This document shows, one piece after another, positions 1 to 64,000 of a DNA stretch of 64,000 nt. The notes under the pieces are model-generated. The model did no database searches and was not told the DNA's origin. It saw nothing but the letters and a program-made list of their open reading frames with translations. Source of the DNA: Sphingobacterium alkalisoli (GTDB lineage: Bacteria; Bacteroidota; Bacteroidia; Sphingobacteriales; Sphingobacteriaceae); NCBI RefSeq assembly GCF_005049105.1, contig NZ_SUKA01000001.1, forward strand, positions 124,001 through 188,000. The letters are read 5' to 3'. Each line of letters opens with the position of its first letter. Within the stretch, counting starts at the first letter, position 1. Both the position numbers and the translations under genes were made by a program.

Positions 1-755
1 AGCGATAATGCAGCAATAGAAATCCTTCCTCCGTCCAATAATTTTAAGGCCTGTATAAACCCCTTACCCACCTCTCCAATTACTTGACTTTTATGTACTC
101 TACAGTTATCAAAAAACAAACTAGCTGTTTCGGAAGCACGCATTCCCAATTTATCAATTTTTTTTCCCGCCGTAAAACCAGGTATTCCTTTTTCAATAAT
201 AAATGCAGTTACCCCATGCTTATCACCTTTGTCTCCAGTACGAACCATAACTACGGCGACGTCGCCACTAATCGCATGGGTAATAAAAGTTTTCGATCCA
301 TTTATAATAAAAAAGTCGCCGTCAGCTATCGCTGTTGTAGTCAATCCTCCTGCATCCGATCCTGAACCAGTTTCTGTCAGCCCCCACGCCCCAATCCATT
401 CTGCCGAAGCTAATTTAGGAAGGTATTTTTGTTTCTGCTCTTCATTCGAAAATGATAATATATGATTGGTACATAAGGAATTATGTGCAGCAACAGACAA
501 ACCTATAGAACCACATACCTTAGATATCTCATCTAAAATAGTTATATATTCTTGATAACCTAAACCCGTACCATTATATTTTTCTGGAACTAAAACACCC
601 ATAAAACCATACTCCCCCATTTTTTTAAATAGTTCAATAGGAAAATACTGACCTTCGTCCCATTCCATAATATAGGGTTTGATATGAGCTTGTGCAAATT
701 GGCGAGCACTTTCACGTACTAAAGCCATCTGTTCCGTATTCTTTAATTCGTACAT
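1..755 (-). CDS. Acyl-CoA dehydrogenase (partial, C-terminus outside window)
   Basis: FAD-dependent oxidation of acyl-CoA to 2-enoyl-CoA, feeding electrons to ETF. The reverse strand reads without a stop from an ATG at 753-755 to the window edge, about 251 residues. Visible are an N-terminal helical domain (MYELKNTEQMALVRESARQF), the flavin-contact signature with W-G-L-T-E-T-G-S-G-S-D, and near the edge D-G-G-R-I-S-I-A-A. The catalytic glutamate would lie in the missing C-terminal third. It is divergent from an acyl-CoA carboxylase beta subunit across an AT-rich gap, suggesting acyl-CoA or branched-chain amino-acid catabolism. Substrate chain length cannot be read from the sequence. Confidence 0.93.
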   Translation of the reverse strand, partial: MYELKNTEQMALVRESARQFAQAHIKPYIMEWDEGQYFPIELFKKMGEYGFMGVLVPEKYNGTGLGYQEYITILDEISKVCGSIGLSVAAHNSLCTNHILSFSNEEQKQKYLPKLASAEWIGAWGLTETGSGSDAGGLTTTAIADGDFFIINGSKTFITHAISGDVAVVMVRTGDKGDKHGVTAFIIEKGIPGFTAGKKIDKLGMRASETASLFFDNCRVHKSQVIGEVGKGFIQALKLLDGGRISIAALS

Positions 756-785
756 AATGAAATATTGCTTAAGTTTATATAGGTA

Positions 786-813
786 TTTTATAATATTTAC
801 AAATATTATAAAA
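786..813. promoter_or_regulatory. Perfect 13-bp inverted repeat, likely regulator operator
   Basis: Arms TTTTATAATATTT (786-798) and AAATATTATAAAA (801-813) are exact reverse complements separated by AC. The repeat sits 31 bp upstream of the acyl-CoA dehydrogenase start, in the divergent gap 756-988 that also serves the carboxylase. The rest of that gap is very AT-rich, with further imperfect ATATTT-type repeats around 820-890. A TetR- or GntR-type dimer site is a reasonable inference, but no such regulator gene is in the window. In such AT-rich DNA some palindromes arise by chance. Confidence 0.45.
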
Positions 814-988
814 AACAAATAATATTTTATGATATTTATAAAAATATATTCTTTTATGGATGTAAAATTAATATTTTTATAATACATCGAATTAGATTCT
901 GTATAATCATTCTACTTAAAAAGAAACGAAAAAGGATGCTTATTGTTTCCGCTAAAGAACAAAATACATCAATAAACATTTTGCACTA

Positions 989-2596
989 ATGAAAAAACTA
1001 TTGACTTTATTGAAGGAAAAAACTGAAAAACTCCATTTAGGAGGTGGTCTACATAAAATAGAAAAACTTAAAGAAAAGGGAAAATTAACTGCTCGGGAAC
1101 GGATTAACTATCTTTTAGACGAAGATAAACCACATACCGAAATTGGAATTTTTGCGGGAGATGGAATGTATAAAGAAGATGGCGGATGTCCAAATGCTGG
1201 TGTCGTAGTTGTACTCGGTTACGTAAAAAATAAACTGTGTGTCATTGTATCAAATGACGCCACAGTAAAGGCAGGAGCATGGTTTCCAATTTCAGCTAAA
1301 AAAAATCTAAGAGCACAGGAAATTGCAATGGAGAATCGTCTACCTATTATCTATTTGGTAGATTCTGCTGGTGTATATCTACCCATGCAAGATGAAATTT
1401 TTCCAGATAAAGAACATTTTGGTCGAATATTTAGAAATAATGCAAAGATTTCGGCCATGGGAATTCCACAAATTTCGGCAATAATGGGATCCTGTGTAGC
1501 GGGCGGGGCCTATCTACCCATTATGTCTGATTACGCTTTGATAGTGGAAGGAACTGGATCTGTTTTTCTTGCTGGATCTTATCTTGTACGCTCGTCAATA
1601 GGGGAAATAATTGATAACGAAACTTTAGGCGGGGCAAGTACACACTCCGAAATATCCGGCGTTACGGACAATAAATATCCAAATGATGAAAGTTGTTTAC
1701 ACGCCATTCGTAACATCGTCGACAAATTTGGGGATAATTCTCATGCCGGCTTTTCTCGCATTGAACCGAAATCGCCAGCATTTCCGGTTCAGGACATTTA
1801 TCAACATTTACCAGAAGATAGGCTCAAGCCTTATAATATGATACAGATATTGGAAGCAATTGTGGATAATAATTCATTAGAAGAGTATAAAAAAGATTAC
1901 GGTAAAACGATCGTATGTGCGTTAGCACGTATAGATGGTTGGGCAGTAGGAATTGTAGCGAATCAGCGTAAAATTGTGAAGGCTAAGAAGCCAGGAAATA
2001 CAACCGAAATGCAGATGGGGGGAGTAATCTATTCCGATTCAGCAAATAAAACCGCTCGCTTTATTATGAACTGTAATCAACAGAAAATTCCACTAGTATT
2101 CTTTCAGGATGTAACGGGTTTTATGGTGGGAAGTCGCTCAGAACATAACGGAATAATTAAAGATGGGGCGAAAATGGTAAATGCAATGGCCAACTCCGTT
2201 GTACCAAAATTCACATTTATAATTGGAAACAGTTACGGTGCGGGTAATTATGCTATGTGTGGAAAAGCATATGATCCCAGATTAATCTATGCTTGGCCTA
2301 CTGCGCAAATAGCCGTTATGAGCGGTGCATCTGCTGGGAAAACGTTGCTTCAAATACAGGAAGCAACTTTAAAATCTCGCGGAGTAGAGCTTACAGAACA
2401 GGATAAAAATAAACTACTGAAAGATATTGAAACCAAATACAATGAACAACTAAGTCCCTATTATGCAGCTGCTCGTTTATGGGTTGATGGTGTCATTGAT
2501 CCTAAAGATACCCGTAAAATTATATCAATGGGTATCGAAGCAGCGAATCAAAATTCACATATGGACCGTTATAATGTAGGTGTAATCCAGACTTAG
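989..2596 (+). CDS. Acyl-CoA carboxylase beta (carboxyltransferase) subunit, methylcrotonyl-CoA-like
   Basis: Carboxyltransferase subunit of a biotin-dependent acyl-CoA carboxylase; it moves the carboxyl group from biotin to an acyl-CoA. The 535-aa length is usual for the family. The N-terminal half has K-L-T-A-R-E-R-I and the oxyanion-hole region with S-A-G-V-Y-L-P and G-S-C-V-A-G-G-A-Y; the C-terminal half has a second crotonase-like fold with Q-D-V-T-G-F-M-V-G and G-N-S-Y-G-A-G-N-Y-A-M-C-G. The S-A-G-V-Y-L-P-M-Q-D-E-I-F-P-D pattern is closer to methylcrotonyl-CoA carboxylase than to propionyl-CoA carboxylase, which fits leucine breakdown with the divergent dehydrogenase. No biotin-carboxylase alpha subunit is in the window. 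Confidence 0.93.
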   Translation: MKKLLTLLKEKTEKLHLGGGLHKIEKLKEKGKLTARERINYLLDEDKPHTEIGIFAGDGMYKEDGGCPNAGVVVVLGYVKNKLCVIVSNDATVKAGAWFPISAKKNLRAQEIAMENRLPIIYLVDSAGVYLPMQDEIFPDKEHFGRIFRNNAKISAMGIPQISAIMGSCVAGGAYLPIMSDYALIVEGTGSVFLAGSYLVRSSIGEIIDNETLGGASTHSEISGVTDNKYPNDESCLHAIRNIVDKFGDNSHAGFSRIEPKSPAFPVQDIYQHLPEDRLKPYNMIQILEAIVDNNSLEEYKKDYGKTIVCALARIDGWAVGIVANQRKIVKAKKPGNTTEMQMGGVIYSDSANKTARFIMNCNQQKIPLVFFQDVTGFMVGSRSEHNGIIKDGAKMVNAMANSVVPKFTFIIGNSYGAGNYAMCGKAYDPRLIYAWPTAQIAVMSGASAGKTLLQIQEATLKSRGVELTEQDKNKLLKDIETKYNEQLSPYYAAARLWVDGVIDPKDTRKIISMGIEAANQNSHMDRYNVGVIQT

Positions 2597-2622
2597 AAAT
2601 GAGCTCTAAACTAAAAAATTGA

Positions 2623-2664
2623 ATTTAAACGTATTTAAACAGAAGTTTTAAAATACGTTTAAAT
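2623..2664. terminator. Hairpin between convergent genes
   Basis: Arms ATTTAAACGTATTT (2623-2636) and AAATACGTTTAAAT (2651-2664) are perfect complements, with further AAAC/GTTT pairing inside. It lies between the carboxylase stop and the stop of the convergent lipoprotein, whose stop codon falls within the hairpin. It is AT-rich, with short T/A runs on both sides, so it could act in both directions. Confidence 0.6.
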
Positions 2665-3034
2665 CTTTAATATTATCTTTATTTAGCGGCGATTCAATTA
2701 CCTTCGTTCCAAACTGGTTGAATATTCGCAGATTAAAAATCACTCCATCGTTTACTAACGTATTCAAATCAGGATGGGCATTAATAACCTGACCGAGAAT
2801 ACTCGAAAACGATTTCTTCAGTATATCGTTCGTTATGACTGAATCTTCAGCATTAAAAATAAAATCTATATTAGCTTCTCTTTTATTAATATAATAAGCT
2901 TTGGATTGCTTAATCAGAGGATTGACAATTTCTGAATTATTAAAATCCTCGACGAAAGAAAAAATTTTACCTTCTTTGGATTGACAAGAAGCTAACGCTA
3001 ACGCAACCAATAAAAAGAATATAGATTTCTTCAT
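2648..3034 (-). CDS. Small hypothetical lipoprotein
   Basis: 128 aa with a clear lipoprotein signal: MKKS, a hydrophobic stretch, then lipobox A-L-A-S-C at about residues 13-17. The mature part is charged, predicted soluble, with no motif I recognise; it repeatedly shows short N/D/K-rich turns. It probably sits in the periplasm, anchored to a membrane by lipid. It is 129 bp downstream of thiL on the same strand, so co-transcription is possible but not compelling. Confidence 0.75.
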   Translation of the reverse strand: MKKSIFFLLVALALASCQSKEGKIFSFVEDFNNSEIVNPLIKQSKAYYINKREANIDFIFNAEDSVITNDILKKSFSSILGQVINAHPDLNTLVNDGVIFNLRIFNQFGTKVIESPLNKDNIKDLNVF

Positions 3035-3163
3035 AGTTTTATATTTACTTATTAAAATTAGTAGTTTTTCATATTTCCATAATCGCTTTTTAAAACCTGG
3101 AACGTAGATTTTACTGATGAAGATCCATAAAGTCTTAAAATATTCTACCTCTAAATTAATACA

Positions 3164-4204
3164 TTATTTCTTAAAAGCATTCCATCCTTGCGCTGTAATA
3201 GGATGGACATGTCCTGATTTTGAAATCATTTCACATCCGGCATGCTCTTCTGTAATATAGCCAATAATAGAAATATCAAGCTGATTTTTAATTTTATCGT
3301 ACTGATCCTGTGAAACGGTAAACAGCAACTCGTAATCTTCCCCGCCACTCAATGCACATACCGTAGGATCTAGACCAAATTCCCGAGCAGTTTCATACGT
3401 CATTGGATCCAAAGGAATTTTCTCTTCATACAGCCTACACCCAACTTTAGAAGCATGACAAATATGTAAAATTTCTGATGCTAAACCATCCGAAACATCG
3501 ATCATTGCGTTAGGTTGTATACCATATGTTTCAAACAATTCCACAACATCTTTTCTAGCTTCTGGTTTTAATTGTCTTTCAATGATATAATCTTTACCTT
3601 CTAAGTCAGGTTGAATTTCCGGATTTTCAAGGAAAATATTCTTTTCGCGTTCCAACAGCTGTAGTCCTACATAGGCGCCACCTAAGTCTCCCGAAACACA
3701 TAACAAATCACCTTCCTTCGCACCTGAACGATATGCAATCTTATCTGCATCTGCATATCCGATACTTGTAACTGAGATCACAAGCCCCTGTGCAGAAGCA
3801 GAAGTATCGCCTCCAACTAAATCTACATTGTATTTTTTACAAGCAATAAGTGCACCTTCATATATTTCCTCTACAGCCTCCAATGGAAATTTGGAAGAAA
3901 GCCCTATAGAAAAAGTTATCTGCGAAGCTAGGCCGTTCATTGCATATATATCACTTAAATTTACCTGAACAGCTTTATACCCTAAATGTTTTAGCGGAAC
4001 GTAGCGCAAATCAAAATGTATTCCTTCCAATAATAAATCGGTAGAAATTAATGTTTTCTTATTATTAAAATCCAGAACGGCTGCATCATCACCAATTCCT
4101 TTTGTTGTTGATGATACTGTAATTTCCACAGCATCTGTCAAATATTTTATTAGACCAAATTCGCCTAATTCATTAATATCCGTTTTATCTTTATTATCAA
4201 ACAT
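3164..4204 (-). CDS. thiL: Thiamine-monophosphate kinase
   Basis: Phosphorylates thiamine monophosphate to the active cofactor thiamine pyrophosphate in the cytoplasm. 346 aa, with the AIR-synthase/PurM-type ATP-binding features: G-D-D-A-A-V-L-D near residue 40, S-T-D-L-L-L-E-G-I-H-F-D, V-G-G-D-T-S-A-S around 130, G-D-L-G-G-A-Y, and the C-terminal I-D-V-S-D-G-L-A and S-G-G-E-D-Y-E-L-L-F motifs. All key acidic metal ligands appear present. It lies 31 bp downstream of nadA, probably in one cofactor-related transcript. No other thi genes are in the window. Confidence 0.95.
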   Translation of the reverse strand: MFDNKDKTDINELGEFGLIKYLTDAVEITVSSTTKGIGDDAAVLDFNNKKTLISTDLLLEGIHFDLRYVPLKHLGYKAVQVNLSDIYAMNGLASQITFSIGLSSKFPLEAVEEIYEGALIACKKYNVDLVGGDTSASAQGLVISVTSIGYADADKIAYRSGAKEGDLLCVSGDLGGAYVGLQLLEREKNIFLENPEIQPDLEGKDYIIERQLKPEARKDVVELFETYGIQPNAMIDVSDGLASEILHICHASKVGCRLYEEKIPLDPMTYETAREFGLDPTVCALSGGEDYELLFTVSQDQYDKIKNQLDISIIGYITEEHAGCEMISKSGHVHPITAQGWNAFKK

Positions 4205-4235
4205 CGTAAAAGTTTAAAAAACTGAGATCTATATG

Positions 4236-5234
4236 TTATAATCCCAATTGTGCTGAAATTTCCAACATACGTTCAATTGGTTTCTGAGCCCTAATGATAA
4301 CGTCTTCCGCTAAGCTAATTTCGGGTTGCTCGTAATATAAACAATTATATAATTTTTCTAATGTATTCAACTTCATATGTGGACAATCATTACAAGCACA
4401 CATGTTATTTGGAGGAGCAGGAATAAAAGTCTTGGTTGGACTAGCCTTTTGCATCTGATGTAAAATTCCGGATTCTGTGGCCACGATATATGTTTGACTG
4501 GAATCTTCAATCGTAAATTTCAACATTCCAGACGTAGATCCAATATAATCAGCTTTAGCTAAAATATGATCCTCACATTCAGGATGTGCTATAAATTTTG
4601 CATCTGGATACGCCGTATGTAAGGCATCTATCTTGTCCTGAGAAAAAATCTCATGCACCATACAGGCACCGTTCCATAATACCAGATCACGTCCTGTTTT
4701 CTTTTTAACATATGCTCCCAAATTCCGATCAGGACCGAATATAATTTTTTGATCTATAGGTAGACTTTCTACTATTTGAACCGCGTTGCTCGAAGTACAC
4801 ACAATGTCCGATAAAGCTTTTAATTCTGCAGTACAATTTACATAGGTAATAACCAGGTGATCAGGATATTGTTCTTTAAATTTAGCAAACAGATGTGGAG
4901 GACAACTATCTGATAAGGAGCACCCAGCTTTCAGATCTGGCAATAGTACCTTTTTTGTTGGAGAAAGAATTTTAGCCGTTTCAGCCATGAAATGTACACC
5001 AGCAAATACAATTACATCCGCGTCAGTTTTGGCCGCTTGTTGTGAAAGACCTAAACTGTCTCCGATGTAATCCGCAATATCCTGAATTTCAGATTCCTGG
5101 TAATAATGAGCTAAAATAACTGCATTCTTTTCCTTCTTCAATCTATTTATTTCTGCAATCAGATCGATAGTAGGATTAATATCCACATCTATAAATCCTT
5201 TTGCTTCTAAATCCCTTTCAAAAGTCGTGTTCAT
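4236..5234 (-). CDS. nadA: Quinolinate synthase A
   Basis: Condenses iminoaspartate with dihydroxyacetone phosphate to quinolinate in de novo NAD synthesis; a 4Fe-4S enzyme. 332 aa. Visible motifs are A-H-Y-Y-Q near residue 42, [20 protein letters not shown], the cluster cysteine in K-A-G-C-S-L, C-T-S-S-N-A, H-P-E-C near 218 and the third cysteine region M-C-A-C-N-D-C-P. It is divergent from nadB, whose product makes its substrate, across the 488-bp gap. nadC is not in the window. Confidence 0.97.
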
Positions 5235-5299
5235 TATCTCTTCTCTAAAATTATCGTTAATTACTTTGACTAATTAACTTCACAAAAGTAAACAAAGAA

Positions 5300-5670
5300 A
5301 TTCAAACGAAATCCACATTCCCTTTTTTCAATAAATAATAATTCTTTTTATAAAAGAGAATCTTATTGTTTATTAGCGTGTGGAAAATGGGGATAATTTA
5401 GAGCTACTTTTTTTTTATATATGGAGAAGATGTTTTTACCAACATGTTATCCACAATTTGAATATTATTGGGTACTGATTATCAATCAAGTAAAAATATG
5501 ACGTTTTTATTTTCCATATTTTTATGTTGACTTTTTTAAGTTTATAATTTGTTAATATTAGGTTCAAATTGAGGTAATAATTACATAACATATGTGTGTA
5601 TTTAAAGTGGATTGTGGAAGACTAAATAGTTTTGAAATTTAATTCACTATTTATCTACACGTTTTCCACA
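5300..5670. other. Candidate chromosomal replication origin (oriC) in the nadA-nadB gap
   Basis: The 488-bp divergent gap 5235-5722 is strongly AT-rich and has DnaA-box-like 9-mers: TTATCCACA (perfect consensus) at 5447-5455, TTATCTACA at 5651-5659, TTTTCCACA at 5662-5670, TGTGGAAAA (reverse TTTTCCACA) at 5379-5387, and weaker two-mismatch versions at 5309-5317 and 5613-5621. AT-only runs around 5325-5376 and 5408-5422 could be an unwinding element. The gap must also hold the nadA and nadB promoters. dnaA is not in the window, so this is an inference supported by nearby parS-like sites and mnmG. Confidence 0.5.
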
Positions 5671-5722
5671 TATTTTGTTAATTTGTTGTCTTATATAATA
5701 ATGGATATATATAAGGAGTAAT

Positions 5723-7315
5723 ATGTCTTTCAGAAAGGTTGATTTTTTAATAGTTGGGTCTGGTATAGCTGGTTTGAGTTTTGCATTAAAGGCGGCAAGA
5801 TTGGGAAAAGTGTTGATTGTCACTAAGGCGAGTGAAGACGAATCAAATACGAAGTATGCTCAAGGTGGGGTAGCGGTCGTTACAGATCAGACAGATAGCT
5901 TTGATAAGCATATTTACGATACGCATACTGCGGGAGATGGATTGTGTAATCCACAGGTTGTGGAAAACGTGATTAAGGAGGGGCCGGCTCGAATTGAAGA
6001 ACTGATAGCTTATGGAACTTCTTTTGATAAAGAAGCTTCTGGGGAGTATGATTTAGCTAGAGAGGGTGGTCATTCGGAACATCGTATTTTGCATTATAAA
6101 GACATTACGGGATATGAGATAGAACGTGCGTTATTAGATCAGGTACATCAAAACGCAAATATTGAGATACTTACTCATTATTTTGCAGTGGATTTGATTA
6201 CTCAGCATCATCTAGGACAGCATGTGGATAAGAAATCGAAGAATATAGATTGTTACGGTATATATGCCTTTAATACTAGATCAAATAGAGTAGAGAAATT
6301 CCTTGCGAAAATAACTTTAATGGCCACGGGCGGAGCTGGACATGTCTATGCCAGTACAACTAATCCTATCATTGCTACTGGTGATGGAATTGCTATGGTG
6401 TACAGAGCTAAGGGTAAGGTAAGAAATATGGAGTTTATTCAGTTCCATCCTACTTCATTATATAATCCGAGGGAGTATCCAGCTTTTCTTATTTCGGAAG
6501 CAGTGCGCGGTTTTGGAGGTATTTTGCGTAGGGCGAACGGAGACTCTTTTATGGAAGAGTACGATGAGCGCGGTTCGTTAGCGCCACGTGACATTGTTGC
6601 ACGTGCCATTGATGCCGAGATGAAGAAATCAGGATTAGATTACGTCTATTTGGATATCACACATCGTAGTAAATCGGATTTACTCTCCCATTTTCCTAAT
6701 ATTTATGAGAAATGTCTTTCAATTGGTCTGGATATGACGAGCGATTTTATACCTGTTACACCAGCAGCACATTACCTATGCGGTGGAATATTGGTAGACG
6801 AATTTGGAGCAACATCGATCCAAAATTTGTATGCTTGTGGCGAGTGTTCTTCTACCGGGTTACATGGTGCCAATCGGTTGGCTTCTAATTCGTTGTTGGA
6901 AGCAGCGGTGTATGCGCACCGTATTTTTTTAGATGCCAGCACTAAATTCAATATGTTGACTTTTCAAGATAATGTTCCGGATTGGGATGATTCCAATACA
7001 CGGCTTTTGAATGAAGATATATTAGTGACACATAATCTACGCGAAACACAGAAGTTTATGAGTGATTACGTAGGTATTGTACGCTCAGATTTTCGATTGG
7101 AGCGCGCAATGAGTAGATTAGGACTTTTATATGAGGAAACCGAATCTTTTTATAAGAAAACAAAGCTTTCTGTAAAACTATGTGAATTAAGAAATGTTAT
7201 TCAGGTAGCATATCTTGTAGTGAAATCTGCAATGAAACGGAAGGAAAGTAGGGGATTGCATTACACAACAGATTATCCTGATCACGTAGATGTACTCGAA
7301 GATACTATTTTATAA
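5723..7315 (+). CDS. nadB: L-aspartate oxidase
   Basis: FAD enzyme that oxidises L-aspartate to iminoaspartate, the first step of de novo NAD synthesis; cytoplasmic. 530 aa, usual length. N-terminal dinucleotide fold V-G-S-G-I-A-G-L; substrate and flavin region Y-A-Q-G-G-V-A-V, H-S-E-H-R-I-L-H; A-T-G-G-A-G-H-V-Y; E-F-I-Q-F-H-P-T-S; R-G-F-G-G-I-L-R; and C-terminal G-L-H-G-A-N-R-L-A-S-N-S-L-L-E-A. The start is supported by AAGGAG at 5713-5718. It ends 3 bp before the carbonic anhydrase gene, so the two are probably one transcript. Confidence 0.97.
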   Translation: MSFRKVDFLIVGSGIAGLSFALKAARLGKVLIVTKASEDESNTKYAQGGVAVVTDQTDSFDKHIYDTHTAGDGLCNPQVVENVIKEGPARIEELIAYGTSFDKEASGEYDLAREGGHSEHRILHYKDITGYEIERALLDQVHQNANIEILTHYFAVDLITQHHLGQHVDKKSKNIDCYGIYAFNTRSNRVEKFLAKITLMATGGAGHVYASTTNPIIATGDGIAMVYRAKGKVRNMEFIQFHPTSLYNPREYPAFLISEAVRGFGGILRRANGDSFMEEYDERGSLAPRDIVARAIDAEMKKSGLDYVYLDITHRSKSDLLSHFPNIYEKCLSIGLDMTSDFIPVTPAAHYLCGGILVDEFGATSIQNLYACGECSSTGLHGANRLASNSLLEAAVYAHRIFLDASTKFNMLTFQDNVPDWDDSNTRLLNEDILVTHNLRETQKFMSDYVGIVRSDFRLERAMSRLGLLYEETESFYKKTKLSVKLCELRNVIQVAYLVVKSAMKRKESRGLHYTTDYPDHVDVLEDTIL

Positions 7316-7318
7316 TAT

Positions 7319-7837
7319 ATGGCTGTTATATTACCCGTTAAAGAACATTTTCCATTTATTGGATCGGATACTTATCTCGCTCCCAATTGCACGATTGTAG
7401 GAAATGTTACAATAGGTGAACATTGTTCTGTTTGGTTTAACGCTGTAATTCGAGGCGATGTTAATTATATTAAAATAGGTAGTTATACTAACATTCAAGA
7501 TAATGTGACTGTTCACGGTACCTATGAACGCAATGGTACTAATATAGGTAGTTATGTTAATATCGGTCACAATTCCGTTATTCATGGTTGTACAATATAT
7601 GATTATACATTGATTGGAATGGGTGCTATCGTCATGGATAGAGCTATTATTGAATCCAATGTTATTGTAGCTGCTGGTGCGGTCGTATTGGAAGATACGG
7701 TATGCGAGGCTGGCTATTTGTATGCAGGAGTTCCAGCAAAGAGAATTAAGCCATTAACAGATGACCAGCTTAATTTATTGCGTAAACTACCACATAACTA
7801 TGTGTTATATAGCTCTTGGTTTATGGATCAAGTCTAG
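7319..7837 (+). CDS. Gamma-class carbonic anhydrase family protein (hexapeptide repeat)
   Basis: 172 aa left-handed beta-helix protein of the gamma-carbonic-anhydrase/YrdA type, a trimer with metal sites between subunits. Hexapeptide repeats run from about residue 20 to 140 (I-V-G-N-V-T, I-G-E-H-C-S, V-I-H-G-C-T). Likely catalytic and metal residues are visible: R-G-D near 42, Q-D-N, T-V-H, and the histidines in G-H-N-S-V-I-H-G. It is 3 bp downstream of nadB. Whether it hydrates CO2 or only binds metal cannot be told from sequence. Confidence 0.9.
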   Translation: MAVILPVKEHFPFIGSDTYLAPNCTIVGNVTIGEHCSVWFNAVIRGDVNYIKIGSYTNIQDNVTVHGTYERNGTNIGSYVNIGHNSVIHGCTIYDYTLIGMGAIVMDRAIIESNVIVAAGAVVLEDTVCEAGYLYAGVPAKRIKPLTDDQLNLLRKLPHNYVLYSSWFMDQV

Positions 7838-7859
7838 TGGCTCGGGAGAGTCCACAAGT

Positions 7860-9539
7860 CTAATCAAATTTGACTTCGATTGTCTCGTTTTGTTCCCAGT
7901 TTGCACGAATGCTAAAAGTCTTGTTCAAGTACCAAATCGGTTCTGCTTGTTCTAATACGTATACATTAGCGCCATCCCATTTATTATTGTTATTGATGTC
8001 ATGTATTATTCTTATGGAATATTTTCCGCCAGGAAATTTATTATATGTTAATGTGGATTGATTTTTTATAATTCGTTTATTAAATACTTTTGTTTTAGCT
8101 TCATCGATTAATTCGACGATATAATTTGATGATGTATCTAGACCTGTTATCTGGAAAATAATATCTCCGTAATTATCGGATTCATCAAGCGTAAATTTAG
8201 TTATGAGCTCTTTATTAAAATCATCAAAGGGACTGAGGATAGCCTTTTCTTCTAGTACCAATTCATAATTTTTATTTGCTCTCCAGTTGAATCTGATATG
8301 GTAGAGGTTATTATTTAGGCTATCTTGTTGTAGTTGGAAATTTCTTCTTGATACAGAATCTTCCAACAATTTCAGTTTGTTTTTATCGATGGAAGCAATA
8401 GGGTATTTGCTTGTTAAGGTAATATGATTTATTTTATCAACTTTATTGGAGATATTTAACAAAGGTGTGATGAAACGCTCATATTTATCGTTTTTTCCCC
8501 TGCGAAGTAAAATAGTATCGATGATATTTCCGCTATTAGATAACTGAAATTTAACCGAATCGAAATCTAATTTTTCTAGGTATATAAATGCGGAGTCTTT
8601 ATTAGTAGAGTAATTAACGATTTTTTCATCGTCATATGCGCTGGGATCGATAATTATGATACTCGGGGAGTCTAGTTGTTGATTAAAAGTAAGTAATATT
8701 CTGCCGTCTTTTTCTATTTTCTTTTCTAATGTACGGTGGGTTTGCGGCTTTCCTTTAGAATATTCTAAATGTATACCCGATATATTGGTTGACAATACAA
8801 TACTGTCTTTTAAGAATCCGATCGCTTCATCAGGACTATTATATATTCTATCATTATTTTGCTCCTGAAGAGCATAAATTCGGTAGGTGTCTTCCCTTAG
8901 ATTCCTAAATAGAAAATTTCCGCTGGTATCTACGCTGGTATATATGGAAGCTTTTTTCTTACCGAATATTGAGTCTTGGCGAGTGGGAATTAATAGCACA
9001 CGAACATCTTTGTCTACTTTTTCATCGAATGTTTTTGTATAGGCATTTTTTACTGACCCACTTATTGTTAGGGAGTCAAGTTCTGGTCCGGTAGCAAATA
9101 CATAAGTGTAGTTTATAATTGGATTACCTTCGTTATAATCTACTAATCCTTTTCCGAAGTTTATCGTGTAGGTTGTATTGTTCTCAATGCTGTCAGGTAG
9201 CTTGATAATGAGATTTTTTTTACGCACTTTGTATTCCGGTTGTTTATCAACATCGGGGGATATACTGAATTCTTTAAACTGATTGTTTAATTTAATGAAT
9301 TCATCGAAAGTGAGTACAATTTCTGCCGCATTGAAATTGGTAGTCAGATTTGAAGGTGATTCATTTAATAATTTTGGAGGTAACGAATCTTTAGGCCCGC
9401 CTGTGGGCCTTTGCATATTAGCACAGCGGAAAAAGGTAAGTGATATAAGAATAAAAAAGCCAAAAATGACTAATGTTTGATATTTAGTCGTTTTTGCGCT
9501 TTCTGAGCTATTTTTATACAATATGGATATCGGCTTCAT
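7860..9539 (-). CDS. Ig-like (Big_5 type) domain lipoprotein
   Basis: 559 aa. After a longer-than-usual N-terminus (about 20 polar residues) comes a hydrophobic stretch ending in F-F-R-C at residue 39, a lipobox-like site, then M-Q-R-P-T-G-G-P-K-D-S-L-P-P. Residues about 55-155 match the bacterial Ig-like domain found widely in Bacteroidota surface proteins (T-F-D-E-F-I-K-L, then Y-T-I-N-F-G-K-G). The following part resembles a carboxypeptidase-regulatory beta fold. Probably an outer-membrane-anchored protein of unknown role. It is convergent with the carbonic anhydrase gene at 22 bp. No later ATG fits the signal better. Confidence 0.82.
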   Translation of the reverse strand: MKPISILYKNSSESAKTTKYQTLVIFGFFILISLTFFRCANMQRPTGGPKDSLPPKLLNESPSNLTTNFNAAEIVLTFDEFIKLNNQFKEFSISPDVDKQPEYKVRKKNLIIKLPDSIENNTTYTINFGKGLVDYNEGNPIINYTYVFATGPELDSLTISGSVKNAYTKTFDEKVDKDVRVLLIPTRQDSIFGKKKASIYTSVDTSGNFLFRNLREDTYRIYALQEQNNDRIYNSPDEAIGFLKDSIVLSTNISGIHLEYSKGKPQTHRTLEKKIEKDGRILLTFNQQLDSPSIIIIDPSAYDDEKIVNYSTNKDSAFIYLEKLDFDSVKFQLSNSGNIIDTILLRRGKNDKYERFITPLLNISNKVDKINHITLTSKYPIASIDKNKLKLLEDSVSRRNFQLQQDSLNNNLYHIRFNWRANKNYELVLEEKAILSPFDDFNKELITKFTLDESDNYGDIIFQITGLDTSSNYIVELIDEAKTKVFNKRIIKNQSTLTYNKFPGGKYSIRIIHDINNNNKWDGANVYVLEQAEPIWYLNKTFSIRANWEQNETIEVKFD

Positions 9540-9617
9540 TTTTTTTAAAATATTGTCTTATATCGTTCAATTTCAATTACTGTTATTTTTTAATATAAAC
9601 ACCTGATTTAAAGTGTT

Positions 9618-11477
9618 TTAATTCATATGAATCATTAAAACACTTATATCCGAGGGAGAAACCCCCGATATTCTAGAGGCTTGACCAAGTGTGCGGGGCT
9701 TTACTTTAAATAATTTTTCACGGGCTTCAATAGACAGGGAAGTTAAAGATGAATAATCAAAGTCGGGATTTATTTCTTTATCCTCCATTTTTTTCATTTT
9801 ATTAACAATTTCCATTTCTTTTTCAAAATAACTTTCATATTTTATTTTAATTTCAGCTTGTTCAATCGTTACTTCATCGAATGAATTGAGAAAGAGTTGA
9901 AATTCTGTATCAGCCTGGGCTATATCCAATATGCCCACTTGGGGTCTCGTTAGTATATTAAATAGACGCGATGTTTGGCTTAGCTTGGTTGATCCTAGTT
10001 TTTCAAGTATAGGGTTTATTCGATCAGGTGTTACATTTTTTTGTTTCATGTACTTCACGATGGCGTCAGAATTTTCGATTTTATCTTTAACCATTTGTTG
10101 CCTTTCATCAGATACTAAGCCAAGTTGATGTGCTAGAGGTGTTAGTCTAATATCTGCATTATCTTGTCTAAGCAATAATCTATGTTCCGCTCTTGAAGTG
10201 AACATACGGTAAGGCTCCTCTGTACCCTTTGTTACTAGATCATCGATTAATACGCCGATATAGGATTCAGATCTTTTTAAGATCAGTTCGTGTAAATCAT
10301 TCACACGTTGATGTGCATTTACGCCAGCGACAAAACCTTGTGCTGCGGCTTCTTCATAGCCGGTGGTTCCATTAATTTGACCAGCGAAGAATAATTTTTT
10401 TATGCGTTGGGTTTCCAGTGTAAGATCGAGTTGCATAGGAGGGAAATAGTCATACTCTATGGCGTAGCCTGGTCTATACATCTTAGCTCGTTCAAATCCG
10501 GGAATCAACTGCAGTGCTTTTAACTGTATATCTTCGGGGAGAGAGGTAGAAAATCCATTGACGTAAATTTCTACAGTTTTAAAACCTTCTGGTTCTACGA
10601 ATATTTGATGTCGTTCTCTTTCTGCAAATCTGTTAATTTTATCTTCTATGGAAGGGCAGTAGCGAGGACCAAGACCTTTAATTCTTCCGGTGAACATTGG
10701 AGATTTTTCAAAACCGGTCTTAAGTACTTCGTGCACTTTTTCGTTGGTATACGTAATCCAGCAGCAACGTTGTTCGGAGGGTATCTCTACGTTTGCATAG
10801 GAAAATTTACCTTTTTTTTCATCCCCCCATTGTTCTTCCATAACGGAGTAGTTTAAACTTCTACCATCTATTCTAGGTGGGGTACCTGTTTTCATGCGGC
10901 CGGATTCGAAGCCAAGGGATACCAATTGTTCGGTAAGGCCTGTCGCAGATTTTTCACCCGTTCTACCTCCACCAAATTTCTTTTCTCCGATATGGATAAG
11001 ACCATTTAAGAAAGTCCCGTTGGTTAGTACCACAGCGTCGGATTCAATACGGATACCTAGCGAGGTGATAACGCCCTTGGCCTGTCCATTTTCTACTATA
11101 ACTTCTTTCACTGTATCCTGCCACATATCCAAATTAGATATGGATTCTAATTGTAATCTCCATTCTTCCGCAAAACGCATTCTATCATTTTGGGTTCGAG
11201 GGCTCCACATCGCCGGACCTTTAGACTTATTAAGCATACGAAATTGAATCGTAGATTTATCAGCAATAATACCTGTATAACCTCCCATTGCATCTATTTC
11301 ACGTACTATTTGTCCTTTAGCAACGCCACCAATAGCTGGATTACAGCTCATTTGAGCGATTACACCCATATTCATTGTAATTAATAAAGTGGATGAACCC
11401 AAATTTGCTGCTGCTGCTGCTGCTTCACATCCGGCATGTCCAGCACCTACGACAATAACATTATATTTTTTAAACAT
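9618..11477 (-). CDS. mnmG: tRNA uridine 5-carboxymethylaminomethyl modification enzyme, FAD subunit
   Basis: With MnmE it installs the cmnm5 group on wobble U34 of certain tRNAs. 619 aa, usual length. N-terminal FAD site [12 protein letters not shown] at about residue 9, then [12 protein letters not shown]; the family signature [27 protein letters not shown]; and the C-terminal helical MnmE/tRNA-binding domain with E-A-R-E-K-L and A-S-R-I-S-G-V-S. In many bacteria this gene (formerly gidA) lies near oriC. Two parS-like sites lie immediately upstream of its start. Confidence 0.97.
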
Positions 11478-11490
11478 ATTTTAATTTTGA

Positions 11491-11506
11491 TGTTTCACGT
11501 GAAACA
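11491..11506. promoter_or_regulatory. parS-like centromere site 1
   Basis: TGTTTCACGTGAAACA, a perfect 16-bp palindrome identical to the consensus chromosomal parS bound by ParB. It lies 13 bp upstream of the mnmG start, in a 53-bp gap. parB/parA are not in the window, so use as a centromere is inferred from the sequence alone. Confidence 0.88.
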
Positions 11507-11514
11507 AATTCAGG

Positions 11515-11530
11515 TGTTTCACGTGAAACT
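11515..11530. promoter_or_regulatory. parS-like centromere site 2
   Basis: TGTTTCACGTGAAACT, one mismatch (last base) from the parS consensus, starting 24 bp after the first site. It abuts the stop codon of the ABC-F gene. The pair fills most of the mnmG/ABC-F gap, which argues for selection rather than chance. Confidence 0.85.
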
Positions 11531-13399
11531 TTACATGTACTCTGCTAATTCTAGCCAACGCTCGGTTTTTTTATCAAGCGATAATTTTAGATTTTCAATT
11601 TCTATTGCTATCTCAGCTAACTTAATATGGTCGGTCATTTCAGATAATAAGTTAGTTTTATTAGCAATGCTATCTTCTGTTTTTAATATTTCGGTTTCTA
11701 AATTTTCGTATTCTTTTATTTCTTTATAATTTAATTTTCTTTTTTGAAAATTTTCAATAGGAGGTGGGAGAGCCGGAATAGCTTTGTTCTTAATAAGAGC
11801 CTTTTCCTCTTTTATTTTTTGTTCTTGCTCCAGTTTGAAATCTGCATAGTTGCCATTATAAATGGTAACAACACCTTCACCATCGAATATAAAAAGCTGT
11901 TCTGTTAATTTATCGATTAAATATCTGTCATGTGATACCAGTACGAGTACTCCAGGGAAATTAATTAGAAACTCTTCTAATACATTTAGGGTATCTATAT
12001 CGAGATCATTAGATGGCTCATCTAAAATAAGAAAATTAGGATTCGCCATGAGCACTCTCATAAGATGAAGTCGTTTTTTTTCTCCTCCGCTTAGCTTACT
12101 TACCATGCCAAATTGCTTTTCAGGAGGGAAAAGAAATAAGGTTAATAACTGAGATGCGGTAAGCGTGTCCCCATTTGCCATTTGTATATATTCCGCAATG
12201 TTTTTTACAACATCTAGAACACGTTCACCTTCGTTAAATTGGAGGCCACTTTGTTTGTAATATCCAAACTTTGTTGTTTCTCCTATCTCGATCTTTCCAT
12301 TATCTGGCATTATCTCATTTGTGACGAGATTTAAAAATGTGCTCTTTCCAGATCCATTTTTACCAGCTAATCCAATACGATCGCCCTTCTTGAAAATATA
12401 GCTAAAATTGGATATAATGTCTCTATCGTTATAGATTTTGTTTATATTTTCGATCTCGAGAATTTTTGATCCTTGACGGGAAACTTTAACACTTAGGCTT
12501 ACTTTGTCGTTTTGGCGAGGACCTTTAGATTTATCTTCCAAATCATAGAATGCCTCTATCCGCGCTTTGGATTTCGTTCCACGGGCTTGAGGTTGTCTTC
12601 TCATCCACTCTAGTTCTTTTCGCAACAGATTTCGTGCTTTTTCTGCAGAAACCACATCATTGTATTCCCGTTCAGATTTCTTTTCTAGGTAATAAGCGTA
12701 ATTACCTTTATAGATGAAAAGTTGTCCTTTGTCTAACTCTCGGATTTCTGAAGAAATGTTATCCAAAAAATAACGGTCGTGTGAAACGGTTAATACTGTT
12801 TTATTCCCTGTTGTTAATAGTTTTTCAAGCCATTCGATGGTTTCTATATCCAAATGATTGGTTGGCTCATCTAAAATGTATACATCTGGCTCATCAATTA
12901 ATAATTTAGCCAATGAAAGACGTTTTTTCTGTCCACCAGATAAATTATCTATTTTTTGATCAAAATTGGAAATTTGTAGTCTATTAAGAATAGTCTTAAT
13001 ATTGTGTTCATACTCCCATGCATTTAAAGAAGTTAGTCTATCCGTAATATCAGCTAGTTTATCGTTGTCAATATCCTCACTATCAATTAATTGTTCATAT
13101 TCTTTTATTAATTGTTGCTGTTCGTTGTCGGCACTATATATAAAATCATTGATTGTATTCAATCTAGAAAAATTTGGTTCCTGAGGAAGATAACCTATGC
13201 GGATTCCTTTCTCTTTTACTACCTTTCCTTGATTCGGGGGAAGTGTTTCAGCGAGGATTTTTAAAAGAGTAGATTTCCCTGTGCCATTTATACCTACCAA
13301 AGCCACCCGTTCTCCTCGCTGTAGCGCAAAATGCAAATCTTTAAAAAGCCATTTGTCATTAAAAGAATGACTTACCTGTTCTGTACCTAATATACTCAC
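11531..13399 (-). CDS. ABC-F family ATP-binding protein (Uup-like)
   Basis: Cytoplasmic tandem ATPase of the ABC-F type; family members act on the ribosome rather than in transport. 622 aa with two nucleotide-binding domains: Walker A G-I-N-G-T-G-K-S-T and signature L-S-G-G-Q-K-K-R with I-L-D-E-P-T-N-H-L-D, then G-K-N-G-S-G-K-S-T, L-S-G-G-E-K-K-R, I-L-D-E-P-S-N-D-L-D. A charged linker with R-R-Q-P-Q-A-R-G-T-K-S-K-A-R separates them, and the C-terminal 80 residues look coiled-coil, as in Uup. No membrane segments. The start is GTG at 13397-13399 (no ATG fits before the first Walker A); it overlaps the remnant upstream by 4 bp. Confidence 0.93.
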   Translation of the reverse strand: MSILGTEQVSHSFNDKWLFKDLHFALQRGERVALVGINGTGKSTLLKILAETLPPNQGKVVKEKGIRIGYLPQEPNFSRLNTINDFIYSADNEQQQLIKEYEQLIDSEDIDNDKLADITDRLTSLNAWEYEHNIKTILNRLQISNFDQKIDNLSGGQKKRLSLAKLLIDEPDVYILDEPTNHLDIETIEWLEKLLTTGNKTVLTVSHDRYFLDNISSEIRELDKGQLFIYKGNYAYYLEKKSEREYNDVVSAEKARNLLRKELEWMRRQPQARGTKSKARIEAFYDLEDKSKGPRQNDKVSLSVKVSRQGSKILEIENINKIYNDRDIISNFSYIFKKGDRIGLAGKNGSGKSTFLNLVTNEIMPDNGKIEIGETTKFGYYKQSGLQFNEGERVLDVVKNIAEYIQMANGDTLTASQLLTLFLFPPEKQFGMVSKLSGGEKKRLHLMRVLMANPNFLILDEPSNDLDIDTLNVLEEFLINFPGVLVLVSHDRYLIDKLTEQLFIFDGEGVVTIYNGNYADFKLEQEQKIKEEKALIKNKAIPALPPPIENFQKRKLNYKEIKEYENLETEILKTEDSIANKTNLLSEMTDHIKLAEIAIEIENLKLSLDKKTERWLELAEYM

Positions 13400-13800
13400 G
13401 CTATTTTTTTTATTTCTTCTGTTTTATAAATATAAATTCGTTTGCTCGAAAAAGTAGCAACATGTACTATCGTCAAAATAACTAGGAGGGAATCGAAGTT
13501 GCGTAGATTTTTAAACCTACTAACTGATAACATATCTGCTAGCCTATGAATAATAGCTGCGATTTTTTCTAAAAACCTCTTGTCGATTCTATTTCCGTTG
13601 AACAAAGAAGGGCGGAAAAATTTTATACTTTCAACTTCCTCTGCCATTAAATCTCGGTCTGTTTTTCCCTTCATTTGTGATTAGAAATTTTTAGAATCGG
13701 GATTGGCTAAGTATATACTAATCCGTTGGTTCGCAATACCAATACGCAATATTTTCTCGCAGACATACTTCTCCACAACAAAAGTAATGAAATATTCTTT
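13396..13800 (-). pseudogene. Decayed NAD(P)-binding oxidoreductase (HTATIP2/TIP30-like SDR) remnant
   Basis: An in-frame reading runs from after a stop at 13801-13803 down to 13396, broken by a TAA at 13681-13683. Before that stop the frame reads ...S-I-Y-L-A-N-P-D-S-K-N-F, after it S-Q-M-K-G-K-T-D-R-D-L, then F-F-R-P-S-L-F-N-G-N-R. This resembles the atypical short-chain dehydrogenase family whose members read roughly ...N-F-Y-x-Q-x-K-G-x-x-E-x-x-L...R-P-S-L-L-L-G-x-R. The last residues (I-Y-K-T-E-E-I-K-K-I-A) also fit the family C-terminus, while the region before them looks scrambled or deleted and the N-terminal Rossmann half is missing. The 92-codon open stretch 13396-13674 is unlikely to be a separate gene. 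Family assignment is from memory of conserved motifs. Confidence 0.6.
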
Positions 13801-13847
13801 TTAAGAGTGGAAAATAGTAGGAGAGACTATGTTTTTACAAATACCTG

Positions 13848-14234
13848 TTAATTATATCTGAAATCAGCTATTAAATTGAATCGGGGAATATCAACATGAA
13901 TAATAGCAGAATCAACTTCACGAACCATCGTATAAAAGCCTTCCATATAGCCCATATCACTTTTTAAATTACAACCCGAGACATATTGATGAGTATCTCC
14001 TGGTGCTAACGTGGGTTGTTCACCTACAACTCCTTCGCCATCAACTTTTTTATGTGCACCAATAGAATCGAAAATCTCCCAATGTCTGCTGAGTAATTGA
14101 GCCGTATGATCACTCGCATTTTCGATCGTGATCCGATAAGCAAACATGAAATGCATATTATTAGGATTAGAATATTCAGGCTGATAGATGCATTCTACAG
14201 AAACTTTTATTCCAGACGTCGTTTGCGTAATCAT
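13848..14234 (-). CDS. apaG: ApaG family protein
   Basis: 128 aa single-domain beta-sandwich (DUF525) protein. Family hallmarks are I-T-I-E-N near residue 32, L-L-S-R-H-W-E-I-F-D, the phosphate-binding-like G-E-G-V-V-G-E-Q-P-T-L, and Y-V-S-G-C-x-L...G-Y-M-E-G-F-Y. Its biochemical role is unclear; enterobacterial apaG is linked to cobalt/magnesium phenotypes. It is 104 bp downstream of the luciferase-like gene, with a hairpin between them, so probably has its own promoter. Confidence 0.93.
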   Translation of the reverse strand: MITQTTSGIKVSVECIYQPEYSNPNNMHFMFAYRITIENASDHTAQLLSRHWEIFDSIGAHKKVDGEGVVGEQPTLAPGDTHQYVSGCNLKSDMGYMEGFYTMVREVDSAIIHVDIPRFNLIADFRYN

Positions 14235-14293
14235 ATTTAATTCAAAAATAATAACTTACGGGGACTTTTCATAGTGGTTCTGTAAACAAACAG

Positions 14294-14337
14294 AACAAAT
14301 CTGCAGATTCGTAGGTTCGCAAACCTGCAGATTTGTT
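14294..14337 (-). terminator. Hairpin just after the luciferase-like gene
   Basis: Arms AACAAATCTGCAG (14294-14306) and CTGCAGATTTGTT (14325-14337) are perfect complements, and the loop contains a second AGGTT/AACCT pairing. It starts one base past the stop of the leftward oxidoreductase gene. The downstream strand is T-rich but not a clean T tract. The double palindrome could instead be a REP-type repeat. Confidence 0.55.
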
Positions 14338-14338
14338 T

Positions 14339-15376
14339 CTAAACTTTACTTGCTTCACGTACTTTCGGCGCAATCTTATTCCCGTATATTTCAATCGCTT
14401 TCATCATATTTTTATGAGATGGACTACCTACGTCCATATGTGCGGAAAAACGGGTTAAATTAAATGTTTCTTTCACGCGGAGAATTTTATCTATCGCTTC
14501 ATTTGAATCCCCTACAATTAAATGACCATGTGAAGATCGTCCGAAGTCAAATTGTGAGCGCTGGTAAGGGGGCCAACCCCGAGTAGCACCTATTCTATCC
14601 ATTTGAGCAGAATAAACGGGATAATATTGGTTAGCTACTGTCTGGCTGTCGTCACCGAAAAAGGCGTGCATGTGGACACCAACCTGAAATTTAGACATAT
14701 CATTGCCATTATCAGTGTAGGCCTGTTCATACAATTCAAATAGTGGTTTGAATTGTTCCCAATTTCCACCTATAATGGCAAACATTACGGGGAGACCTAA
14801 TTTACCTGCTCGGATAACAGAGGATGTAGTTCCTCCAACGGCTACCCAAATTGGTAAATGATTGTTGGTAGCGCGGGGTAATACCTCCTGATTAATTAAT
14901 GATTTACGAAATTTACCAGTCCAATTAATCGGGTTTTGGGTATTTATTTTTAGAAGGAGATCTAATTTTTCTTCGAAAAGCTCACTGTAATCTTTAAGGT
15001 CATACCCGAATAAAGGGAACGATTCAATAAAGGAACCTCGTCCGGCCATTAGTTCAGCCCGACCGTTTGAAAGCAGATCTACTGTAGCAAAATCTTGATA
15101 GAGTTTTACAGGATCCGTAGAACTCAACACAGAAACGGCACTACCTAGTTTTATGTTTTTGGTAACAGTCGAGGCTGCTGCTAAAATAATTTCAGGCGAA
15201 GCAACAGCATAGTCCGGTCTATGATGCTCCCCCATTCCAAAGAAATCTAAACCAACTTCATCCATTAACTTGATTTCTTCAATAATTTCTTGAAGACGTT
15301 GTTGAGTAGATTGGATTACTCCTGTTTTGGGATCTATTTGCAGATCTCCAAACATCCCTATTCCTAATTCTAACAT
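14339..15376 (-). CDS. LLM-class flavin-dependent oxidoreductase (bacterial luciferase-like)
   Basis: 345 aa TIM-barrel flavin monooxygenase-type protein. N-terminal L-E-L-G-I-G-M-F-G-D and the M-G-E-H-H-R-P-D-Y motif around 48 are typical of the LLM subgroup (compare E-H-H in luciferase alpha). It also has L-G-S-A-V-S-V-L-S-S-T-D-P-V near 95 and G-R-G-S-F-I-E-S-F near 130. Probably uses FMNH2 or F420-like flavin; the substrate is unknown. A single gene with its own hairpin terminator. Confidence 0.9.
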   Translation of the reverse strand: MLELGIGMFGDLQIDPKTGVIQSTQQRLQEIIEEIKLMDEVGLDFFGMGEHHRPDYAVASPEIILAAASTVTKNIKLGSAVSVLSSTDPVKLYQDFATVDLLSNGRAELMAGRGSFIESFPLFGYDLKDYSELFEEKLDLLLKINTQNPINWTGKFRKSLINQEVLPRATNNHLPIWVAVGGTTSSVIRAGKLGLPVMFAIIGGNWEQFKPLFELYEQAYTDNGNDMSKFQVGVHMHAFFGDDSQTVANQYYPVYSAQMDRIGATRGWPPYQRSQFDFGRSSHGHLIVGDSNEAIDKILRVKETFNLTRFSAHMDVGSPSHKNMMKAIEIYGNKIAPKVREASKV

Positions 15377-15508
15377 AATTTTTTCTCCTTTATGAAAACA
15401 AAGGTACTACCGGAATCTCTAATAAATCTTGAACTAGATTAATAATTTTAGAATTTCAACTTTTTTGCTTTTGCTAGGATACAGGAAGGATTTATTTTCG
15501 ATATTAAC

Positions 15509-15596
15509 AAGGATATAAGAGGGATATTATAGGGGGTTAACAGGGGTTTAATAGGGGTATTGTCACTATGATATCACTATAATTATCATTTAAAAG
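15509..15596. repeat. 11-bp phased tandem repeats upstream of the DUF6266 gene
   Basis: Five consecutive 11-bp units start at 15509, 15520, 15531, 15542 and 15553: AAGGATATAAG, AGGGATATTAT, AGGGGGTTAAC, AGGGGTTTAAT, AGGGGTATTGT (rough consensus AGGGGTATTAT). They are followed in the same phase by CACTATGATAT and CACTATAATTA (15564, 15575). They lie 70-160 bp upstream of the next gene's start, in a 289-bp gap that otherwise shows only AT-rich DNA. Near-helical spacing suggests protein binding along one face, or a bent promoter region. Confidence 0.65.
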
Positions 15597-15665
15597 TAGA
15601 TTAAATAGATGACAAATAGCGAAATTATGCCTAACTTTAACAGACAACTAACCCAATAAAGAATT

Positions 15666-16304
15666 ATGGCAATACAAAAAGATGGACCAAACGGAGCTTT
15701 TATCGGAAAAGTAGGCAGCGTTTTCGGATACGTAATGAACGGACAAAATATTATTCGGGGTGCAAGAAAGAAAAAAAAGAGGAAACCGAGTGAAGCGGAA
15801 TTACTAAATCGAAAGAAGATGAAGGTTGCCGGGGAATTTATGAGCATGATATACCACGCAGTACGGTATGGCTATAAAGACATAGCACCCAAGGGGAGCC
15901 GTGTAGGCCCAGTGCAAATGGCACAATCGCATGTGTTAAAAGAATGTATGGAATTAAATGATCGACAGGAACCTTTTGTAAACCCAGAGAAGCTATTGGT
16001 TTTTCGGGGAAAATTATCGTCCCCTCAGGAATGTGTGGTTGAACAAGATGGTGATAGCTTAAAATTCCGTTGGCGGATTAACTCCGCGTATAATGATTCT
16101 TCTTATAAATTCAATGTATTCATTTACGAAATTGGTGTTGAAGCAGATATAAAGATTGCTATAGTCGACGCAAATTTGGGCCAGTGCACAGTACCTTTTC
16201 CGTTGTTGAAGAAAAGCAAAAGTCCTGTACATGTTTATGCGGGTTTTGTGGATGTGTTTGAGGGCGTGCTATCCGATTCGGTTTATCTTGGTGTGGTAGG
16301 GTAA
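15666..16304 (+). CDS. DUF6266 family protein
   Basis: 212 aa protein of unknown function found in Bacteroidota, often in many copies. The N-terminus has the family look: M-A-I-Q-K-D-G-P-N-G-A-F-I-G-K-V-G-S-V, then a basic stretch G-A-R-K-K-K-K-R-K-P-S. The rest seems beta-rich, with two short Ig-like halves. No signal peptide. The start is the ATG at 15666, after a short unstructured leader. Its stop codon directly abuts that of miaE on the other strand. A role in phage or DNA interaction is only a guess from the basic N-terminus. Confidence 0.8.
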   Translation: MAIQKDGPNGAFIGKVGSVFGYVMNGQNIIRGARKKKKRKPSEAELLNRKKMKVAGEFMSMIYHAVRYGYKDIAPKGSRVGPVQMAQSHVLKECMELNDRQEPFVNPEKLLVFRGKLSSPQECVVEQDGDSLKFRWRINSAYNDSSYKFNVFIYEIGVEADIKIAIVDANLGQCTVPFPLLKKSKSPVHVYAGFVDVFEGVLSDSVYLGVVG

Positions 16305-16310
16305 TTACCC
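16299..16310. other. Palindrome at abutting convergent stop codons
   Basis: GGGTAATTACCC is a 12-bp palindrome centred exactly on the junction of the two stop codons: TAA at 16302-16304 on + and TAA at 16305-16307 on -. There is no spacer between the convergent genes. Confidence 0.7.
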
Positions 16311-16892
16311 GTGTATGTGTTCCTTATTTCCATAGGATTGAATAAGTTGCCCTTCAAAGTCTAGCCATTCTTTCCATCGCTTATCAACATCCACATCAAT
16401 CGTATATTTGCGCGCAAAATTTAAAAATGTGGTGTAGTGGTTAGCTTCAGAGACCATGAGATCATAATAGAACTTGGCCAAGGTTTCATCTTTTAAATTT
16501 TGAGTCAGGACCCGAAAACGCTCACAGCTTCGTGCTTCGATCATGGCGGCAAATAACAATCTATCAATGAAAGCTTGATTGCGCGATCCATCTTTCTTCG
16601 AAAACTTCATCAGTCGACCAACATAGTCATCCTTACGTTCACGGCCTAAGGTATAGCCTTTTTCTTTGATGATGTCGATTACCATCTTAAAATGTTCCAT
16701 TTCTTCAATGGCTATTGCTGTCAGCTCATGTACCAAATCTTCGTATTCCGAATTCTGAGTGATCAACGAAATAGCATTCGATGCTGCCTTTTGCTCACAC
16801 CAAGCGTGATCGGTTAATATTTCTTCTAAATTTGATTCCGCAATATTCGCCCAACGAGGATCTGTTAATAGTTTTAAACCAAGCATAGTCAA
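16305..16892 (-). CDS. miaE: tRNA-(ms2io6A)-hydroxylase (MiaE-like)
   Basis: Non-haem diiron monooxygenase that hydroxylates the isopentenyl side chain of ms2i6A37 in tRNA. 195 aa, ferritin-like four-helix bundle. Candidate iron ligands: E in C-E-Q-K-A-A (about 33), E-E-M-E-H-F (68-73), E-A-R-S-C-E-R-F (118-125) and E-A-N-H-Y (150-154). miaA, which adds the isopentenyl group, lies at 25.2-26.1 kb in the same window; miaB was not seen. The methionine at residue 3 is an alternative start. Confidence 0.9.
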   Translation of the reverse strand: MTMLGLKLLTDPRWANIAESNLEEILTDHAWCEQKAASNAISLITQNSEYEDLVHELTAIAIEEMEHFKMVIDIIKEKGYTLGRERKDDYVGRLMKFSKKDGSRNQAFIDRLLFAAMIEARSCERFRVLTQNLKDETLAKFYYDLMVSEANHYTTFLNFARKYTIDVDVDKRWKEWLDFEGQLIQSYGNKEHIHG

Positions 16893-16955
16893 TCGATTTC
16901 TAAATCCAAACTTAGATAAAGTTATTTTATATGCAAAATAATATAGAAGAACTAA

Positions 16956-17585
16956 TTAAATCACCCCCTCTAAATCAAAACCATGTTCCTTCAGAACGTC
17001 TTGTGGCACACCATTCCATACCCCCGGTATATTACCCACATATCCAATGTCTTTTACACCCATCTGACTAGTGAAAAAACCCGAGGCTGTTAGGTTTCGC
17101 AATAGTGTGAAGAAAGCAACCCCTTGCTGCACCTCCGGATTTGCCTTACTCGGATAGGCAATCTCATCCAATAATGCAAATTGCTCCTCCTGTTTACATT
17201 CAATGAAAACGTTATTATATTTCTTTTGAGATCGTACGTCTAACCATTTCAGACCGCCTCGCATTGGTATTTGGCCCTCTGGAAGATCTTTTACCATAAA
17301 CTCAATAAAATCAGGGACGCCTGCCTCGGAAGCAGAACCCGAAATATCATCTTTTGGTATAATAAAATCAACCAGCAATGTGATGGTAGCAAATTCGTGC
17401 TTGCTGAAGAATGTTTGCTCCGTAATTTGGATATTTCGGGCATGCTCAAAGTCTTGAACACCCGGTAATTTATCTGCAAGTTTAAGTTTGGCAGTATCTA
17501 TCTTTTTATTATTACAGGAATTGGCAATAATTCCTGATCCTGCGGCTAAAAACCCCAGTGCTTTTAAAGTGTCTCTTCTATTCAT
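16956..17585 (-). CDS. Gluconate 2-dehydrogenase subunit 3 family protein (small subunit)
   Basis: 209 aa. The N-terminus N-R-R-D-T-L-K followed by a hydrophobic stretch is a Tat-type signal, ending in I-I-A-N-S-C, which may also be lipidated. The body matches the gluconate_2-dh3 family: D-F-I-I-P-K-D-D near 88, then G-V-P-D-F-I-E-F-M-V, and C-terminal repeats of G-Y-x-G-N-x-P-G. In the known three-component enzymes this subunit carries the flavoprotein across the membrane through Tat. It lies 7 bp after the GMC oxidoreductase gene in one operon. Confidence 0.88.
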   Translation of the reverse strand: MNRRDTLKALGFLAAGSGIIANSCNNKKIDTAKLKLADKLPGVQDFEHARNIQITEQTFFSKHEFATITLLVDFIIPKDDISGSASEAGVPDFIEFMVKDLPEGQIPMRGGLKWLDVRSQKKYNNVFIECKQEEQFALLDEIAYPSKANPEVQQGVAFFTLLRNLTASGFFTSQMGVKDIGYVGNIPGVWNGVPQDVLKEHGFDLEGVI

Positions 17586-17592
17586 GATGCCG

Positions 17593-19329
17593 TTAGCTGT
17601 TGAGTTGAGTCTTTTGATTTAATATATACTCTGATGTCCGCATGGATAAGGCAAGGATTGTCCAGGTCAGGTTTTTATCTCCTTGCTGAACGAATGGACC
17701 CGCATCGACTACAAAAAGATTTTTGCAATCATGTGCCTGCCCCCATTTATTAAGTACTGATTTTTTTGGATCGTCACCCATACGTGTCGTTCCTCCCTCG
17801 TGAATAATTTTTCCGGGAGCTTCAAGACCATACAAGCTGTCTTTTCCGGGAATTTGTGAAGTTATAACGGCACCCATTTCGTGCATAATGGACTGAAAAG
17901 TTTCTTGCATATGTTTTGCTTGCGCAATTTCTTCGTTCGCCCATTTATAATGGAATCGTAACACCGGGATACCAAATTTATCGACTCTATTTGGATCTAT
18001 TTCGCAATAATTGTCTTTACGGGCTAACGCTGTTCCGCGTCCGGCCATTCCAATATTTGCGCCATAGAAGTTACGGTAATCCTGCTTCAACCCCAATCCA
18101 TAGCCCCCTTTTTCCTTTGCTTGCCCAGTGGCTCCTGCTGCGTGATTGTTCACCTCTGGAACCCAATTTAAAAAGCCATAGGATGGCATGTGCAGACCGC
18201 CACCATATTCAATATGGTATCCTCTGGGAAAGCTAAGATTTTTATTATCCAACCACCAAGGCGAGTAAATATGTACACTGCCTACTCCGTCTTCGTTATA
18301 CCGCTTTCGTTCCATAAGTTGTGGAAGGAAACCTGATAAACTTGCTCCAGTCGAATCATGTAGGTACTTTCCGACCAAACCGCTACTATTGCCTACTCCG
18401 GCCGGGTGCACAGAAGATTTAGAATTCAGCATGATGCGAGCACTTTCACAAGCACTGGCACCCAAAATCACAGCTTTTCCTTTAACCGTATATTCCTGCA
18501 TATCCGTAGTGTTTACATAGGAAACACCCACAGCAAGACCTTCGTCATTAGTCAAAACCTCCCGCACCATCGCATTGTCTACTAAGGTTAGGTTTCCGGT
18601 TTTCATGGCTGGAAAGACCAAACAAGATGATGATGAAAAGTCACCATAAACTTTACACGATCTTCCGCATTGACCACAGTAAAAACAGACACCTCGATCT
18701 TTATTTCCCGGCAAAGCTTCTGTTAACACGGATCCGCGTCCCGGAATAACCGTTACCCCTGCTTTTCTGGCACCCTTTGTAATGTATAATTCGTTTAATC
18801 TCGGCTTCGGCGGCTTCAGGAAAATGCCATCAGGTTCGTTTGGAATCCCCTCTACCGTACCATATATTCCCACCAGACGATCAACTCGGTCATAGAACGG
18901 CTTTACCTCGTCGTAGGTAATTGGCCAAGCATCCGTAACACCATCCTTAGGTTTAAAATCTTCAGGACCCATTCGAAGAGAAATTCTTCCCCAATGGTTT
19001 GTACGACCGCCTAACATGCGCGCTCTAAACCATTCAAAGTCTGTGCCCGCGACTTTAGTATAGGGTTCGCCATTGAGTTGCCAACCGCCGAAGGCCGCGT
19101 CAAAATCACCAAATGGTCGAGTAGTAGAAGCTCCGCGACGAGGCGATTCCCAAGGCCATCTTAATTGAAGTGCATCTTTTGCCGGATCAAAATAGGGGCC
19201 AGCTTCCAGCATCAAAACTTTTTGGCCAGCATGAGCCAATATATAACCGGCCATTCCTCCTCCAGCACCCGACCCAACAATTATGGCATCGTACTCTTCT
19301 GGATTTTCTTTAATTTGTAAATTGATCAT
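17593..19329 (-). CDS. GMC-type FAD dehydrogenase with Fe-S-like cysteine cluster
   Basis: 578 aa large subunit of a periplasmic sugar or alcohol dehydrogenase. N-terminal FAD fold [27 protein letters not shown] near 110; C-terminal G-T-T-R-M-G-D-D and N-L-F-V-V-D-A. Between about 217 and 228 it carries [11 protein letters not shown], a CxxCxxCxxxC pattern like that binding an Fe-S cluster in FAD-glucose dehydrogenases. It has no signal peptide of its own, consistent with riding the Tat signal of the small subunit encoded 7 bp downstream. No cytochrome subunit gene adjoins. Glucoside 3-dehydrogenase is one possible activity. Confidence 0.92.
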
Positions 19330-19530
19330 AAAACGTTATATCAGTCTTATTTTAGGTTTTCTATATATGCTAATACAATTTAGCGAAATTAAAATTAGAT
19401 AAAATATTCGAATTAAAGAAAAGGAAACAGGATTATTACTTTTTCCATTGCTAAATAAAATATCTACTTTCGAAAGATGGAATTATTGTGGGATTGTCCA
19501 TGTTGTTGGGGATTAAACAAAATTAAGCGG

Positions 19531-20760
19531 ATGAAAAAGATTCTAATTATAGGACTGGTTTGGCCAGAACCGACATCTTCTGCGGCAGGTTGGAGGATGT
19601 TACAGTTGATAAAGTTGTTTTCCTATTCCTACGAAGTACATTTTGCCTCCTCCGCAGGCAAATCAGATTACTCCCATGATTTAGTTGCATTGGGAGTTCA
19701 CGAGCATAGCATACTGTTAAATCACAGCTCATTTGATAAGTTTATCAGTCAACTTCAGCCTGATGCAGTATTATTCGATCGCTTCATGATTGAAGAGCAG
19801 TACGGTTGGCGTGTTGCAGAATACTGCCCTAATGCATTACGTATATTAGACACGGAAGATCTGCATTTTTTGCGATTGGCCCGGCAAGAAGCCTACAAGA
19901 AAAATCAACCACTAAATATAAATTCAGATACGGCAAAAAGGGAAATAGCGTCTATTTTACGCTCCGACATCTCGCTTATCATTTCAGAAAATGAAATGGA
20001 AGTTTTACAAAATGAATTTAATATACCGCCAAATCTTTTATACTATTTGCCCTTTCAGGAGGATGAAATTGCCGCGGATAGAATTGACCGATGGCTGAAT
20101 TTTGAGGAACGAAAGCATTTCGTCTTTATTGGTAATTTCATCCACGAGCCCAATTGGCGGACCGTAGAAATTTTAAAAAATATCATTTGGCCTGTGTTAA
20201 GAAAGAAAGTACCTTCTGCGGAATTACACGTTTACGGATCCTATGCTTCAGAAAAAGTATTTCAATTACACAAACCTCAGGAGGGCTTTTACATAAAAGG
20301 CAGAGCTGGTAATGCGCGACAGGTGTTAGAACGATACCGTGTGTTATTGGCACCCATTCCTTTTGGGGCAGGAGTAAAAGGCAAATTGATAGATAGTATA
20401 CAGGCGGGGACGCCAAGTGTCAGCTCATCCATAGGAGCTGAGTCCATGTCGACAAATGGCAAATGGAATGGTTTTATATGCGATGAATATCCCGAGTTTG
20501 TGGAAATGGGAGTCGCGCTCTATAATCATAGAGAACTTTGGTATACGAGTCAACGGACAGGAGTACAAATTTTGAATGAGCGTTATGCAAACACGACTTA
20601 TGGGACAGTGCTTTTATCGCTGTGCACGGATAAATGCAGCCGTCTAATAGAAGACAGAAATACTAATTTTATGGGTCAGATTCTCCGTCAACAGCATCAT
20701 CAAGCTACAAAATATATGGCGCTTTGGATAGCAGAAAAAAACAAGAAAGCGCAACCTTAG
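19531..20760 (+). CDS. Glycosyltransferase, GT4-like
   Basis: About 409 aa, taking the ATG at 19531 (M-K-K-I-L-I-I-G-L-V-W-P-E-P) rather than one 54 bp upstream, whose extra W/C-rich leader looks non-coding. N-terminal Rossmann fold; the C-terminal half has the GT-B donor site F-V-F-I-G-N-F-x-H-E-P-N near 195, then G-A-G-V-K-G-K-L-I-D-S-I-Q-A-G-T-P-S-V around 285. It stands alone, divergent from the GMC gene with no polysaccharide genes nearby, so its acceptor is unknown. Ends in a hairpin terminator that overlaps its stop. Confidence 0.85.
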   Translation: MKKILIIGLVWPEPTSSAAGWRMLQLIKLFSYSYEVHFASSAGKSDYSHDLVALGVHEHSILLNHSSFDKFISQLQPDAVLFDRFMIEEQYGWRVAEYCPNALRILDTEDLHFLRLARQEAYKKNQPLNINSDTAKREIASILRSDISLIISENEMEVLQNEFNIPPNLLYYLPFQEDEIAADRIDRWLNFEERKHFVFIGNFIHEPNWRTVEILKNIIWPVLRKKVPSAELHVYGSYASEKVFQLHKPQEGFYIKGRAGNARQVLERYRVLLAPIPFGAGVKGKLIDSIQAGTPSVSSSIGAESMSTNGKWNGFICDEYPEFVEMGVALYNHRELWYTSQRTGVQILNERYANTTYGTVLLSLCTDKCSRLIEDRNTNFMGQILRQQHHQATKYMALWIAEKNKKAQP

Positions 20761-20773
20761 CTGCGCTTCTTTT
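20743..20773 (+). terminator. Intrinsic terminator after the glycosyltransferase gene
   Basis: AAGCGCA (20747-20753) pairs with TGCGCTT (20762-20768), extended by AAGA/TCTT across a one-base bulge, and is followed by CTTTTCT. The stop codon lies in the loop. Confidence 0.65.
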
Positions 20774-20800
20774 CTCATTAATTTAACGTTTGTTACTACC

Positions 20801-21226
20801 TTACCTTTTTCTTTTAAATACAATCTCGGTTCGCACGCTAGCCGTGATATTTATTAAAGTCAACGTGGCGATTGACTGTACAATATTTTCTTTAATATCG
20901 TAATCCATACCATCAAACGTCATTTTTTTAGGAGACGATAGGTTATAATTCTTGGATGTCTGTACATCAGATTCGGTTGTTTTTATCCACGCTTTACCAT
21001 CTTTGTCGAAATTCAGTGTTTGATTTTCTGCTAATAATTCTGTCGTTATATTTAATGTGTTATCTGAATTTCCAGATATTGTCTTAGTGGCTTTTTGCCA
21101 TACTCCGGCGGTAATAATATTTAAAGCTGTATCACGAGTGATGCTATCTATCGTTTCCTTGCTACAGGAAGACAATCCGATTATGGAAACCGCCATGAAT
21201 AGTATTAATGTAATTTTAGTTTTCAT
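20801..21226 (-). CDS. Small lipoprotein, lipocalin-like fold possible
   Basis: About 141 aa from the ATG at 21224-21226 (M-K-T-K-I-T-L-I); an upstream ATG at 21289 would add a W/Y-rich stretch before the signal and is less likely. Lipobox G-L-S-S-C at about residues 17-21. The mature part has W-Q-K-A-T-K-T near 45 and K-D-G-K-A-W, as in lipocalin-like lipoproteins of Bacteroidota. Ends with K-R-K-R. Convergent with the glycosyltransferase at 40 bp. Function unknown. Confidence 0.78.
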   Translation of the reverse strand: MKTKITLILFMAVSIIGLSSCSKETIDSITRDTALNIITAGVWQKATKTISGNSDNTLNITTELLAENQTLNFDKDGKAWIKTTESDVQTSKNYNLSSPKKMTFDGMDYDIKENIVQSIATLTLINITASVRTEIVFKRKR

Positions 21227-21356
21227 ATGTATATAATTATTTGTAGTTATATACCAACTATTGTACCAACCCCTAAAATATAAAGACAATGATTTATGTT
21301 AGCTCAAACTAAAATCAGATTTCTTACCTTTATAAGGCAATCAAAAAACAAACTAA

Positions 21357-22409
21357 ATGAAAACAATCAAAGGACCAGGTGTTTTTTTGGCACAATTTAT
21401 AGGAGAGGAAGCCCCTTTCAATTCATTGGACGGTATTTGTAAATGGGCCGCTGATTTGGGCTTCAAGGGAATTCAAATGCCTACATTAGATAAGCGATTT
21501 ATAGATCTTCGTCTTGCTGCAGAGAGTAAGACGTACGCCGACGAGCTAAAGGGTAAAATAGCTTCGTATGGTTTGGACATTACCGAGTTGTCTACGCATT
21601 TGCAAGGGCAATTGGTTGCTGTTCATCCAGCATATAATGAATTATTTGATTCTTTTGCTGCGCCTGAAGTGAAAAATAACCCGAAAGCGAGAACAGAATG
21701 GGCTATTCAACAGTTGAAATATGCCGCTCAAGCATCGCAGAATTTGGGTTTGAAAGCACATGCCACCTTTAGTGGATCCCTATTATGGCAATATTTTCAT
21801 CCGTGGCCCCAACGCCCAGAGGGATTGGTCGATGAGGCTTTTACCGAATTAGCAAAAAGATGGACACCTATTTTAGATGCATTCGAAGAGTGTGGGGTTG
21901 ATGTCTGTTATGAAATACACCCGGGAGAAGATTTATTCGATGGTATTACGTATGAAATGTTTTTGGAGAAAGTGAATCAACATCCTAGAGCCTGCCTGTT
22001 ATATGATCCATCGCATTTCGTACTACAGCAATTGGATTATATCCAATACATCGATTTTTATCACCAACGGATTAAGGCTTTCCATGTGAAAGATGCTGAA
22101 TTTAATCCAACGGGACGACAAGGTACATTTGGCGGATACCAAAGTTGGGCAGATCGTGCAGGAAGATACCGTTCCCCGGGCGATGGTCAGGTTGACTTCA
22201 AAACTATTTTTAGTAAGTTAGCGCAATACGATTACGATGGATGGGCGGTTATGGAATGGGAATGTTGTATCAAGAATCAAGAAGATGGAGCCCGCGAAGG
22301 ATCAGAATTTATTCGCAAAAATATAATCCATGTAACAGACAAAGCCTTTGATGATTTTGCTGGAGCTGAAAACGATGCAAATTTTAACAGGAAAATATTA
22401 GGACTATAA
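21357..22409 (+). CDS. Sugar phosphate isomerase/epimerase family protein (AP endonuclease 2-like TIM barrel)
   Basis: 350 aa cytoplasmic TIM-barrel enzyme. Metal-binding residues typical of the family are visible: E in V-C-Y-E-I-H-P-G-E-D near 183, D-P-S-H-F near 220, H in A-F-H-V-K-D near 244, and E in A-V-M-E-W-E-C near 300. Similar proteins isomerise keto-sugars, and many sit beside Gfo/Idh/MocA oxidoreductases; one is encoded at 24.0 kb here. No signal peptide. It ends just before a bidirectional terminator. Confidence 0.9.
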   Translation: MKTIKGPGVFLAQFIGEEAPFNSLDGICKWAADLGFKGIQMPTLDKRFIDLRLAAESKTYADELKGKIASYGLDITELSTHLQGQLVAVHPAYNELFDSFAAPEVKNNPKARTEWAIQQLKYAAQASQNLGLKAHATFSGSLLWQYFHPWPQRPEGLVDEAFTELAKRWTPILDAFEECGVDVCYEIHPGEDLFDGITYEMFLEKVNQHPRACLLYDPSHFVLQQLDYIQYIDFYHQRIKAFHVKDAEFNPTGRQGTFGGYQSWADRAGRYRSPGDGQVDFKTIFSKLAQYDYDGWAVMEWECCIKNQEDGAREGSEFIRKNIIHVTDKAFDDFAGAENDANFNRKILGL

Positions 22410-22420
22410 ATTACATTCAT

Positions 22421-22457
22421 CTAAAAAGGCCAATGAATATTTTATTGGCCTTTTTAG
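22421..22457. terminator. Bidirectional terminator
   Basis: Perfect 14-bp arms CTAAAAAGGCCAAT (22421-22434) and ATTGGCCTTTTTAG (22444-22457) with a 9-base AT loop. A-run before and T-run after the GGCC core serve both the isomerase gene and the convergent def. Confidence 0.92.
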
Positions 22458-22459
22458 CG

Positions 22460-23047
22460 TTATCGTCCTTTTTTGACAAAAGGGAATTTCATCTTGTAAG
22501 ATACCGTTACATTACCTTTCGAGATAGCATCTAACTTGCTTTTCAACATGGCCTTTTTTACAGGACCTAATTTATCGATAAATAATTTTCCCTCGATATG
22601 ATCGTACTCATGTTGTACAATACGTGCTGCAAGTCCGGATAAAGCGACTTCATGTTCTTCGAAATCCTCATCAAGATAATTAATAACAATATTGGCAGGG
22701 CGTTGCACTTCTTCGGTAATATCTGGGATGCTTAGGCATCCTTCGTTGAATCCCCATTTATCTCCGGTCTCCTCTACTATAATTGGGTTTATCAATACTT
22801 TTTTGAAATCTTTCAACGACGGATCGCCTGCTTCATCTTCATCATCTTCTGCAAAAGGAGATGCGTCAATCACAAAAAGTCGAATCGGCAAACCCACCTG
22901 TGGGGCAGCAAGTCCCACACCACGGGCTGAGTACATCGTTTCAAACATATTGTCGATTAGCTCTTTTAAATTTGGGTAATCTTCATCTATTTCGGCGGTC
23001 TTTTTTCGTAACACGGGATCGCCATACGCTACTATTGGTAATTTCAT
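22460..23047 (-). CDS. def: Peptide deformylase
   Basis: Removes the formyl group from the N-terminal methionine of new proteins. About 195 aa from the ATG at 23045-23047 (M-K-L-P-I-V-A-Y-G); an in-frame TTG 15 bp earlier is less likely. The three family motifs are intact: G-V-G-L-A-A-P-Q-V-G, E-G-C-L-S-I-P and Q-H-E-Y-D-H, whose Cys and two His bind Fe2+. It has a D/E-rich insert (A-E-D-D-E-D-E-A-G-D) between motifs 1 and 2, common in Bacteroidota. No fmt gene adjoins. Confidence 0.97.
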   Translation of the reverse strand: MKLPIVAYGDPVLRKKTAEIDEDYPNLKELIDNMFETMYSARGVGLAAPQVGLPIRLFVIDASPFAEDDEDEAGDPSLKDFKKVLINPIIVEETGDKWGFNEGCLSIPDITEEVQRPANIVINYLDEDFEEHEVALSGLAARIVQHEYDHIEGKLFIDKLGPVKKAMLKSKLDAISKGNVTVSYKMKFPFVKKGR

Positions 23048-23124
23048 TTTCTTTATTTGCAAAGTGCAAAGTTACCAATTATTTGTGACAAGGTTCTGAA
23101 CGAATAATTAGTAATTTTACGACC

Positions 23125-23880
23125 ATGAGCGATCACAAGCAGATAGTATTGGAATTTATTCAAAAAATAAGGCAACGAATTCCATTGAATTTTACGGTAC
23201 TTGTGCGTGAGAAAACAGTTTCTTTGCTATCCGAAAAATTCCATGTAGTTTTCTATCATCCGCAATCCGTACGTTTATCGAATGAGATCATTCGAAGAAC
23301 CATTCATATCGATTACGATATAGTAATCTCTTCGTCCGAAAAATTATTAGCTCGGTTAGAAAGTATCTTTGGATTTGGGAATCGCATTTATGCGCGGGAT
23401 ACGGTGGTTGCACGGGTTGATAAAAAGGTAGCCCTGGAATTTCAGGAAGAGCATCATCTGCAATTGGCCTTACCAGGAAAATATCGATATGGTCTATATC
23501 GTCAAGGGGAACTGGTATCAATAGCCGTATTCAGCGGAGGTAGAAAAATGAATGATACACCGTTGGATTATCGATCTTTTGAATTGCTTCGTTTTTGTCA
23601 CAAAGGATCCGATATTGTGATTGGTGGATTGTCTAAATTAATAAAGGCTTTTAGGAAAGACTTTAAACCCGGAGACATTATGACGTATGCTGATCTAGAC
23701 TGGTGTCAAGACTCCACTTTGGAGAAAATCGGGTTTATACCCGTACAAAGAACTCCACCTCAGCTGATTCTTGTAAGAGAAGGTATCCGTGTATTCGGAA
23801 AGAATATAGTGGTTAAAGATCAAAAAAACGATTATTGGGTTGAAAATAACGGAAGCCTGAAATTGAAGATGATCTTTTAA
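23125..23880 (+). CDS. Hypothetical protein with a C-terminal domain like those in phage homing endonucleases
   Basis: 251 aa, no signal peptide. Residues about 95-220 read G-N-R-I-Y-A-R-D-T-V-V-A, Y-R-Y-G-L-Y-R-Q-G-E-L-V-S, F-E-L-L-R-F-C, then G-G-L-S-K-L-I-K-A-F, T-Y-A-D-L-D-W-C and L-E-K-I-G-F. I recognise this order (L-x-R-F-C, G-G-x-S-K-L, Y-A-D-x-x-W, L-x-K-x-G-F) from the C-terminal module of phage-coded Hef/GIY-YIG-type endonucleases; it may be a GNAT-like fold. The N-terminal 90 residues are unlike those nucleases. Divergent from def at 77 bp. No function is claimed. Confidence 0.75.
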   Translation: MSDHKQIVLEFIQKIRQRIPLNFTVLVREKTVSLLSEKFHVVFYHPQSVRLSNEIIRRTIHIDYDIVISSSEKLLARLESIFGFGNRIYARDTVVARVDKKVALEFQEEHHLQLALPGKYRYGLYRQGELVSIAVFSGGRKMNDTPLDYRSFELLRFCHKGSDIVIGGLSKLIKAFRKDFKPGDIMTYADLDWCQDSTLEKIGFIPVQRTPPQLILVREGIRVFGKNIVVKDQKNDYWVENNGSLKLKMIF

Positions 23881-24013
23881 TTTCTTTATTTTAAGCAATA
23901 GCCCGCCAATTTATTGCATTTAAGATCAAATTTGCCTAAGTTTATTTTTCGGTTACGGGCCGAAAGTCTTAGTTAGTAAACCCTGTTTAGAAACAAACAA
24001 AAAACACACACAT

Positions 24014-25186
24014 ATGACACGAAAACTTCGTATGGGAATGGTAGGCGGAGGAAATGATGCCTTTATCGGTGCGGTACACAGAATTGCCGCTTTTATGGAT
24101 GGAAAAATTGAACTTGTATGCGGTTCATTTAGTGTAAATCCGACGGTTTCCCTTGAATCGGGTAGAGATTTATTTGTTGCAGAAAATCGTATCTACGCCG
24201 ACTATAAAACAATGATTGAGCAGGAAGCGCTCTTACCCGAAGGAGAAAGAATGGACTTCCTAACTATTGTGACACCTAATTTTCTGCATTTTGAACCTGC
24301 AAAATTGGCGTTAGAGAATGGATTTGATGTTGTGGTCGAAAAACCAATGACCGTATCGTTGGAAGAGGCAAAGCAACTTCAAGATATTACGATTCGGACC
24401 GGACGTACTTTATGCCTTACGCATACGTATTCAGGATATCCCATGGTAAAGCAGGCAAAGGCTATGGTAAACGGAGGACATTTCGGAAAAATTCGGAAGA
24501 TCGTTGTCGAATATCCACAAGGGTGGCTTAGTCGTTTATCGGAACGCGAAGGTAATTCCGGAGCGGCCTGGAGAGCAGATCCAAAACGATCGGGAAAATC
24601 TTTGGTAATGGGAGACATTGGCACCCATGCCGCTCATTTAGCGGAGTATGTGTCCGGCTTGCGGATAACTGAATTATGTGCAGATTTAACCACGTTTGTA
24701 GAAGGGCGTCAAATGGATGACGACGGTTCTGTCTTACTCCGTTTTGATAACGGCGCTAAAGGTGTTTTGATGGCATCACAGATATCAGCAGGGGAAGAGA
24801 ATGCGGTTCGCATACGTATATATGGTGAAGAAGGCGGACTCGAGTGGGCCAATGAAGATCCAAACAATTTAATTATAAAGATGTTGGATCAGCCGCGACA
24901 GATTTATCGCACGGGTAATGCATATGCTGCACCTTATACCTTAAGTTCCTTTGCCACACACAATACACGGATTCCGGCCGGTCATCCGGAAGGACTATTG
25001 GAATCTTTCGCTAATATCTACCGAAATTTTGCATCCACTGTATCTGCAAAAAGAGATGGGCTTGAACCTAAACCAGAGGAGCTGGATTTTCCGAATGTAC
25101 AGGATGGTGTACGAGGGATGGCCTTCATTGATACGGTAGTAGAAAGCAACAATAGTAACGAAAAATGGACTAAATTTGTGGTGTGA
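24014..25186 (+). CDS. Gfo/Idh/MocA family oxidoreductase
   Basis: 390 aa NAD(P)-dependent sugar oxidoreductase. N-terminal Rossmann fold M-V-G-G-G-N-D-A-F-I-G (about 9-19), V-T-P-N-F-L-H-F near 88 and the family E-K-P at about 110; the catalytic lysine is expected in this motif. The second domain has G-D-I-G-T-H-A-A-H-L, giving the catalytic histidine. No Tat signal, so cytoplasmic. It overlaps miaA by 4 bp and might act with the isomerase at 21.4 kb on oxidised sugars. Confidence 0.93.
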   Translation: MTRKLRMGMVGGGNDAFIGAVHRIAAFMDGKIELVCGSFSVNPTVSLESGRDLFVAENRIYADYKTMIEQEALLPEGERMDFLTIVTPNFLHFEPAKLALENGFDVVVEKPMTVSLEEAKQLQDITIRTGRTLCLTHTYSGYPMVKQAKAMVNGGHFGKIRKIVVEYPQGWLSRLSEREGNSGAAWRADPKRSGKSLVMGDIGTHAAHLAEYVSGLRITELCADLTTFVEGRQMDDDGSVLLRFDNGAKGVLMASQISAGEENAVRIRIYGEEGGLEWANEDPNNLIIKMLDQPRQIYRTGNAYAAPYTLSSFATHNTRIPAGHPEGLLESFANIYRNFASTVSAKRDGLEPKPEELDFPNVQDGVRGMAFIDTVVESNNSNEKWTKFVV

Positions 25187-26085
25187 TAAACATCCATTCT
25201 GTAGTCCATTATCTTCAGACAGAAACCTCTTTTCTGTCTGAAGATTTATTAATTATATTGGGCCCCACAGCCAGTGGAAAAACGAAACTCGCCGTAGCGC
25301 TAGCTCAAGTATTTGATGCTGAAATCATCAGTGCCGACTCCCGTCAGGTGTACCGAGGTATGGATATCGGTACGGGTAAAGATCTGCAGGAATACCAAGA
25401 CATCCCTTATCATCTCATTGATATTTTAGATCCGGGCGAAAAGTACAATGTTAGTTCTTTCCTACAGGATGTTAAAGAAGCGGTCGACGCAATTAGACGA
25501 AAAGGAAAGAAGGTTATTGTCTGTGGTGGAACAGGTTTTTACGTGCAGGCCTTATTAACCAGGAGACCCTACATGCATATTCCCGTTAACCCTGATCTTC
25601 GATCGAAACGATCTGACTGGTCCAAAGATGAACTCATAGCTCAGATCAAATCCAAAAACATCCCAGAGGAGTATGATATCGACTTTCATTCGCATAAGCG
25701 TTTAGTCCGCGCATTGGAGGTGTTATCCTGGCTTGCTGAGAATCCTGGGGAAGAGATAACTTCTATCCCTCTTTACACCGCAACAGTGATCGGACTTAAT
25801 CCGCCGGTAGAAACGAGGCGAATGCGTATTTCGAAACGTTTAATTGCACGTTTGGACAACGGCATGGTCGACGAAGTGAAAACTTTACTGGCCGGAGGCG
25901 TTACACAAGAAGAGTTAGAATATTATGGATTGGAGTATAAGCATATAACGTCCTTCCTGCAAGAAAAAATGAGTTATGCAGATTTTACGCTTAAGTTAGA
26001 AACAGAAATTCATCGTTATGCCAAAAGACAGATGACCTATTTTCGAAAGATGGAAAAAGATGGGATAAAGATTCACTGGTTTTAA
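25183..26085 (+). CDS. miaA: tRNA dimethylallyltransferase
   Basis: Transfers an isopentenyl group from DMAPP to A37 of tRNAs reading U-starting codons. 300 aa. P-loop G-P-T-A-S-G-K-T at about 27-34, then D-S-R-Q-V-Y-R-G-M-D-I-G-T-G-K with the DMAPP and Mg contacts, C-G-G-T-G-F-Y-V, R-R-M-R-I-S-K-R-L and Y-G-L-E-Y-K-H. The start is GTG at 25183, overlapping the previous stop by 4 bp; no ATG lies before the P-loop, and the N-terminus is about 10 residues longer than in E. coli. Ends in a strong hairpin. Confidence 0.95.
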   Translation: MINIHSVVHYLQTETSFLSEDLLIILGPTASGKTKLAVALAQVFDAEIISADSRQVYRGMDIGTGKDLQEYQDIPYHLIDILDPGEKYNVSSFLQDVKEAVDAIRRKGKKVIVCGGTGFYVQALLTRRPYMHIPVNPDLRSKRSDWSKDELIAQIKSKNIPEEYDIDFHSHKRLVRALEVLSWLAENPGEEITSIPLYTATVIGLNPPVETRRMRISKRLIARLDNGMVDEVKTLLAGGVTQEELEYYGLEYKHITSFLQEKMSYADFTLKLETEIHRYAKRQMTYFRKMEKDGIKIHWF

Positions 26086-26087
26086 AA

Positions 26088-26120
26088 AAAGGTTATCAAC
26101 CGGGGAGATTGATAACCTTT
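26088..26120 (+). terminator. Intrinsic terminator after miaA
   Basis: Perfect 12-bp arms AAAGGTTATCAA (26088-26099) and TTGATAACCTTT (26109-26120) with a 9-base loop, starting 3 bp after the stop. Confidence 0.85.
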
Positions 26121-26465
26121 AACTAACCAATTATTAACCTAAATTATGAGCAACAAAGATAATGTTCCACCTGGAAATAGTCAAGTTTTTAACCTATATT
26201 AACGATAATGATACAGTTTGGTTGCGAAAGAAAGAATTCCTCCCAGATGTCAAAAATACTTCATATTTCGTATCCATACGGAGCGTTATACAACATGATC
26301 AGCAATTACACTGATTGCATTTAAAGATAGCACGCTCTCGTTTTCTCATTCGCTTCAATTTTGATTCATTTTAGCAAAAAGATGAACAGAATCTACAACC
26401 CTCAATGGTTTTCTTGCTTTACTTTTGATTTACAGGTAACAGATTTATAAACAACACTGCAAAAT

Positions 26466-26566
26466 AATTTTCTCGCCAATGCAACACACGCTTAGACAGC
26501 GTGAGAAATTCTCTCGGTGGTCAGCCCTTGACTTCGTTGGATAAAGATAGATTGGCGAGAAAAATT
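26466..26566. repeat. Inverted-repeat-bounded element of about 100 bp
   Basis: TTTTCTCGCCAAT (26468-26480) pairs perfectly with ATTGGCGAGAAAA (26551-26563), and one base beyond the pairing continues (ATT/AAT). Inside are a hairpin CACGCT-TAGAC-AGCGTG (26487-26503) and a short GTCA/TGAC stem (about 26520-26532). It could be the end of an insertion sequence, a small non-autonomous element or a structured RNA leader of the following susC. It lies in the 618-bp gap 26086-26703, in which I otherwise see only the miaA terminator and a transposase-like remnant. Confidence 0.55.
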
Positions 26567-26600
26567 AGAGGGGTAATGCGAATCAGTAATATATAGACTT

Positions 26601-26665
26601 ATGGAAAAAAACTGAAAGATTTATTTCTCCCCGACGAATAACTCGATACGGAGGATGATGTGGCA
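26601..26665 (+). pseudogene. Possible remnant of a transposase N-terminus
   Basis: From ATG at 26601 the reading M-E-K stops after one more codon, but one base shift gives L-K-D-L-F-L-P-D-E then a stop and L-D-T-E-D-D-V. This resembles the first residues of Bacteroidota transposases of the ISAon1-type (pattern L-x-F-L-P-x-E-L-L-D). Only about 20 codons remain, with at least one frameshift and one stop. It sits next to the inverted repeat upstream. The match is short, so chance is possible. Confidence 0.35.
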
Positions 26666-26703
26666 ATTAATTAAAAAAGAGAAAAGATTTCAAAATTAGA
26701 TTT

Positions 26704-29700
26704 ATGATGATAAAGACATCCTTACAACGACCGTGGAAAATGAGCGCGCGCGGTTTAGTTTTAGTATTATGGACCTGCCTTGTGCCGTTCATGGTACTTG
26801 GACAGAACAGATCGATAACAGGTACCGTGACCGATGCGCAGACCGGAATGCCTTTGGAGGGAGTTGGAGTGCAGGTTCAAAACGGTTCGGCTGGAACGAG
26901 CACGGCCGTCGACGGAACGTTCTCCTTACAGGTACCGGCAAATGCGGTACTGACGATTTCCTTTGTCGGTTATGAGTCCCAGACACTAACCGTAGGGAAT
27001 GACATTGATCTTCAGATAAAATTGACTGCCGGTATCGAATCCATGGAAGAGGTGGTTGTGGTGGGTTATGGTACCATGCGGAAAAAGGATCTGACTGGTT
27101 CGATTATTCAAATCCGTCCGGATCGGATAGCAAACGAAAACCCACGGACCGTTCAGGACATCCTACGCGGCACACCGGGCATTAATGTGGGTTTTAATCC
27201 CTCCGCGAAGGGAGGAGGGTCTTTACAGATCCGTGGACAGCGTTCTGTCTATACAGCCAACAATCACAATAGCCCTCTGATTGTCCTTGACGGCATGTTC
27301 TTTTACGGAGAGCTATCGGAAATCAATCCAGATGACATCGAGCAGATCGATGTTTTAAAGGATGCTTCAGCTGCCGCTGTATACGGTTCAAAAGCAGCAA
27401 ATGGCGTAATCATTATTACTACGAAGCGTGGAAAGGTTGGTAAACCTGTGATCAATTTCACGGCCAATATGGGAGCTACTGGACTAAGTAATTTCCGTGA
27501 GCGGTGGGATCCTGACGCCTATATGAGGCACCGCCGAGATTGGTTGTTACAGTCTACTTATGGCCTCAACCCTGAAACAGGCGTCTATGGAGCCTATCAA
27601 TCAGGGTTAGCAAATCAGCCTGAATTCTATACGCGCCCCGATGAGCTGCCGTCCAACGTCTCATTGGACGCTTGGCGGGGGTATACTACTAATAATCCTG
27701 AAGAGTCAGATCTAAGCATCTGGGCCACAAGGTTAGGCCTAGGAGGTGGCAATGGTAGTGGTAAAGCACTACAGAACTTCCTCAATGGTAACGTAATAGA
27801 TTGGAAAAAGCATGCGTTTCGCACGGGCTTCGATCAAGATTATAATACCAGTGTGAGCGGAGCAAGTGAGCGGTCAAACTATTATTTCTCCATGGGTTAT
27901 TTGAAGAATCAAGGCGCTGTTGTAAGTGATAACTATCGCGCGGTCCGCGCTAATATGAAGTTGAACACGCAAGTAACCGACTGGTTGGAGATTGGTGCAA
28001 ACGTTAACTTTCAAGATCGTTCGGACGGCAATATTGGCATTGATCTTGGACAAACAATGCAGAATAGCCCTTTTGCTGACTACGCCGATGAAGCCGGTAA
28101 TCTTCTACAATTCCCTCTGGATGATCAATTTGGCCAACGCGGGTATAATTTCGATTTTCAGCGACAATTTTTAGAATTAGACAAAGGTTTTACGGTATTT
28201 AACACCATATTACAAGCCAAAGTTAAGCTGCCTTTTAATATTACGTACTCCTTTAATGCTTCACCGCGTTATCAATTTTTCCACGACCGCTATTTTATGT
28301 CGGCCGACCTACCAGGATCCAATCCCATCAATCGAGGAGCCAACCGGGAATCGGCGAAGCGTTTTGATTGGTCTTTGAACAATACGATTACATGGGATCA
28401 TACCTTTGCAGAGAAGCACCGACTCAATGTAACTCTGGTACAAGAAGCCGAGCAATTGCGGTATTGGAGTGAACGGATTGAAGCACGTAATATCCTGCCC
28501 TCCGATGCCTTAGGATTCCATGGTATCGGCTTCGGTGATAAAGAGTACTCTAATTTTTCCAGCAATGATATCAACGAAACTGCCGACGCATTAATGGCAC
28601 GTTTGTTCTACAATTACGACGACCGCTATATGCTCAACGCTACCATCCGTCGAGATGGCTATTCGGCATTTGCGACGAATGATCCTTACGGTGTTTTTCC
28701 TTCATTTGGAGCAGCCTGGGCCTTTAGTAATGAAGGTTTCTTCCAAAAGTGGAGTCACATCATGAACAACGGAAAACTTCGAGTCTCCTACGGTGAAAAT
28801 GGTAACCGATCATTAGAGCACCCTTATCTTGCTCTGGCAGATTTGAATCGTGGAGGGGGAAAAATGCAGGGATATATCAATTCTTCTTCCGGTCAAATGT
28901 TGCAGTACCGCTACTTAATGATGGGGAGATTAGCTAATCCAAACCTAGAGTGGGAAAAAACCGCCTCATGGAATTTTGGTTTAGACTTTGGGTTCCTTAA
29001 TGATCGTATTTCAGGTTCACTGGAATATTACCATGCACAAACCCATGATATGATTATGAATGAGCGGTTACCTGGATTCTCCGGATTTGCTAGCATCACG
29101 ACCAATCTTGGACAGGTTAACAATAGCGGTATCGAGCTCGCACTTAACACGCGTAATATCGAAAAAGAAAACTTCCGTTGGTCCACCGGTATTGGATTTT
29201 CCTATAATAGAAACCGCATCAAGCACTTGTATTATGACTACGAAGATGTACTGGATGCCGATGGAAACGTGACGGGCCGCAGAGAACTTGATGATGAGAA
29301 TAATCAATGGTTTATCGGTCAATCCATCAATACCATCTGGAATTATCGGGTAACGGGTATCTGGCAGGTGGATGAAATTGAAGAAGCGGAAAGATATGGA
29401 CAAAGACCCGGTGATCCTAAAGTAGAGAATAGCTATACAGGAGATGATAGAGTGAATTCCGACGGAACAATTACAGCTGTATACAACAATAGGGATCGAC
29501 AGTTCTTAGGTGAAGGGGTCGCTCCGTACCACTGGTCATTTCGTAATGAATTTACGTTTTGGAAAGACCTGACCTTTTCTTTCCAAATCTACTCGTTTAT
29601 GGGACACAAACGAACTTCAGGCAATTACCTAAACAACGATGATTCTGGCGGGAACATGCAACACGGGCTTGCAAATCGACAAGCTAAAGAATACTGGACT

Positions 29701-30009
29701 CCAGAGAATCCGACCAATAAGTTCGGACGTATACAGGCCACGGGTCCAAGAAACACTGATGCCGCTACACCTCCAAAACTGTATAATGCTTCCTTTATAC
29801 GGTTGGACAATATTGCGATTGGATATACACTACCGCAGCAATGGACATCCCGATACAATCTTAACCGTGTTAAGGTATTTGGTGCAGTCCGGAATGCTGC
29901 AACTTGGGCGCAGGAATGGATTTATGGAGACCCCGAGGTAAACGTGGGTGATTTTCCTGACTCTTGGGCATCCCGGACATTCACTTTTGGGATAAATTTA
30001 AATTTATAG
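26704..30009 (+). CDS. SusC/RagA-type TonB-linked outer-membrane receptor
   Basis: 1101 aa outer-membrane import channel, working with the SusD-like lipoprotein encoded 19 bp downstream. Signal peptide about 1-33 (cleavage near V-L-G-Q); carboxypeptidase-regulatory-like domain from I-T-G-T-V-T-D-A-Q-T-G; the TonB-box-like region E-E-V-V-V-V-G-Y-G-T; plug with L-R-G-T-P-G-I and L-K-D-A-S-A-A-A-V-Y-G; C-terminal 22-strand barrel ending T-F-G-I-N-L-N-L. No glycoside hydrolase or sensor adjoins this pair, so the substrate is unknown. Confidence 0.96.
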   Translation: MMIKTSLQRPWKMSARGLVLVLWTCLVPFMVLGQNRSITGTVTDAQTGMPLEGVGVQVQNGSAGTSTAVDGTFSLQVPANAVLTISFVGYESQTLTVGNDIDLQIKLTAGIESMEEVVVVGYGTMRKKDLTGSIIQIRPDRIANENPRTVQDILRGTPGINVGFNPSAKGGGSLQIRGQRSVYTANNHNSPLIVLDGMFFYGELSEINPDDIEQIDVLKDASAAAVYGSKAANGVIIITTKRGKVGKPVINFTANMGATGLSNFRERWDPDAYMRHRRDWLLQSTYGLNPETGVYGAYQSGLANQPEFYTRPDELPSNVSLDAWRGYTTNNPEESDLSIWATRLGLGGGNGSGKALQNFLNGNVIDWKKHAFRTGFDQDYNTSVSGASERSNYYFSMGYLKNQGAVVSDNYRAVRANMKLNTQVTDWLEIGANVNFQDRSDGNIGIDLGQTMQNSPFADYADEAGNLLQFPLDDQFGQRGYNFDFQRQFLELDKGFTVFNTILQAKVKLPFNITYSFNASPRYQFFHDRYFMSADLPGSNPINRGANRESAKRFDWSLNNTITWDHTFAEKHRLNVTLVQEAEQLRYWSERIEARNILPSDALGFHGIGFGDKEYSNFSSNDINETADALMARLFYNYDDRYMLNATIRRDGYSAFATNDPYGVFPSFGAAWAFSNEGFFQKWSHIMNNGKLRVSYGENGNRSLEHPYLALADLNRGGGKMQGYINSSSGQMLQYRYLMMGRLANPNLEWEKTASWNFGLDFGFLNDRISGSLEYYHAQTHDMIMNERLPGFSGFASITTNLGQVNNSGIELALNTRNIEKENFRWSTGIGFSYNRNRIKHLYYDYEDVLDADGNVTGRRELDDENNQWFIGQSINTIWNYRVTGIWQVDEIEEAERYGQRPGDPKVENSYTGDDRVNSDGTITAVYNNRDRQFLGEGVAPYHWSFRNEFTFWKDLTFSFQIYSFMGHKRTSGNYLNNDDSGGNMQHGLANRQAKEYWTPENPTNKFGRIQATGPRNTDAATPPKLYNASFIRLDNIAIGYTLPQQWTSRYNLNRVKVFGAVRNAATWAQEWIYGDPEVNVGDFPDSWASRTFTFGINLNL

Positions 30010-30028
30010 ACGATAAGAAATCACAGAG

Positions 30029-32041
30029 ATGAAAAAGATAACACAACAACTACGTAGCGTAACGTTAGGATTACTCATAGGCGGAACTTTACTTGGCGGT
30101 GGCTGTTCACGGGACTTTTTGACCCCAGATCCCCTTTCGTATTATGAACCCGGAACAACATTCAAGACAAGATCGGGCATAGAGGCGACCATGGCTATAT
30201 GCGACCGCCACCTTAAACTCTACTGGATGACTGACCACGGTGAAGTTCTTTCATTAGGTACAGAGTACATGTTTTCCGAATTGATGGTAGCTGCCGCGAC
30301 AGACCAGCTCAATATGATGGCTGATATCGCTACGATGCTCTCACCGACCAGTGATGATGGCAATGCTAACAACATTGGCCGAACAAATAGCCTCTGGTAC
30401 TTCTGGGACGAAACATACAAGGGCATTAGGAATGCCAATACGATCCTCCATTATGTTGACGACGTGGAAGAGCTTGATGAAGCGACCAAAAATAGGTTCA
30501 AAGGACAGGCTTATTTCCACCGCGCATTCCGCTATTTAGCTTTAGTCTTTCAGTACGGAGATGTGCCATTAGTAACCAAACTGTTGGAAGTTTCCAAACA
30601 AAACTACCGGAGTACAGAACGTGAAGCGATCCTGCAGATGATTACGGAGAATATGGAATTCGCGGTGGAGTGGGTGCCTAACCAGAGTGAAATCGGATTG
30701 ATCGGTATGGTGAATAAGGGAGCTTGTCGCATGCTCTTATCTAAGTGCTATCTGGCGATGGGCGAATATGAAAAAGCCAAGGAACAGTTGGATATTCTGA
30801 TCAATCAGTCAGGTTATTCCTTGTTACAAGGCGATCAATTTGGGACATTCAACGACGGTGGCGAACCCCAAACCTGGCCCATTACACGTAATATAATTTG
30901 GGATATGCACCGTGCGGAAAACAAACTTCGCACGGATAACAGAGAATTAATTATGGGGATGCCAAACCGTGGTTCAGATGCCGAATCCTTTGTTCGGATG
31001 CTTACCATGCGTGTTCTCTATCCTTTTGTTTTTGACAACAGGGTTCAAGCAAAAGATGGCCGGCAAGCGCTACTCAACATTATCCGTAGTAACGCAGACT
31101 ATAATCCACAGTACGATTATATGCGGGCATTCGGACGTGGCATCGCCACATTTCGTCCCACACGATTTCAGATGACCGATCTCTGGCGCGTCAATGGAGT
31201 AATGGACGAGACGGATTTGCGCCATAGCTCGGAAGCTGGGAACTGGGTCCGTATGGAAGATTACAAAGTCAACAATAAGATATCAACCGAATTTGGTAAG
31301 CCGCTCACGCTTTTTAATCCTGATAATGGAGCGTTATTATGCAGCGATACAATCCGCCGCTGGTTTGATGTGCCTCACTACAAACTTTACCTCGATGACC
31401 CAATCAATGAAGCGAATCCAAATTCCAACGGGTATCAAGGAGCGACCAACGGCGGTAATGCGGACTGGTACCTGTACCGACTAGCTGAAGCCTATTTACT
31501 TCGAGCTGAAGCAAAATTTTATATTAATCCGAGCGATCCTACCATTAAGGATGATCTCAATATCATAAGACAACGTGCGCAATGCTCTGAACTCTACACA
31601 GGTACAGTGACCATTGGTGACATCATGAACGAGCGCGCCCGTGAGCTGTATTGGGAAGAATGGCGGAATGTGGAATTAAAACGTGTGTCGCTTTGTCTAG
31701 CCCGAAGTGGCAGACCCGACGAATGGGGTAATACCTACAATCTGGATAACTTTGATAAACAAACTGGTACAGATAATGCGGGGGGTAGTTATTGGTTCCA
31801 GCGTATCGTAAACTACAGCATGTACAATAAAGGTCCGATCCAGATCAATGCTACAGGCAACAACAATCCGCACTACAGGATGGACAAAAAGAATATGTAT
31901 TGGCCTATTCCAAATGCAGCGATTACCGCAAATAGAAAGGGTCGACTCGCCCAGAACTATGGCTATGATGGTTATGACCCTAATGTACCCGTATGGGATA
32001 ACTGGGAAGATGCGGTAGCTGACGAAGAAACAGCTGAGTAA
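30029..32041 (+). CDS. SusD/RagB-like outer-membrane lipoprotein
   Basis: 670 aa glycan-capture lipoprotein, the surface lid of the preceding SusC. Lipobox G-G-G-C near residue 26; TPR-like core with N-A-N-T-I-L-H-Y near 136, F-H-R-A-F-R-Y-L near 167, R-L-A-E-A-Y-L-L-R-A-E-A near 490; the C-terminal E-R-A-R-E-L-Y-W-E-E-W-R-N-V-E-L-K-R is the family's usual end domain. About 100-150 residues longer than a typical SusD (compare the 457-aa copy at 58.8 kb), so it carries inserts. Followed by a strong terminator. Confidence 0.94.
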   Translation: MKKITQQLRSVTLGLLIGGTLLGGGCSRDFLTPDPLSYYEPGTTFKTRSGIEATMAICDRHLKLYWMTDHGEVLSLGTEYMFSELMVAAATDQLNMMADIATMLSPTSDDGNANNIGRTNSLWYFWDETYKGIRNANTILHYVDDVEELDEATKNRFKGQAYFHRAFRYLALVFQYGDVPLVTKLLEVSKQNYRSTEREAILQMITENMEFAVEWVPNQSEIGLIGMVNKGACRMLLSKCYLAMGEYEKAKEQLDILINQSGYSLLQGDQFGTFNDGGEPQTWPITRNIIWDMHRAENKLRTDNRELIMGMPNRGSDAESFVRMLTMRVLYPFVFDNRVQAKDGRQALLNIIRSNADYNPQYDYMRAFGRGIATFRPTRFQMTDLWRVNGVMDETDLRHSSEAGNWVRMEDYKVNNKISTEFGKPLTLFNPDNGALLCSDTIRRWFDVPHYKLYLDDPINEANPNSNGYQGATNGGNADWYLYRLAEAYLLRAEAKFYINPSDPTIKDDLNIIRQRAQCSELYTGTVTIGDIMNERARELYWEEWRNVELKRVSLCLARSGRPDEWGNTYNLDNFDKQTGTDNAGGSYWFQRIVNYSMYNKGPIQINATGNNNPHYRMDKKNMYWPIPNAAITANRKGRLAQNYGYDGYDPNVPVWDNWEDAVADEETAE

Positions 32042-32059
32042 GGCTTATTTTACCTCGCC

Positions 32060-32108
32060 CCTGTGACTGGGCTGCTACAACATGCAGCTCAGTCACAGGT
32101 TTTTTTTT
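32060..32108 (+). terminator. Strong intrinsic terminator of the first SusCD pair
   Basis: CCTGTGACTGGGCTGC (32060-32075) pairs with GCAGCTCAGTCACAGG (32084-32099), 16 pairs with one G-U, followed by nine T residues (32100-32108). Confidence 0.95.
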
Positions 32109-32251
32109 CAGACAGATTTAAATATTAAAACTGAAAGTAATCGTCGTTACCTCGGTGATGGCCTAAGCATCAATTTAGGGCAGGGTTTAATAGTGTGTGA
32201 TAAGCCGAAACAAATTGTGGTCTAGTATTTGTTTATATAGCGACATAGAAG

Positions 32252-32485
32252 ATGAGTATGAAAATGAGAAAAATTTTAGGGTTTATTCTAGTGTTCGCTA
32301 TGTTGTTGAGCTTTTCCTCCTGTTACACGCATCGAAATGCGCGTGGACATGTACCTCCGGGGAAAGCAAAGAAGGTCTATGGGGATAAATCCGCAAAGCG
32401 ATATGCCCCCGGACAACAGAAGAAAAAGACGAAGAAGGGCAGAGGACACCATAAGTATGACGTTTATCTGTACCGAGCGTTGTAA
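32252..32485 (+). CDS. Tiny basic lipoprotein
   Basis: 77 aa. N-terminal signal ending F-S-S-C at about 24, followed by a short, very basic mature part: G-H-V-P-P-G-K-A-K-K, Y-A-P-G-Q-Q-K-K-K-T-K-K-G-R, ending K-Y-D-V-Y-L-Y-R-A-L. I know this P-P-G-x-A-K-K...A-P-G-Q-x-K-K pattern as a small Bacteroidota family without a proven role. Methionines 3 and 5 are equally possible starts. It has its own hairpin downstream and is probably monocistronic. The upstream gap 32109-32251 shows nothing further. Confidence 0.72.
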   Translation: MSMKMRKILGFILVFAMLLSFSSCYTHRNARGHVPPGKAKKVYGDKSAKRYAPGQQKKKTKKGRGHHKYDVYLYRAL

Positions 32486-32491
32486 GATAGC

Positions 32492-32521
32492 AATCAGTCC
32501 TCTATACATAAAGGACTGATT
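32492..32521 (+). terminator. Hairpin after the tiny lipoprotein gene
   Basis: Perfect 10-bp arms AATCAGTCCT (32492-32501) and AGGACTGATT (32512-32521), 6 bp after the stop. No T tract follows, so termination may be weak. Confidence 0.65.
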
Positions 32522-32588
32522 ACCTCTCTAAATACGTTAATGCTTAGAAAAGGCACTAAATTTTACTAAAAGTAAGTTTTGGAATAAG

Positions 32589-33539
32589 CTATTTTTCTTT
32601 ATTTTTAGCGAAAGAGAATCGTCTTGCGATACTAAAACCCCATCTAAATTGCCCTTTGGTCCATGTGCTTGTTGTCTCGGTTATGAATTGTGACTCTTGC
32701 ACCGCGGTAGCGTTAGTAAAATTTAGATGGAATATATGTCCGCCAGTTTCCAGCTCTAGACCTACACCCAAGGCATTATAGAATTTCTGTTGATTCACCT
32801 CTTCTATGTATTGTTTTTTCTCTTGATTTCTGAAGGGCAGAAAATAATCAGCAACGACAGCCATACGCTTACTTATTTTCAAGCGTCCTCCTGCTCCGAT
32901 GGCAAAAACGCTATTCTGATCTCCAAAAGCTGTATAGTTGCGGTGCGTATAGGTTGGTAGAATAGCAAAGGAAAAAGATGGGCTAAACTTTCGGGCGATG
33001 ATAAATTGGCTGATATAGGTTAACCGATCCCCGAATCCCCCATAACTGATTGGAGAAACTGGGTCATTTGAAGCTCCTACAGCTGCAGCCGTTGTACTCG
33101 CGAAGAAAGCAATACTAATTGGTCTCACATTATCCCGTGTTTGGTCTAGAAAGCGATATTTTACATTCATTTCATAAAGTTGAGTCGCAGCTGTAGCACC
33201 TTTTGCCCGTGCTATGCCGACTGTCACATTGTCGAATAAACCGTAATCAAAACCTATACGTATATCTGTCGAATGATCCATCCCAAAGAAATTCTTTACA
33301 CCCCCTGCTCGACCGGCAAGATCTCCGAAGCGATGGTCTACACGGAAGTCCATTTCATTCTTATGAATGGTTTCGGTAGTCTTTATATTGATCAAATTAC
33401 CTGATTTAAAGGTTGCCAATATTTTCTCGGAATTATTGGTTTCCAGCTCGATGAGCTTGTCCAGGTCTTCCTGTGCAAACGACAAAAGTGGCATGGTTAG
33501 AACAATGGCTGTTACGATTTTCAAATACAATAATTTCAT
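32589..33539 (-). CDS. DUF5777 family beta-barrel protein
   Basis: About 316 aa from the ATG at 33537-33539 (M-K-L-L-Y-L-K-I-V-T); the in-frame ATG 54 bp upstream overlaps the YceI end and precedes no signal. Signal peptide ends near S-F-A-Q. Family look: F-R-V-D-H-R-F-G-D-L, N-F-F-G-M-D-H-S-T-D-I-R-I-G-F-D-Y-G, with alternating strands to a C-terminal R-W-G-F-S-I-A-R-R-F. Outer-membrane barrel of unknown cargo. Last gene of a four-gene leftward operon with YceI, a cytochrome and a Y-x-F-x-x-D lipoprotein. Confidence 0.86.
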   Translation of the reverse strand: MKLLYLKIVTAIVLTMPLLSFAQEDLDKLIELETNNSEKILATFKSGNLINIKTTETIHKNEMDFRVDHRFGDLAGRAGGVKNFFGMDHSTDIRIGFDYGLFDNVTVGIARAKGATAATQLYEMNVKYRFLDQTRDNVRPISIAFFASTTAAAVGASNDPVSPISYGGFGDRLTYISQFIIARKFSPSFSFAILPTYTHRNYTAFGDQNSVFAIGAGGRLKISKRMAVVADYFLPFRNQEKKQYIEEVNQQKFYNALGVGLELETGGHIFHLNFTNATAVQESQFITETTSTWTKGQFRWGFSIARRFSFAKNKEK

Positions 33540-33561
33540 AGTTATGATTGAGGAATTAATA

Positions 33562-34110
33562 TTACTGAGGGTTATAGCTTGCTGATATCTCAATATTTAC
33601 GACTTCGGCAATGTTTCTACCTACAATAGAGGGTATCTTAATCTTGTGGTCTGCAAGTTTAACGTTAAAGCGGCAGGTCGCAGATAGTATATTGTCTTTG
33701 ACAATAATCTTAGCCTTAGTTTGATAGAGTTTGGTTACCCCATGGATGAGAAGTGTACCTGACACATCGACTACGTAGGTTCCGTTTTTATTTAACTTTT
33801 GTGGTTCCTCAATTTTACCTTTGAATTCAGATAGCGGATACTTATCGCTTTCCATATAATTTTCATTAAAATGCTCCTGCATTAGTTTTTTGTCAAATTC
33901 AAACGAGGTATTTCTTACCTTAAAGACAATATCTCCGGTGCTGAGGTTCAAAGCGGAGGCAGCAGTTTTGCTAATAGCTTGTATATCTTCTAAGGGAGCA
34001 TTGCTAAAGAAAGAAATCTCCGCATGCTTAGCTGTCAGCGTTTTTTGTGCGTAAACCAACATAGGTAGACAACTCGTTAGTAATATGATGTATTTTATCA
34101 ATTTCCGCAT
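33562..34110 (-). CDS. YceI family protein
   Basis: 182 aa. Signal peptide about 1-21 (cleavage at V-Y-A-Q). The mature part is the YceI lipocalin-like barrel, which in relatives binds polyisoprenoids or other lipids in the periplasm: A-E-I-S-F-F-S-N-A, D-I-V-F-K-V-R-N-T-S-F, Y-P-L-S-E-F-K-G-K-I and G-T-L-L-I-H-G-V-T-K. It lies 10 bp after the cytochrome gene and 22 bp before the barrel gene. Together they suggest a redox or lipid-quinone-linked envelope unit, which is inference only. Confidence 0.9.
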   Translation of the reverse strand: MRKLIKYIILLTSCLPMLVYAQKTLTAKHAEISFFSNAPLEDIQAISKTAASALNLSTGDIVFKVRNTSFEFDKKLMQEHFNENYMESDKYPLSEFKGKIEEPQKLNKNGTYVVDVSGTLLIHGVTKLYQTKAKIIVKDNILSATCRFNVKLADHKIKIPSIVGRNIAEVVNIEISASYNPQ

Positions 34111-34120
34111 ATTTGTTCAA

Positions 34121-34537
34121 TTAGTTTTCGGGTGTATTACGAGTGAACCAGGCCGCGAGTAATTCTCTTTCCTGTGATGTTAATGATCCACCCAAAGGCA
34201 TGGTGCGATTTTCGAGTACGACGTTTTTTATGGTGGCAGCATTGTTTTTAACGGATGTATATCCGCTGAAAGTCCATTTTCCGCTCGCGGATGCTCCGGC
34301 CGCGTGGCATGAGCTGCATTTGCTTTCAAAAAGAGCTCTTGCAAAGTTGATATAACTTACATTTTCTACAGTTACGCTTTCAGGAGACGGTTCTGGATTT
34401 GGTTCTGCTGCTTGGTCTTTAGAACAGCTTACTATAGCGGTGATAATCGCAATGATGGATAATACGACGATGTTCGTGCTTGTTAACGGGCGGGTGCGTC
34501 TGCATTTGTTTTTTAATTGTACTAATTTCATGTTCAT
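34121..34537 (-). CDS. Mono-haem c-type cytochrome lipoprotein
   Basis: 138 aa. N-terminal basic segment and hydrophobic stretch ending A-I-V-S-C at about 38, likely lipidated. One haem-binding motif C-S-S-C-H at about 73-77, with a distal methionine in R-T-M-P-L-G-G near 112 as probable sixth ligand. Y-T-S-V-K-N-N-A and W-F-T-R-N complete the cytochrome c fold. Faces the periplasm and may donate or accept electrons for its operon partners. The initial M-N-M gives two equal start choices. Confidence 0.9.
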   Translation of the reverse strand: MNMKLVQLKNKCRRTRPLTSTNIVVLSIIAIITAIVSCSKDQAAEPNPEPSPESVTVENVSYINFARALFESKCSSCHAAGASASGKWTFSGYTSVKNNAATIKNVVLENRTMPLGGSLTSQERELLAAWFTRNTPEN

Positions 34538-34552
34538 TCTTTTAGTATAAAC

Positions 34553-35398
34553 TTAATTGCTTGGGGCTATGGAGCTGTTTTCGTTTACAATCGGCCATAT
34601 ACCGGGTTGCGGTACGCTTACTCCTTTATTATCTCCAGTTTGGCTGTCCTGACCAAAATAGTAGAGCGGCCATCCTTTGTAGGTAAGCTGTTTTTTACCA
34701 AATACGTCTATATTATCTATTAGGTCGTCAGCAATTATCGAAGGTAGTGCTCCGCTTATCATTTGATAAATCGGCCATATAGGATCGTTACTAAAGTCTT
34801 CTTTGGTGAATGTGTTTTTATTGAATTTATCTGGAGCAAAGGCATAAAGTGTGCGTCCACGATCGTCTGTAAAGTAAATTGTATTTCCCATTCCTTCAGA
34901 CAGATCTTCTTTATAATTTTTTCCATTAGCTCCCACCAATTGGCTGTTCACAACCATTAGCATATAGTCTGGTTTTGCTACGAACCAGATTTTTTCTAAT
35001 CCATCGCCATTGATGGTATTGGCACTATTGTCGCCAGTAAAGTAGTATAACGGCCAACCTTTATAGGTTGTCTGCTTAGATCCGTCGGCTCTGGTAATTT
35101 CTCCAATCTCGGCTTTGTCGACTGCCATGTCAGTACTCGTTTCGGCACTATGATATTTAGGCCACGTTGTCAAGCAGCCAGCTGTGCATGTCGAAGTGCC
35201 TTTTGCGTCGTTGGAAAAGAAGTATAGAGTTTTTCCCTTCGCATCCGTAAGGACATCCCCGAAAACAGGATCAGCTCGTAGCTGTAAACCCATTGGGTCA
35301 TTCTTCAATTCGTTTTCGTCATCTGAGCACGAGATAAATGTTGAAAAGGCCATCACTAGTAGCGAGGCATAAACTGGCGTTTTTAAAAAATTAATCAT
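34553..35398 (-). CDS. Lipoprotein with four Y-x-F-x-x-D repeats (COG4315-like)
   Basis: 281 aa. Signal and lipobox T-F-I-S-C near 24. Four copies of the family motif: L-Y-F-F-S-N-D, L-Y-Y-F-T-G-D, L-Y-A-F-A-P-D and L-Y-Y-F-G-Q-D, arranged as two tandem two-motif halves; each half ends Y-K-G-W-P-L-Y-Y-F. The first half has C-T-A-G-C-L-T-T-W-P, while the second replaces the cysteines with N-D-P-I-W-P. Relatives occur beside respiratory and electron-transfer genes. It is the first gene of the leftward operon, 15 bp before the cytochrome, so a role in redox at the cell surface is plausible but unproven. Confidence 0.85.
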   Translation of the reverse strand: MINFLKTPVYASLLVMAFSTFISCSDDENELKNDPMGLQLRADPVFGDVLTDAKGKTLYFFSNDAKGTSTCTAGCLTTWPKYHSAETSTDMAVDKAEIGEITRADGSKQTTYKGWPLYYFTGDNSANTINGDGLEKIWFVAKPDYMLMVVNSQLVGANGKNYKEDLSEGMGNTIYFTDDRGRTLYAFAPDKFNKNTFTKEDFSNDPIWPIYQMISGALPSIIADDLIDNIDVFGKKQLTYKGWPLYYFGQDSQTGDNKGVSVPQPGIWPIVNENSSIAPSN

Positions 35399-35545
35399 AT
35401 CTTTCTATGTTGAATGTTGTAACATACAGTACGGAGATGGATTACAAAGGGTTGCCAAGAGGAGAAAAAAAGTTCTAAAAAAAAATTACTAATGCAGGCA
35501 ACCTTTTGAAGTTACCTTACGTAGGTAGAGTAGAAAGGAGAATTG

Positions 35546-36130
35546 GTGAAATCCATTACGCAGATTAATTCCATCAAAAATATTATTAAGGGTTGTATAA
35601 AGGAAGACCGTAGATCTCAAAAAGAGCTCTATCGTGTTTTCTATGCATTTTCGATAGCTATCTGTACGAGATATGCCAACAATAGAGAAGATGCGGCCAG
35701 TATAATGAACGAGGGTTTCTATAAAATCTTTACACAAATCAAGAAATTTGATACCAGTAAACCAATGGAGCCCTGGATTAGAAAAATTATGACCAATACC
35801 GCGATAGATTTTTATCGGCACAATCTTAAGTTTGCGTATACATCAGATATAAGCGATTATGAACATCTCGGAGATCGTTACGAGCAGATATATGCCAAAT
35901 TGCACTATGATGATCTGATACTCATGATTCATGCTCTTAGCCCTTCTTATCGAGCAGTTTTCAACCTTTATGTCATTGAAGGGTATAACCACGACGAGAT
36001 TGCCGAAATGTTAAATGTTTCTATAGGCACATCAAAATCTAATTTATTTAAAGCGCGCGCCAAACTGGCTGAAATGGTCAAATTAGCGGAATTAGGGACA
36101 AATGAAAAAAAAATGAATGTGGAGGAGTAA
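35546..36130 (+). CDS. ECF-type RNA polymerase sigma factor
   Basis: About 194 aa with sigma regions 2 and 4: Q-K-E-L-Y-R-V-F-Y and D-A-A-S-I-M-N-E-G-F-Y-K-I-F (region 2), then F-N-L-Y-V-I-E-G-Y-N-H-D-E-I-A-E and S-I-G-T-S-K-S-N-L-F-K-A-R (region 4 helix-turn-helix). I prefer GTG at 35546 over TTG at 35543 because GGAG lies at 35537-35540. It overlaps the next gene by one base (TAATG), a standard sigma/anti-sigma pair layout. Its regulon is unknown; the nearby rightward envelope genes are candidates. Confidence 0.93.
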   Translation: MKSITQINSIKNIIKGCIKEDRRSQKELYRVFYAFSIAICTRYANNREDAASIMNEGFYKIFTQIKKFDTSKPMEPWIRKIMTNTAIDFYRHNLKFAYTSDISDYEHLGDRYEQIYAKLHYDDLILMIHALSPSYRAVFNLYVIEGYNHDEIAEMLNVSIGTSKSNLFKARAKLAEMVKLAELGTNEKKMNVEE

Positions 36131-37332
36131 TGGAGAAAAAAAGAAAGAATATTGATGAGTTATTTCAAGAAGGATTGCAGCGTCCATTAATACCCTTTGA
36201 TGAGATGAATTGGCAAGCGATGGAACAGAAGTTGGAGCGGAAGAGACGTCTACGAAAGACCAGAGTAGTGAGTATATTTGTTGCCATGACTGCAGCCTCA
36301 ATAGCTGTATTTTTGTTATTGCATATTGACAAACCCGCGCCTATCCGCTCAAATGTTGTGTTAGGCAAACCAGAATATCTTGCGGATACAGCAGTTGTAT
36401 CCAAGAATGCTAAATTTGAAGACAGGCATAGGATAGATGAAGTCGTCAAGAACAGAGGAAATGTAGGACAAAAAGAGAAGAGTCAAGGGCTTGATAATAA
36501 AATCAGACTAATTGCGGCAAGCGAAGGACAGTATTTTGGGCGTGGGGAAATACAGGAGCTAACTTTGGCGTATAGACTTTCAGCAGCTTCATTAGACTTA
36601 AAGCTCGCGCCTGCCGCTTCACCGAGAGAAATAAAGATGCAAATCACGGAGGATACACTCTTTGTGTTCGAAGAGCAAGACCAACGATCTATTTCTGCCA
36701 AGCAATTGATTAAAGAGAGCCCTTTTAAACAAAAGGGTACATTGAGTGTATTAGCTGCTCCAGATTTGTCTAATGTCCGTGGTGCGGGTCAGTATTCATT
36801 GAGTCAAAACGTCGGTCTGCTTTATACCCATTCTTTAAGTAAGAAGATTAGTATTTCGACAGGAATCCTTTATGCGAAGAAAAACTATGAATCTTCATAT
36901 AGTTTCTATAAACCAAAGTCAATAGCTGAAGGTATTCAGCTTCCTTCTGATGTAGATGCCTCTTGTGATGTGATCGATATCCCCCTATTGGTTAATTTTA
37001 ATGTAGCAAATCTTAAAAAGACGAAAGTGACCTTGAGCGCCGGTCTTTCAAGTTATTTTATGTTGAGGGAAAATTACCGTTTTTCATATGACGAACAGCC
37101 TAGTTATTCTAGTAGTACGTTGTACAATAACTACGAAGTACGCGGGGAGAACAAACACATAATGGGGGTAGCCGACGTTGCAATATCTTTTGATCGTCAG
37201 ATAAATGATAAAGTCAATATCGGCATAAGACCTTTTGTGAAATTACCTTTGACCGGGATAGGCTATGGACGGACACGTTTAGAATCAAAAGGCGTTGCTA
37301 TAGCCGTTGGATTGAATATTTTCGGTCGATAA
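36130..37332 (+). CDS. Anti-sigma-like membrane protein with C-terminal beta-barrel-type domain
   Basis: 400 aa. Cytoplasmic N-terminus of about 45 residues (D-E-M-N-W-Q-A-M-E-Q-K-L, likely sigma-binding), one membrane helix near 46-66, a periplasmic linker, and a C-terminal 200-residue part of strands resembling an outer-membrane barrel domain (L-Y-T-H-S-L-S-K-K-I-S-I-S-T-G-I, ending A-V-G-L-N-I-F-G-R). It is coupled to the sigma gene by a TAATG overlap. Such proteins pair with ECF sigmas in this group of bacteria; whether the barrel part is really an outer-membrane barrel or only barrel-like in the periplasm is unclear. Confidence 0.82.
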   Translation: MEKKRKNIDELFQEGLQRPLIPFDEMNWQAMEQKLERKRRLRKTRVVSIFVAMTAASIAVFLLLHIDKPAPIRSNVVLGKPEYLADTAVVSKNAKFEDRHRIDEVVKNRGNVGQKEKSQGLDNKIRLIAASEGQYFGRGEIQELTLAYRLSAASLDLKLAPAASPREIKMQITEDTLFVFEEQDQRSISAKQLIKESPFKQKGTLSVLAAPDLSNVRGAGQYSLSQNVGLLYTHSLSKKISISTGILYAKKNYESSYSFYKPKSIAEGIQLPSDVDASCDVIDIPLLVNFNVANLKKTKVTLSAGLSSYFMLRENYRFSYDEQPSYSSSTLYNNYEVRGENKHIMGVADVAISFDRQINDKVNIGIRPFVKLPLTGIGYGRTRLESKGVAIAVGLNIFGR

Positions 37333-37802
37333 TGAATTAAAGTTTTTCTAATCTTTTATTTGAGTAAGGCGCAAGGAAATGTAGGTCTGATGTGCTTCCT
37401 TTATACGGATGTTAAAGAGATAAAATTACATAAGTTGTTTTCACTCACTTATATACCGCATTCGCTCGATGAAAGCCACACTCTGCTCATTAGCCTGATA
37501 TTTTCGGATTTTATGTGTTTGTTTTGATGTAACAAGCCCTATGAAAAGTAATGTAAATAGTGGCAATATACTATTTGTTATGAACACTAAAAGCCTGATT
37601 AAGATTGTCCCGATGGTTATACGCATTGGAAGCTATTCATTAAGTTGTACAAAAGGAGGTGTGGCAGTTCCCCGGGACGAACGAAGTGAGTGGGGAGATG
37701 GTGGATTTTCCGCTAATGCCATTGTTAATTGGCACGATTACAGGAGTGTAAAAGCGGCATTCCGTGTCGCCGACTAATTTAGTTTGAAAAAATCCCCTTG
37801 CC
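37333..37802. other. 470-bp gap between sigma pair and envelope cluster
   Basis: I see no convincing gene. A 61-codon leftward open stretch (37441-37626) with a hydrophobic N-terminus and a 78-codon rightward one (37541-37777) are both short and unlike known families. A weak hairpin (AAGGAA/TTCCTT, 37373-37401) may end the anti-sigma gene. The last 130 bp is more GC-rich and contains a CCCC...GGGG pairing near 37669-37696. The promoter of the cluster to the right must lie here. Confidence 0.5.
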
Positions 37803-39512
37803 ATGAAATTCTCCCTTTGGCTTTGTCTGTTGGTAGCGTTGATAGTTAAGACCTCGACTACACTTGCCCAAGACTTATCGAACCTTCAAGCCCAGAAGCC
37901 CATCGGGTTCAATGGCACTCTCGAACTTCGGGGTATCTATTACAATGCCAGCGGCATTGCCAATCGGCGTGATCCTTTTACCTATTTGCTGAGTGGAAGC
38001 CCTACGGTGAGTCTTTACGGATGGAGTGTGCCCTTCAGTTTTACACTGAGCAAAGATGACCGTGCGTTTAGGCAGCCTTTCAACCAATTTGGGATGAGCC
38101 CTACCTACAAATGGATCACCTTGCATGCCGGGTATAGAAATGTGACTTTCTCTCCCTTTACCTTGGCAGGCCATACGATGCTCGGTGGGGGATTCGAGAT
38201 CAACCCTGGCAAATTGCGGGTTGGATTCATGTACGGGCGACTCAATCGAGCTACTGTTGTAGACACAACTACGCAATCATTAGTGCCGTTTTCCTTTAGC
38301 CGTAAGGGAATGGCTGCCAAGCTGGGGTATGGAACCTCCACTAACCATTTTGACTTGAACTTCCTGCATGCCAAGGACGATAGTACTTCCCGGCCGGATG
38401 TCCGGTTACCCGACAGTTCGAATGTACTGGCCGCGGCCAATACGGTGTTGGGTTATAGCATGAAGTTTACGTTATTCAAGAAATTCTCTATAGAAAGCGA
38501 TGGTGCGGCAAGTATCTACACCCGCGACATAAATTCACCGATTACATTCGATTCCATAGCCGACCCCACGCTTCGGCGAATGAAAGGGCTCCTGGACATC
38601 AACGGTACAACGGAATGGTTTCTGGCATTTAATGCGGGCATCGGCTACCGGGAGAAAAACTACGGTATAAAGGTAAACTACAGGCGTATAGAGCCTGATT
38701 TTAAGACTATGGGTGCCTATTTTTTCGCCAATGATGTGGAAAATTTGACGATCAACCCCAATTTCTCCCTGCCTAATGGAAAGCTACGCGTAAATGCAAG
38801 CCTAGGCATACAACAGGATAACGTGAATTTACAAAAGCAAGCCACCAATAAGCGGATTATCGGTTCGGGTGTGATCGGTGCGGAAATTACCGATAAGCTG
38901 GGTGTAGATATCAACTATAGTAATTTCTCTAATAACCAGCGGCCGAATACGCTGCGGTTCGCCGATTCCTTGAAGATCGTGCAAACTACCCAGACACTGA
39001 ATATCATGCCACGATACACGATTATCGGGGAGCGAATGACCCATACGGTCATGCTCTCTGTAAACCTAAGCGGTATGAAAGATTACAATAGTTACTTTGA
39101 GCAGGAGGCCAACAACCGGGACATTAATACCAGCCAATACCTGCTGAACTATAGTGTGAGTTTCCCTTCCAAACTATTGAGCGTGTTCGCAAGTCTTAGC
39201 CACACCGCGATGGAAGGCGCAGGCACGGAAACGAGTTACAGCGGGGTGACCTTGGGGGGCAACTATAGTATGGCGAAGCAAAAGCTACAGACCGGCCTCA
39301 ATGGCAGCCTGATGCAAGGCAATACGTCGTCAGGCAAAAGTATGATTATCAATGGATCGATGAATCTTAACTATCGAGTCAATAATTGGCAATCTATACG
39401 TGCCTCGTTCTTTTTGACCAACAATAATCCAGGGAGTGTGATTACGGGAGTGAATCCTACATTTACCGAGACACGTGGTGAGTTGGCCTATCAAATCAAC
39501 TTCGGACTATGA
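37803..39512 (+). CDS. Barrel-like outer-membrane protein, first gene of envelope cluster
   Basis: 569 aa. Signal peptide to about 23 (T-L-A-Q). The rest consists of many amphipathic strands with aromatic ends (Y-K-W-I-T-L-H-A-G-Y-R-N-V, S-I-R-A-S-F-F-L-T) and a C-terminal Y-Q-I-N-F-G-L, as expected of an outer-membrane beta-barrel. I do not recognise the family. It overlaps the giant gene downstream by 4 bp (ATGA), so the two are translationally coupled; the barrel may be its export or anchoring partner. Confidence 0.75.
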   Translation: MKFSLWLCLLVALIVKTSTTLAQDLSNLQAQKPIGFNGTLELRGIYYNASGIANRRDPFTYLLSGSPTVSLYGWSVPFSFTLSKDDRAFRQPFNQFGMSPTYKWITLHAGYRNVTFSPFTLAGHTMLGGGFEINPGKLRVGFMYGRLNRATVVDTTTQSLVPFSFSRKGMAAKLGYGTSTNHFDLNFLHAKDDSTSRPDVRLPDSSNVLAAANTVLGYSMKFTLFKKFSIESDGAASIYTRDINSPITFDSIADPTLRRMKGLLDINGTTEWFLAFNAGIGYREKNYGIKVNYRRIEPDFKTMGAYFFANDVENLTINPNFSLPNGKLRVNASLGIQQDNVNLQKQATNKRIIGSGVIGAEITDKLGVDINYSNFSNNQRPNTLRFADSLKIVQTTQTLNIMPRYTIIGERMTHTVMLSVNLSGMKDYNSYFEQEANNRDINTSQYLLNYSVSFPSKLLSVFASLSHTAMEGAGTETSYSGVTLGGNYSMAKQKLQTGLNGSLMQGNTSSGKSMIINGSMNLNYRVNNWQSIRASFFLTNNNPGSVITGVNPTFTETRGELAYQINFGL

Positions 39513-42500
39513 AAAACTTACCATTGATATTTCGTCATATTAGTTTGATCCTGTTGTTTTTGACGGCGTATGACGTCGACGCGCAGGTCAATGTAAACAT
39601 CAGGGTGTTACCGCCTTACCAAAGCCGGATCACCGAGTATGCCTCCCGGCCAGATCTAATGCTGCTCACGCTCACCAATACATCCATCACGCCACGCCGT
39701 GTGCAACTATCTGCATCCATAAGTGGCGACAACGGAGTGGGAGCTTGGGTGAGGCCGGGGTATCGCAGCCCACAAGCTATCGAACTGGCTCCGGGACAAG
39801 TGCTTAACCTCAATGGGACGGACATTGCCTTTTTATTTGACCATAACCAGATCCAGTATACCGGCATCAGTCAAGCGGATTTCACAAGAGGTGTGGGGTT
39901 GTTGGAGGGAACTTATCAACTATGTGTGAAGGCGCTGGATTACGATACGCACAATCCACTGAGTCCAGAAGAGCCTATCGGCTGCACGCAGCTGGTAATC
40001 AGCAGTGTGGAACCACCTACGATCATTTCGCCTTTCAACGAGCAAGAATTGCGCGCTGATGGTCCGCAAGCGTTTCCCATCACATGGAGCACACCGCCGG
40101 GCGCATCGCCGATGACGCAATATAAAGTGAAGTTGGTGGAAATGATTGTGCCCAGGAACCCAAACGACGCCATTCAGTCATCTACTACACCGCCCTTTTT
40201 TGAGGAAACGGTCAACATGAACATGTTGTTGTATGGCCCGCAGTACCCACAATTAACTCCGGGAAGGCAGTACGCACTGATGGTGCAGGCCATAGACCCA
40301 TTTGGCACAATCAGCTTCCGCAACCAAGGGATGAGCGAGGTGGTGCTATTCACGTATGGTGCTACGCAGGCGGAGCCGGCGGGTCCCATCGTTGTCTATC
40401 AGGGAGACACCTTGCGTAAAGATACCACGCGTATCCGCGGGCGGCTCCGGTATCGCTTTGCGGGTGATGCCGAGGGGCGCACATTCCCCGTGGCCCACGA
40501 GCGGGTATACCTGAAAAAGGTGTTCGCTCGGCAGGAAATGGACGACGACGGTGTAGCGCGGTTTGTGCCGCTATCATCCCGTGAGTCTTTAGCCATCGAC
40601 GACCAATCGGCCATGCTCGACGGTGTGGCCGTGGAAACCGATGAAGATGGAAACTTTACACTGACCTGCCTGATGTCGGCATTGGATAGCGCGGGGGTCG
40701 TCCCTGACGGAAAGCGGGATTGGTTTACCGGCGGACAAGCAACGAAATCACGGGTTTCCGGATTCGGGAATTTCGGTCAGGTACCTGACAACCTGGTGCT
40801 GATGTATCAGTTGGTGACAACCAATCCGCATTATAAACCGTACGGAGAATACCTGGCCATCACCCCCGGCGGTACCCGTGATCTGGCGGACGTGGTGGTA
40901 GCTGCCAACAGCTATACGTTGAGCGTAAATGTGCAGGAGGTGTTCAACCAACTCCGTGGCGATTACGTAGCGGGGGCTAAAATCCGGATTTACCGGAATA
41001 TGGCCGACAAGAACGACAAGCGGCTCGGTATCCCGAAATACGAAGGCGACCTGTTGGACGATGGGCGATTGAATAACACGACGGCCGCTGATAAGGTGCT
41101 GATCGCTGAGCGTACTACGCCCAGCCCTTCAGGTTCGGCCGATCCGGAAACGTTCCGGGTCAATTTCGAACGGCTATTCAGGAACTTGGATGCCGAGCCG
41201 TACCGATACCGGGTCAGCCTCGAAAACGGCAACATGGTACTGATGGAAACTTCGCTCGACCAGCTGCAAATGGCGCTGGGTGTTTCGCCGTTGGGCGACC
41301 GCATCGCGAAGCAAGGAAAATCCGACGGAAAGGAAACGGCTAAGGCAATCGATACAAAAGGTCTCGTTGCACTTTTCGGAACTGGGGCGGCCAAACCGGC
41401 TCCTAGCAATCCCAAGGGCGAATCTCCTCAAGCGCAGACATCGGACGGCAAGGCAGAAGCCCGTGTTGCCAACGCAACACCCAAGCCCAGCACGAATAGG
41501 AGTGGCTGGCTGAGTTATCGGTATAACGACGAGCCGGATACGGCCCGGCTGACGCTCGATAAAAACCTGGTGACGCCGCCAAGGACCAAGCTGACCGGCA
41601 AATTGCAGTATGCCTATAAAACCGACCGCAGCATGCCCGCTACCCCATATGCGAATATGCCCGTTAAGTTGGTGGTCTTCTACCTGTTGGATGAGAACGG
41701 GTCGTCGACCCCTGATAAGAGGGGCCGTGAGGTGACCGGCAAGACATTAAAGGGAGTTACCGCTAAAGTGGGTGCCGTGACGTCAAGCTCGTTCTATTCA
41801 ACCGCCGCTATGCGGTATGCCAATCAAGATTTGGTAGGCCCACAGGCCAGCGCGTCGGGAAGCATAAGCGGCGCCAAACTGTTTGTCCCTGGAATCAGCG
41901 CGGAGGTGGGGGCTACAGCCATCGGTTCGAGTTCGGTTGTCCAAGGCGTGTTGAACGGCGAGCTTCAAGCAGGGAGTGAGGATGGGTACGAGCGGTTGGC
42001 CGGCAACAATATCGAGGTGGGCGGTAAAACCATCCAGGACAATATGCAGGTGCTACAGACGGTGTATACGGATGCAGAAGGGCGCTTCACCTTCGATTTT
42101 CCCAACGGCGAATTTACGGGGGCCGAGCTTGATGGGTCGGTGGCTACGCCTGTGCCGGACCAGACGGGCTTGCGGGCGTACGGAAAGGTAAAGCGGGTAT
42201 ACCGCGTCGTTCCCGACGTGCGGTACTATTGCGCGCCGGATGAGAACATCGTCGTACAGCCTTGGGAGGATGCCGACTGCGGTACCCTCACTTCATTCGT
42301 GCAAACGGTGAATATCGATGTGCATGTCGAAAAGATCGGCAGACTGGATAAACCGGATATCCTCGGTGGTTTTGCCAACGTGCCGGTAAACCTGTATAAG
42401 CCCGCCTATAGCTCCACCCGGAAATATTGGCCCGTGATGCAGGGTATCGACATCAACAGGGAAGTGAATCCGTTCAATAGTGGAGGGAACATGATGCTGG

Positions 42501-45500
42501 CCGGCACTGTAACGATGGCGACCGGTAGTATGGCCAATACGGGCAATTCAAATACGCTCAACAACGCGTTCCAAACCGCGCGGTTTACGCCCAACTACAA
42601 TGCAACTTACAGCGGAGCCAGCTTGGTCGCGTTTAGTGGCAGACAGACGGACGGTAAACCGGCCGCTGCAAATGTCCTGGCTATGCGGCCCCAATATGGC
42701 GTACTACAGTCTGCGGCGCCGTTGGTGTCCTCGCCCGTGGTGACGAATTTCCAAACCTATGTATTGTATCGGCAGGGGGCCAGTGACGAAAACGGGAATA
42801 TACGGTTTGAAAACGTGCCAAAGTCGCTGCCAATCACCCAAGACATGATTATGCTGGAAGCCGATGGCCGCGACCGGCTTACCGCGGCCGCTTTTGAGAC
42901 GGCCTACCTCGATTTCCCGGCCACGAAGAATATCCCTACGCGGCGGGAAGTGGAAAATCCCGGAATTGACATGGATAATAAAGGGATTATCCGAACGGAT
43001 GCATCTAGCTTCGTTTTCAATAGCGAGTTCGACCCGAGTGTTAATCAATCGGTTTACTTCCGCGTACTGGCCAAGCCCACCGAAGTTCGTGGACGGATTA
43101 CGGATGATTTTACGACGTTAGGCATCAAAGGCGTCAAGCTCCATGTGAGCATCAGCTTCGGCGTGAACAATAATGCATACTACCTCTCTGAATTTACGGA
43201 AACGAATGCTGATGGGTATTATGATTTCTCTTCGAAAATAAAGGATTTCCTGATCAACGCTGGCAACGATGGTGTGGAAAAAACCGGAGAGACAGGCTAC
43301 CTCTATGTGCGTTTAATTTCGGCACCGGGATATGAAGTGCCGGCCGAGCCCTACGGTGTGCAGATCGCTCCGGGAGTAACCGGAAAGCGCGAAGATTATA
43401 CCACCGCGCTGAAGCCGCTCGGGCGGAATGCCTTCGGCTACGTGGTGGACGCCGAGAACCCAGCCAAGGGCGTAACCGCTCGGGTGAAAATCAAAGACCG
43501 CGGGCGTTGGGTAGACACCTATGCCTACACCGGAAAAAAGGATGAGCCCGCAAAAGAAAAGAATTACATGGAGTACAATGGATACTACGCGAGTTCATTT
43601 GACGCTGTGGTGCAGTCGAATATCCAACTAGCCACCCAAAGTGGCACTCAGTCTGTATCGCGACCGTTGGGCAACGCCGGCATGTTGGTGACCACCTTGG
43701 TAAACAATAAACCTCAAACCACCTTCAAAGCCAGCTCCGCAGCCAGTGTTTCACCGATTGTTCAGGCAGCCATGGCCCGGTCGGAAGAATCGGGAAGCAA
43801 TATTCAGGTGATGGGGGCTATACGGGACATGCAGGTGGGCCCTTCAGTGGGCGTCACCGCACTCAACCGGGTGACCGACCTACAGCGGTTTGACATCGAC
43901 CTACCGGCAAGACCCGATTCGATCATGATCTTGCCCTATGATCCCGCCTACATCGGCGTAACCGTGGCAGTGAATCCGGACGGTCCGGACGCGTATCTCG
44001 GCGATTTCAAATTGCAGCGGAGGGAGCACCGCGTTGAGATCCTGGTGAAAACAACAACCGGGGGAGTGGTGACCAATGCGAACGTAGAAATAGAAGGTGC
44101 GGGCGACGATAATTTCCGGAAAACGAACAGCATGGGGTTGGCATCGTTTACGTATGTAAATAACTCCATCGACAACTTTACCGTGCGGGTTAGCAACGGC
44201 GCGCAACCCCGTTCGCAGACAGGTAAAGCACGGGAAACGGCCCCTGATACGGCCCCAGCGAAAGGTGCACAGCCGCAGCAAACCGGTGGATTGCGTCTGC
44301 CGGACGGAAATGTGGGCAACGCTAACGGAACAGGGAACGGGCAACTCAACATCGTCAGCCCCACGCGGCAAAACGTACTTTTCGTTCCCCGCACGCAAAA
44401 TTTTGTGAGCAACGATGACAATGTGGTGCACCGGGTTACGGTCGTTGTCCAACCCGCCACCGTGATGACGGGCCGTGTGGTCTTCGCCGCGGATAGCTCA
44501 CCGGTAAGGGGTGCCGTGGTCTACATAGACCAAGGGCGGGGCAGCGAGTCAGACATGCGGGCGGAAACCCGTTCGGATGGTACCTACGAACTAATTGTCC
44601 CGGCACCTGCCGCCAGTGGATTATTCCCGAGTGGCAATAGCCAGCTCCCACAGGCGATTACCGCCACCTATTCGGCGCCGGGCCGCACCTATATCGGCCA
44701 AACCGTATCGTTGGCCAAGCGGGGCAAGGTGCCTCAATCTGCGCCTACTTCCGTCGATTTCGCGATACGCGAAGCGGGCGACATCGATGTCAGCAAGCTG
44801 TACGGATTCCCCGCGCGGTTGAACGATTTACGTCCGACAAGCGGCGGATACCTTGTCAGCGGTGAATTGTACGACCTGGAAGACAACCCGAATTTTGCGC
44901 TCCGGTCGGCATCGGGACCGAAAGTGCTGGCGTTTGAAAACCTCAAGGTCGGCGCTTCCACCATCACAAATGATGACGGAGTTCCGTTGGCTGTACCCAC
45001 GGAAGACCACATCCAGTTTGAACAGAAACAGCTGCGGATCCGTGTGTTTAACGTATTCAACGGACAGCTGGCTGAACAGGGCAACGGTAAGTTGAAGATG
45101 ACCAAGGGGCAGACAGATACCACGGGCGTACTCAATGGACAAGTACGTATTGTTGACAATTCGTTTAATTTCCCGACGAGTTACATGACCATCAGTAATT
45201 CGGATTTTTACGTCGGGAATTATGGGAATGCCAACACGGCCCAGAAGTTGACCATTCCGGTCTTCCGCACAGGTGAACCTTATCCGCTGACGAAATTTTC
45301 GATTACCGCGGGCAATGGCAGCCCAATCCGATTCAAATACCTCGGCTTCGACGGACTCACGGAGACCGCCGGCGAGCGGGAGTCTTTTGTGATGGGCGAT
45401 AGCGTGAACCTGTTCATGAACCTAACCGCGCGCATACAGGGTGGGATAACCCTAGACCTCAAGGCGGGCAAGGCCGTAATCAGGCATGACCGCATGGATC

Positions 45501-47563
45501 CGGTGGTGACAGACAATGAGGTGCGCTTTAAGCTGGAGGAGTGGGAGGTGCACAGTACGTCATGGACGCTGTCTAATACATCGGGCGGTATCGTGCTGAA
45601 TAACAATACACTGTATACCGGGAAAGCCGATATCAAATTGAGCAAGATCTCAATCATCCCCGGCGAGCTTATTTTCCACAACGCTACCGGATCGGAGGCC
45701 GCAAATCTCCGCAAAAACCTCACGGTGGGGGGCAAAGCGAACATCAAGCTGCATGTCAATCCCCGGGCAGACATTGCTTTTGTCTACGATCCGGATGTAG
45801 GCCGTATACCCGGACAGGGGCATTTCAAGTTTACGCTGCGGAGCGATGACGGAAAGGCGGCGCACCTGAAAGGACTTCCTGGGATGACGAATCCGAATGA
45901 CCGGTTGGAGATCCAATATATGTCGCTGTTGAGCAACAACGAAGAAGTGTTCGGCTTCAGCACGGATGCGGAGGGTATCACGTTCCAAAATCAACTGTCG
46001 TTCAAACCACAAAGCATATACAGCGCGTTCGACCGGCTGGTCATTTCCGGAGCTGCTAGTCTACATATTCCCAATGTGCCAGACAACCTGTCGGCCACCA
46101 TTTCCTACTATCCGGAAGGCAACGGCACCAACCGCTTGGTGGTAAGTCCGCTAGAATTTTCCTTTACGGGCAGCGGTGGCACCACGTTCACCACCCTGAA
46201 GCAGGAAAACGCACAACTGTTTCATGAAAAGGGCATCGGGATTGCCGGCACGATAAAGCTGCCTGGACAGTCCACGACGCTGAAGGCAAACCTGGTGAGC
46301 ATGGTCACCGGTGGCCTCAATGGGGCTGCCGACGAAGCGCGGCGGCAAACGGAGATCGTATTGGGAGCCTATCAAGAAGAAGCAGGCCGGATGGCCGCGA
46401 ATTTGGTGGATGAGGTGGCCAATGATCCCGCGCTGGCCGAAGCGCGCCGGACACTCGAAGAAGCCATGGGTGGCGCAAACGACACTTACAACCAGTTGCT
46501 CCAGATGGGGGGAACCGCCGAACAGGCGATGCAGGAGCTTGCCGGCAAATGGCGGCTGATCGGTGAGGGGATGGATATCGTCAACAACGGTATCGACAAT
46601 AACCCCATCGGGGCCGCGATGCAGATAAACGGCATCATCAAGGGCTTCTCGGGTATCGATATTGCCGACAAGGCAAAGCAAACGGCCAAGATGGTGGCCA
46701 TGGAGGCGCTAAAAGGGATTCAGGATGAAATCCCGGTACAGAAAATCGCCGACGGGGCAGCGGGAGGCAATGGTGGCTTCTCAGACATGAAGTTTGATTT
46801 TGACTTCGCTAATGGCCGCGTGTTCGGGTCGCTCAGCATGCCCAAGCTGGAGGCAGGTGCCGTGACGCTGACCAAGCTGGGCATAGAAATGTTGTTTGAC
46901 CCCAAAGGCTGGTATTTTTACACTGGCGCCAATATCAACGTACGGGGCGTGCCGCTGATTTTCCCACTGGGCGTAGGCATGTGCGTGGGTTCCTATCCCG
47001 AGATTTCACCGGCACTGGAAGCGCGGATCACCGAAGTATCGTACGTGAAGCGCCTGCCGAATACGTATAAGGCCAACGGCATACAGGGCTTCTTCCTGAC
47101 CGGGCGAAAAGACATCATCGAGGAAGTGAAATTCGAGGTGCCGGGGATCGGGATCGAAGTTGGTGCCATGGCGGGCTTGGATGCCCGTATCTATGCCAAT
47201 TTCGGCGGAGCCTCGCAAGAATTGGGTATCGGGGCGATGGCATTCGGGCGCGCTTACGCCCGCATGTCGCCGGTTTCGCAACTACTCATGGGATGCGGCA
47301 TTTCCGGCGAGGTCAAAGCGGAGTTGGGTGTGAAGACCACCTTTACCAACAGCCCGGCCGGTGTCACGTTCAACGCCCGGGCGTGTGGCTCGCTTAACAT
47401 GAAGGCCGAGGTTACCTGTTTGCTGGTGGCAAAGAAATCGTTTGACATCGGATTCCTGGCATTGCTTGATCTTTGCGTCGGTGCGGATTGCACAAAGACC
47501 GTGAACTTCAATGCCCGCCTCTCCGATGAAAGCTGCAGTGAAAGCAATGATTTTGATTATTAA
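39509..47563 (+). CDS. Giant secreted multidomain protein (2684 aa), TANFOR-type N-terminus
   Basis: Signal peptide to about 26 (D-V-D-A-Q). Residues 27-290 form an N-terminal beta module (V-N-I-R-V-L-P-P-Y, F-T-R-G-V-G-L-L-E-G-T-Y, then an Fn3-like P-I-T-W-S-T-P-P-G) that I know from Bacteroidota proteins labelled TANFOR domain. Then come regulatory-like beta domains near 311, 490, 689, 1191, 1305, 1507 and 1650, each with a T-D-x-D-G-x-F/Y type turn; a repetitive beta region near 1780-2260; a helical, possibly coiled-coil stretch near 2264-2411 (E-A-R-R-T-L-E-E-A-M); and a 250-residue end domain with seven cysteines. No known enzyme motif or T9SS sorting signal is evident. Function unknown; adhesin or surface-fibre roles are guesses. 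Confidence 0.85.
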   Translation: MKNLPLIFRHISLILLFLTAYDVDAQVNVNIRVLPPYQSRITEYASRPDLMLLTLTNTSITPRRVQLSASISGDNGVGAWVRPGYRSPQAIELAPGQVLNLNGTDIAFLFDHNQIQYTGISQADFTRGVGLLEGTYQLCVKALDYDTHNPLSPEEPIGCTQLVISSVEPPTIISPFNEQELRADGPQAFPITWSTPPGASPMTQYKVKLVEMIVPRNPNDAIQSSTTPPFFEETVNMNMLLYGPQYPQLTPGRQYALMVQAIDPFGTISFRNQGMSEVVLFTYGATQAEPAGPIVVYQGDTLRKDTTRIRGRLRYRFAGDAEGRTFPVAHERVYLKKVFARQEMDDDGVARFVPLSSRESLAIDDQSAMLDGVAVETDEDGNFTLTCLMSALDSAGVVPDGKRDWFTGGQATKSRVSGFGNFGQVPDNLVLMYQLVTTNPHYKPYGEYLAITPGGTRDLADVVVAANSYTLSVNVQEVFNQLRGDYVAGAKIRIYRNMADKNDKRLGIPKYEGDLLDDGRLNNTTAADKVLIAERTTPSPSGSADPETFRVNFERLFRNLDAEPYRYRVSLENGNMVLMETSLDQLQMALGVSPLGDRIAKQGKSDGKETAKAIDTKGLVALFGTGAAKPAPSNPKGESPQAQTSDGKAEARVANATPKPSTNRSGWLSYRYNDEPDTARLTLDKNLVTPPRTKLTGKLQYAYKTDRSMPATPYANMPVKLVVFYLLDENGSSTPDKRGREVTGKTLKGVTAKVGAVTSSSFYSTAAMRYANQDLVGPQASASGSISGAKLFVPGISAEVGATAIGSSSVVQGVLNGELQAGSEDGYERLAGNNIEVGGKTIQDNMQVLQTVYTDAEGRFTFDFPNGEFTGAELDGSVATPVPDQTGLRAYGKVKRVYRVVPDVRYYCAPDENIVVQPWEDADCGTLTSFVQTVNIDVHVEKIGRLDKPDILGGFANVPVNLYKPAYSSTRKYWPVMQGIDINREVNPFNSGGNMMLAGTVTMATGSMANTGNSNTLNNAFQTARFTPNYNATYSGASLVAFSGRQTDGKPAAANVLAMRPQYGVLQSAAPLVSSPVVTNFQTYVLYRQGASDENGNIRFENVPKSLPITQDMIMLEADGRDRLTAAAFETAYLDFPATKNIPTRREVENPGIDMDNKGIIRTDASSFVFNSEFDPSVNQSVYFRVLAKPTEVRGRITDDFTTLGIKGVKLHVSISFGVNNNAYYLSEFTETNADGYYDFSSKIKDFLINAGNDGVEKTGETGYLYVRLISAPGYEVPAEPYGVQIAPGVTGKREDYTTALKPLGRNAFGYVVDAENPAKGVTARVKIKDRGRWVDTYAYTGKKDEPAKEKNYMEYNGYYASSFDAVVQSNIQLATQSGTQSVSRPLGNAGMLVTTLVNNKPQTTFKASSAASVSPIVQAAMARSEESGSNIQVMGAIRDMQVGPSVGVTALNRVTDLQRFDIDLPARPDSIMILPYDPAYIGVTVAVNPDGPDAYLGDFKLQRREHRVEILVKTTTGGVVTNANVEIEGAGDDNFRKTNSMGLASFTYVNNSIDNFTVRVSNGAQPRSQTGKARETAPDTAPAKGAQPQQTGGLRLPDGNVGNANGTGNGQLNIVSPTRQNVLFVPRTQNFVSNDDNVVHRVTVVVQPATVMTGRVVFAADSSPVRGAVVYIDQGRGSESDMRAETRSDGTYELIVPAPAASGLFPSGNSQLPQAITATYSAPGRTYIGQTVSLAKRGKVPQSAPTSVDFAIREAGDIDVSKLYGFPARLNDLRPTSGGYLVSGELYDLEDNPNFALRSASGPKVLAFENLKVGASTITNDDGVPLAVPTEDHIQFEQKQLRIRVFNVFNGQLAEQGNGKLKMTKGQTDTTGVLNGQVRIVDNSFNFPTSYMTISNSDFYVGNYGNANTAQKLTIPVFRTGEPYPLTKFSITAGNGSPIRFKYLGFDGLTETAGERESFVMGDSVNLFMNLTARIQGGITLDLKAGKAVIRHDRMDPVVTDNEVRFKLEEWEVHSTSWTLSNTSGGIVLNNNTLYTGKADIKLSKISIIPGELIFHNATGSEAANLRKNLTVGGKANIKLHVNPRADIAFVYDPDVGRIPGQGHFKFTLRSDDGKAAHLKGLPGMTNPNDRLEIQYMSLLSNNEEVFGFSTDAEGITFQNQLSFKPQSIYSAFDRLVISGAASLHIPNVPDNLSATISYYPEGNGTNRLVVSPLEFSFTGSGGTTFTTLKQENAQLFHEKGIGIAGTIKLPGQSTTLKANLVSMVTGGLNGAADEARRQTEIVLGAYQEEAGRMAANLVDEVANDPALAEARRTLEEAMGGANDTYNQLLQMGGTAEQAMQELAGKWRLIGEGMDIVNNGIDNNPIGAAMQINGIIKGFSGIDIADKAKQTAKMVAMEALKGIQDEIPVQKIADGAAGGNGGFSDMKFDFDFANGRVFGSLSMPKLEAGAVTLTKLGIEMLFDPKGWYFYTGANINVRGVPLIFPLGVGMCVGSYPEISPALEARITEVSYVKRLPNTYKANGIQGFFLTGRKDIIEEVKFEVPGIGIEVGAMAGLDARIYANFGGASQELGIGAMAFGRAYARMSPVSQLLMGCGISGEVKAELGVKTTFTNSPAGVTFNARACGSLNMKAEVTCLLVAKKSFDIGFLALLDLCVGADCTKTVNFNARLSDESCSESNDFDY

Positions 47564-47575
47564 TACGATAAAGCA

Positions 47576-49588
47576 ATGAAATCTGCGAGTATAAAAAGTG
47601 TGTTGATGTTAGTGGTGGCCGGCTTTGCCGGTATCACGGTCGGTTTGGCGCAGCAGCGTAAGACGGGCGAAAAGGCCTACTTCACCGGTACGGTGCAAGG
47701 GCTCTACGTGGAGTTCAATGACGTGGCGGTGGCGCGGATGGGGCTGACCGTTATGCGGAAAAGCAAGGCGGACGCCGATTATGTGCCTGTCGGAAGGACT
47801 GCCCGGCCGACCAGCGGTGCTGATTTTTACCGACGGATGAGCGATGTGGTCGATTTGTTTCCGGGATACAGCCTACCCGCTACGGAGCTGGCGGATTCGC
47901 TGTGGCAGGTATGGAGTGGTCAGGACGCGGCCTCGTTATTGGGTGTGCGTAGTCCGATCATCCATTTGGCGCTGGGCCTGAGCTTTTTGGATACCGGCGC
48001 TGTAAGCGGCGAAACCTATGCCTATCAATTCACAGGCAAGGCCGATGGATCCCGTTTTGGATCAGAGTGGGTGGACTATGAACGGACATCGCCGGCATTT
48101 TCCCCGATGAGGAGCACCATTGTTGACCCCGGAGAAAGCCGGCCATACCTGGAATGGCAATCCGCGCAAGCGAACGGGGCCATGCAATTTGACATATGGC
48201 GAAGGGTAAGCGGCACGGCTACCGATTTCGAAAAATTATTCACGCCGTCTGGCGTAGTCGTGAATGCCAAGGGCGATTCGCTTACCTACTTGGTCACCGA
48301 TACCACGGCGCTATCGGGTGTGCGGTACGATTACTACATTGCCAGCAGGGATATCTTTGGCAACCCCGGCAATCCCTCGGATACCGTTACCTTGCAGGTA
48401 GGCGGGCGTCGGAATATCGAAACGGCGTTCAATGTGCAGACCCAGGCGGTAGACAACGGCATACGGCTGTATTGGGAGCCGTTGGAGCAGCGCTATAGCC
48501 TGCAGAACATCGTCATCCTGCGAAGCGCTGTGTACGACGGGGGGTACGAAACCATTGCTACTGTGCCCGTAACGGATACCGCCTACGTAGACCTCGACGT
48601 GCGCGGGGGAAAGAGCTATTACTACCAGTTGTTGATACAGGGCGAGGCCAATTTTTCCCTAGCGTCGCCGCGCGTTTCTGGCATCTATCAGGGCGTCGTG
48701 AAGCTATTGCCGCCCCAGAACCTCGAAGGCAAAGATACGCCCGAAGGCTGCCGTTTATCGTGGTACTATGCTGATACGGTCAATCTGCGCGGTTTTTACG
48801 TGTATCGCACCACGTCCCCCACATCGCCCTTGGAGCAGGTAAGCGGACTGCTACCCCCCACGGCGGGCCTCAATACTTATGTAGACACTGCACAACGGGC
48901 AGCGGGTGGCCATGCGTACTACATGGTTGCTGCCGTATCTACCACCCAATCGTTGAGTCCACCTTCCGCCGTCATCGAAGTACTGCGGTCTGGTACGAAC
49001 GAAACCGTGCGGTTAACCGCACCCAGCCAGCTGAGGCCGCTTTGGCTCACCGATACAACGGTTTCGCTCACCTGGTTGGATTTGCACCGCATTTCTGAGC
49101 ACGTGGCTGTTTACCGGGTGTACCGCAAGGACACCGATGATGGAGCATTCGGGGAAAAAGCATGGCTGGAAACCGATATGAACGAATTTGTCGACACACT
49201 GACCCACGGGCAGCAATATTGGTACGCCATCCGATCCGTTGATGCCAGTGGTACGCTGAGCGCGCTGAGCCCGGTAGTGGTCGTAGCCTCCCAATATCAG
49301 AAACCCCTGCCGCCAGGGAGTGTGCGATTGATGGCGGGCGACGGCGGCGTGGTAGTTAACTGGGACACCGATGGCGCATCGGGCAACATTCATTCGTATC
49401 GCATTTACCGGGCGCTGGCCGCAGGTGGTACGGAAATGATTGCCGACGTTGAATCCGTGGGAGAACAGCAAAGCTATTTAGACAAAACGGCAAAAGCGGG
49501 CAATCGCTATTATTATTATGTCTCGAGTGTCGATAAACGCGGAATTGAAAGTGAAGTAAGCGAGGAGGTTTCGATTACGATGCCTTAA
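47576..49588 (+). CDS. Fibronectin type III-like repeat protein
   Basis: 670 aa. Signal peptide about 1-25 (G-L-A-Q-Q). Residues about 25-190 are a distinct beta domain; from about 190 to the end there are five Fn3-like repeats of about 90 residues, with strands like Y-D-Y-Y-I-A-S, Y-Y-Y-Q-L-L-I, Y-Y-M-V-A-A-V, Y-W-Y-A-I-R-S-V and Y-Y-Y-Y-V-S-S-V. Ends S-I-T-M-P without an evident sorting domain. It is 12 bp after the giant gene and probably forms a partner or complex with it. Confidence 0.82.
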   Translation: MKSASIKSVLMLVVAGFAGITVGLAQQRKTGEKAYFTGTVQGLYVEFNDVAVARMGLTVMRKSKADADYVPVGRTARPTSGADFYRRMSDVVDLFPGYSLPATELADSLWQVWSGQDAASLLGVRSPIIHLALGLSFLDTGAVSGETYAYQFTGKADGSRFGSEWVDYERTSPAFSPMRSTIVDPGESRPYLEWQSAQANGAMQFDIWRRVSGTATDFEKLFTPSGVVVNAKGDSLTYLVTDTTALSGVRYDYYIASRDIFGNPGNPSDTVTLQVGGRRNIETAFNVQTQAVDNGIRLYWEPLEQRYSLQNIVILRSAVYDGGYETIATVPVTDTAYVDLDVRGGKSYYYQLLIQGEANFSLASPRVSGIYQGVVKLLPPQNLEGKDTPEGCRLSWYYADTVNLRGFYVYRTTSPTSPLEQVSGLLPPTAGLNTYVDTAQRAAGGHAYYMVAAVSTTQSLSPPSAVIEVLRSGTNETVRLTAPSQLRPLWLTDTTVSLTWLDLHRISEHVAVYRVYRKDTDDGAFGEKAWLETDMNEFVDTLTHGQQYWYAIRSVDASGTLSALSPVVVVASQYQKPLPPGSVRLMAGDGGVVVNWDTDGASGNIHSYRIYRALAAGGTEMIADVESVGEQQSYLDKTAKAGNRYYYYVSSVDKRGIESEVSEEVSITMP

Positions 49589-49762
49589 CGGCGCCTAACC
49601 CTACCGGCCTCCTTGCTTGGCGGCGGGTATTGGCACGGATGTGAACAGCTCCCTCAATCAAACGGCTCACTCGCTCATTGATACGCTATACCGGCGCATT
49701 GTTGGAAATAAAATCTGAGGCATGACTTAGGTTTGTGTAGTCATTCGTTAAATATAGATGTT

Positions 49763-50215
49763 ATGAACAGACTTTCACTATGCATCGCAGTTGTCCTATT
49801 GACCATGGCTTGCGGCAAAAAAGACAACCCTCAACCCGAAAATGAGTTGACTTACAACGGGCAAGCCATCACGTTAGCCAGTGCCAGCTATATCATCGCC
49901 AATGACTACGAGTCGCTGGAGGTATACAGCGAAGACCAGCAATGCATGATCAACATCCTTTTGAGTAAGCTTGGCAACGAGGTGGCACAGGGCACATACA
50001 CCTATGCCAATCAGAATAATAATCCAAACTACAATCCTTCGGAAAACTTTTGGTATGGACACATCTTGGTGGCAGATGAACCGGTGGATGAAGTGGTTTC
50101 CGGTTCGGTCAGTATCCGCAAAACAGGAAGTAATTACCAAATAACATTCGATTTGGTTGCCGAAAAGAGCACGATCAAAGGAAGGTATGCAGGGCCGGTG
50201 AACATTAGCCCATAA
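49763..50215 (+). CDS. Small lipoprotein
   Basis: About 150 aa from the ATG at 49763 (M-N-R-L-S-L-C-I-A); an upstream TTG start would put ten residues before the signal. Lipobox T-M-A-C near 16, then G-K-K-D-N-P-Q-P. Beta-rich mature part with Y-N-G-Q-A-I-T-L and S-G-S-V-S-I-R-K-T-G-S-N-Y-Q-I-T-F, as in small Bacteroidota beta-sandwich lipoproteins. Its 174-bp leader and the stop-rich segment 49589-49762 hold nothing else I can name. Confidence 0.75.
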   Translation: MNRLSLCIAVVLLTMACGKKDNPQPENELTYNGQAITLASASYIIANDYESLEVYSEDQQCMINILLSKLGNEVAQGTYTYANQNNNPNYNPSENFWYGHILVADEPVDEVVSGSVSIRKTGSNYQITFDLVAEKSTIKGRYAGPVNISP

Positions 50216-50340
50216 AATGAGAGCACGATTAAGACGATTTGTAAGATAAGGTGCTGTTTTGCGATCAGGGCGGCTGGAAAAATATTATACAAGTGATAAT
50301 GAGCACGATACGGTTCATTGACTCTAAAAAACTAAGCGAA

Positions 50341-51309
50341 ATGAAATTCAGTTTAACATGGGTATGGATAGTGGCATTGGGAATTGCGTTGGGATGCAAA
50401 AAGGAAGGTAATGGCCCACATGTGGCGCAATGTGCGCTGCCAGATTATAAGGCGGTTTCGCAAGGCGATTTCGGCCGGCCATGCGGTATAGCGGTTTCCA
50501 AAAGCGGAATGGTCGCAGTGAATGCATATAACGGATTTGGCGAATATGGTGGAGCATATGGTATCCTTGGAAAAACCAGGGTTTGGCGCAATTACAGTGA
50601 CTTTCTGACTAAGGCCGCTCCTGTGGCTGAATGGGACAACCGAGGGGCTGAGGCGTTGGCTTTTGACAGCGATGATAACCTATATGTGGCCGAAACCGAG
50701 CAGGTTGCAGGCATTGCCGTTTATCGTAAACAGGTGTTTACGATTTCTGGGCGACCAGACGTTGTCACTTACCACTATGTCAAAACTATACAAGGCGGAT
50801 TTGTGAACCCGCGAGGTCTGGCTTTCGACAGCCAGGACAGGCTCTACATCGCAAATGATGGCGTGGGAAACATCATCCGGATGAATAGTCCGCTTACCTC
50901 GGATGTGAAGCAACCCATCGCCTCAGGTTTTGGCAATGTCAAAGGGTTGGCCATCTATCAGGATACGCTGTACACCACAACGTTTGGTGAAGACGTCGTG
51001 ATGAAGCATACTTTAAATGGGGATGGGTCGTACGGTACAATTTTGGGCATTGCGAGGGGTATCGCCAACCCGGTCGATATAGCTGTAACGGATGGGGTGT
51101 TGGTGATCAGTTCGCCGGTATCTGGCATAGTTACCCTTCTTAACCCACAGGGGTTCAACGGTCCATCCGTGAGTTACAATGATTGTGTTAAGGAAATAGC
51201 TGTAGGTCGCAATTTGTTCGGATTGGCATTTGTGCCCACGCCAAGCAATGGTGTGGGCTTATTGGCCGCCCATCTCGATCAGAATAAAGTGATTTTTTAC
51301 CAACCATAA
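50341..51309 (+). CDS. Beta-propeller (NHL/SMP-30-like) lipoprotein
   Basis: About 322 aa from the ATG at 50341 (M-K-F-S-L-T-W-V); a start 90 bp earlier lacks a signal. Lipobox A-L-G-C near 20, then K-K-E-G. The mature part repeats propeller-blade elements: E-A-L-A-F-D-S-D-D-N-L-Y-V-A, N-P-R-G-L-A-F-D-S-Q-D-R-L-Y-I-A-N, G-L-A-I-Y-Q-D-T-L-Y, N-P-V-D-I-A-V-T-D-G-V-L-V. At least five blades. Likely a periplasmic or surface binding protein, or lactonase-like; catalytic residues cannot be assigned. Confidence 0.8.
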   Translation: MKFSLTWVWIVALGIALGCKKEGNGPHVAQCALPDYKAVSQGDFGRPCGIAVSKSGMVAVNAYNGFGEYGGAYGILGKTRVWRNYSDFLTKAAPVAEWDNRGAEALAFDSDDNLYVAETEQVAGIAVYRKQVFTISGRPDVVTYHYVKTIQGGFVNPRGLAFDSQDRLYIANDGVGNIIRMNSPLTSDVKQPIASGFGNVKGLAIYQDTLYTTTFGEDVVMKHTLNGDGSYGTILGIARGIANPVDIAVTDGVLVISSPVSGIVTLLNPQGFNGPSVSYNDCVKEIAVGRNLFGLAFVPTPSNGVGLLAAHLDQNKVIFYQP

Positions 51310-51333
51310 TGATTGAGATTAAATTATTACACC

Positions 51334-52074
51334 ATGAAAGCACTTCAAAAATTAATATTTTCTGCCATGTTGATCTGCCTGATGTCGGCATGTAAAAAAG
51401 ATAACAACCGTCCAGACGAACAGTCAGGAGATGTGACCATCCGTGTCGAAACGGCCAGCGGAATCACCTATAAGGTGTATGTCAATGAAAACCTGGGTAG
51501 CTACAAAGGCATCCTGGTGATGGGTAGCGGCAATGACCCTGGAAATCCTAGTCCCGGCAGCTTGGACGGGGGGCTTGAAAATAACACCTGCAAGAAAGCA
51601 GCAGAAAACGGTTACGTGGCTGCCGTGGTGCAATACCGCGCTACACCGGGGAATGCCGATTGGAATGGCAGCGCCACCATGGTAGGACAGGATTACGCCA
51701 CGTGCATCAATGCTTTGTCGGCAAAATATGGAGTGGACAAGTCCAAGTCCGTGGTGGGTGGTGTATCGTATTCTTCGGCCATGCTGCTTACCAATATCGT
51801 CCTTTCGGAAGCCCTCAAACACACCAAAGGACTGCTCGCTTCCTGCTGGACGGCTGATGCATGGAGAGCACAAAACTTCAAAATTCCCGTATTCAACATC
51901 GTATGCAACTGCAACTGCGATGGCGGCGGGCTCACTGGAGCGGCGCTTATGGCGCAAATTAACCCGGCAGTAAAAGCGCAAAGTGAAGCCGTGGTAGACA
52001 ATAGTTGCAATACACATTGCGGCGGCAATTGGGTGGATCCGCTCTATACGAAAATGACAGCTTGGTTAAATTAA
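51334..52074 (+). CDS. Alpha/beta-hydrolase-like lipoprotein
   Basis: About 246 aa from the ATG at 51334. Lipobox L-M-S-A-C near 19. The fold is seen in V-N-E-N-L-G-S-Y-K-G-I-L-V-M-G-S-G, V-A-A-V-V-Q-Y, the nucleophile elbow G-G-V-S-Y-S-S-A-M (G-x-S-x-S instead of the usual G-x-S-x-G), and a C-terminal C-N-T-H-C-G giving a possible catalytic histidine flanked by cysteines. Close relatives are serine esterases or cutinase/chlorophyllase-like. Substrate unknown; 24 bp after the propeller gene. Confidence 0.78.
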   Translation: MKALQKLIFSAMLICLMSACKKDNNRPDEQSGDVTIRVETASGITYKVYVNENLGSYKGILVMGSGNDPGNPSPGSLDGGLENNTCKKAAENGYVAAVVQYRATPGNADWNGSATMVGQDYATCINALSAKYGVDKSKSVVGGVSYSSAMLLTNIVLSEALKHTKGLLASCWTADAWRAQNFKIPVFNIVCNCNCDGGGLTGAALMAQINPAVKAQSEAVVDNSCNTHCGGNWVDPLYTKMTAWLN

Positions 52075-52095
52075 TTCACATAACATTCAAATTCC

Positions 52096-52635
52096 ATGAA
52101 CACAAAACAATTTTCCCTCGTACTGACCATGTGCATGATGTTACTTGGCGGGGTACAACATGCAAAAGCACAATTCCCCGTGAAATTCGGCATTGGATTG
52201 GAAGTCGGTCTTCCGCTTACAGAAGGCTTGGCGGAACACATGCTGGGTATCGGTGCCACGTTCAATGCCAGCTATGCTATGCCATTCCACGAGCCCTTGG
52301 ACGTGATTGCCTCGGTGGGATACCACCGGTTTGTGTATTATGAAAGACTCGAAGGCGTAAATAATCCGCAGTATGTGCCCATAAAGCTGGGAGCGCGATA
52401 CAATTTCAATACGGCTTTTCCCGTGTTTGCCAAATTGGAATTTGGTCCGATGATTTCCCTCCAGGATGCTGAAGTGGGAGAAGGCACGAGCTTCCTAGTT
52501 TCACCGGGTGTTGGTACCCTATTTGGTCCCGTCCGTGCCGAGCTGAAATATGAGGAATGGATGAATTCAGGAATTGCGGACTTTGGGCTACTCTCCCAAT
52601 CCTTTTTGGGACTCAAATTCACCTATGAATTCTAA
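52096..52635 (+). CDS. Small outer-membrane beta-barrel protein
   Basis: 179 aa. Signal peptide about 1-26 (H-A-K-A-Q). Eight or so short amphipathic strands (G-I-G-L-E-V-G-L-P-L, I-A-S-V-G-Y-H-R-F-V-Y-Y, K-L-G-A-R-Y-N-F) ending G-L-K-F-T-Y-E-F, a terminal aromatic residue as in barrels inserted by BAM. 21 bp after the hydrolase gene. Probably a structural part of the cluster, or a minor porin. Confidence 0.82.
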   Translation: MNTKQFSLVLTMCMMLLGGVQHAKAQFPVKFGIGLEVGLPLTEGLAEHMLGIGATFNASYAMPFHEPLDVIASVGYHRFVYYERLEGVNNPQYVPIKLGARYNFNTAFPVFAKLEFGPMISLQDAEVGEGTSFLVSPGVGTLFGPVRAELKYEEWMNSGIADFGLLSQSFLGLKFTYEF

Positions 52636-52673
52636 TATGCACCGCACACACCGTGTGATTAATTATTCGAAAT

Positions 52674-53363
52674 ATGAAACATCTTATTACCTATATCTTT
52701 CCATGGTTGGTCGGGCTGCTGGCGGTGGTAAGCTGCAAAAAGGATGGTACATCATCCGACCAACAGGATAACCTGGCCAACACCCTTTTATACGGTCATT
52801 TTACCGACGATGCCCTGTCAGACGATAATAGGCTTTTTGCTATTAGATTGCATGAAGGGGGTAAATTCACCTGGTACGATGCTGTCAATACCTTTTCTGG
52901 CGAATGGTCGCAGGAAGGGAATAAGGTTGATTTTAGGTTTACCGAAGGCGCATTCAACCGCTGGAGTGCGACCAGAAATCGGGATGAGCTGGTGGATATC
53001 ATCGGCCCAACTCCTGCAAATTATTTTCACTTGGTCAATATCCGTATAGCCGGTGCCAGTGGCCCTAACTCATTGAAGGGAACTGAATGGCGGGAAATCA
53101 ACGAAAATAGCCAGCTAACTATTTTTCCCGGCCAGCCGGAAGGCTTGATGCAAGTTGTCGGGGTAAGACTGCGAAGCTTGGGTAGCGATGGCTTGATTTT
53201 TAAGCAAGTGGATAGACAGGTCTTGTTGCCAAATGACAGCTATGCTGGACAATATCTCACCATGCTCATTACGCATGGGAATTTCTTGGTCATGTATTGT
53301 TATGAGCCCACCCCTTATTCAGGGATGAAGAAGTTCACAACTTATACTTACCTATTGAAGTAA
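52674..53363 (+). CDS. Hypothetical lipoprotein A of envelope cluster
   Basis: 229 aa. Signal ends V-V-S-C near 22, then K-K-D-G-T. Beta-rich mature part (H-E-G-G-K-F-T-W-Y-D, F-S-G-E-W-S-Q-E-G-N-K-V-D-F) resembling lipocalin-like lipoproteins. No recognised function. It precedes a similar-sized lipoprotein gene by 42 bp; the two share layout and perhaps descent, but sequence similarity is too low for me to say. Confidence 0.72.
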   Translation: MKHLITYIFPWLVGLLAVVSCKKDGTSSDQQDNLANTLLYGHFTDDALSDDNRLFAIRLHEGGKFTWYDAVNTFSGEWSQEGNKVDFRFTEGAFNRWSATRNRDELVDIIGPTPANYFHLVNIRIAGASGPNSLKGTEWREINENSQLTIFPGQPEGLMQVVGVRLRSLGSDGLIFKQVDRQVLLPNDSYAGQYLTMLITHGNFLVMYCYEPTPYSGMKKFTTYTYLLK

Positions 53364-53405
53364 TAGAAAAGCAAAATGAAACAAGAGGAAATAAAAAATT
53401 AATAC

Positions 53406-54119
53406 ATGAAAACATTAGCAAGAATATTATTCGTCGTCTTATTGCTGGGAGGGGCGTCTGCCTGCAAAAAGGACAATGTCAATGCGGGCTTTGATCTTAA
53501 TGAAGATATAGGCGGATACGTAGTCATTGGCAAAATAACGCCTGTAGAAAATATCCAATCCACGTTTATGATCACATTCGACCCATTGGTCAAACGCGCA
53601 ACATTCTATGATGGCTCCTCGTATATTTATTCGCACCGTTTTACGGTGAGCGGGAATGAAGTGCACATCGATATGGATAATCAGTATTTGAAAATCAGTA
53701 TCAGGGAGGGAGCGATCGCTTCTTGGGATGCTGGCGATTCGGAGTTTGCAGCCAATATTGTGGACAACTCACTTTCCCTACACAAGATACCGGATAGCAA
53801 TGTACTACCTGGCCAATACGAACGTACCCAATGGGCAACTAATATTCCAGCGTATTTCATTCCATATTTCAGGACCCATCTGGCGGTATCCACAGACAGT
53901 TTTGTGTTTGGTGTAGACGAGGACACTGAGCCGACAACAGCATATGAATTGATCAATAACATGGCAGCAGATCACCTCACGTCGGTAATGTCCAACGATG
54001 TCCGAATACGAACCCTGATGATCAGGATAGGTAATCACATGGAGGTGGTGCGTGTGCGGTCGTTTTTTAGCAACGGGGCCATACAAGGTTTTGAAAGCAC
54101 GCAATATGCACGCAAGTAA
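53406..54119 (+). CDS. Hypothetical lipoprotein B of envelope cluster
   Basis: 237 aa. Signal ends A-S-A-C near 20, then K-K-D-N-V-N-A. Mature part opens N-E-D-I-G-G-Y-V-V-I-G and continues as beta strands (H-R-F-T-V-S-G-N-E-V-H-I-D-M, similar to the pattern in the neighbour). Last gene of the nine-gene rightward run; 140 bp separate its end from the convergent LacI gene, and I see no clear terminator there. Confidence 0.72.
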   Translation: MKTLARILFVVLLLGGASACKKDNVNAGFDLNEDIGGYVVIGKITPVENIQSTFMITFDPLVKRATFYDGSSYIYSHRFTVSGNEVHIDMDNQYLKISIREGAIASWDAGDSEFAANIVDNSLSLHKIPDSNVLPGQYERTQWATNIPAYFIPYFRTHLAVSTDSFVFGVDEDTEPTTAYELINNMAADHLTSVMSNDVRIRTLMIRIGNHMEVVRVRSFFSNGAIQGFESTQYARK

Positions 54120-54259
54120 AGGAGAACGGATCGATCTAAAAGAAAATTCTAAGGCGGTTGGTGACAACATCCAGCCGCAGGGTTTGTTTATTAAGTGCGG
54201 ATTTGGAGTAAAAGTAAGCTTTGGCATACCCTTATCATGTTGGTTTTATAAGTATATGC

Positions 54260-55300
54260 TTAGGCTTTCCGTGTCGAAGACTCGCGCACAATCAATTCTG
54301 TTTTTAAGGTAATCACCTGATGGTCGATAATGTCAAAGTCTTGATCCTGAATATGTTGAATAAGCATTTTGGCGGCCGCTTCTCCCATTTGTACCGCTCG
54401 GTCGTTAATAGTGGTTAGGCTGGGTTCGATAATCTGCGCAATAGGATAATCACTAAAACCGACTATTGCGACTTGTTCTGGTACGTTTATTTTTCGTTTA
54501 TTAAGAACTTTTACCACACTGGCAGCCGTGTAGTCGTTAGCACAAAAGACACCATCAGGCAGCGGATTTAATTCCAATATTTTTTCAGCACATGTTAGCC
54601 CTTCTTGATAACTTAAGCTATGGGTCACAAAAATATGGTCATCCCTAAGAGGCAGATGGTATGATTTAAGCGCTGCTTTATACCCCTCTAGCCGAGCCCT
54701 GAAAATTCCGGTCGATTGATTACCAGCTATATGCACGATGTTCTTGCAGCCGATCTTTATCAAATGTTCCGTTGCATTGAAAGCCGATTCAAAGTCATTA
54801 ATCGTAATTTTGTTGGTGTCGAAAGTTTCTGGTGTTCGATCGTAGAAAACGACAGGAAGTTTAGTTTTAATGAGTTTTTTGAGATGATCAAAGTTTTTGG
54901 TTTCCATTGCCAAACAGATAATCATACCTTCTACCATCATGTTTTGTAGATTCTGAAGGATCTCTTTTTCCATTTTGTAGGAATCTTTGGACTGAAAGAT
55001 AATAACATGATAGCCACTCTTATATGCATAATCTTCAATACCGCTAATCACACGGGAATGGAAATCAATATCTATCCGTGGAGCGATAATCCCTATAGAC
55101 TTTGTTTTTTTGCTTCTAAAGCTTGAAGCGATAGCGTTAAGACGAAAACCCGACTGTTCAGCTTTATCAGAAACCAATTTTTTAGTTGCTTGACTTATTT
55201 TAGGGTGATCAGAAAGAGCTCTCGATATGGTTGAAGGCGAAAGATTAAGTTCTTTGGCCAGATCTTTTATTGTTATAGGTGTTGTTTTTTTTTCTTTCAT
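54260..55300 (-). CDS. LacI-family transcriptional regulator
   Basis: 346 aa DNA-binding repressor. N-terminal helix-turn-helix and hinge: T-I-K-D-L-A-K-E-L-N-L-S-P-S-T-I-S-R-A-L at about 7-26, then the periplasmic-binding-like sugar domain (V-V-F-Y-D-R-T near 134; G-V-F-C-A-N-D-Y-T-A near 233; I-I-E-P-S-L-T-T-I near 290). Divergent from the SusC gene and adjacent to two operator-like palindromes; it probably represses the amino-sugar PUL until the inducing sugar binds. Confidence 0.94.
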   Translation of the reverse strand: MKEKKTTPITIKDLAKELNLSPSTISRALSDHPKISQATKKLVSDKAEQSGFRLNAIASSFRSKKTKSIGIIAPRIDIDFHSRVISGIEDYAYKSGYHVIIFQSKDSYKMEKEILQNLQNMMVEGMIICLAMETKNFDHLKKLIKTKLPVVFYDRTPETFDTNKITINDFESAFNATEHLIKIGCKNIVHIAGNQSTGIFRARLEGYKAALKSYHLPLRDDHIFVTHSLSYQEGLTCAEKILELNPLPDGVFCANDYTAASVVKVLNKRKINVPEQVAIVGFSDYPIAQIIEPSLTTINDRAVQMGEAAAKMLIQHIQDQDFDIIDHQVITLKTELIVRESSTRKA

Positions 55301-55428
55301 CTCGATATCAAACTATTTTCCGCTCGTTAGACTTACCGTACTACGCGAGGCGAAATAACATTAAATTAGTATAGCAAATAAAGATAAGCAAAATTTCCAC
55401 GCAATGCTGTCTTTGTTCAATTTAGTGA

Positions 55429-55440
55429 CAAACGTTTGCA
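55429..55440. promoter_or_regulatory. LacI-type operator 1
   Basis: Palindromic core CAAACGTTTG (55430-55439), followed by CATTAATT. It shares TTTGCATTAATT with operator 2, 142 bp away. Confidence 0.65.
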
Positions 55441-55570
55441 TTAATTTGTTTTATTGCCATTTATTTTCATTTTATTTATTTATTTATTTTTATATATAAT
55501 ATGTTCTATATAAGTGTGTTGAATATAATTTTAGAAAGTTTAAGTACCGCTGTAAAGTAAATTTTGTTAG

Positions 55571-55582
55571 GCAAATGTTTGC
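55571..55582. promoter_or_regulatory. LacI-type operator 2
   Basis: GCAAATGTTTGC, palindromic apart from the central TG, 62 bp before the SusC start. The tail ATTAATT matches operator 1. The rest of the 343-bp gap 55301-55643 is AT-rich with no other feature seen. Confidence 0.68.
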
Positions 55583-55643
55583 ATTAATTAATCTTATTCC
55601 TTAGTTTAGATTTACATTTTATAACCTCGATAAATGATGATAT

Positions 55644-58600
55644 ATGACTTTAGAAACTAATCCTAAAATTTCTTTCAGCCAAAAAAGAAATCAAGCAGTC
55701 ATTAGGTGGATAACCTTAGTTGCTTTCAATTTCCTCTTGTTTCAATCTGTACTGGCACAAACAAGAGCGATTTCCGGCAGGATTACCGATGCGCAGACAG
55801 GAGCAGCAGTATCAGGGGTCAGTGTGGTAGTCAAGGGTGGATCCCAGGGCGTCAGTGCGGGGCAGAATGGAGAATATAATATACCAGGTGTAGCGGATAA
55901 TGCTGTCTTAATATTTTCCATTTTGGGATATAGTACACAGGAGATAGGTGTCGACGGACGATCCGTACTTAATGTTTCGCTGCAGCCCGCAGCGAATGAA
56001 CTAGAAGAGACCGTGGTCGTGGGATACGGTCGTCAGAAAAAGCGAAATCTGACAGGATCGATTGTTTCCGTAAATAGCGAAGAGATCGAAAAAACAGCAT
56101 TACAGGACCCAATATCTATTTTGCAGGGACGTGCAGCGGGTGTTCAGATTACGTCCAATTCGGGCGCTCCAGGTAGTGAGATGACTATTCGCGTGCGGGG
56201 TAGCTCCTCACTGAATTCTGGAAACAACCCACTTTTTGTTGTTGATGGTATTCCGATCGAATCGGGATCCATGTCCAACCTCAATGGCACAGAGGGCTTC
56301 GGATTAAATCCTTTGGCCGCCATAAATCCCGGGGATATTGAATCAATAGAAATATTAAAAGATGCGGCATCCACGGCTATCTATGGTTCGCGGGCTGCGA
56401 ATGGTGTGGTGATGATCACCACCAAAAGAGGGGCGGAGGGTAAGGCCATTGTGGATGTTAATTTAACCACCGGTGTAAGTGAGTTAACGCGCAGGTTGAG
56501 TGTGTTGAATGCCACACAATATCGTCAAGCTATTATCGATTCATACAATAATATGGACAATCCGGAAGAGCCCTTCTGGACGATTTTGGATTCATTGAGT
56601 GCAACAAATAACGGAGATGTGGATTGGCAGAGCGAGTTGATGCGTGTGGCACCACAGTATAAAGTAGATTTATCTATTCGAGGAGGAAGCAAAACAACGC
56701 AATACGCTTGGAGCACATCATATCTGGATCAAGATGGTATTATTTTGAATTCCAATTTTAAGCGACTTACCTCCCGGTTGAATACAGATTTCAATATTAC
56801 GGATAAGCTGAAAATTGGCCAAAGTATTTCATATACGAATGCCCTTAATAACAGGATCAATGCTGCCGGTGCCGGCAATTTAAGTGTGATCCGGGAATTG
56901 CTGGTCCGTCCACCTATTATGTCTATGTACTTGCCAGACGGTTCGTTAAACGGTTATAGTTTAGGGAGACGGAACCCGGTAGGTATTGCCAAATATGCGA
57001 CAAATCTAAATAAAAGCAACCGGATAATAGGTAGTCAATACCTCGAGTATCAGATTATACCCGACCTTATTTTCAGAAGTAATTTAAATTTCGACTTCAC
57101 ATCAATGAAGGAAGATGAATTCATGCCGACAATACTGGATTACAGAGAAGGTTATAATACGGGTGCGGTTAGAAGCAGTACCAACATGAACTGGGGGAGT
57201 GAAAGCTTTTTGCGCTATACCAAAACAGTCAATCAAGATCATAATTTTGGAGCCTTGTTAGGGTTTAGCTTACAGAGCTGGCGCTATGATCGTACAGGGC
57301 TAAACGGCATGTTTTTTCCAAGCGATAATATCAGGACATTGAATGCTGCAGGTACGATCTCTAACAAAGATGCGAATGGTGTAGATATCAATGTTGCTTC
57401 CGAACATGCGATGCTGTCTTATTTTGGTCGTGCGTCCTATGATTATCAAGGGAAGTATCTGGGAGAAATCAACCTACGTTCCGATGGTTCATCTAGATTC
57501 GGTAGGCAGAAGCGATTTGGTTACTTTCCTTCTGCATCGGTTGGTTGGCGCTTCTCACAAGAAGATTTCTTCAACGCTAACGTAGTCAACGATGGTAAGA
57601 TACGCTTCAGTGTAGGTAAGACGGGTAATGAGGCCATCGGAGATTACACCTCTCAAGGCGAATTTGTTGTTGGTGCCAATTACCTTGACTTTTCTGGCGC
57701 AGCTCCTACGGTTATGCCGAATGAAGGCTTAACTTGGGAAACGACGACACAATATAATGCAGGTCTGGATCTGGCGTTTTTTGCGAACAGAATCACCTTT
57801 ACAACCGATTTGTATATTAAAAATACCGACGACCTGTTATACGACGTTCCTATTCCTACAACAACCGGATTTGGCAGCTTTATGCAGAATATCGGTAGTA
57901 TACAGAATCGTGGTGCGGAGTTCTTGTTGACCACTAAAAATATTTCCCGTGAGAAATTTTCGTGGGCAACAAACCTTAACATCAGTTTGAACCGTAACAA
58001 AGTCTTATCACTACCGGAAAATCTCTTGACAAACGGGTATATCCAAAATGGAGCATACCATATCTTACAGGAAGGGTTGCCTATCGGCGTATTCTATGGG
58101 TGGCGCTTTGACGGGGTATATGCTCGTGATGAAGACAATGTGAATGCGATCACGCATGGTGCATTGGGACCGTTATTTAAGGGTGGCGATCCCATCTGGC
58201 ACGATCTAAATGGCGATGATTTTATTACGCCTGATGATCGTCAGATCATTGGTATGGCCGAGCCTAAGTTCTTTGGAGGCTTTGGTAACGACTTTACGTA
58301 CAAGAACTTTGCATTGAATGTGTTTTTCCAGTTCTCATACGGCAATGATATCTATAGTGCGATAAACCAGGAACGGAATTCTATCGTGCGTTATAACAAC
58401 CTATCAGCAGATGCACTGAACAGGTGGCGAGAGCAAGGTGACGTCACAAACTACCCAAAACCGGTAAGGGATGACCCAAAGCAGACAGATAGCCGTGTGT
58501 CCAGCAGATGGGTAGAAGATGGTTCTTATATCAAATTGAAAAATGTTAATCTAAGATATACGTTTGCCAATAGTTTAGTGAACCGGATCGGACTGCGCAA

Positions 58601-58760
58601 GGTCGATGCTTTTGTAACTGGTACCAATTTGATCACATGGACAAAGTACACTGGATTTGATCCAGATGTCAATTCCTTTTCTGGCTTGCGTGTCGGTGTG
58701 GATCAAGGTTCTTATCCGCAAAGCCGTATGTTCATTTTCGGGTTAAATATTGGTCTTTAA
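55644..58760 (+). CDS. SusC/RagA-type TonB-linked outer-membrane receptor
   Basis: 1038 aa glycan import channel. Signal peptide about 1-38 (V-L-A-Q); N-terminal regulatory-like domain I-S-G-R-I-T-D-A-Q-T-G; E-E-T-V-V-V-G-Y-G-R; plug with L-Q-G-R-A-A-G-V and L-K-D-A-A-S-T-A-I-Y-G; barrel ending I-F-G-L-N-I-G-L. First gene of the PUL, under the two LacI-type operators; 11 bp before its SusD. It is only a distant homologue of the SusC at 26.7 kb. Confidence 0.96.
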   Translation: MTLETNPKISFSQKRNQAVIRWITLVAFNFLLFQSVLAQTRAISGRITDAQTGAAVSGVSVVVKGGSQGVSAGQNGEYNIPGVADNAVLIFSILGYSTQEIGVDGRSVLNVSLQPAANELEETVVVGYGRQKKRNLTGSIVSVNSEEIEKTALQDPISILQGRAAGVQITSNSGAPGSEMTIRVRGSSSLNSGNNPLFVVDGIPIESGSMSNLNGTEGFGLNPLAAINPGDIESIEILKDAASTAIYGSRAANGVVMITTKRGAEGKAIVDVNLTTGVSELTRRLSVLNATQYRQAIIDSYNNMDNPEEPFWTILDSLSATNNGDVDWQSELMRVAPQYKVDLSIRGGSKTTQYAWSTSYLDQDGIILNSNFKRLTSRLNTDFNITDKLKIGQSISYTNALNNRINAAGAGNLSVIRELLVRPPIMSMYLPDGSLNGYSLGRRNPVGIAKYATNLNKSNRIIGSQYLEYQIIPDLIFRSNLNFDFTSMKEDEFMPTILDYREGYNTGAVRSSTNMNWGSESFLRYTKTVNQDHNFGALLGFSLQSWRYDRTGLNGMFFPSDNIRTLNAAGTISNKDANGVDINVASEHAMLSYFGRASYDYQGKYLGEINLRSDGSSRFGRQKRFGYFPSASVGWRFSQEDFFNANVVNDGKIRFSVGKTGNEAIGDYTSQGEFVVGANYLDFSGAAPTVMPNEGLTWETTTQYNAGLDLAFFANRITFTTDLYIKNTDDLLYDVPIPTTTGFGSFMQNIGSIQNRGAEFLLTTKNISREKFSWATNLNISLNRNKVLSLPENLLTNGYIQNGAYHILQEGLPIGVFYGWRFDGVYARDEDNVNAITHGALGPLFKGGDPIWHDLNGDDFITPDDRQIIGMAEPKFFGGFGNDFTYKNFALNVFFQFSYGNDIYSAINQERNSIVRYNNLSADALNRWREQGDVTNYPKPVRDDPKQTDSRVSSRWVEDGSYIKLKNVNLRYTFANSLVNRIGLRKVDAFVTGTNLITWTKYTGFDPDVNSFSGLRVGVDQGSYPQSRMFIFGLNIGL

Positions 58761-58771
58761 TAGAATATATT

Positions 58772-60145
58772 ATGAAAAATACGAATATAAAATTTCTGCT
58801 ATTCACGCTGATCGTACTGGTTAGCTCATGTGCAGACTCATTTTTAGATAAGGAGCCGATCAGTGGCTTTTCGGCGAAGGGATTTTACAAGAATGCAAGC
58901 GATGCGCAGGCCGGTGTATATGGTATCTATAATTCGATGCAATCGGCTTTTCGCCAAAATTTTGCCTTGTGGGGTGAAGGCCGTGCCGACGCCGTATCAA
59001 CCAATCAGGCGGGCGATCCGCTGGCGTTGACTCAAAACGACCTCACGCCGGTTATGCAGTCTGCCCGTTGGGATAATCTCTATACCGTTATAAGCCGGGC
59101 TAATTATGCAATCAAATATATTCCGCAGGTGTTTGACTCAGAAGAAGGTACCTTGCGTAATCAATTAATAGGGCAGGCTAGAGCATTACGGGCTATCGCT
59201 TACTTTTATGCCGTGCGTGTATGGGGTGACGTTCCGCTCATTGTGGAACCTTTCGAAAGCGTTCAACAAGATATTTTTTCCACCCGAACCAATCAGGAAG
59301 CTGTGCTGGATATGATTGAGGAAGACCTCCTCTATGCATCTACCTATTGTGCAGATAATTACACAGGCGCACGTAATCGCGTAATCTTAACAAAAGGAGG
59401 TGCAGATGCGTTCTTGACGCAAGTTTACATGTGGCGCAAAAAATACCAAGATGCGATCGATGCCGCTGAGCGTGTTATTGAAAGTCCGTATTACTCCTTG
59501 GTTTCTATGCAAGACTGGAACAAAATATTTACGGATGGGATGAGCAATGAAAGTATTTTTGAAGTCGGTTACAATGAAATTCAAACTAATGCACTGCGCG
59601 TCATCTATGCTCTGGGCTCTGATAGCTACTATTTTCCCAGTTTAGCATTTAGAAGCACATTTGAAGATGGTGACCTACGAAGAACCCGTATTTACGATGT
59701 CACACAGACAGCGCCACGTAAAATATGGAAGTTTTTTGGTGAAGGATTTAATGACGAAAGCCCGGATCCATCTTCTAATAATATTGTTTTGGTGCGGCTA
59801 GCCGATATCATCTTGTTAAAAGCGGAGGCTCATGCCAATCTAAACGAACCGGATTTAGCCCTCCCTTTATTGAACCAAATAAGAAGACGTGCCGGCTTAG
59901 ATAATCTAGATTTGTCTGGATCCACCGCTTTGTATGGCGATTTGGCGTCTGCCGTGTTGCACGAGCGCGCAGTTGAATTGTGTTACGAGGGTCATCGTTG
60001 GTTTGATTTAGTCAGAACCGGCAAGGTGGTCGAAGTCATGGGGCCAATTAATGAGATCAGTGATACCCGCAATTTTGTGTGGCCTATTCACGAAGACATC
60101 ATCAACCGGAATCCAAATATCGATCAAAATGAGTTTTATAAATAA
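58772..60145 (+). CDS. SusD/RagB-like outer-membrane lipoprotein
   Basis: 457 aa, usual length. Lipobox V-S-S-C near 20; Y-G-I-Y-N-S near 50; R-A-N-Y-A-I-K-Y near 109; A-R-A-L-R-A-I-A-Y-F near 135; R-L-A-D-I-I-L-L-K-A-E-A near 345; and C-terminal H-E-R-A-V-E-L-C-Y-E-G-H-R-W-F-D. Binds the glycan at the surface with the SusC encoded just upstream. 28 bp before the fasciclin gene. Confidence 0.96.
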   Translation: MKNTNIKFLLFTLIVLVSSCADSFLDKEPISGFSAKGFYKNASDAQAGVYGIYNSMQSAFRQNFALWGEGRADAVSTNQAGDPLALTQNDLTPVMQSARWDNLYTVISRANYAIKYIPQVFDSEEGTLRNQLIGQARALRAIAYFYAVRVWGDVPLIVEPFESVQQDIFSTRTNQEAVLDMIEEDLLYASTYCADNYTGARNRVILTKGGADAFLTQVYMWRKKYQDAIDAAERVIESPYYSLVSMQDWNKIFTDGMSNESIFEVGYNEIQTNALRVIYALGSDSYYFPSLAFRSTFEDGDLRRTRIYDVTQTAPRKIWKFFGEGFNDESPDPSSNNIVLVRLADIILLKAEAHANLNEPDLALPLLNQIRRRAGLDNLDLSGSTALYGDLASAVLHERAVELCYEGHRWFDLVRTGKVVEVMGPINEISDTRNFVWPIHEDIINRNPNIDQNEFYK

Positions 60146-60173
60146 CTTTTAGTTGGTTTCAAAATATATACAG

Positions 60174-61625
60174 ATGAAAAATATAAAATTAATAAGACGT
60201 CTTCTGCTATCTTGCAGTGCTATTTTGATCTTATTCAGCAGTTGTGAGATACAAGAAGATTTCAAATATCAGCCATCCAATGTCGATGGAAAATTAGACG
60301 TAAACGCCTGGGACTATATCCAGCAGAGCGATTCACTGTCTTTCCTGCAACAGGCAATCACGTATGCAGAGGTTCAATCCTTGTTTAATGGATCGGAAGC
60401 GAAAACCTATATTCTTCCTAACAACGCGGCATTCAGGACTTACCTACGGGAAAATCAATACAGCACAGTAGAAGACATCCCGCTGCCCATATTGCGTAAT
60501 ATATTACGTTACCACACGGTGAAGGATCGCGTTATCTTCACGGATCCTGCATTGGCGCCAAGCAATCGTCCCATCGCTTATGAGACGGAAAATGGTCAGG
60601 TGATGTACCTTTCGCACAACAGCAGTTTTATCGGGTTGATCAATGAGGGCACCAATGTACAATGGCAGATCCGGACGTCAAATCTGGAGCCGACCAATGG
60701 AGTAATTCATGTCGTCAATTCGGTTGTCTATTATTCCGCTCCTACAGGTGAGGCTGCCGCACCCAATCCTAACCTCATTCGTGATACCATTTATGCGCTT
60801 CACGATTCGTATGTCAATGGACCTCCGTCCGCAGGAACGAATTTTGGAACTGCCACAACATTGCGTCTTAAAAATCTTAACGGCAACAGTGAAGTAGACC
60901 GTCGTGTTTACCTGCTATTTAATTTTGACGATTTTAAGAAAGACGGTATCGTGACCGATATGCAATTGAAGATCCAGACAGCTTTTACAGCTGGTAAGGG
61001 GGTATTTACCTATTTATATGATGTACCAGGATACACGGATTGGACAGAGACAGCCATTAATTTCAATACGGCACAAAAGCCTCCTGCTGGGACTAGCCCT
61101 ATTGCCAGTTTTATTGCGGTTGCGGGGCAGCCATTTGTTTTCGATGTTACCGGCTTTTACAACACAAAGCCCGATCACGGACGTGTTACCTTTATGTTGG
61201 ATGCGCAAGCGGGTTCGGATGAAACAACGGATCTTGCTTCGAAAGAACACCCGACGTTAGCACCTCCTATGTTGATTGCCATATTAGCATCGGGGGTAAG
61301 CACCTTGACGTTGGATGCAAATGCAGGTATCAACGTATCCAGTGGCGGCGTGTTTGTGCTGGATAAAGAGGTCTTGGAGGTAAGTGGAGCTGCAGCGGCT
61401 GATATTGCTTATACCGTAGATGACATATCGTCAAATGGCTGGTTGATCAAAGGCGCAAATATCCTGCGACCAGGAGATCGGTTTACACAGTTGGATATTG
61501 ACCTGAAGAATATTCTCTTCATCCACAATGGAGAAAACAATGCTGCGAGTACGATTGGTCTGTCTGCTAGGGATAGATCGGGAGGATTGGTTGACGATAT
61601 ATCGGTTAATATTAATGTGCAATAA
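60174..61625 (+). CDS. Fasciclin-like plus DNRLRE-type (CBM96-like) lipoprotein
   Basis: About 483 aa from the ATG at 60174. Lipobox F-S-S-C near 24. Residues about 40-185 look like a fasciclin domain (Y-I-L-P-N-N-A-A-F-R-T-Y, I-L-R-Y-H-T-V, G-V-I-H-V-V-N-S-V). Residues 200-370 show the beta-sandwich with D-T-I-Y-A-L-H-D-S-Y-V-N, R-R-V-Y-L-L-F-N-F and F-D-V-T-G-F, typical of DNRLRE/CBM96-type modules that bind acidic glycans. A further beta domain ends the protein. Third PUL gene, a likely surface glycan-binding protein. Confidence 0.78.
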   Translation: MKNIKLIRRLLLSCSAILILFSSCEIQEDFKYQPSNVDGKLDVNAWDYIQQSDSLSFLQQAITYAEVQSLFNGSEAKTYILPNNAAFRTYLRENQYSTVEDIPLPILRNILRYHTVKDRVIFTDPALAPSNRPIAYETENGQVMYLSHNSSFIGLINEGTNVQWQIRTSNLEPTNGVIHVVNSVVYYSAPTGEAAAPNPNLIRDTIYALHDSYVNGPPSAGTNFGTATTLRLKNLNGNSEVDRRVYLLFNFDDFKKDGIVTDMQLKIQTAFTAGKGVFTYLYDVPGYTDWTETAINFNTAQKPPAGTSPIASFIAVAGQPFVFDVTGFYNTKPDHGRVTFMLDAQAGSDETTDLASKEHPTLAPPMLIAILASGVSTLTLDANAGINVSSGGVFVLDKEVLEVSGAAAADIAYTVDDISSNGWLIKGANILRPGDRFTQLDIDLKNILFIHNGENNAASTIGLSARDRSGGLVDDISVNINVQ

Positions 61626-61644
61626 TTTTAAAAACACTTCTGAT

Positions 61645-62418
61645 ATGGTAAGAAAGTTTGATTTCAATCCGATCGGCCGTGCGTTGCTGTGTATGGGCCT
61701 CATGCTGGCTACCATGTCGTGTTCGAAAAGTGCTGTCAACGAAACAGGTCAGGATACGATAAATACAGATAGGACACTGTCTTTTTCAGGGATGGATTGG
61801 ATAGTGCGTACCTCAGGTACTGCAAAACAGGGACCCGGGCCAAATCTATTTTCAGACGCCCCCGAAAATGTGTGGGTAGACGAACAGGGTCGTCTGCACT
61901 TAAAAATTGTGCAGAAGGGTGGATTCTGGTATTGCGCAGGGGTTATTTTGCGCCGAAGTATGGGTTACGGCCAGTATGTGTTTTATATTTCGAGCGACGT
62001 TAGTAAGCTGGATCAAAACGTAGTAGCTGGATTATTCACGTATAAAAATGATCATGAAGAGATTGATATCGAGTTTTCCCGATGGTCGGTAGCAGACAAT
62101 AAGGATTCGCAGTTTGCGGTGCAGCCATCGGATCGGGCCGGCAATAAGGTACGTTATGACCTCAACCTATTGGGAACCCAGTCGACACATGCTTTCGACT
62201 GGCAACCAGATAGAATCGACTTCATCAGTTTACAGGGGCATGGTTTAAGTCCTAAACCTGAAAATCTGATACAGGAGTGGACCTATACGGGAGACGATAT
62301 TCCTCCCAAAAACGAGGAAAGGTTACGCATGAACTTATGGCTGTTTCGTGGTGCAGCACCGTCAGATCTGAAAGAGCAGGAAATCATCATCGAAAAAGTA
62401 GAGTTTATTAAAAAATAA
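61645..62418 (+). CDS. GH16-like lipoprotein
   Basis: About 257 aa from the ATG at 61645. Signal with lipobox T-M-S-C near 23. The mature part has the concanavalin-type jelly roll of family 16: Y-G-Q-Y-V-F-Y, and H-E-E-I-D-I-E-F-S-R-W, giving the E-x-D-x-E active-site pattern with both glutamates present. Overall shape (N-V-W-V-D-E-Q-G-R-L-H-L) also fits. Because relatives act on beta-1,3/1,4 glycans, a glycan hydrolase is likely, but substrate and activity are not shown. 8 bp before nagB. Confidence 0.82.
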   Translation: MVRKFDFNPIGRALLCMGLMLATMSCSKSAVNETGQDTINTDRTLSFSGMDWIVRTSGTAKQGPGPNLFSDAPENVWVDEQGRLHLKIVQKGGFWYCAGVILRRSMGYGQYVFYISSDVSKLDQNVVAGLFTYKNDHEEIDIEFSRWSVADNKDSQFAVQPSDRAGNKVRYDLNLLGTQSTHAFDWQPDRIDFISLQGHGLSPKPENLIQEWTYTGDDIPPKNEERLRMNLWLFRGAAPSDLKEQEIIIEKVEFIKK

Positions 62419-62426
62419 ATAGGAAA

Positions 62427-63188
62427 ATGTCAGAATATTTTAAAAATGTCCATGTTTTTCTGTCGGCACAACAAGCAGGTTATGCGGCAGGACAGGCTAT
62501 TGAAGAACAGATTGTACAATTACAGAAAGAGAAGCAGCATATTCGAATGATATTTGCGGCAGCTCCCTCGCAAGATTACATGTTGGAATACCTTTCGCAG
62601 TCCAAAAATATTCAATGGGCTAACATCATCGCTTTTAATATGGATGAATATGTTGGCCTGGCAGAAAATTCTCCCCAGTTGTTTTCCCAATATCTGGAAA
62701 AGAACCTTTTTTCTAAAGTAAATGTTCGGGAAAAACATACCATATCGACTAAAGGAGACGTGCACAACGAGATAAGACGTTTTTCGGAGATGATTGAAAA
62801 CGGACCTATTGATATCGTATGTCTCGGCATCGGAGAAAATGGTCATCTCGCATTCAATGATCCGCCGGTGGCTGATTTTAATGATCCCGATACCGTCAAA
62901 TTGGTGGATCTGGATGTTGTATGCCGGCAACAACAGGTAAATGACAAGTGTTTTTCTACACTAGATGAGGTACCGTCGACAGCGTTAACTTTAACGATAC
63001 CGACTTTGTTACGTGGCGAAGCATTATTTTGCGTCGTTATAGGTGCGCATAAAAAGGAGGCTGTTAGACATGCCTTGCTTAGCCCTGTTGATGCTTCTTG
63101 GCCGGCAACGATCCTGCGCGAACATCCCAATTGCCAGTATTTCTTCGATAAAGAAGCCTATAGCGAAGTCGCAGTAATGAAGGTTTGA
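62427..63188 (+). CDS. nagB: Glucosamine-6-phosphate deaminase
   Basis: Converts glucosamine-6-phosphate to fructose-6-phosphate and ammonia. 253 aa, slightly short. F-N-M-D-E-Y-V-G-L near 71 and G-I-G-E-N-G-H-L-A-F-N-D-P near 135 are the family's two key motifs, holding the catalytic Asp and His. It begins 8 bp after the GH16-like gene, with nagA starting 33 bp later, so the PUL delivers a GlcNAc-type sugar to central metabolism. Confidence 0.92.
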   Translation: MSEYFKNVHVFLSAQQAGYAAGQAIEEQIVQLQKEKQHIRMIFAAAPSQDYMLEYLSQSKNIQWANIIAFNMDEYVGLAENSPQLFSQYLEKNLFSKVNVREKHTISTKGDVHNEIRRFSEMIENGPIDIVCLGIGENGHLAFNDPPVADFNDPDTVKLVDLDVVCRQQQVNDKCFSTLDEVPSTALTLTIPTLLRGEALFCVVIGAHKKEAVRHALLSPVDASWPATILREHPNCQYFFDKEAYSEVAVMKV

Positions 63189-63221
63189 TTTTGTAGCCAA
63201 TTTTCACTAGGTTTAGTAGGA

Positions 63222-64000
63222 TGAGCAACTTGTTGATATATAATGGAAGACTGATCGGTACTGCAGGTATTTTAGCAGAAGCCTATCTCTATGCCAGAGA
63301 TGGGGTGATATACGACATAGGTGTGGGTAAACCGGCGCATATAGACGAAGATGCTGTGCTGATTGATGCCGAAGGCTTGTATATTTCTCCTGGTTTTATT
63401 GATATGCATGTTCATGGCGGTGGTGGACACGATTTTATGGACGGCACGGTTGAAGCCTTTCTGGGTGTTGCAGAGACCCATGTTAGGTACGGTACAACAG
63501 CCCTGAGTCCTACCACGTTGACCAGTACCACAGAGACCTTGTTTCAGACATTGGACGCATACAAAGCAGCTAAAGAAATTAATACCAAGGGCGCACAATT
63601 TGTCGGCGTTCATCTCGAAGGCCCATACTTTGCGCTGAGTCAAAAGGGCGCACAAGATCCTAAATACATTCGTCACCCAGATCCTGAAGAATACGAGAAG
63701 ATATTGGCGTACTCGGATGATATTGTACGGTGGAGTGCCGCCCCGGAGTTACCCGGAGCCATAGCGTTCGGTAGGTACGTGAAATCCAAGGGTAAGGTAT
63801 TAGCTCTAGCGCATACCGATGCAGTATATGAAGAAGTACAAGTGGGGTTTGATAATGGTTATACCTTGGCCACACATTTTTATTCGGCCATGTCGGGCAT
63901 AACTAGACGAAATGCCTATCGATATGCCGGCGCCGTGGAAGCGGGGTATTTGATCGACGAAATGGATGTTGAGATCATCGCTGACGGCATTCATGTTCCA
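63222..64000 (+). CDS. nagA: N-acetylglucosamine-6-phosphate deacetylase (partial, C-terminus outside window)
   Basis: Removes acetate from GlcNAc-6-phosphate before NagB. About 259 residues are visible, open to the window edge. Amidohydrolase fold: P-G-F-I-D-M-H-V-H-G-G-G-G near 52, H-L-E-G-P-Y with the metal-binding Glu near 130, L-A-H-T-D-A near 193 and A-T-H-F-Y-S-A-M near 212. In the last motif typical NagA has H-L-F-N-A-M; here H-F-Y-S-A-M, a modest change. The final D-G-I-H-V ends at the window edge. Confidence 0.95.

Follow-up and report, generated by a model that had tools for sequence, protein, structure and literature searches.

In two-partner secretion (FhaC/TpsA), a barrel gene lies beside the gene for a giant exported protein that carries a conserved N-terminal module. 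Barrels of the PorP/SprF type have been shown to bind type B cargo, to export it and to anchor it (PMC12618676, PMC9143113, PMC12635249), and the known carriers are 14-stranded barrels of the FadL family that bind C-terminal signals (PMC9143113). TANFOR proteins have been proposed to be polymorphic toxins of Bacteroidetes; Fn3 and T9SS-substrate genes are enriched near their genes, and their export was, in 2020, only hypothesised (PMC7073777). A term search of the main text of that paper returned 0 occurrences of "barrel" and of "porin". In the literature searched, TANFOR stands as a whole word in that paper, in PMC11796102, where it occurs once, and in an article about the smartphone market that has nothing to do with the family. 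Here we analyse a window of 64,000 nucleotides from Sphingobacterium alkalisoli, in which a barrel, a giant protein with a TANFOR-like N-terminus and an Fn3 protein are encoded side by side. The initial annotation of this locus held that no known secretion, adhesion or glycan system fits it and that it is a candidate undescribed system. That claim falls for the giant's N-terminus, which resembles a described family (PMC7073777), but it stands for the barrel partner and for the inheritance of the giant in two modules: like the natural fusions of module and barrel reported below, these appear to be new, as we did not find them described in the literature searched.

The window's ORF list contains the same nine open reading frames that had been annotated, all on the forward (+) strand. 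The barrel gene (37803..39512; 569 aa, a predicted outer-membrane beta-barrel of ~26 strands) overlaps by 4 bases the gene for the giant (39509..47563; 2684 aa), and the gene for the 670-aa Fn3 protein (47576..49588; PF00041, 25.1 bits against a cut-off of 25) starts 12 bases past the giant's end. Six further genes follow: a lipoprotein (49763..50215; ORF of 160 aa, downstream start used), an NHL-propeller lipoprotein (50341..51309; ORF of 352 aa, PF01436 at 27.3 bits), an alpha/beta-hydrolase-like lipoprotein (51334..52074; ORF of 253 aa, weak PF20434 match, E 0.047), a small OMP_b-brl-like barrel of 179 aa (52096..52635; PF13505, E 1.8e-4, under the cut-off), and two lipoproteins with ORFs of 229 aa (52674..53363) and 237 aa (53406..54119). 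Export signals had been claimed for all nine proteins, and we agree: by eye alone, four carry type I signals ending in ..AQ, the giant among them, and five carry lipoprotein signals, a count that uses downstream starts for three ORFs (49763, 50341 and 51334). The mature lipoproteins begin, again by eye, with C(G)KK(D/E), which we take to resemble surface-lipoprotein signals. Directly upstream of the barrel, at 35543-37332, lie a sigma-70-like gene (by eye) and a partner gene whose 400-aa product contains an OMP_b-brl_2-like stretch and, by eye, a single membrane segment; among the loci compared, S. olei alone has this sigma factor and its partner as well.

The nine genes had been read as one cluster, and this reading was rejected. 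Among the loci compared, the last six genes are matched only in the S. olei copy (L110); most of the named loci hold little sequence past the Fn3 gene, and eleven same-genus stretches (L111-L121) do hold such sequence. The NHL gene was found in 2/7 genomes searched and is absent from three Parapedobacter genomes. Since these six genes are matched in S. olei only and the trio recurs, the conserved unit is, judged by gene order, barrel, giant and Fn3 protein (window 37803-49588).

The recurrence of the trio was established by a search across Bacteroidota genomes, in which its gene order proved to be conserved; the three genes do occur together elsewhere. Searching with the barrel family gave 359 relatives, and the best 80 of these supplied 79 named loci. 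The gene after the barrel carries the giant's N-terminal module (N-module) in 77/79 of these, the two loci without it in the stretch read being L072 and L077. In 63 of the 77, the window's Fn3 sequence, used as query, recognised an Fn3 protein no further than three genes past the giant; contig ends truncate six of the remaining 14, and at or near the Fn3 place the other eight have a gene of 696-753 aa that this query does not recognise. Barrel scores in the phylum list guided the choice by hand of 20 further loci. The N-module lies in the same stretch in 16 of them, including one (L193) whose barrel sits at a contig end and was not called by the gene finder; in the other four (L185, L191, L192 and L196) the stretch read holds no N-module. 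A fourth conserved gene was considered and rejected, as genes between giant and Fn3 protein are few (9 cases) and lineage-specific.

Other genes near the trio were observed in some lineages. The gene after the Fn3 gene in L030, L032, L033, L034 and L046 is related among the five loci (one BLAST cluster), and its products are mostly lipoproteins by eye. The L046 copy has a tail that is NHL-repeat-like by eye and recalls the window's NHL lipoprotein, so surface propellers may be recurrent companions of the trio. Response-regulator-like genes (by eye; one BLAST cluster) follow the Fn3 gene downstream of the trio in L012, L022 and L026.

The window's own surroundings raise the possibility of a nutrient-capture complex, in which giant, Fn3 protein and lipoproteins would bind a polymer at the cell surface in SusCD-like fashion, and the barrel would be a large porin or transporter. 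A LacI-like regulator and a SusC/SusD-like pair (named by eye) lie directly downstream, at 54260-60145, lipoproteins and an NHL propeller adjoin the trio in this genome, and the giant contains a carboxypeptidase-regulatory / transthyretin-like domain (residues 1653-1698; 44465..44602), as does the SusC NTE. However, the lipoproteins share the narrow distribution given above, and relatives of the SusC-like gene occur in only 6 of the rows compared, a number that includes the window and two S. olei stretches as three. Searches of Pfam and NCBIfam gave no TonB-dependent receptor family for the window's barrel, and that identity was rejected for it; in NCBIfam no family at all was matched at E 0.1. 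A barrel match is also present in a TANFOR locus that carries a toxin domain (L160). We regard nutrient capture as very unlikely.

The giant as a whole reaches the cut-off of no Pfam family. Against TIGR02542 (TANFOR), its residues 25-144 score 22.9 bits when searched as a 300-residue piece and 17.1 bits within the whole protein, under the curated cut-off of 67 bits. Of 54 aligned N-termini of the family, 52 match TIGR02542 at E<=1, the best at 1e-46. On these profile matches, the first ~285 residues of the giant (residues 1-285; 39509..40363), TANFOR-like plus Ig/Fn3-like, hold a divergent TANFOR module. In six-frame searches of 395 genomes of the phylum, 13 have a TIGR02542 match at E<=1e-3, all 13 of which have the barrel, and 0/395 have one above the curated cut-off.

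Two relatives bring the family close to the toxin loci already published. In L160, a protein with the TANFOR module has a colicin/pyocin DNase domain at its C-terminal end (E 3.9e-41) and is followed by a short barrel match. In L177, a gene for a SprB-repeat protein with a T9SS C-terminal sorting domain lies directly upstream of the barrel, which is followed by a giant with the N-module. By domain content, the barrel is thus also present in loci like those of the published TANFOR toxins.

These loci, and the proposal that TANFOR proteins are polymorphic toxins (PMC7073777), could be taken to mean that the window's trio is an antibacterial toxin system in which the giant kills neighbours through an unrecognised toxin domain. 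Neither Pfam nor NCBIfam yields a toxin domain in the window's giant at E 0.1, and its sequence conservation runs the other way from that of a variable toxin tip. The giant is 82-83% identical over its length to those of Parapedobacter pyrenivorans and another relative; against P. pyrenivorans, identity is highest, among four segments, in the last 284 residues (94%), compared to 77% for residues 331-1500. Directly downstream of the giant, where an immunity gene would be expected, is the Fn3 protein, no conserved small gene follows, and the small lipoprotein at 49763-50215 is not conserved. We therefore think a toxin system improbable for this trio. Because its C-terminus is its most conserved part, a variable-tip toxin is the less likely identity for the window's giant, which is more likely a structural, binding or membrane-inserting surface protein. 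In a low-confidence structure model, residues 2421-2674 (46769..47530) form long antiparallel strands and look barrel-like. An LptD-like C-terminal half was rejected: the Foldseek E value was 1.6e-7, but the TM scores of 0.07-0.09 led us to take the hit as meaningless.

We used pairwise similarities to follow the inheritance of the parts of the trio. All parts were present in 73/87 loci, which served for a first correlation; for the second, two misassigned or truncated rows and six near-duplicates were removed, leaving 65 loci in which the window is represented by S. olei. Across these 65, barrel and N-module are strongly correlated (r 0.86; bootstrap 0.79-0.92), as are the rest of the giant, here called the body, and the Fn3 protein (r 0.95; 0.92-0.97). 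N-module and body, though one polypeptide, are much less so (r 0.40; 0.28-0.53). In 30-residue windows, the giant tracks the barrel at residues 31-270 (r 0.65-0.79) and the Fn3 protein from residue 301 on (r 0.51-0.71), with the change-over within residues 271-300; the numbering is that of the S. olei giant, which has six extra residues relative to the window's at some point before residue 1515.

Individual pairs of loci reveal the same boundary, with similarity dropping sharply past residue ~285. P. pyrenivorans and P. defluvii have the same upstream flanks, and their DNA is 82.5% identical over most of the barrel gene and into the giant, as far as codon ~283; past that codon there is no alignment. 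As these alignments read, the difference between the two species is a cassette replacement in place. Swap pairs of like kind are L006/L007 (one genome), L030/L032 and L022/L040. L006 and L007 both come from bacterium A37T11, whose two trios have similar barrels and different bodies and Fn3 proteins; they offer a natural pair for testing carrier specificity.

Trees of the two partner proteins differ accordingly. In the barrel tree, the window, S. olei and three Parapedobacter form a clade (99% SH-aLRT). Two groupings are rejected by the Fn3 tree, namely this clade (p-AU 8e-53) and a pairing of the two A37T11 copies (6e-6). From co-variation and phylogeny, the giant is chimeric, its part up to residue ~285 going with the barrel and the rest with the Fn3 protein. 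The exchangeable body of the window's giant, which we designate type I, spans residues 286-2684 (40364..47560). Type II bodies (L020 and kin) are remote homologues of type I (hhalign probability 99.6%), which corrects an initial view that all body types are unrelated. Types III and IV could not be linked reliably to type I (12.8% and 12.3% by hhalign), and they share a local link with each other (91%).

A G+C contrast had been reported for the giant gene, with the suggestion that the locus was acquired. The contrast is present: 1-kb windows have a G+C content of 0.52-0.58 at 40001-47000, compared to 0.40-0.41 just upstream at 36001-38000 and 0.36-0.41 at LacI. Relative to its flanks, the giant of the window is 0.11 higher in G+C; across 95 rows, 13 of which are second copies of loci already counted, this excess averages 0.025 (sd 0.030). 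The G+C of the window's giant, 0.55, equals that of Parapedobacter giants (0.53-0.54). Acquisition finds support in the barrel tree, where the window's barrel groups with Parapedobacter and not with most other Sphingobacterium. A clade of all Sphingobacterium barrels is rejected (p-AU 1.6e-4); the rows tested include L019, which is also misplaced, and one further Sphingobacteriaceae row. The high G+C thus fits acquisition from a Parapedobacter-like source. GC3 of the body minus that of barrel plus N-module is +0.081 in the window, compared to a mean of -0.024 (sd 0.036) over 76 rows. A composition break exactly at the junction is only roughly supported, as the single break that fits best is at codon 189 of the giant and not at 285.

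Among the 395 phylum genomes, 87 have the barrel, 94 the N-module and 79 both (Fisher p 1e-57, with relatedness not corrected for). All barrel matches in the eight genomes that have the barrel and no N-module match are weak (E 1e-7 to 4e-4). For the 15 genomes with an N-module and no barrel match, the stretches of two, G223 and G439, were read, and both hold a barrel. Within the window's genus, the barrel is carried by 14 of ~72 genomes. In some genomes the barrel and N-module genes are several kb apart or on different contigs. They can also be joined in one gene: six ORFs of 863-1016 aa encode the N-module and then the barrel (L197, L198, L199, L201, L202 and L204). These came from 10 stretches fetched on a hint of fusion, the other four of which show none, and in 5/6 the gene that follows the fusion belongs to the Fn3 family or is a further one with the N-module. 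In four loci (L158, L176, L177 and L181) the barrel gene encodes 815-818 aa, with ~250 extra residues past the barrel domain. Relatives of the barrel are sometimes annotated as DUF5723 protein, a name of which our literature search found no mention.

As the N-module co-varies with the barrel and the body with the Fn3 protein, the barrel is likely a dedicated carrier for interchangeable giants. We favour, with moderate confidence, a reading in which the trio comprises a dedicated outer-membrane carrier or anchor barrel that would bind the TANFOR-like N-module and hold an exchangeable body, together with the Fn3 protein, on the surface. The giant and its partners would be exported by Sec to the periplasm and would probably pass the outer membrane through the type IX translocon SprA. 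The barrel would capture the N-module, in or on itself, by analogy with the capture of C-terminal signals by PorP/SprF, leaving body and Fn3 protein exposed on the cell surface and held by the barrel via the N-module. The body would then be the cargo, and for one relative examined a nuclease toxin domain is predicted at the body's end. It is possible, though we propose it only tentatively, that the barrel is a general missing outer-membrane component of TANFOR proteins, in a new class of secretion or anchoring system. The N-module, in place of a C-terminal signal, would dock in a wide barrel like that of MtrB, and recombination would exchange complete cassettes of cargo (body plus Fn3 protein, antibacterial toxins included) behind it.

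The carrier barrel likely works with the type IX secretion system. SprA_N is found in 87/87 barrel genomes, compared to 303/395 overall, and in the window's genome (G000) it is matched at E 1.5e-155; this fits T9SS dependence, a relationship confounded by descent. Neither the giant nor the Fn3 protein has a T9SS C-terminal signal by TIGR04183, TIGR04131 or PF18962 at E 0.1. Alternatively, the barrel could itself be the export channel, a T9SS-independent conduit for one cargo (usher- or two-partner-like) that is plugged by the giant's N-module. Against this stand the presence of SprA in every barrel genome, the T9SS-substrate gene directly upstream of the barrel in L177, and the barrel's structure model. 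The model has 25 strands of at least 7 residues, the first at residue 34, immediately past the signal region, and so no POTRA-like part ahead of the barrel. We consider such a channel unlikely and retain the carrier barrel as our preferred reading.

If the barrel is a conserved partner of TANFOR modules, then the question of TANFOR export, only hypothesised in 2020 (PMC7073777), becomes testable. Since the barrel has no Pfam family of its own, a neighbourhood analysis based on domains would miss it. The modular swap implies that, in a surface system, the docking part can stay in place while some two thousand cargo residues are replaced together with their helper.

Compared to described systems, the locus combines familiar and unfamiliar features. 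In its model, the barrel shares a large barrel fold with MtrB of the MtrCAB electron conduit (PDB 6r2q), but a profile search of PDB sequences up to E 10 matched no MtrB chain; barrel, giant and Fn3 protein contain no CxxCH haem motif, and an electron conduit was therefore rejected. The general layout of the trio is that of two-partner secretion, a barrel gene beside a giant with a conserved N-terminal module. However, no POTRA-like strand or domain precedes the window's barrel in the model, and neither Pfam nor NCBIfam finds a TPS domain in the giant. As described for TANFOR polymorphic toxins (PMC7073777), the window's giant is a large protein with a Sec-type signal, an N-terminal TANFOR-like module and an Fn3 gene nearby, and the relative L177 adds a nearby SprB-repeat/T9SS-signal gene. 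It differs from them in that no toxin domain was found in it, its C-terminus is conserved and the whole body past residue ~285 is exchanged. With PorP/SprF (PMC12618676, PMC9143113) the locus shares a cargo gene that adjoins its own outer-membrane barrel gene, in a pairing that is cargo-specific. The window's barrel has no PorP/SprF match in NCBIfam at E 0.1, and the family is not among 25 of the 27 Pfam families matched by 75 members. In contrast to those carriers, the window's barrel is predicted to be about twice as large, at ~26 strands, and the part of the cargo that co-varies with it is N-terminal. Given this larger barrel and N-terminal module, the analogy between the trio and PorP/SprF is one of role only.
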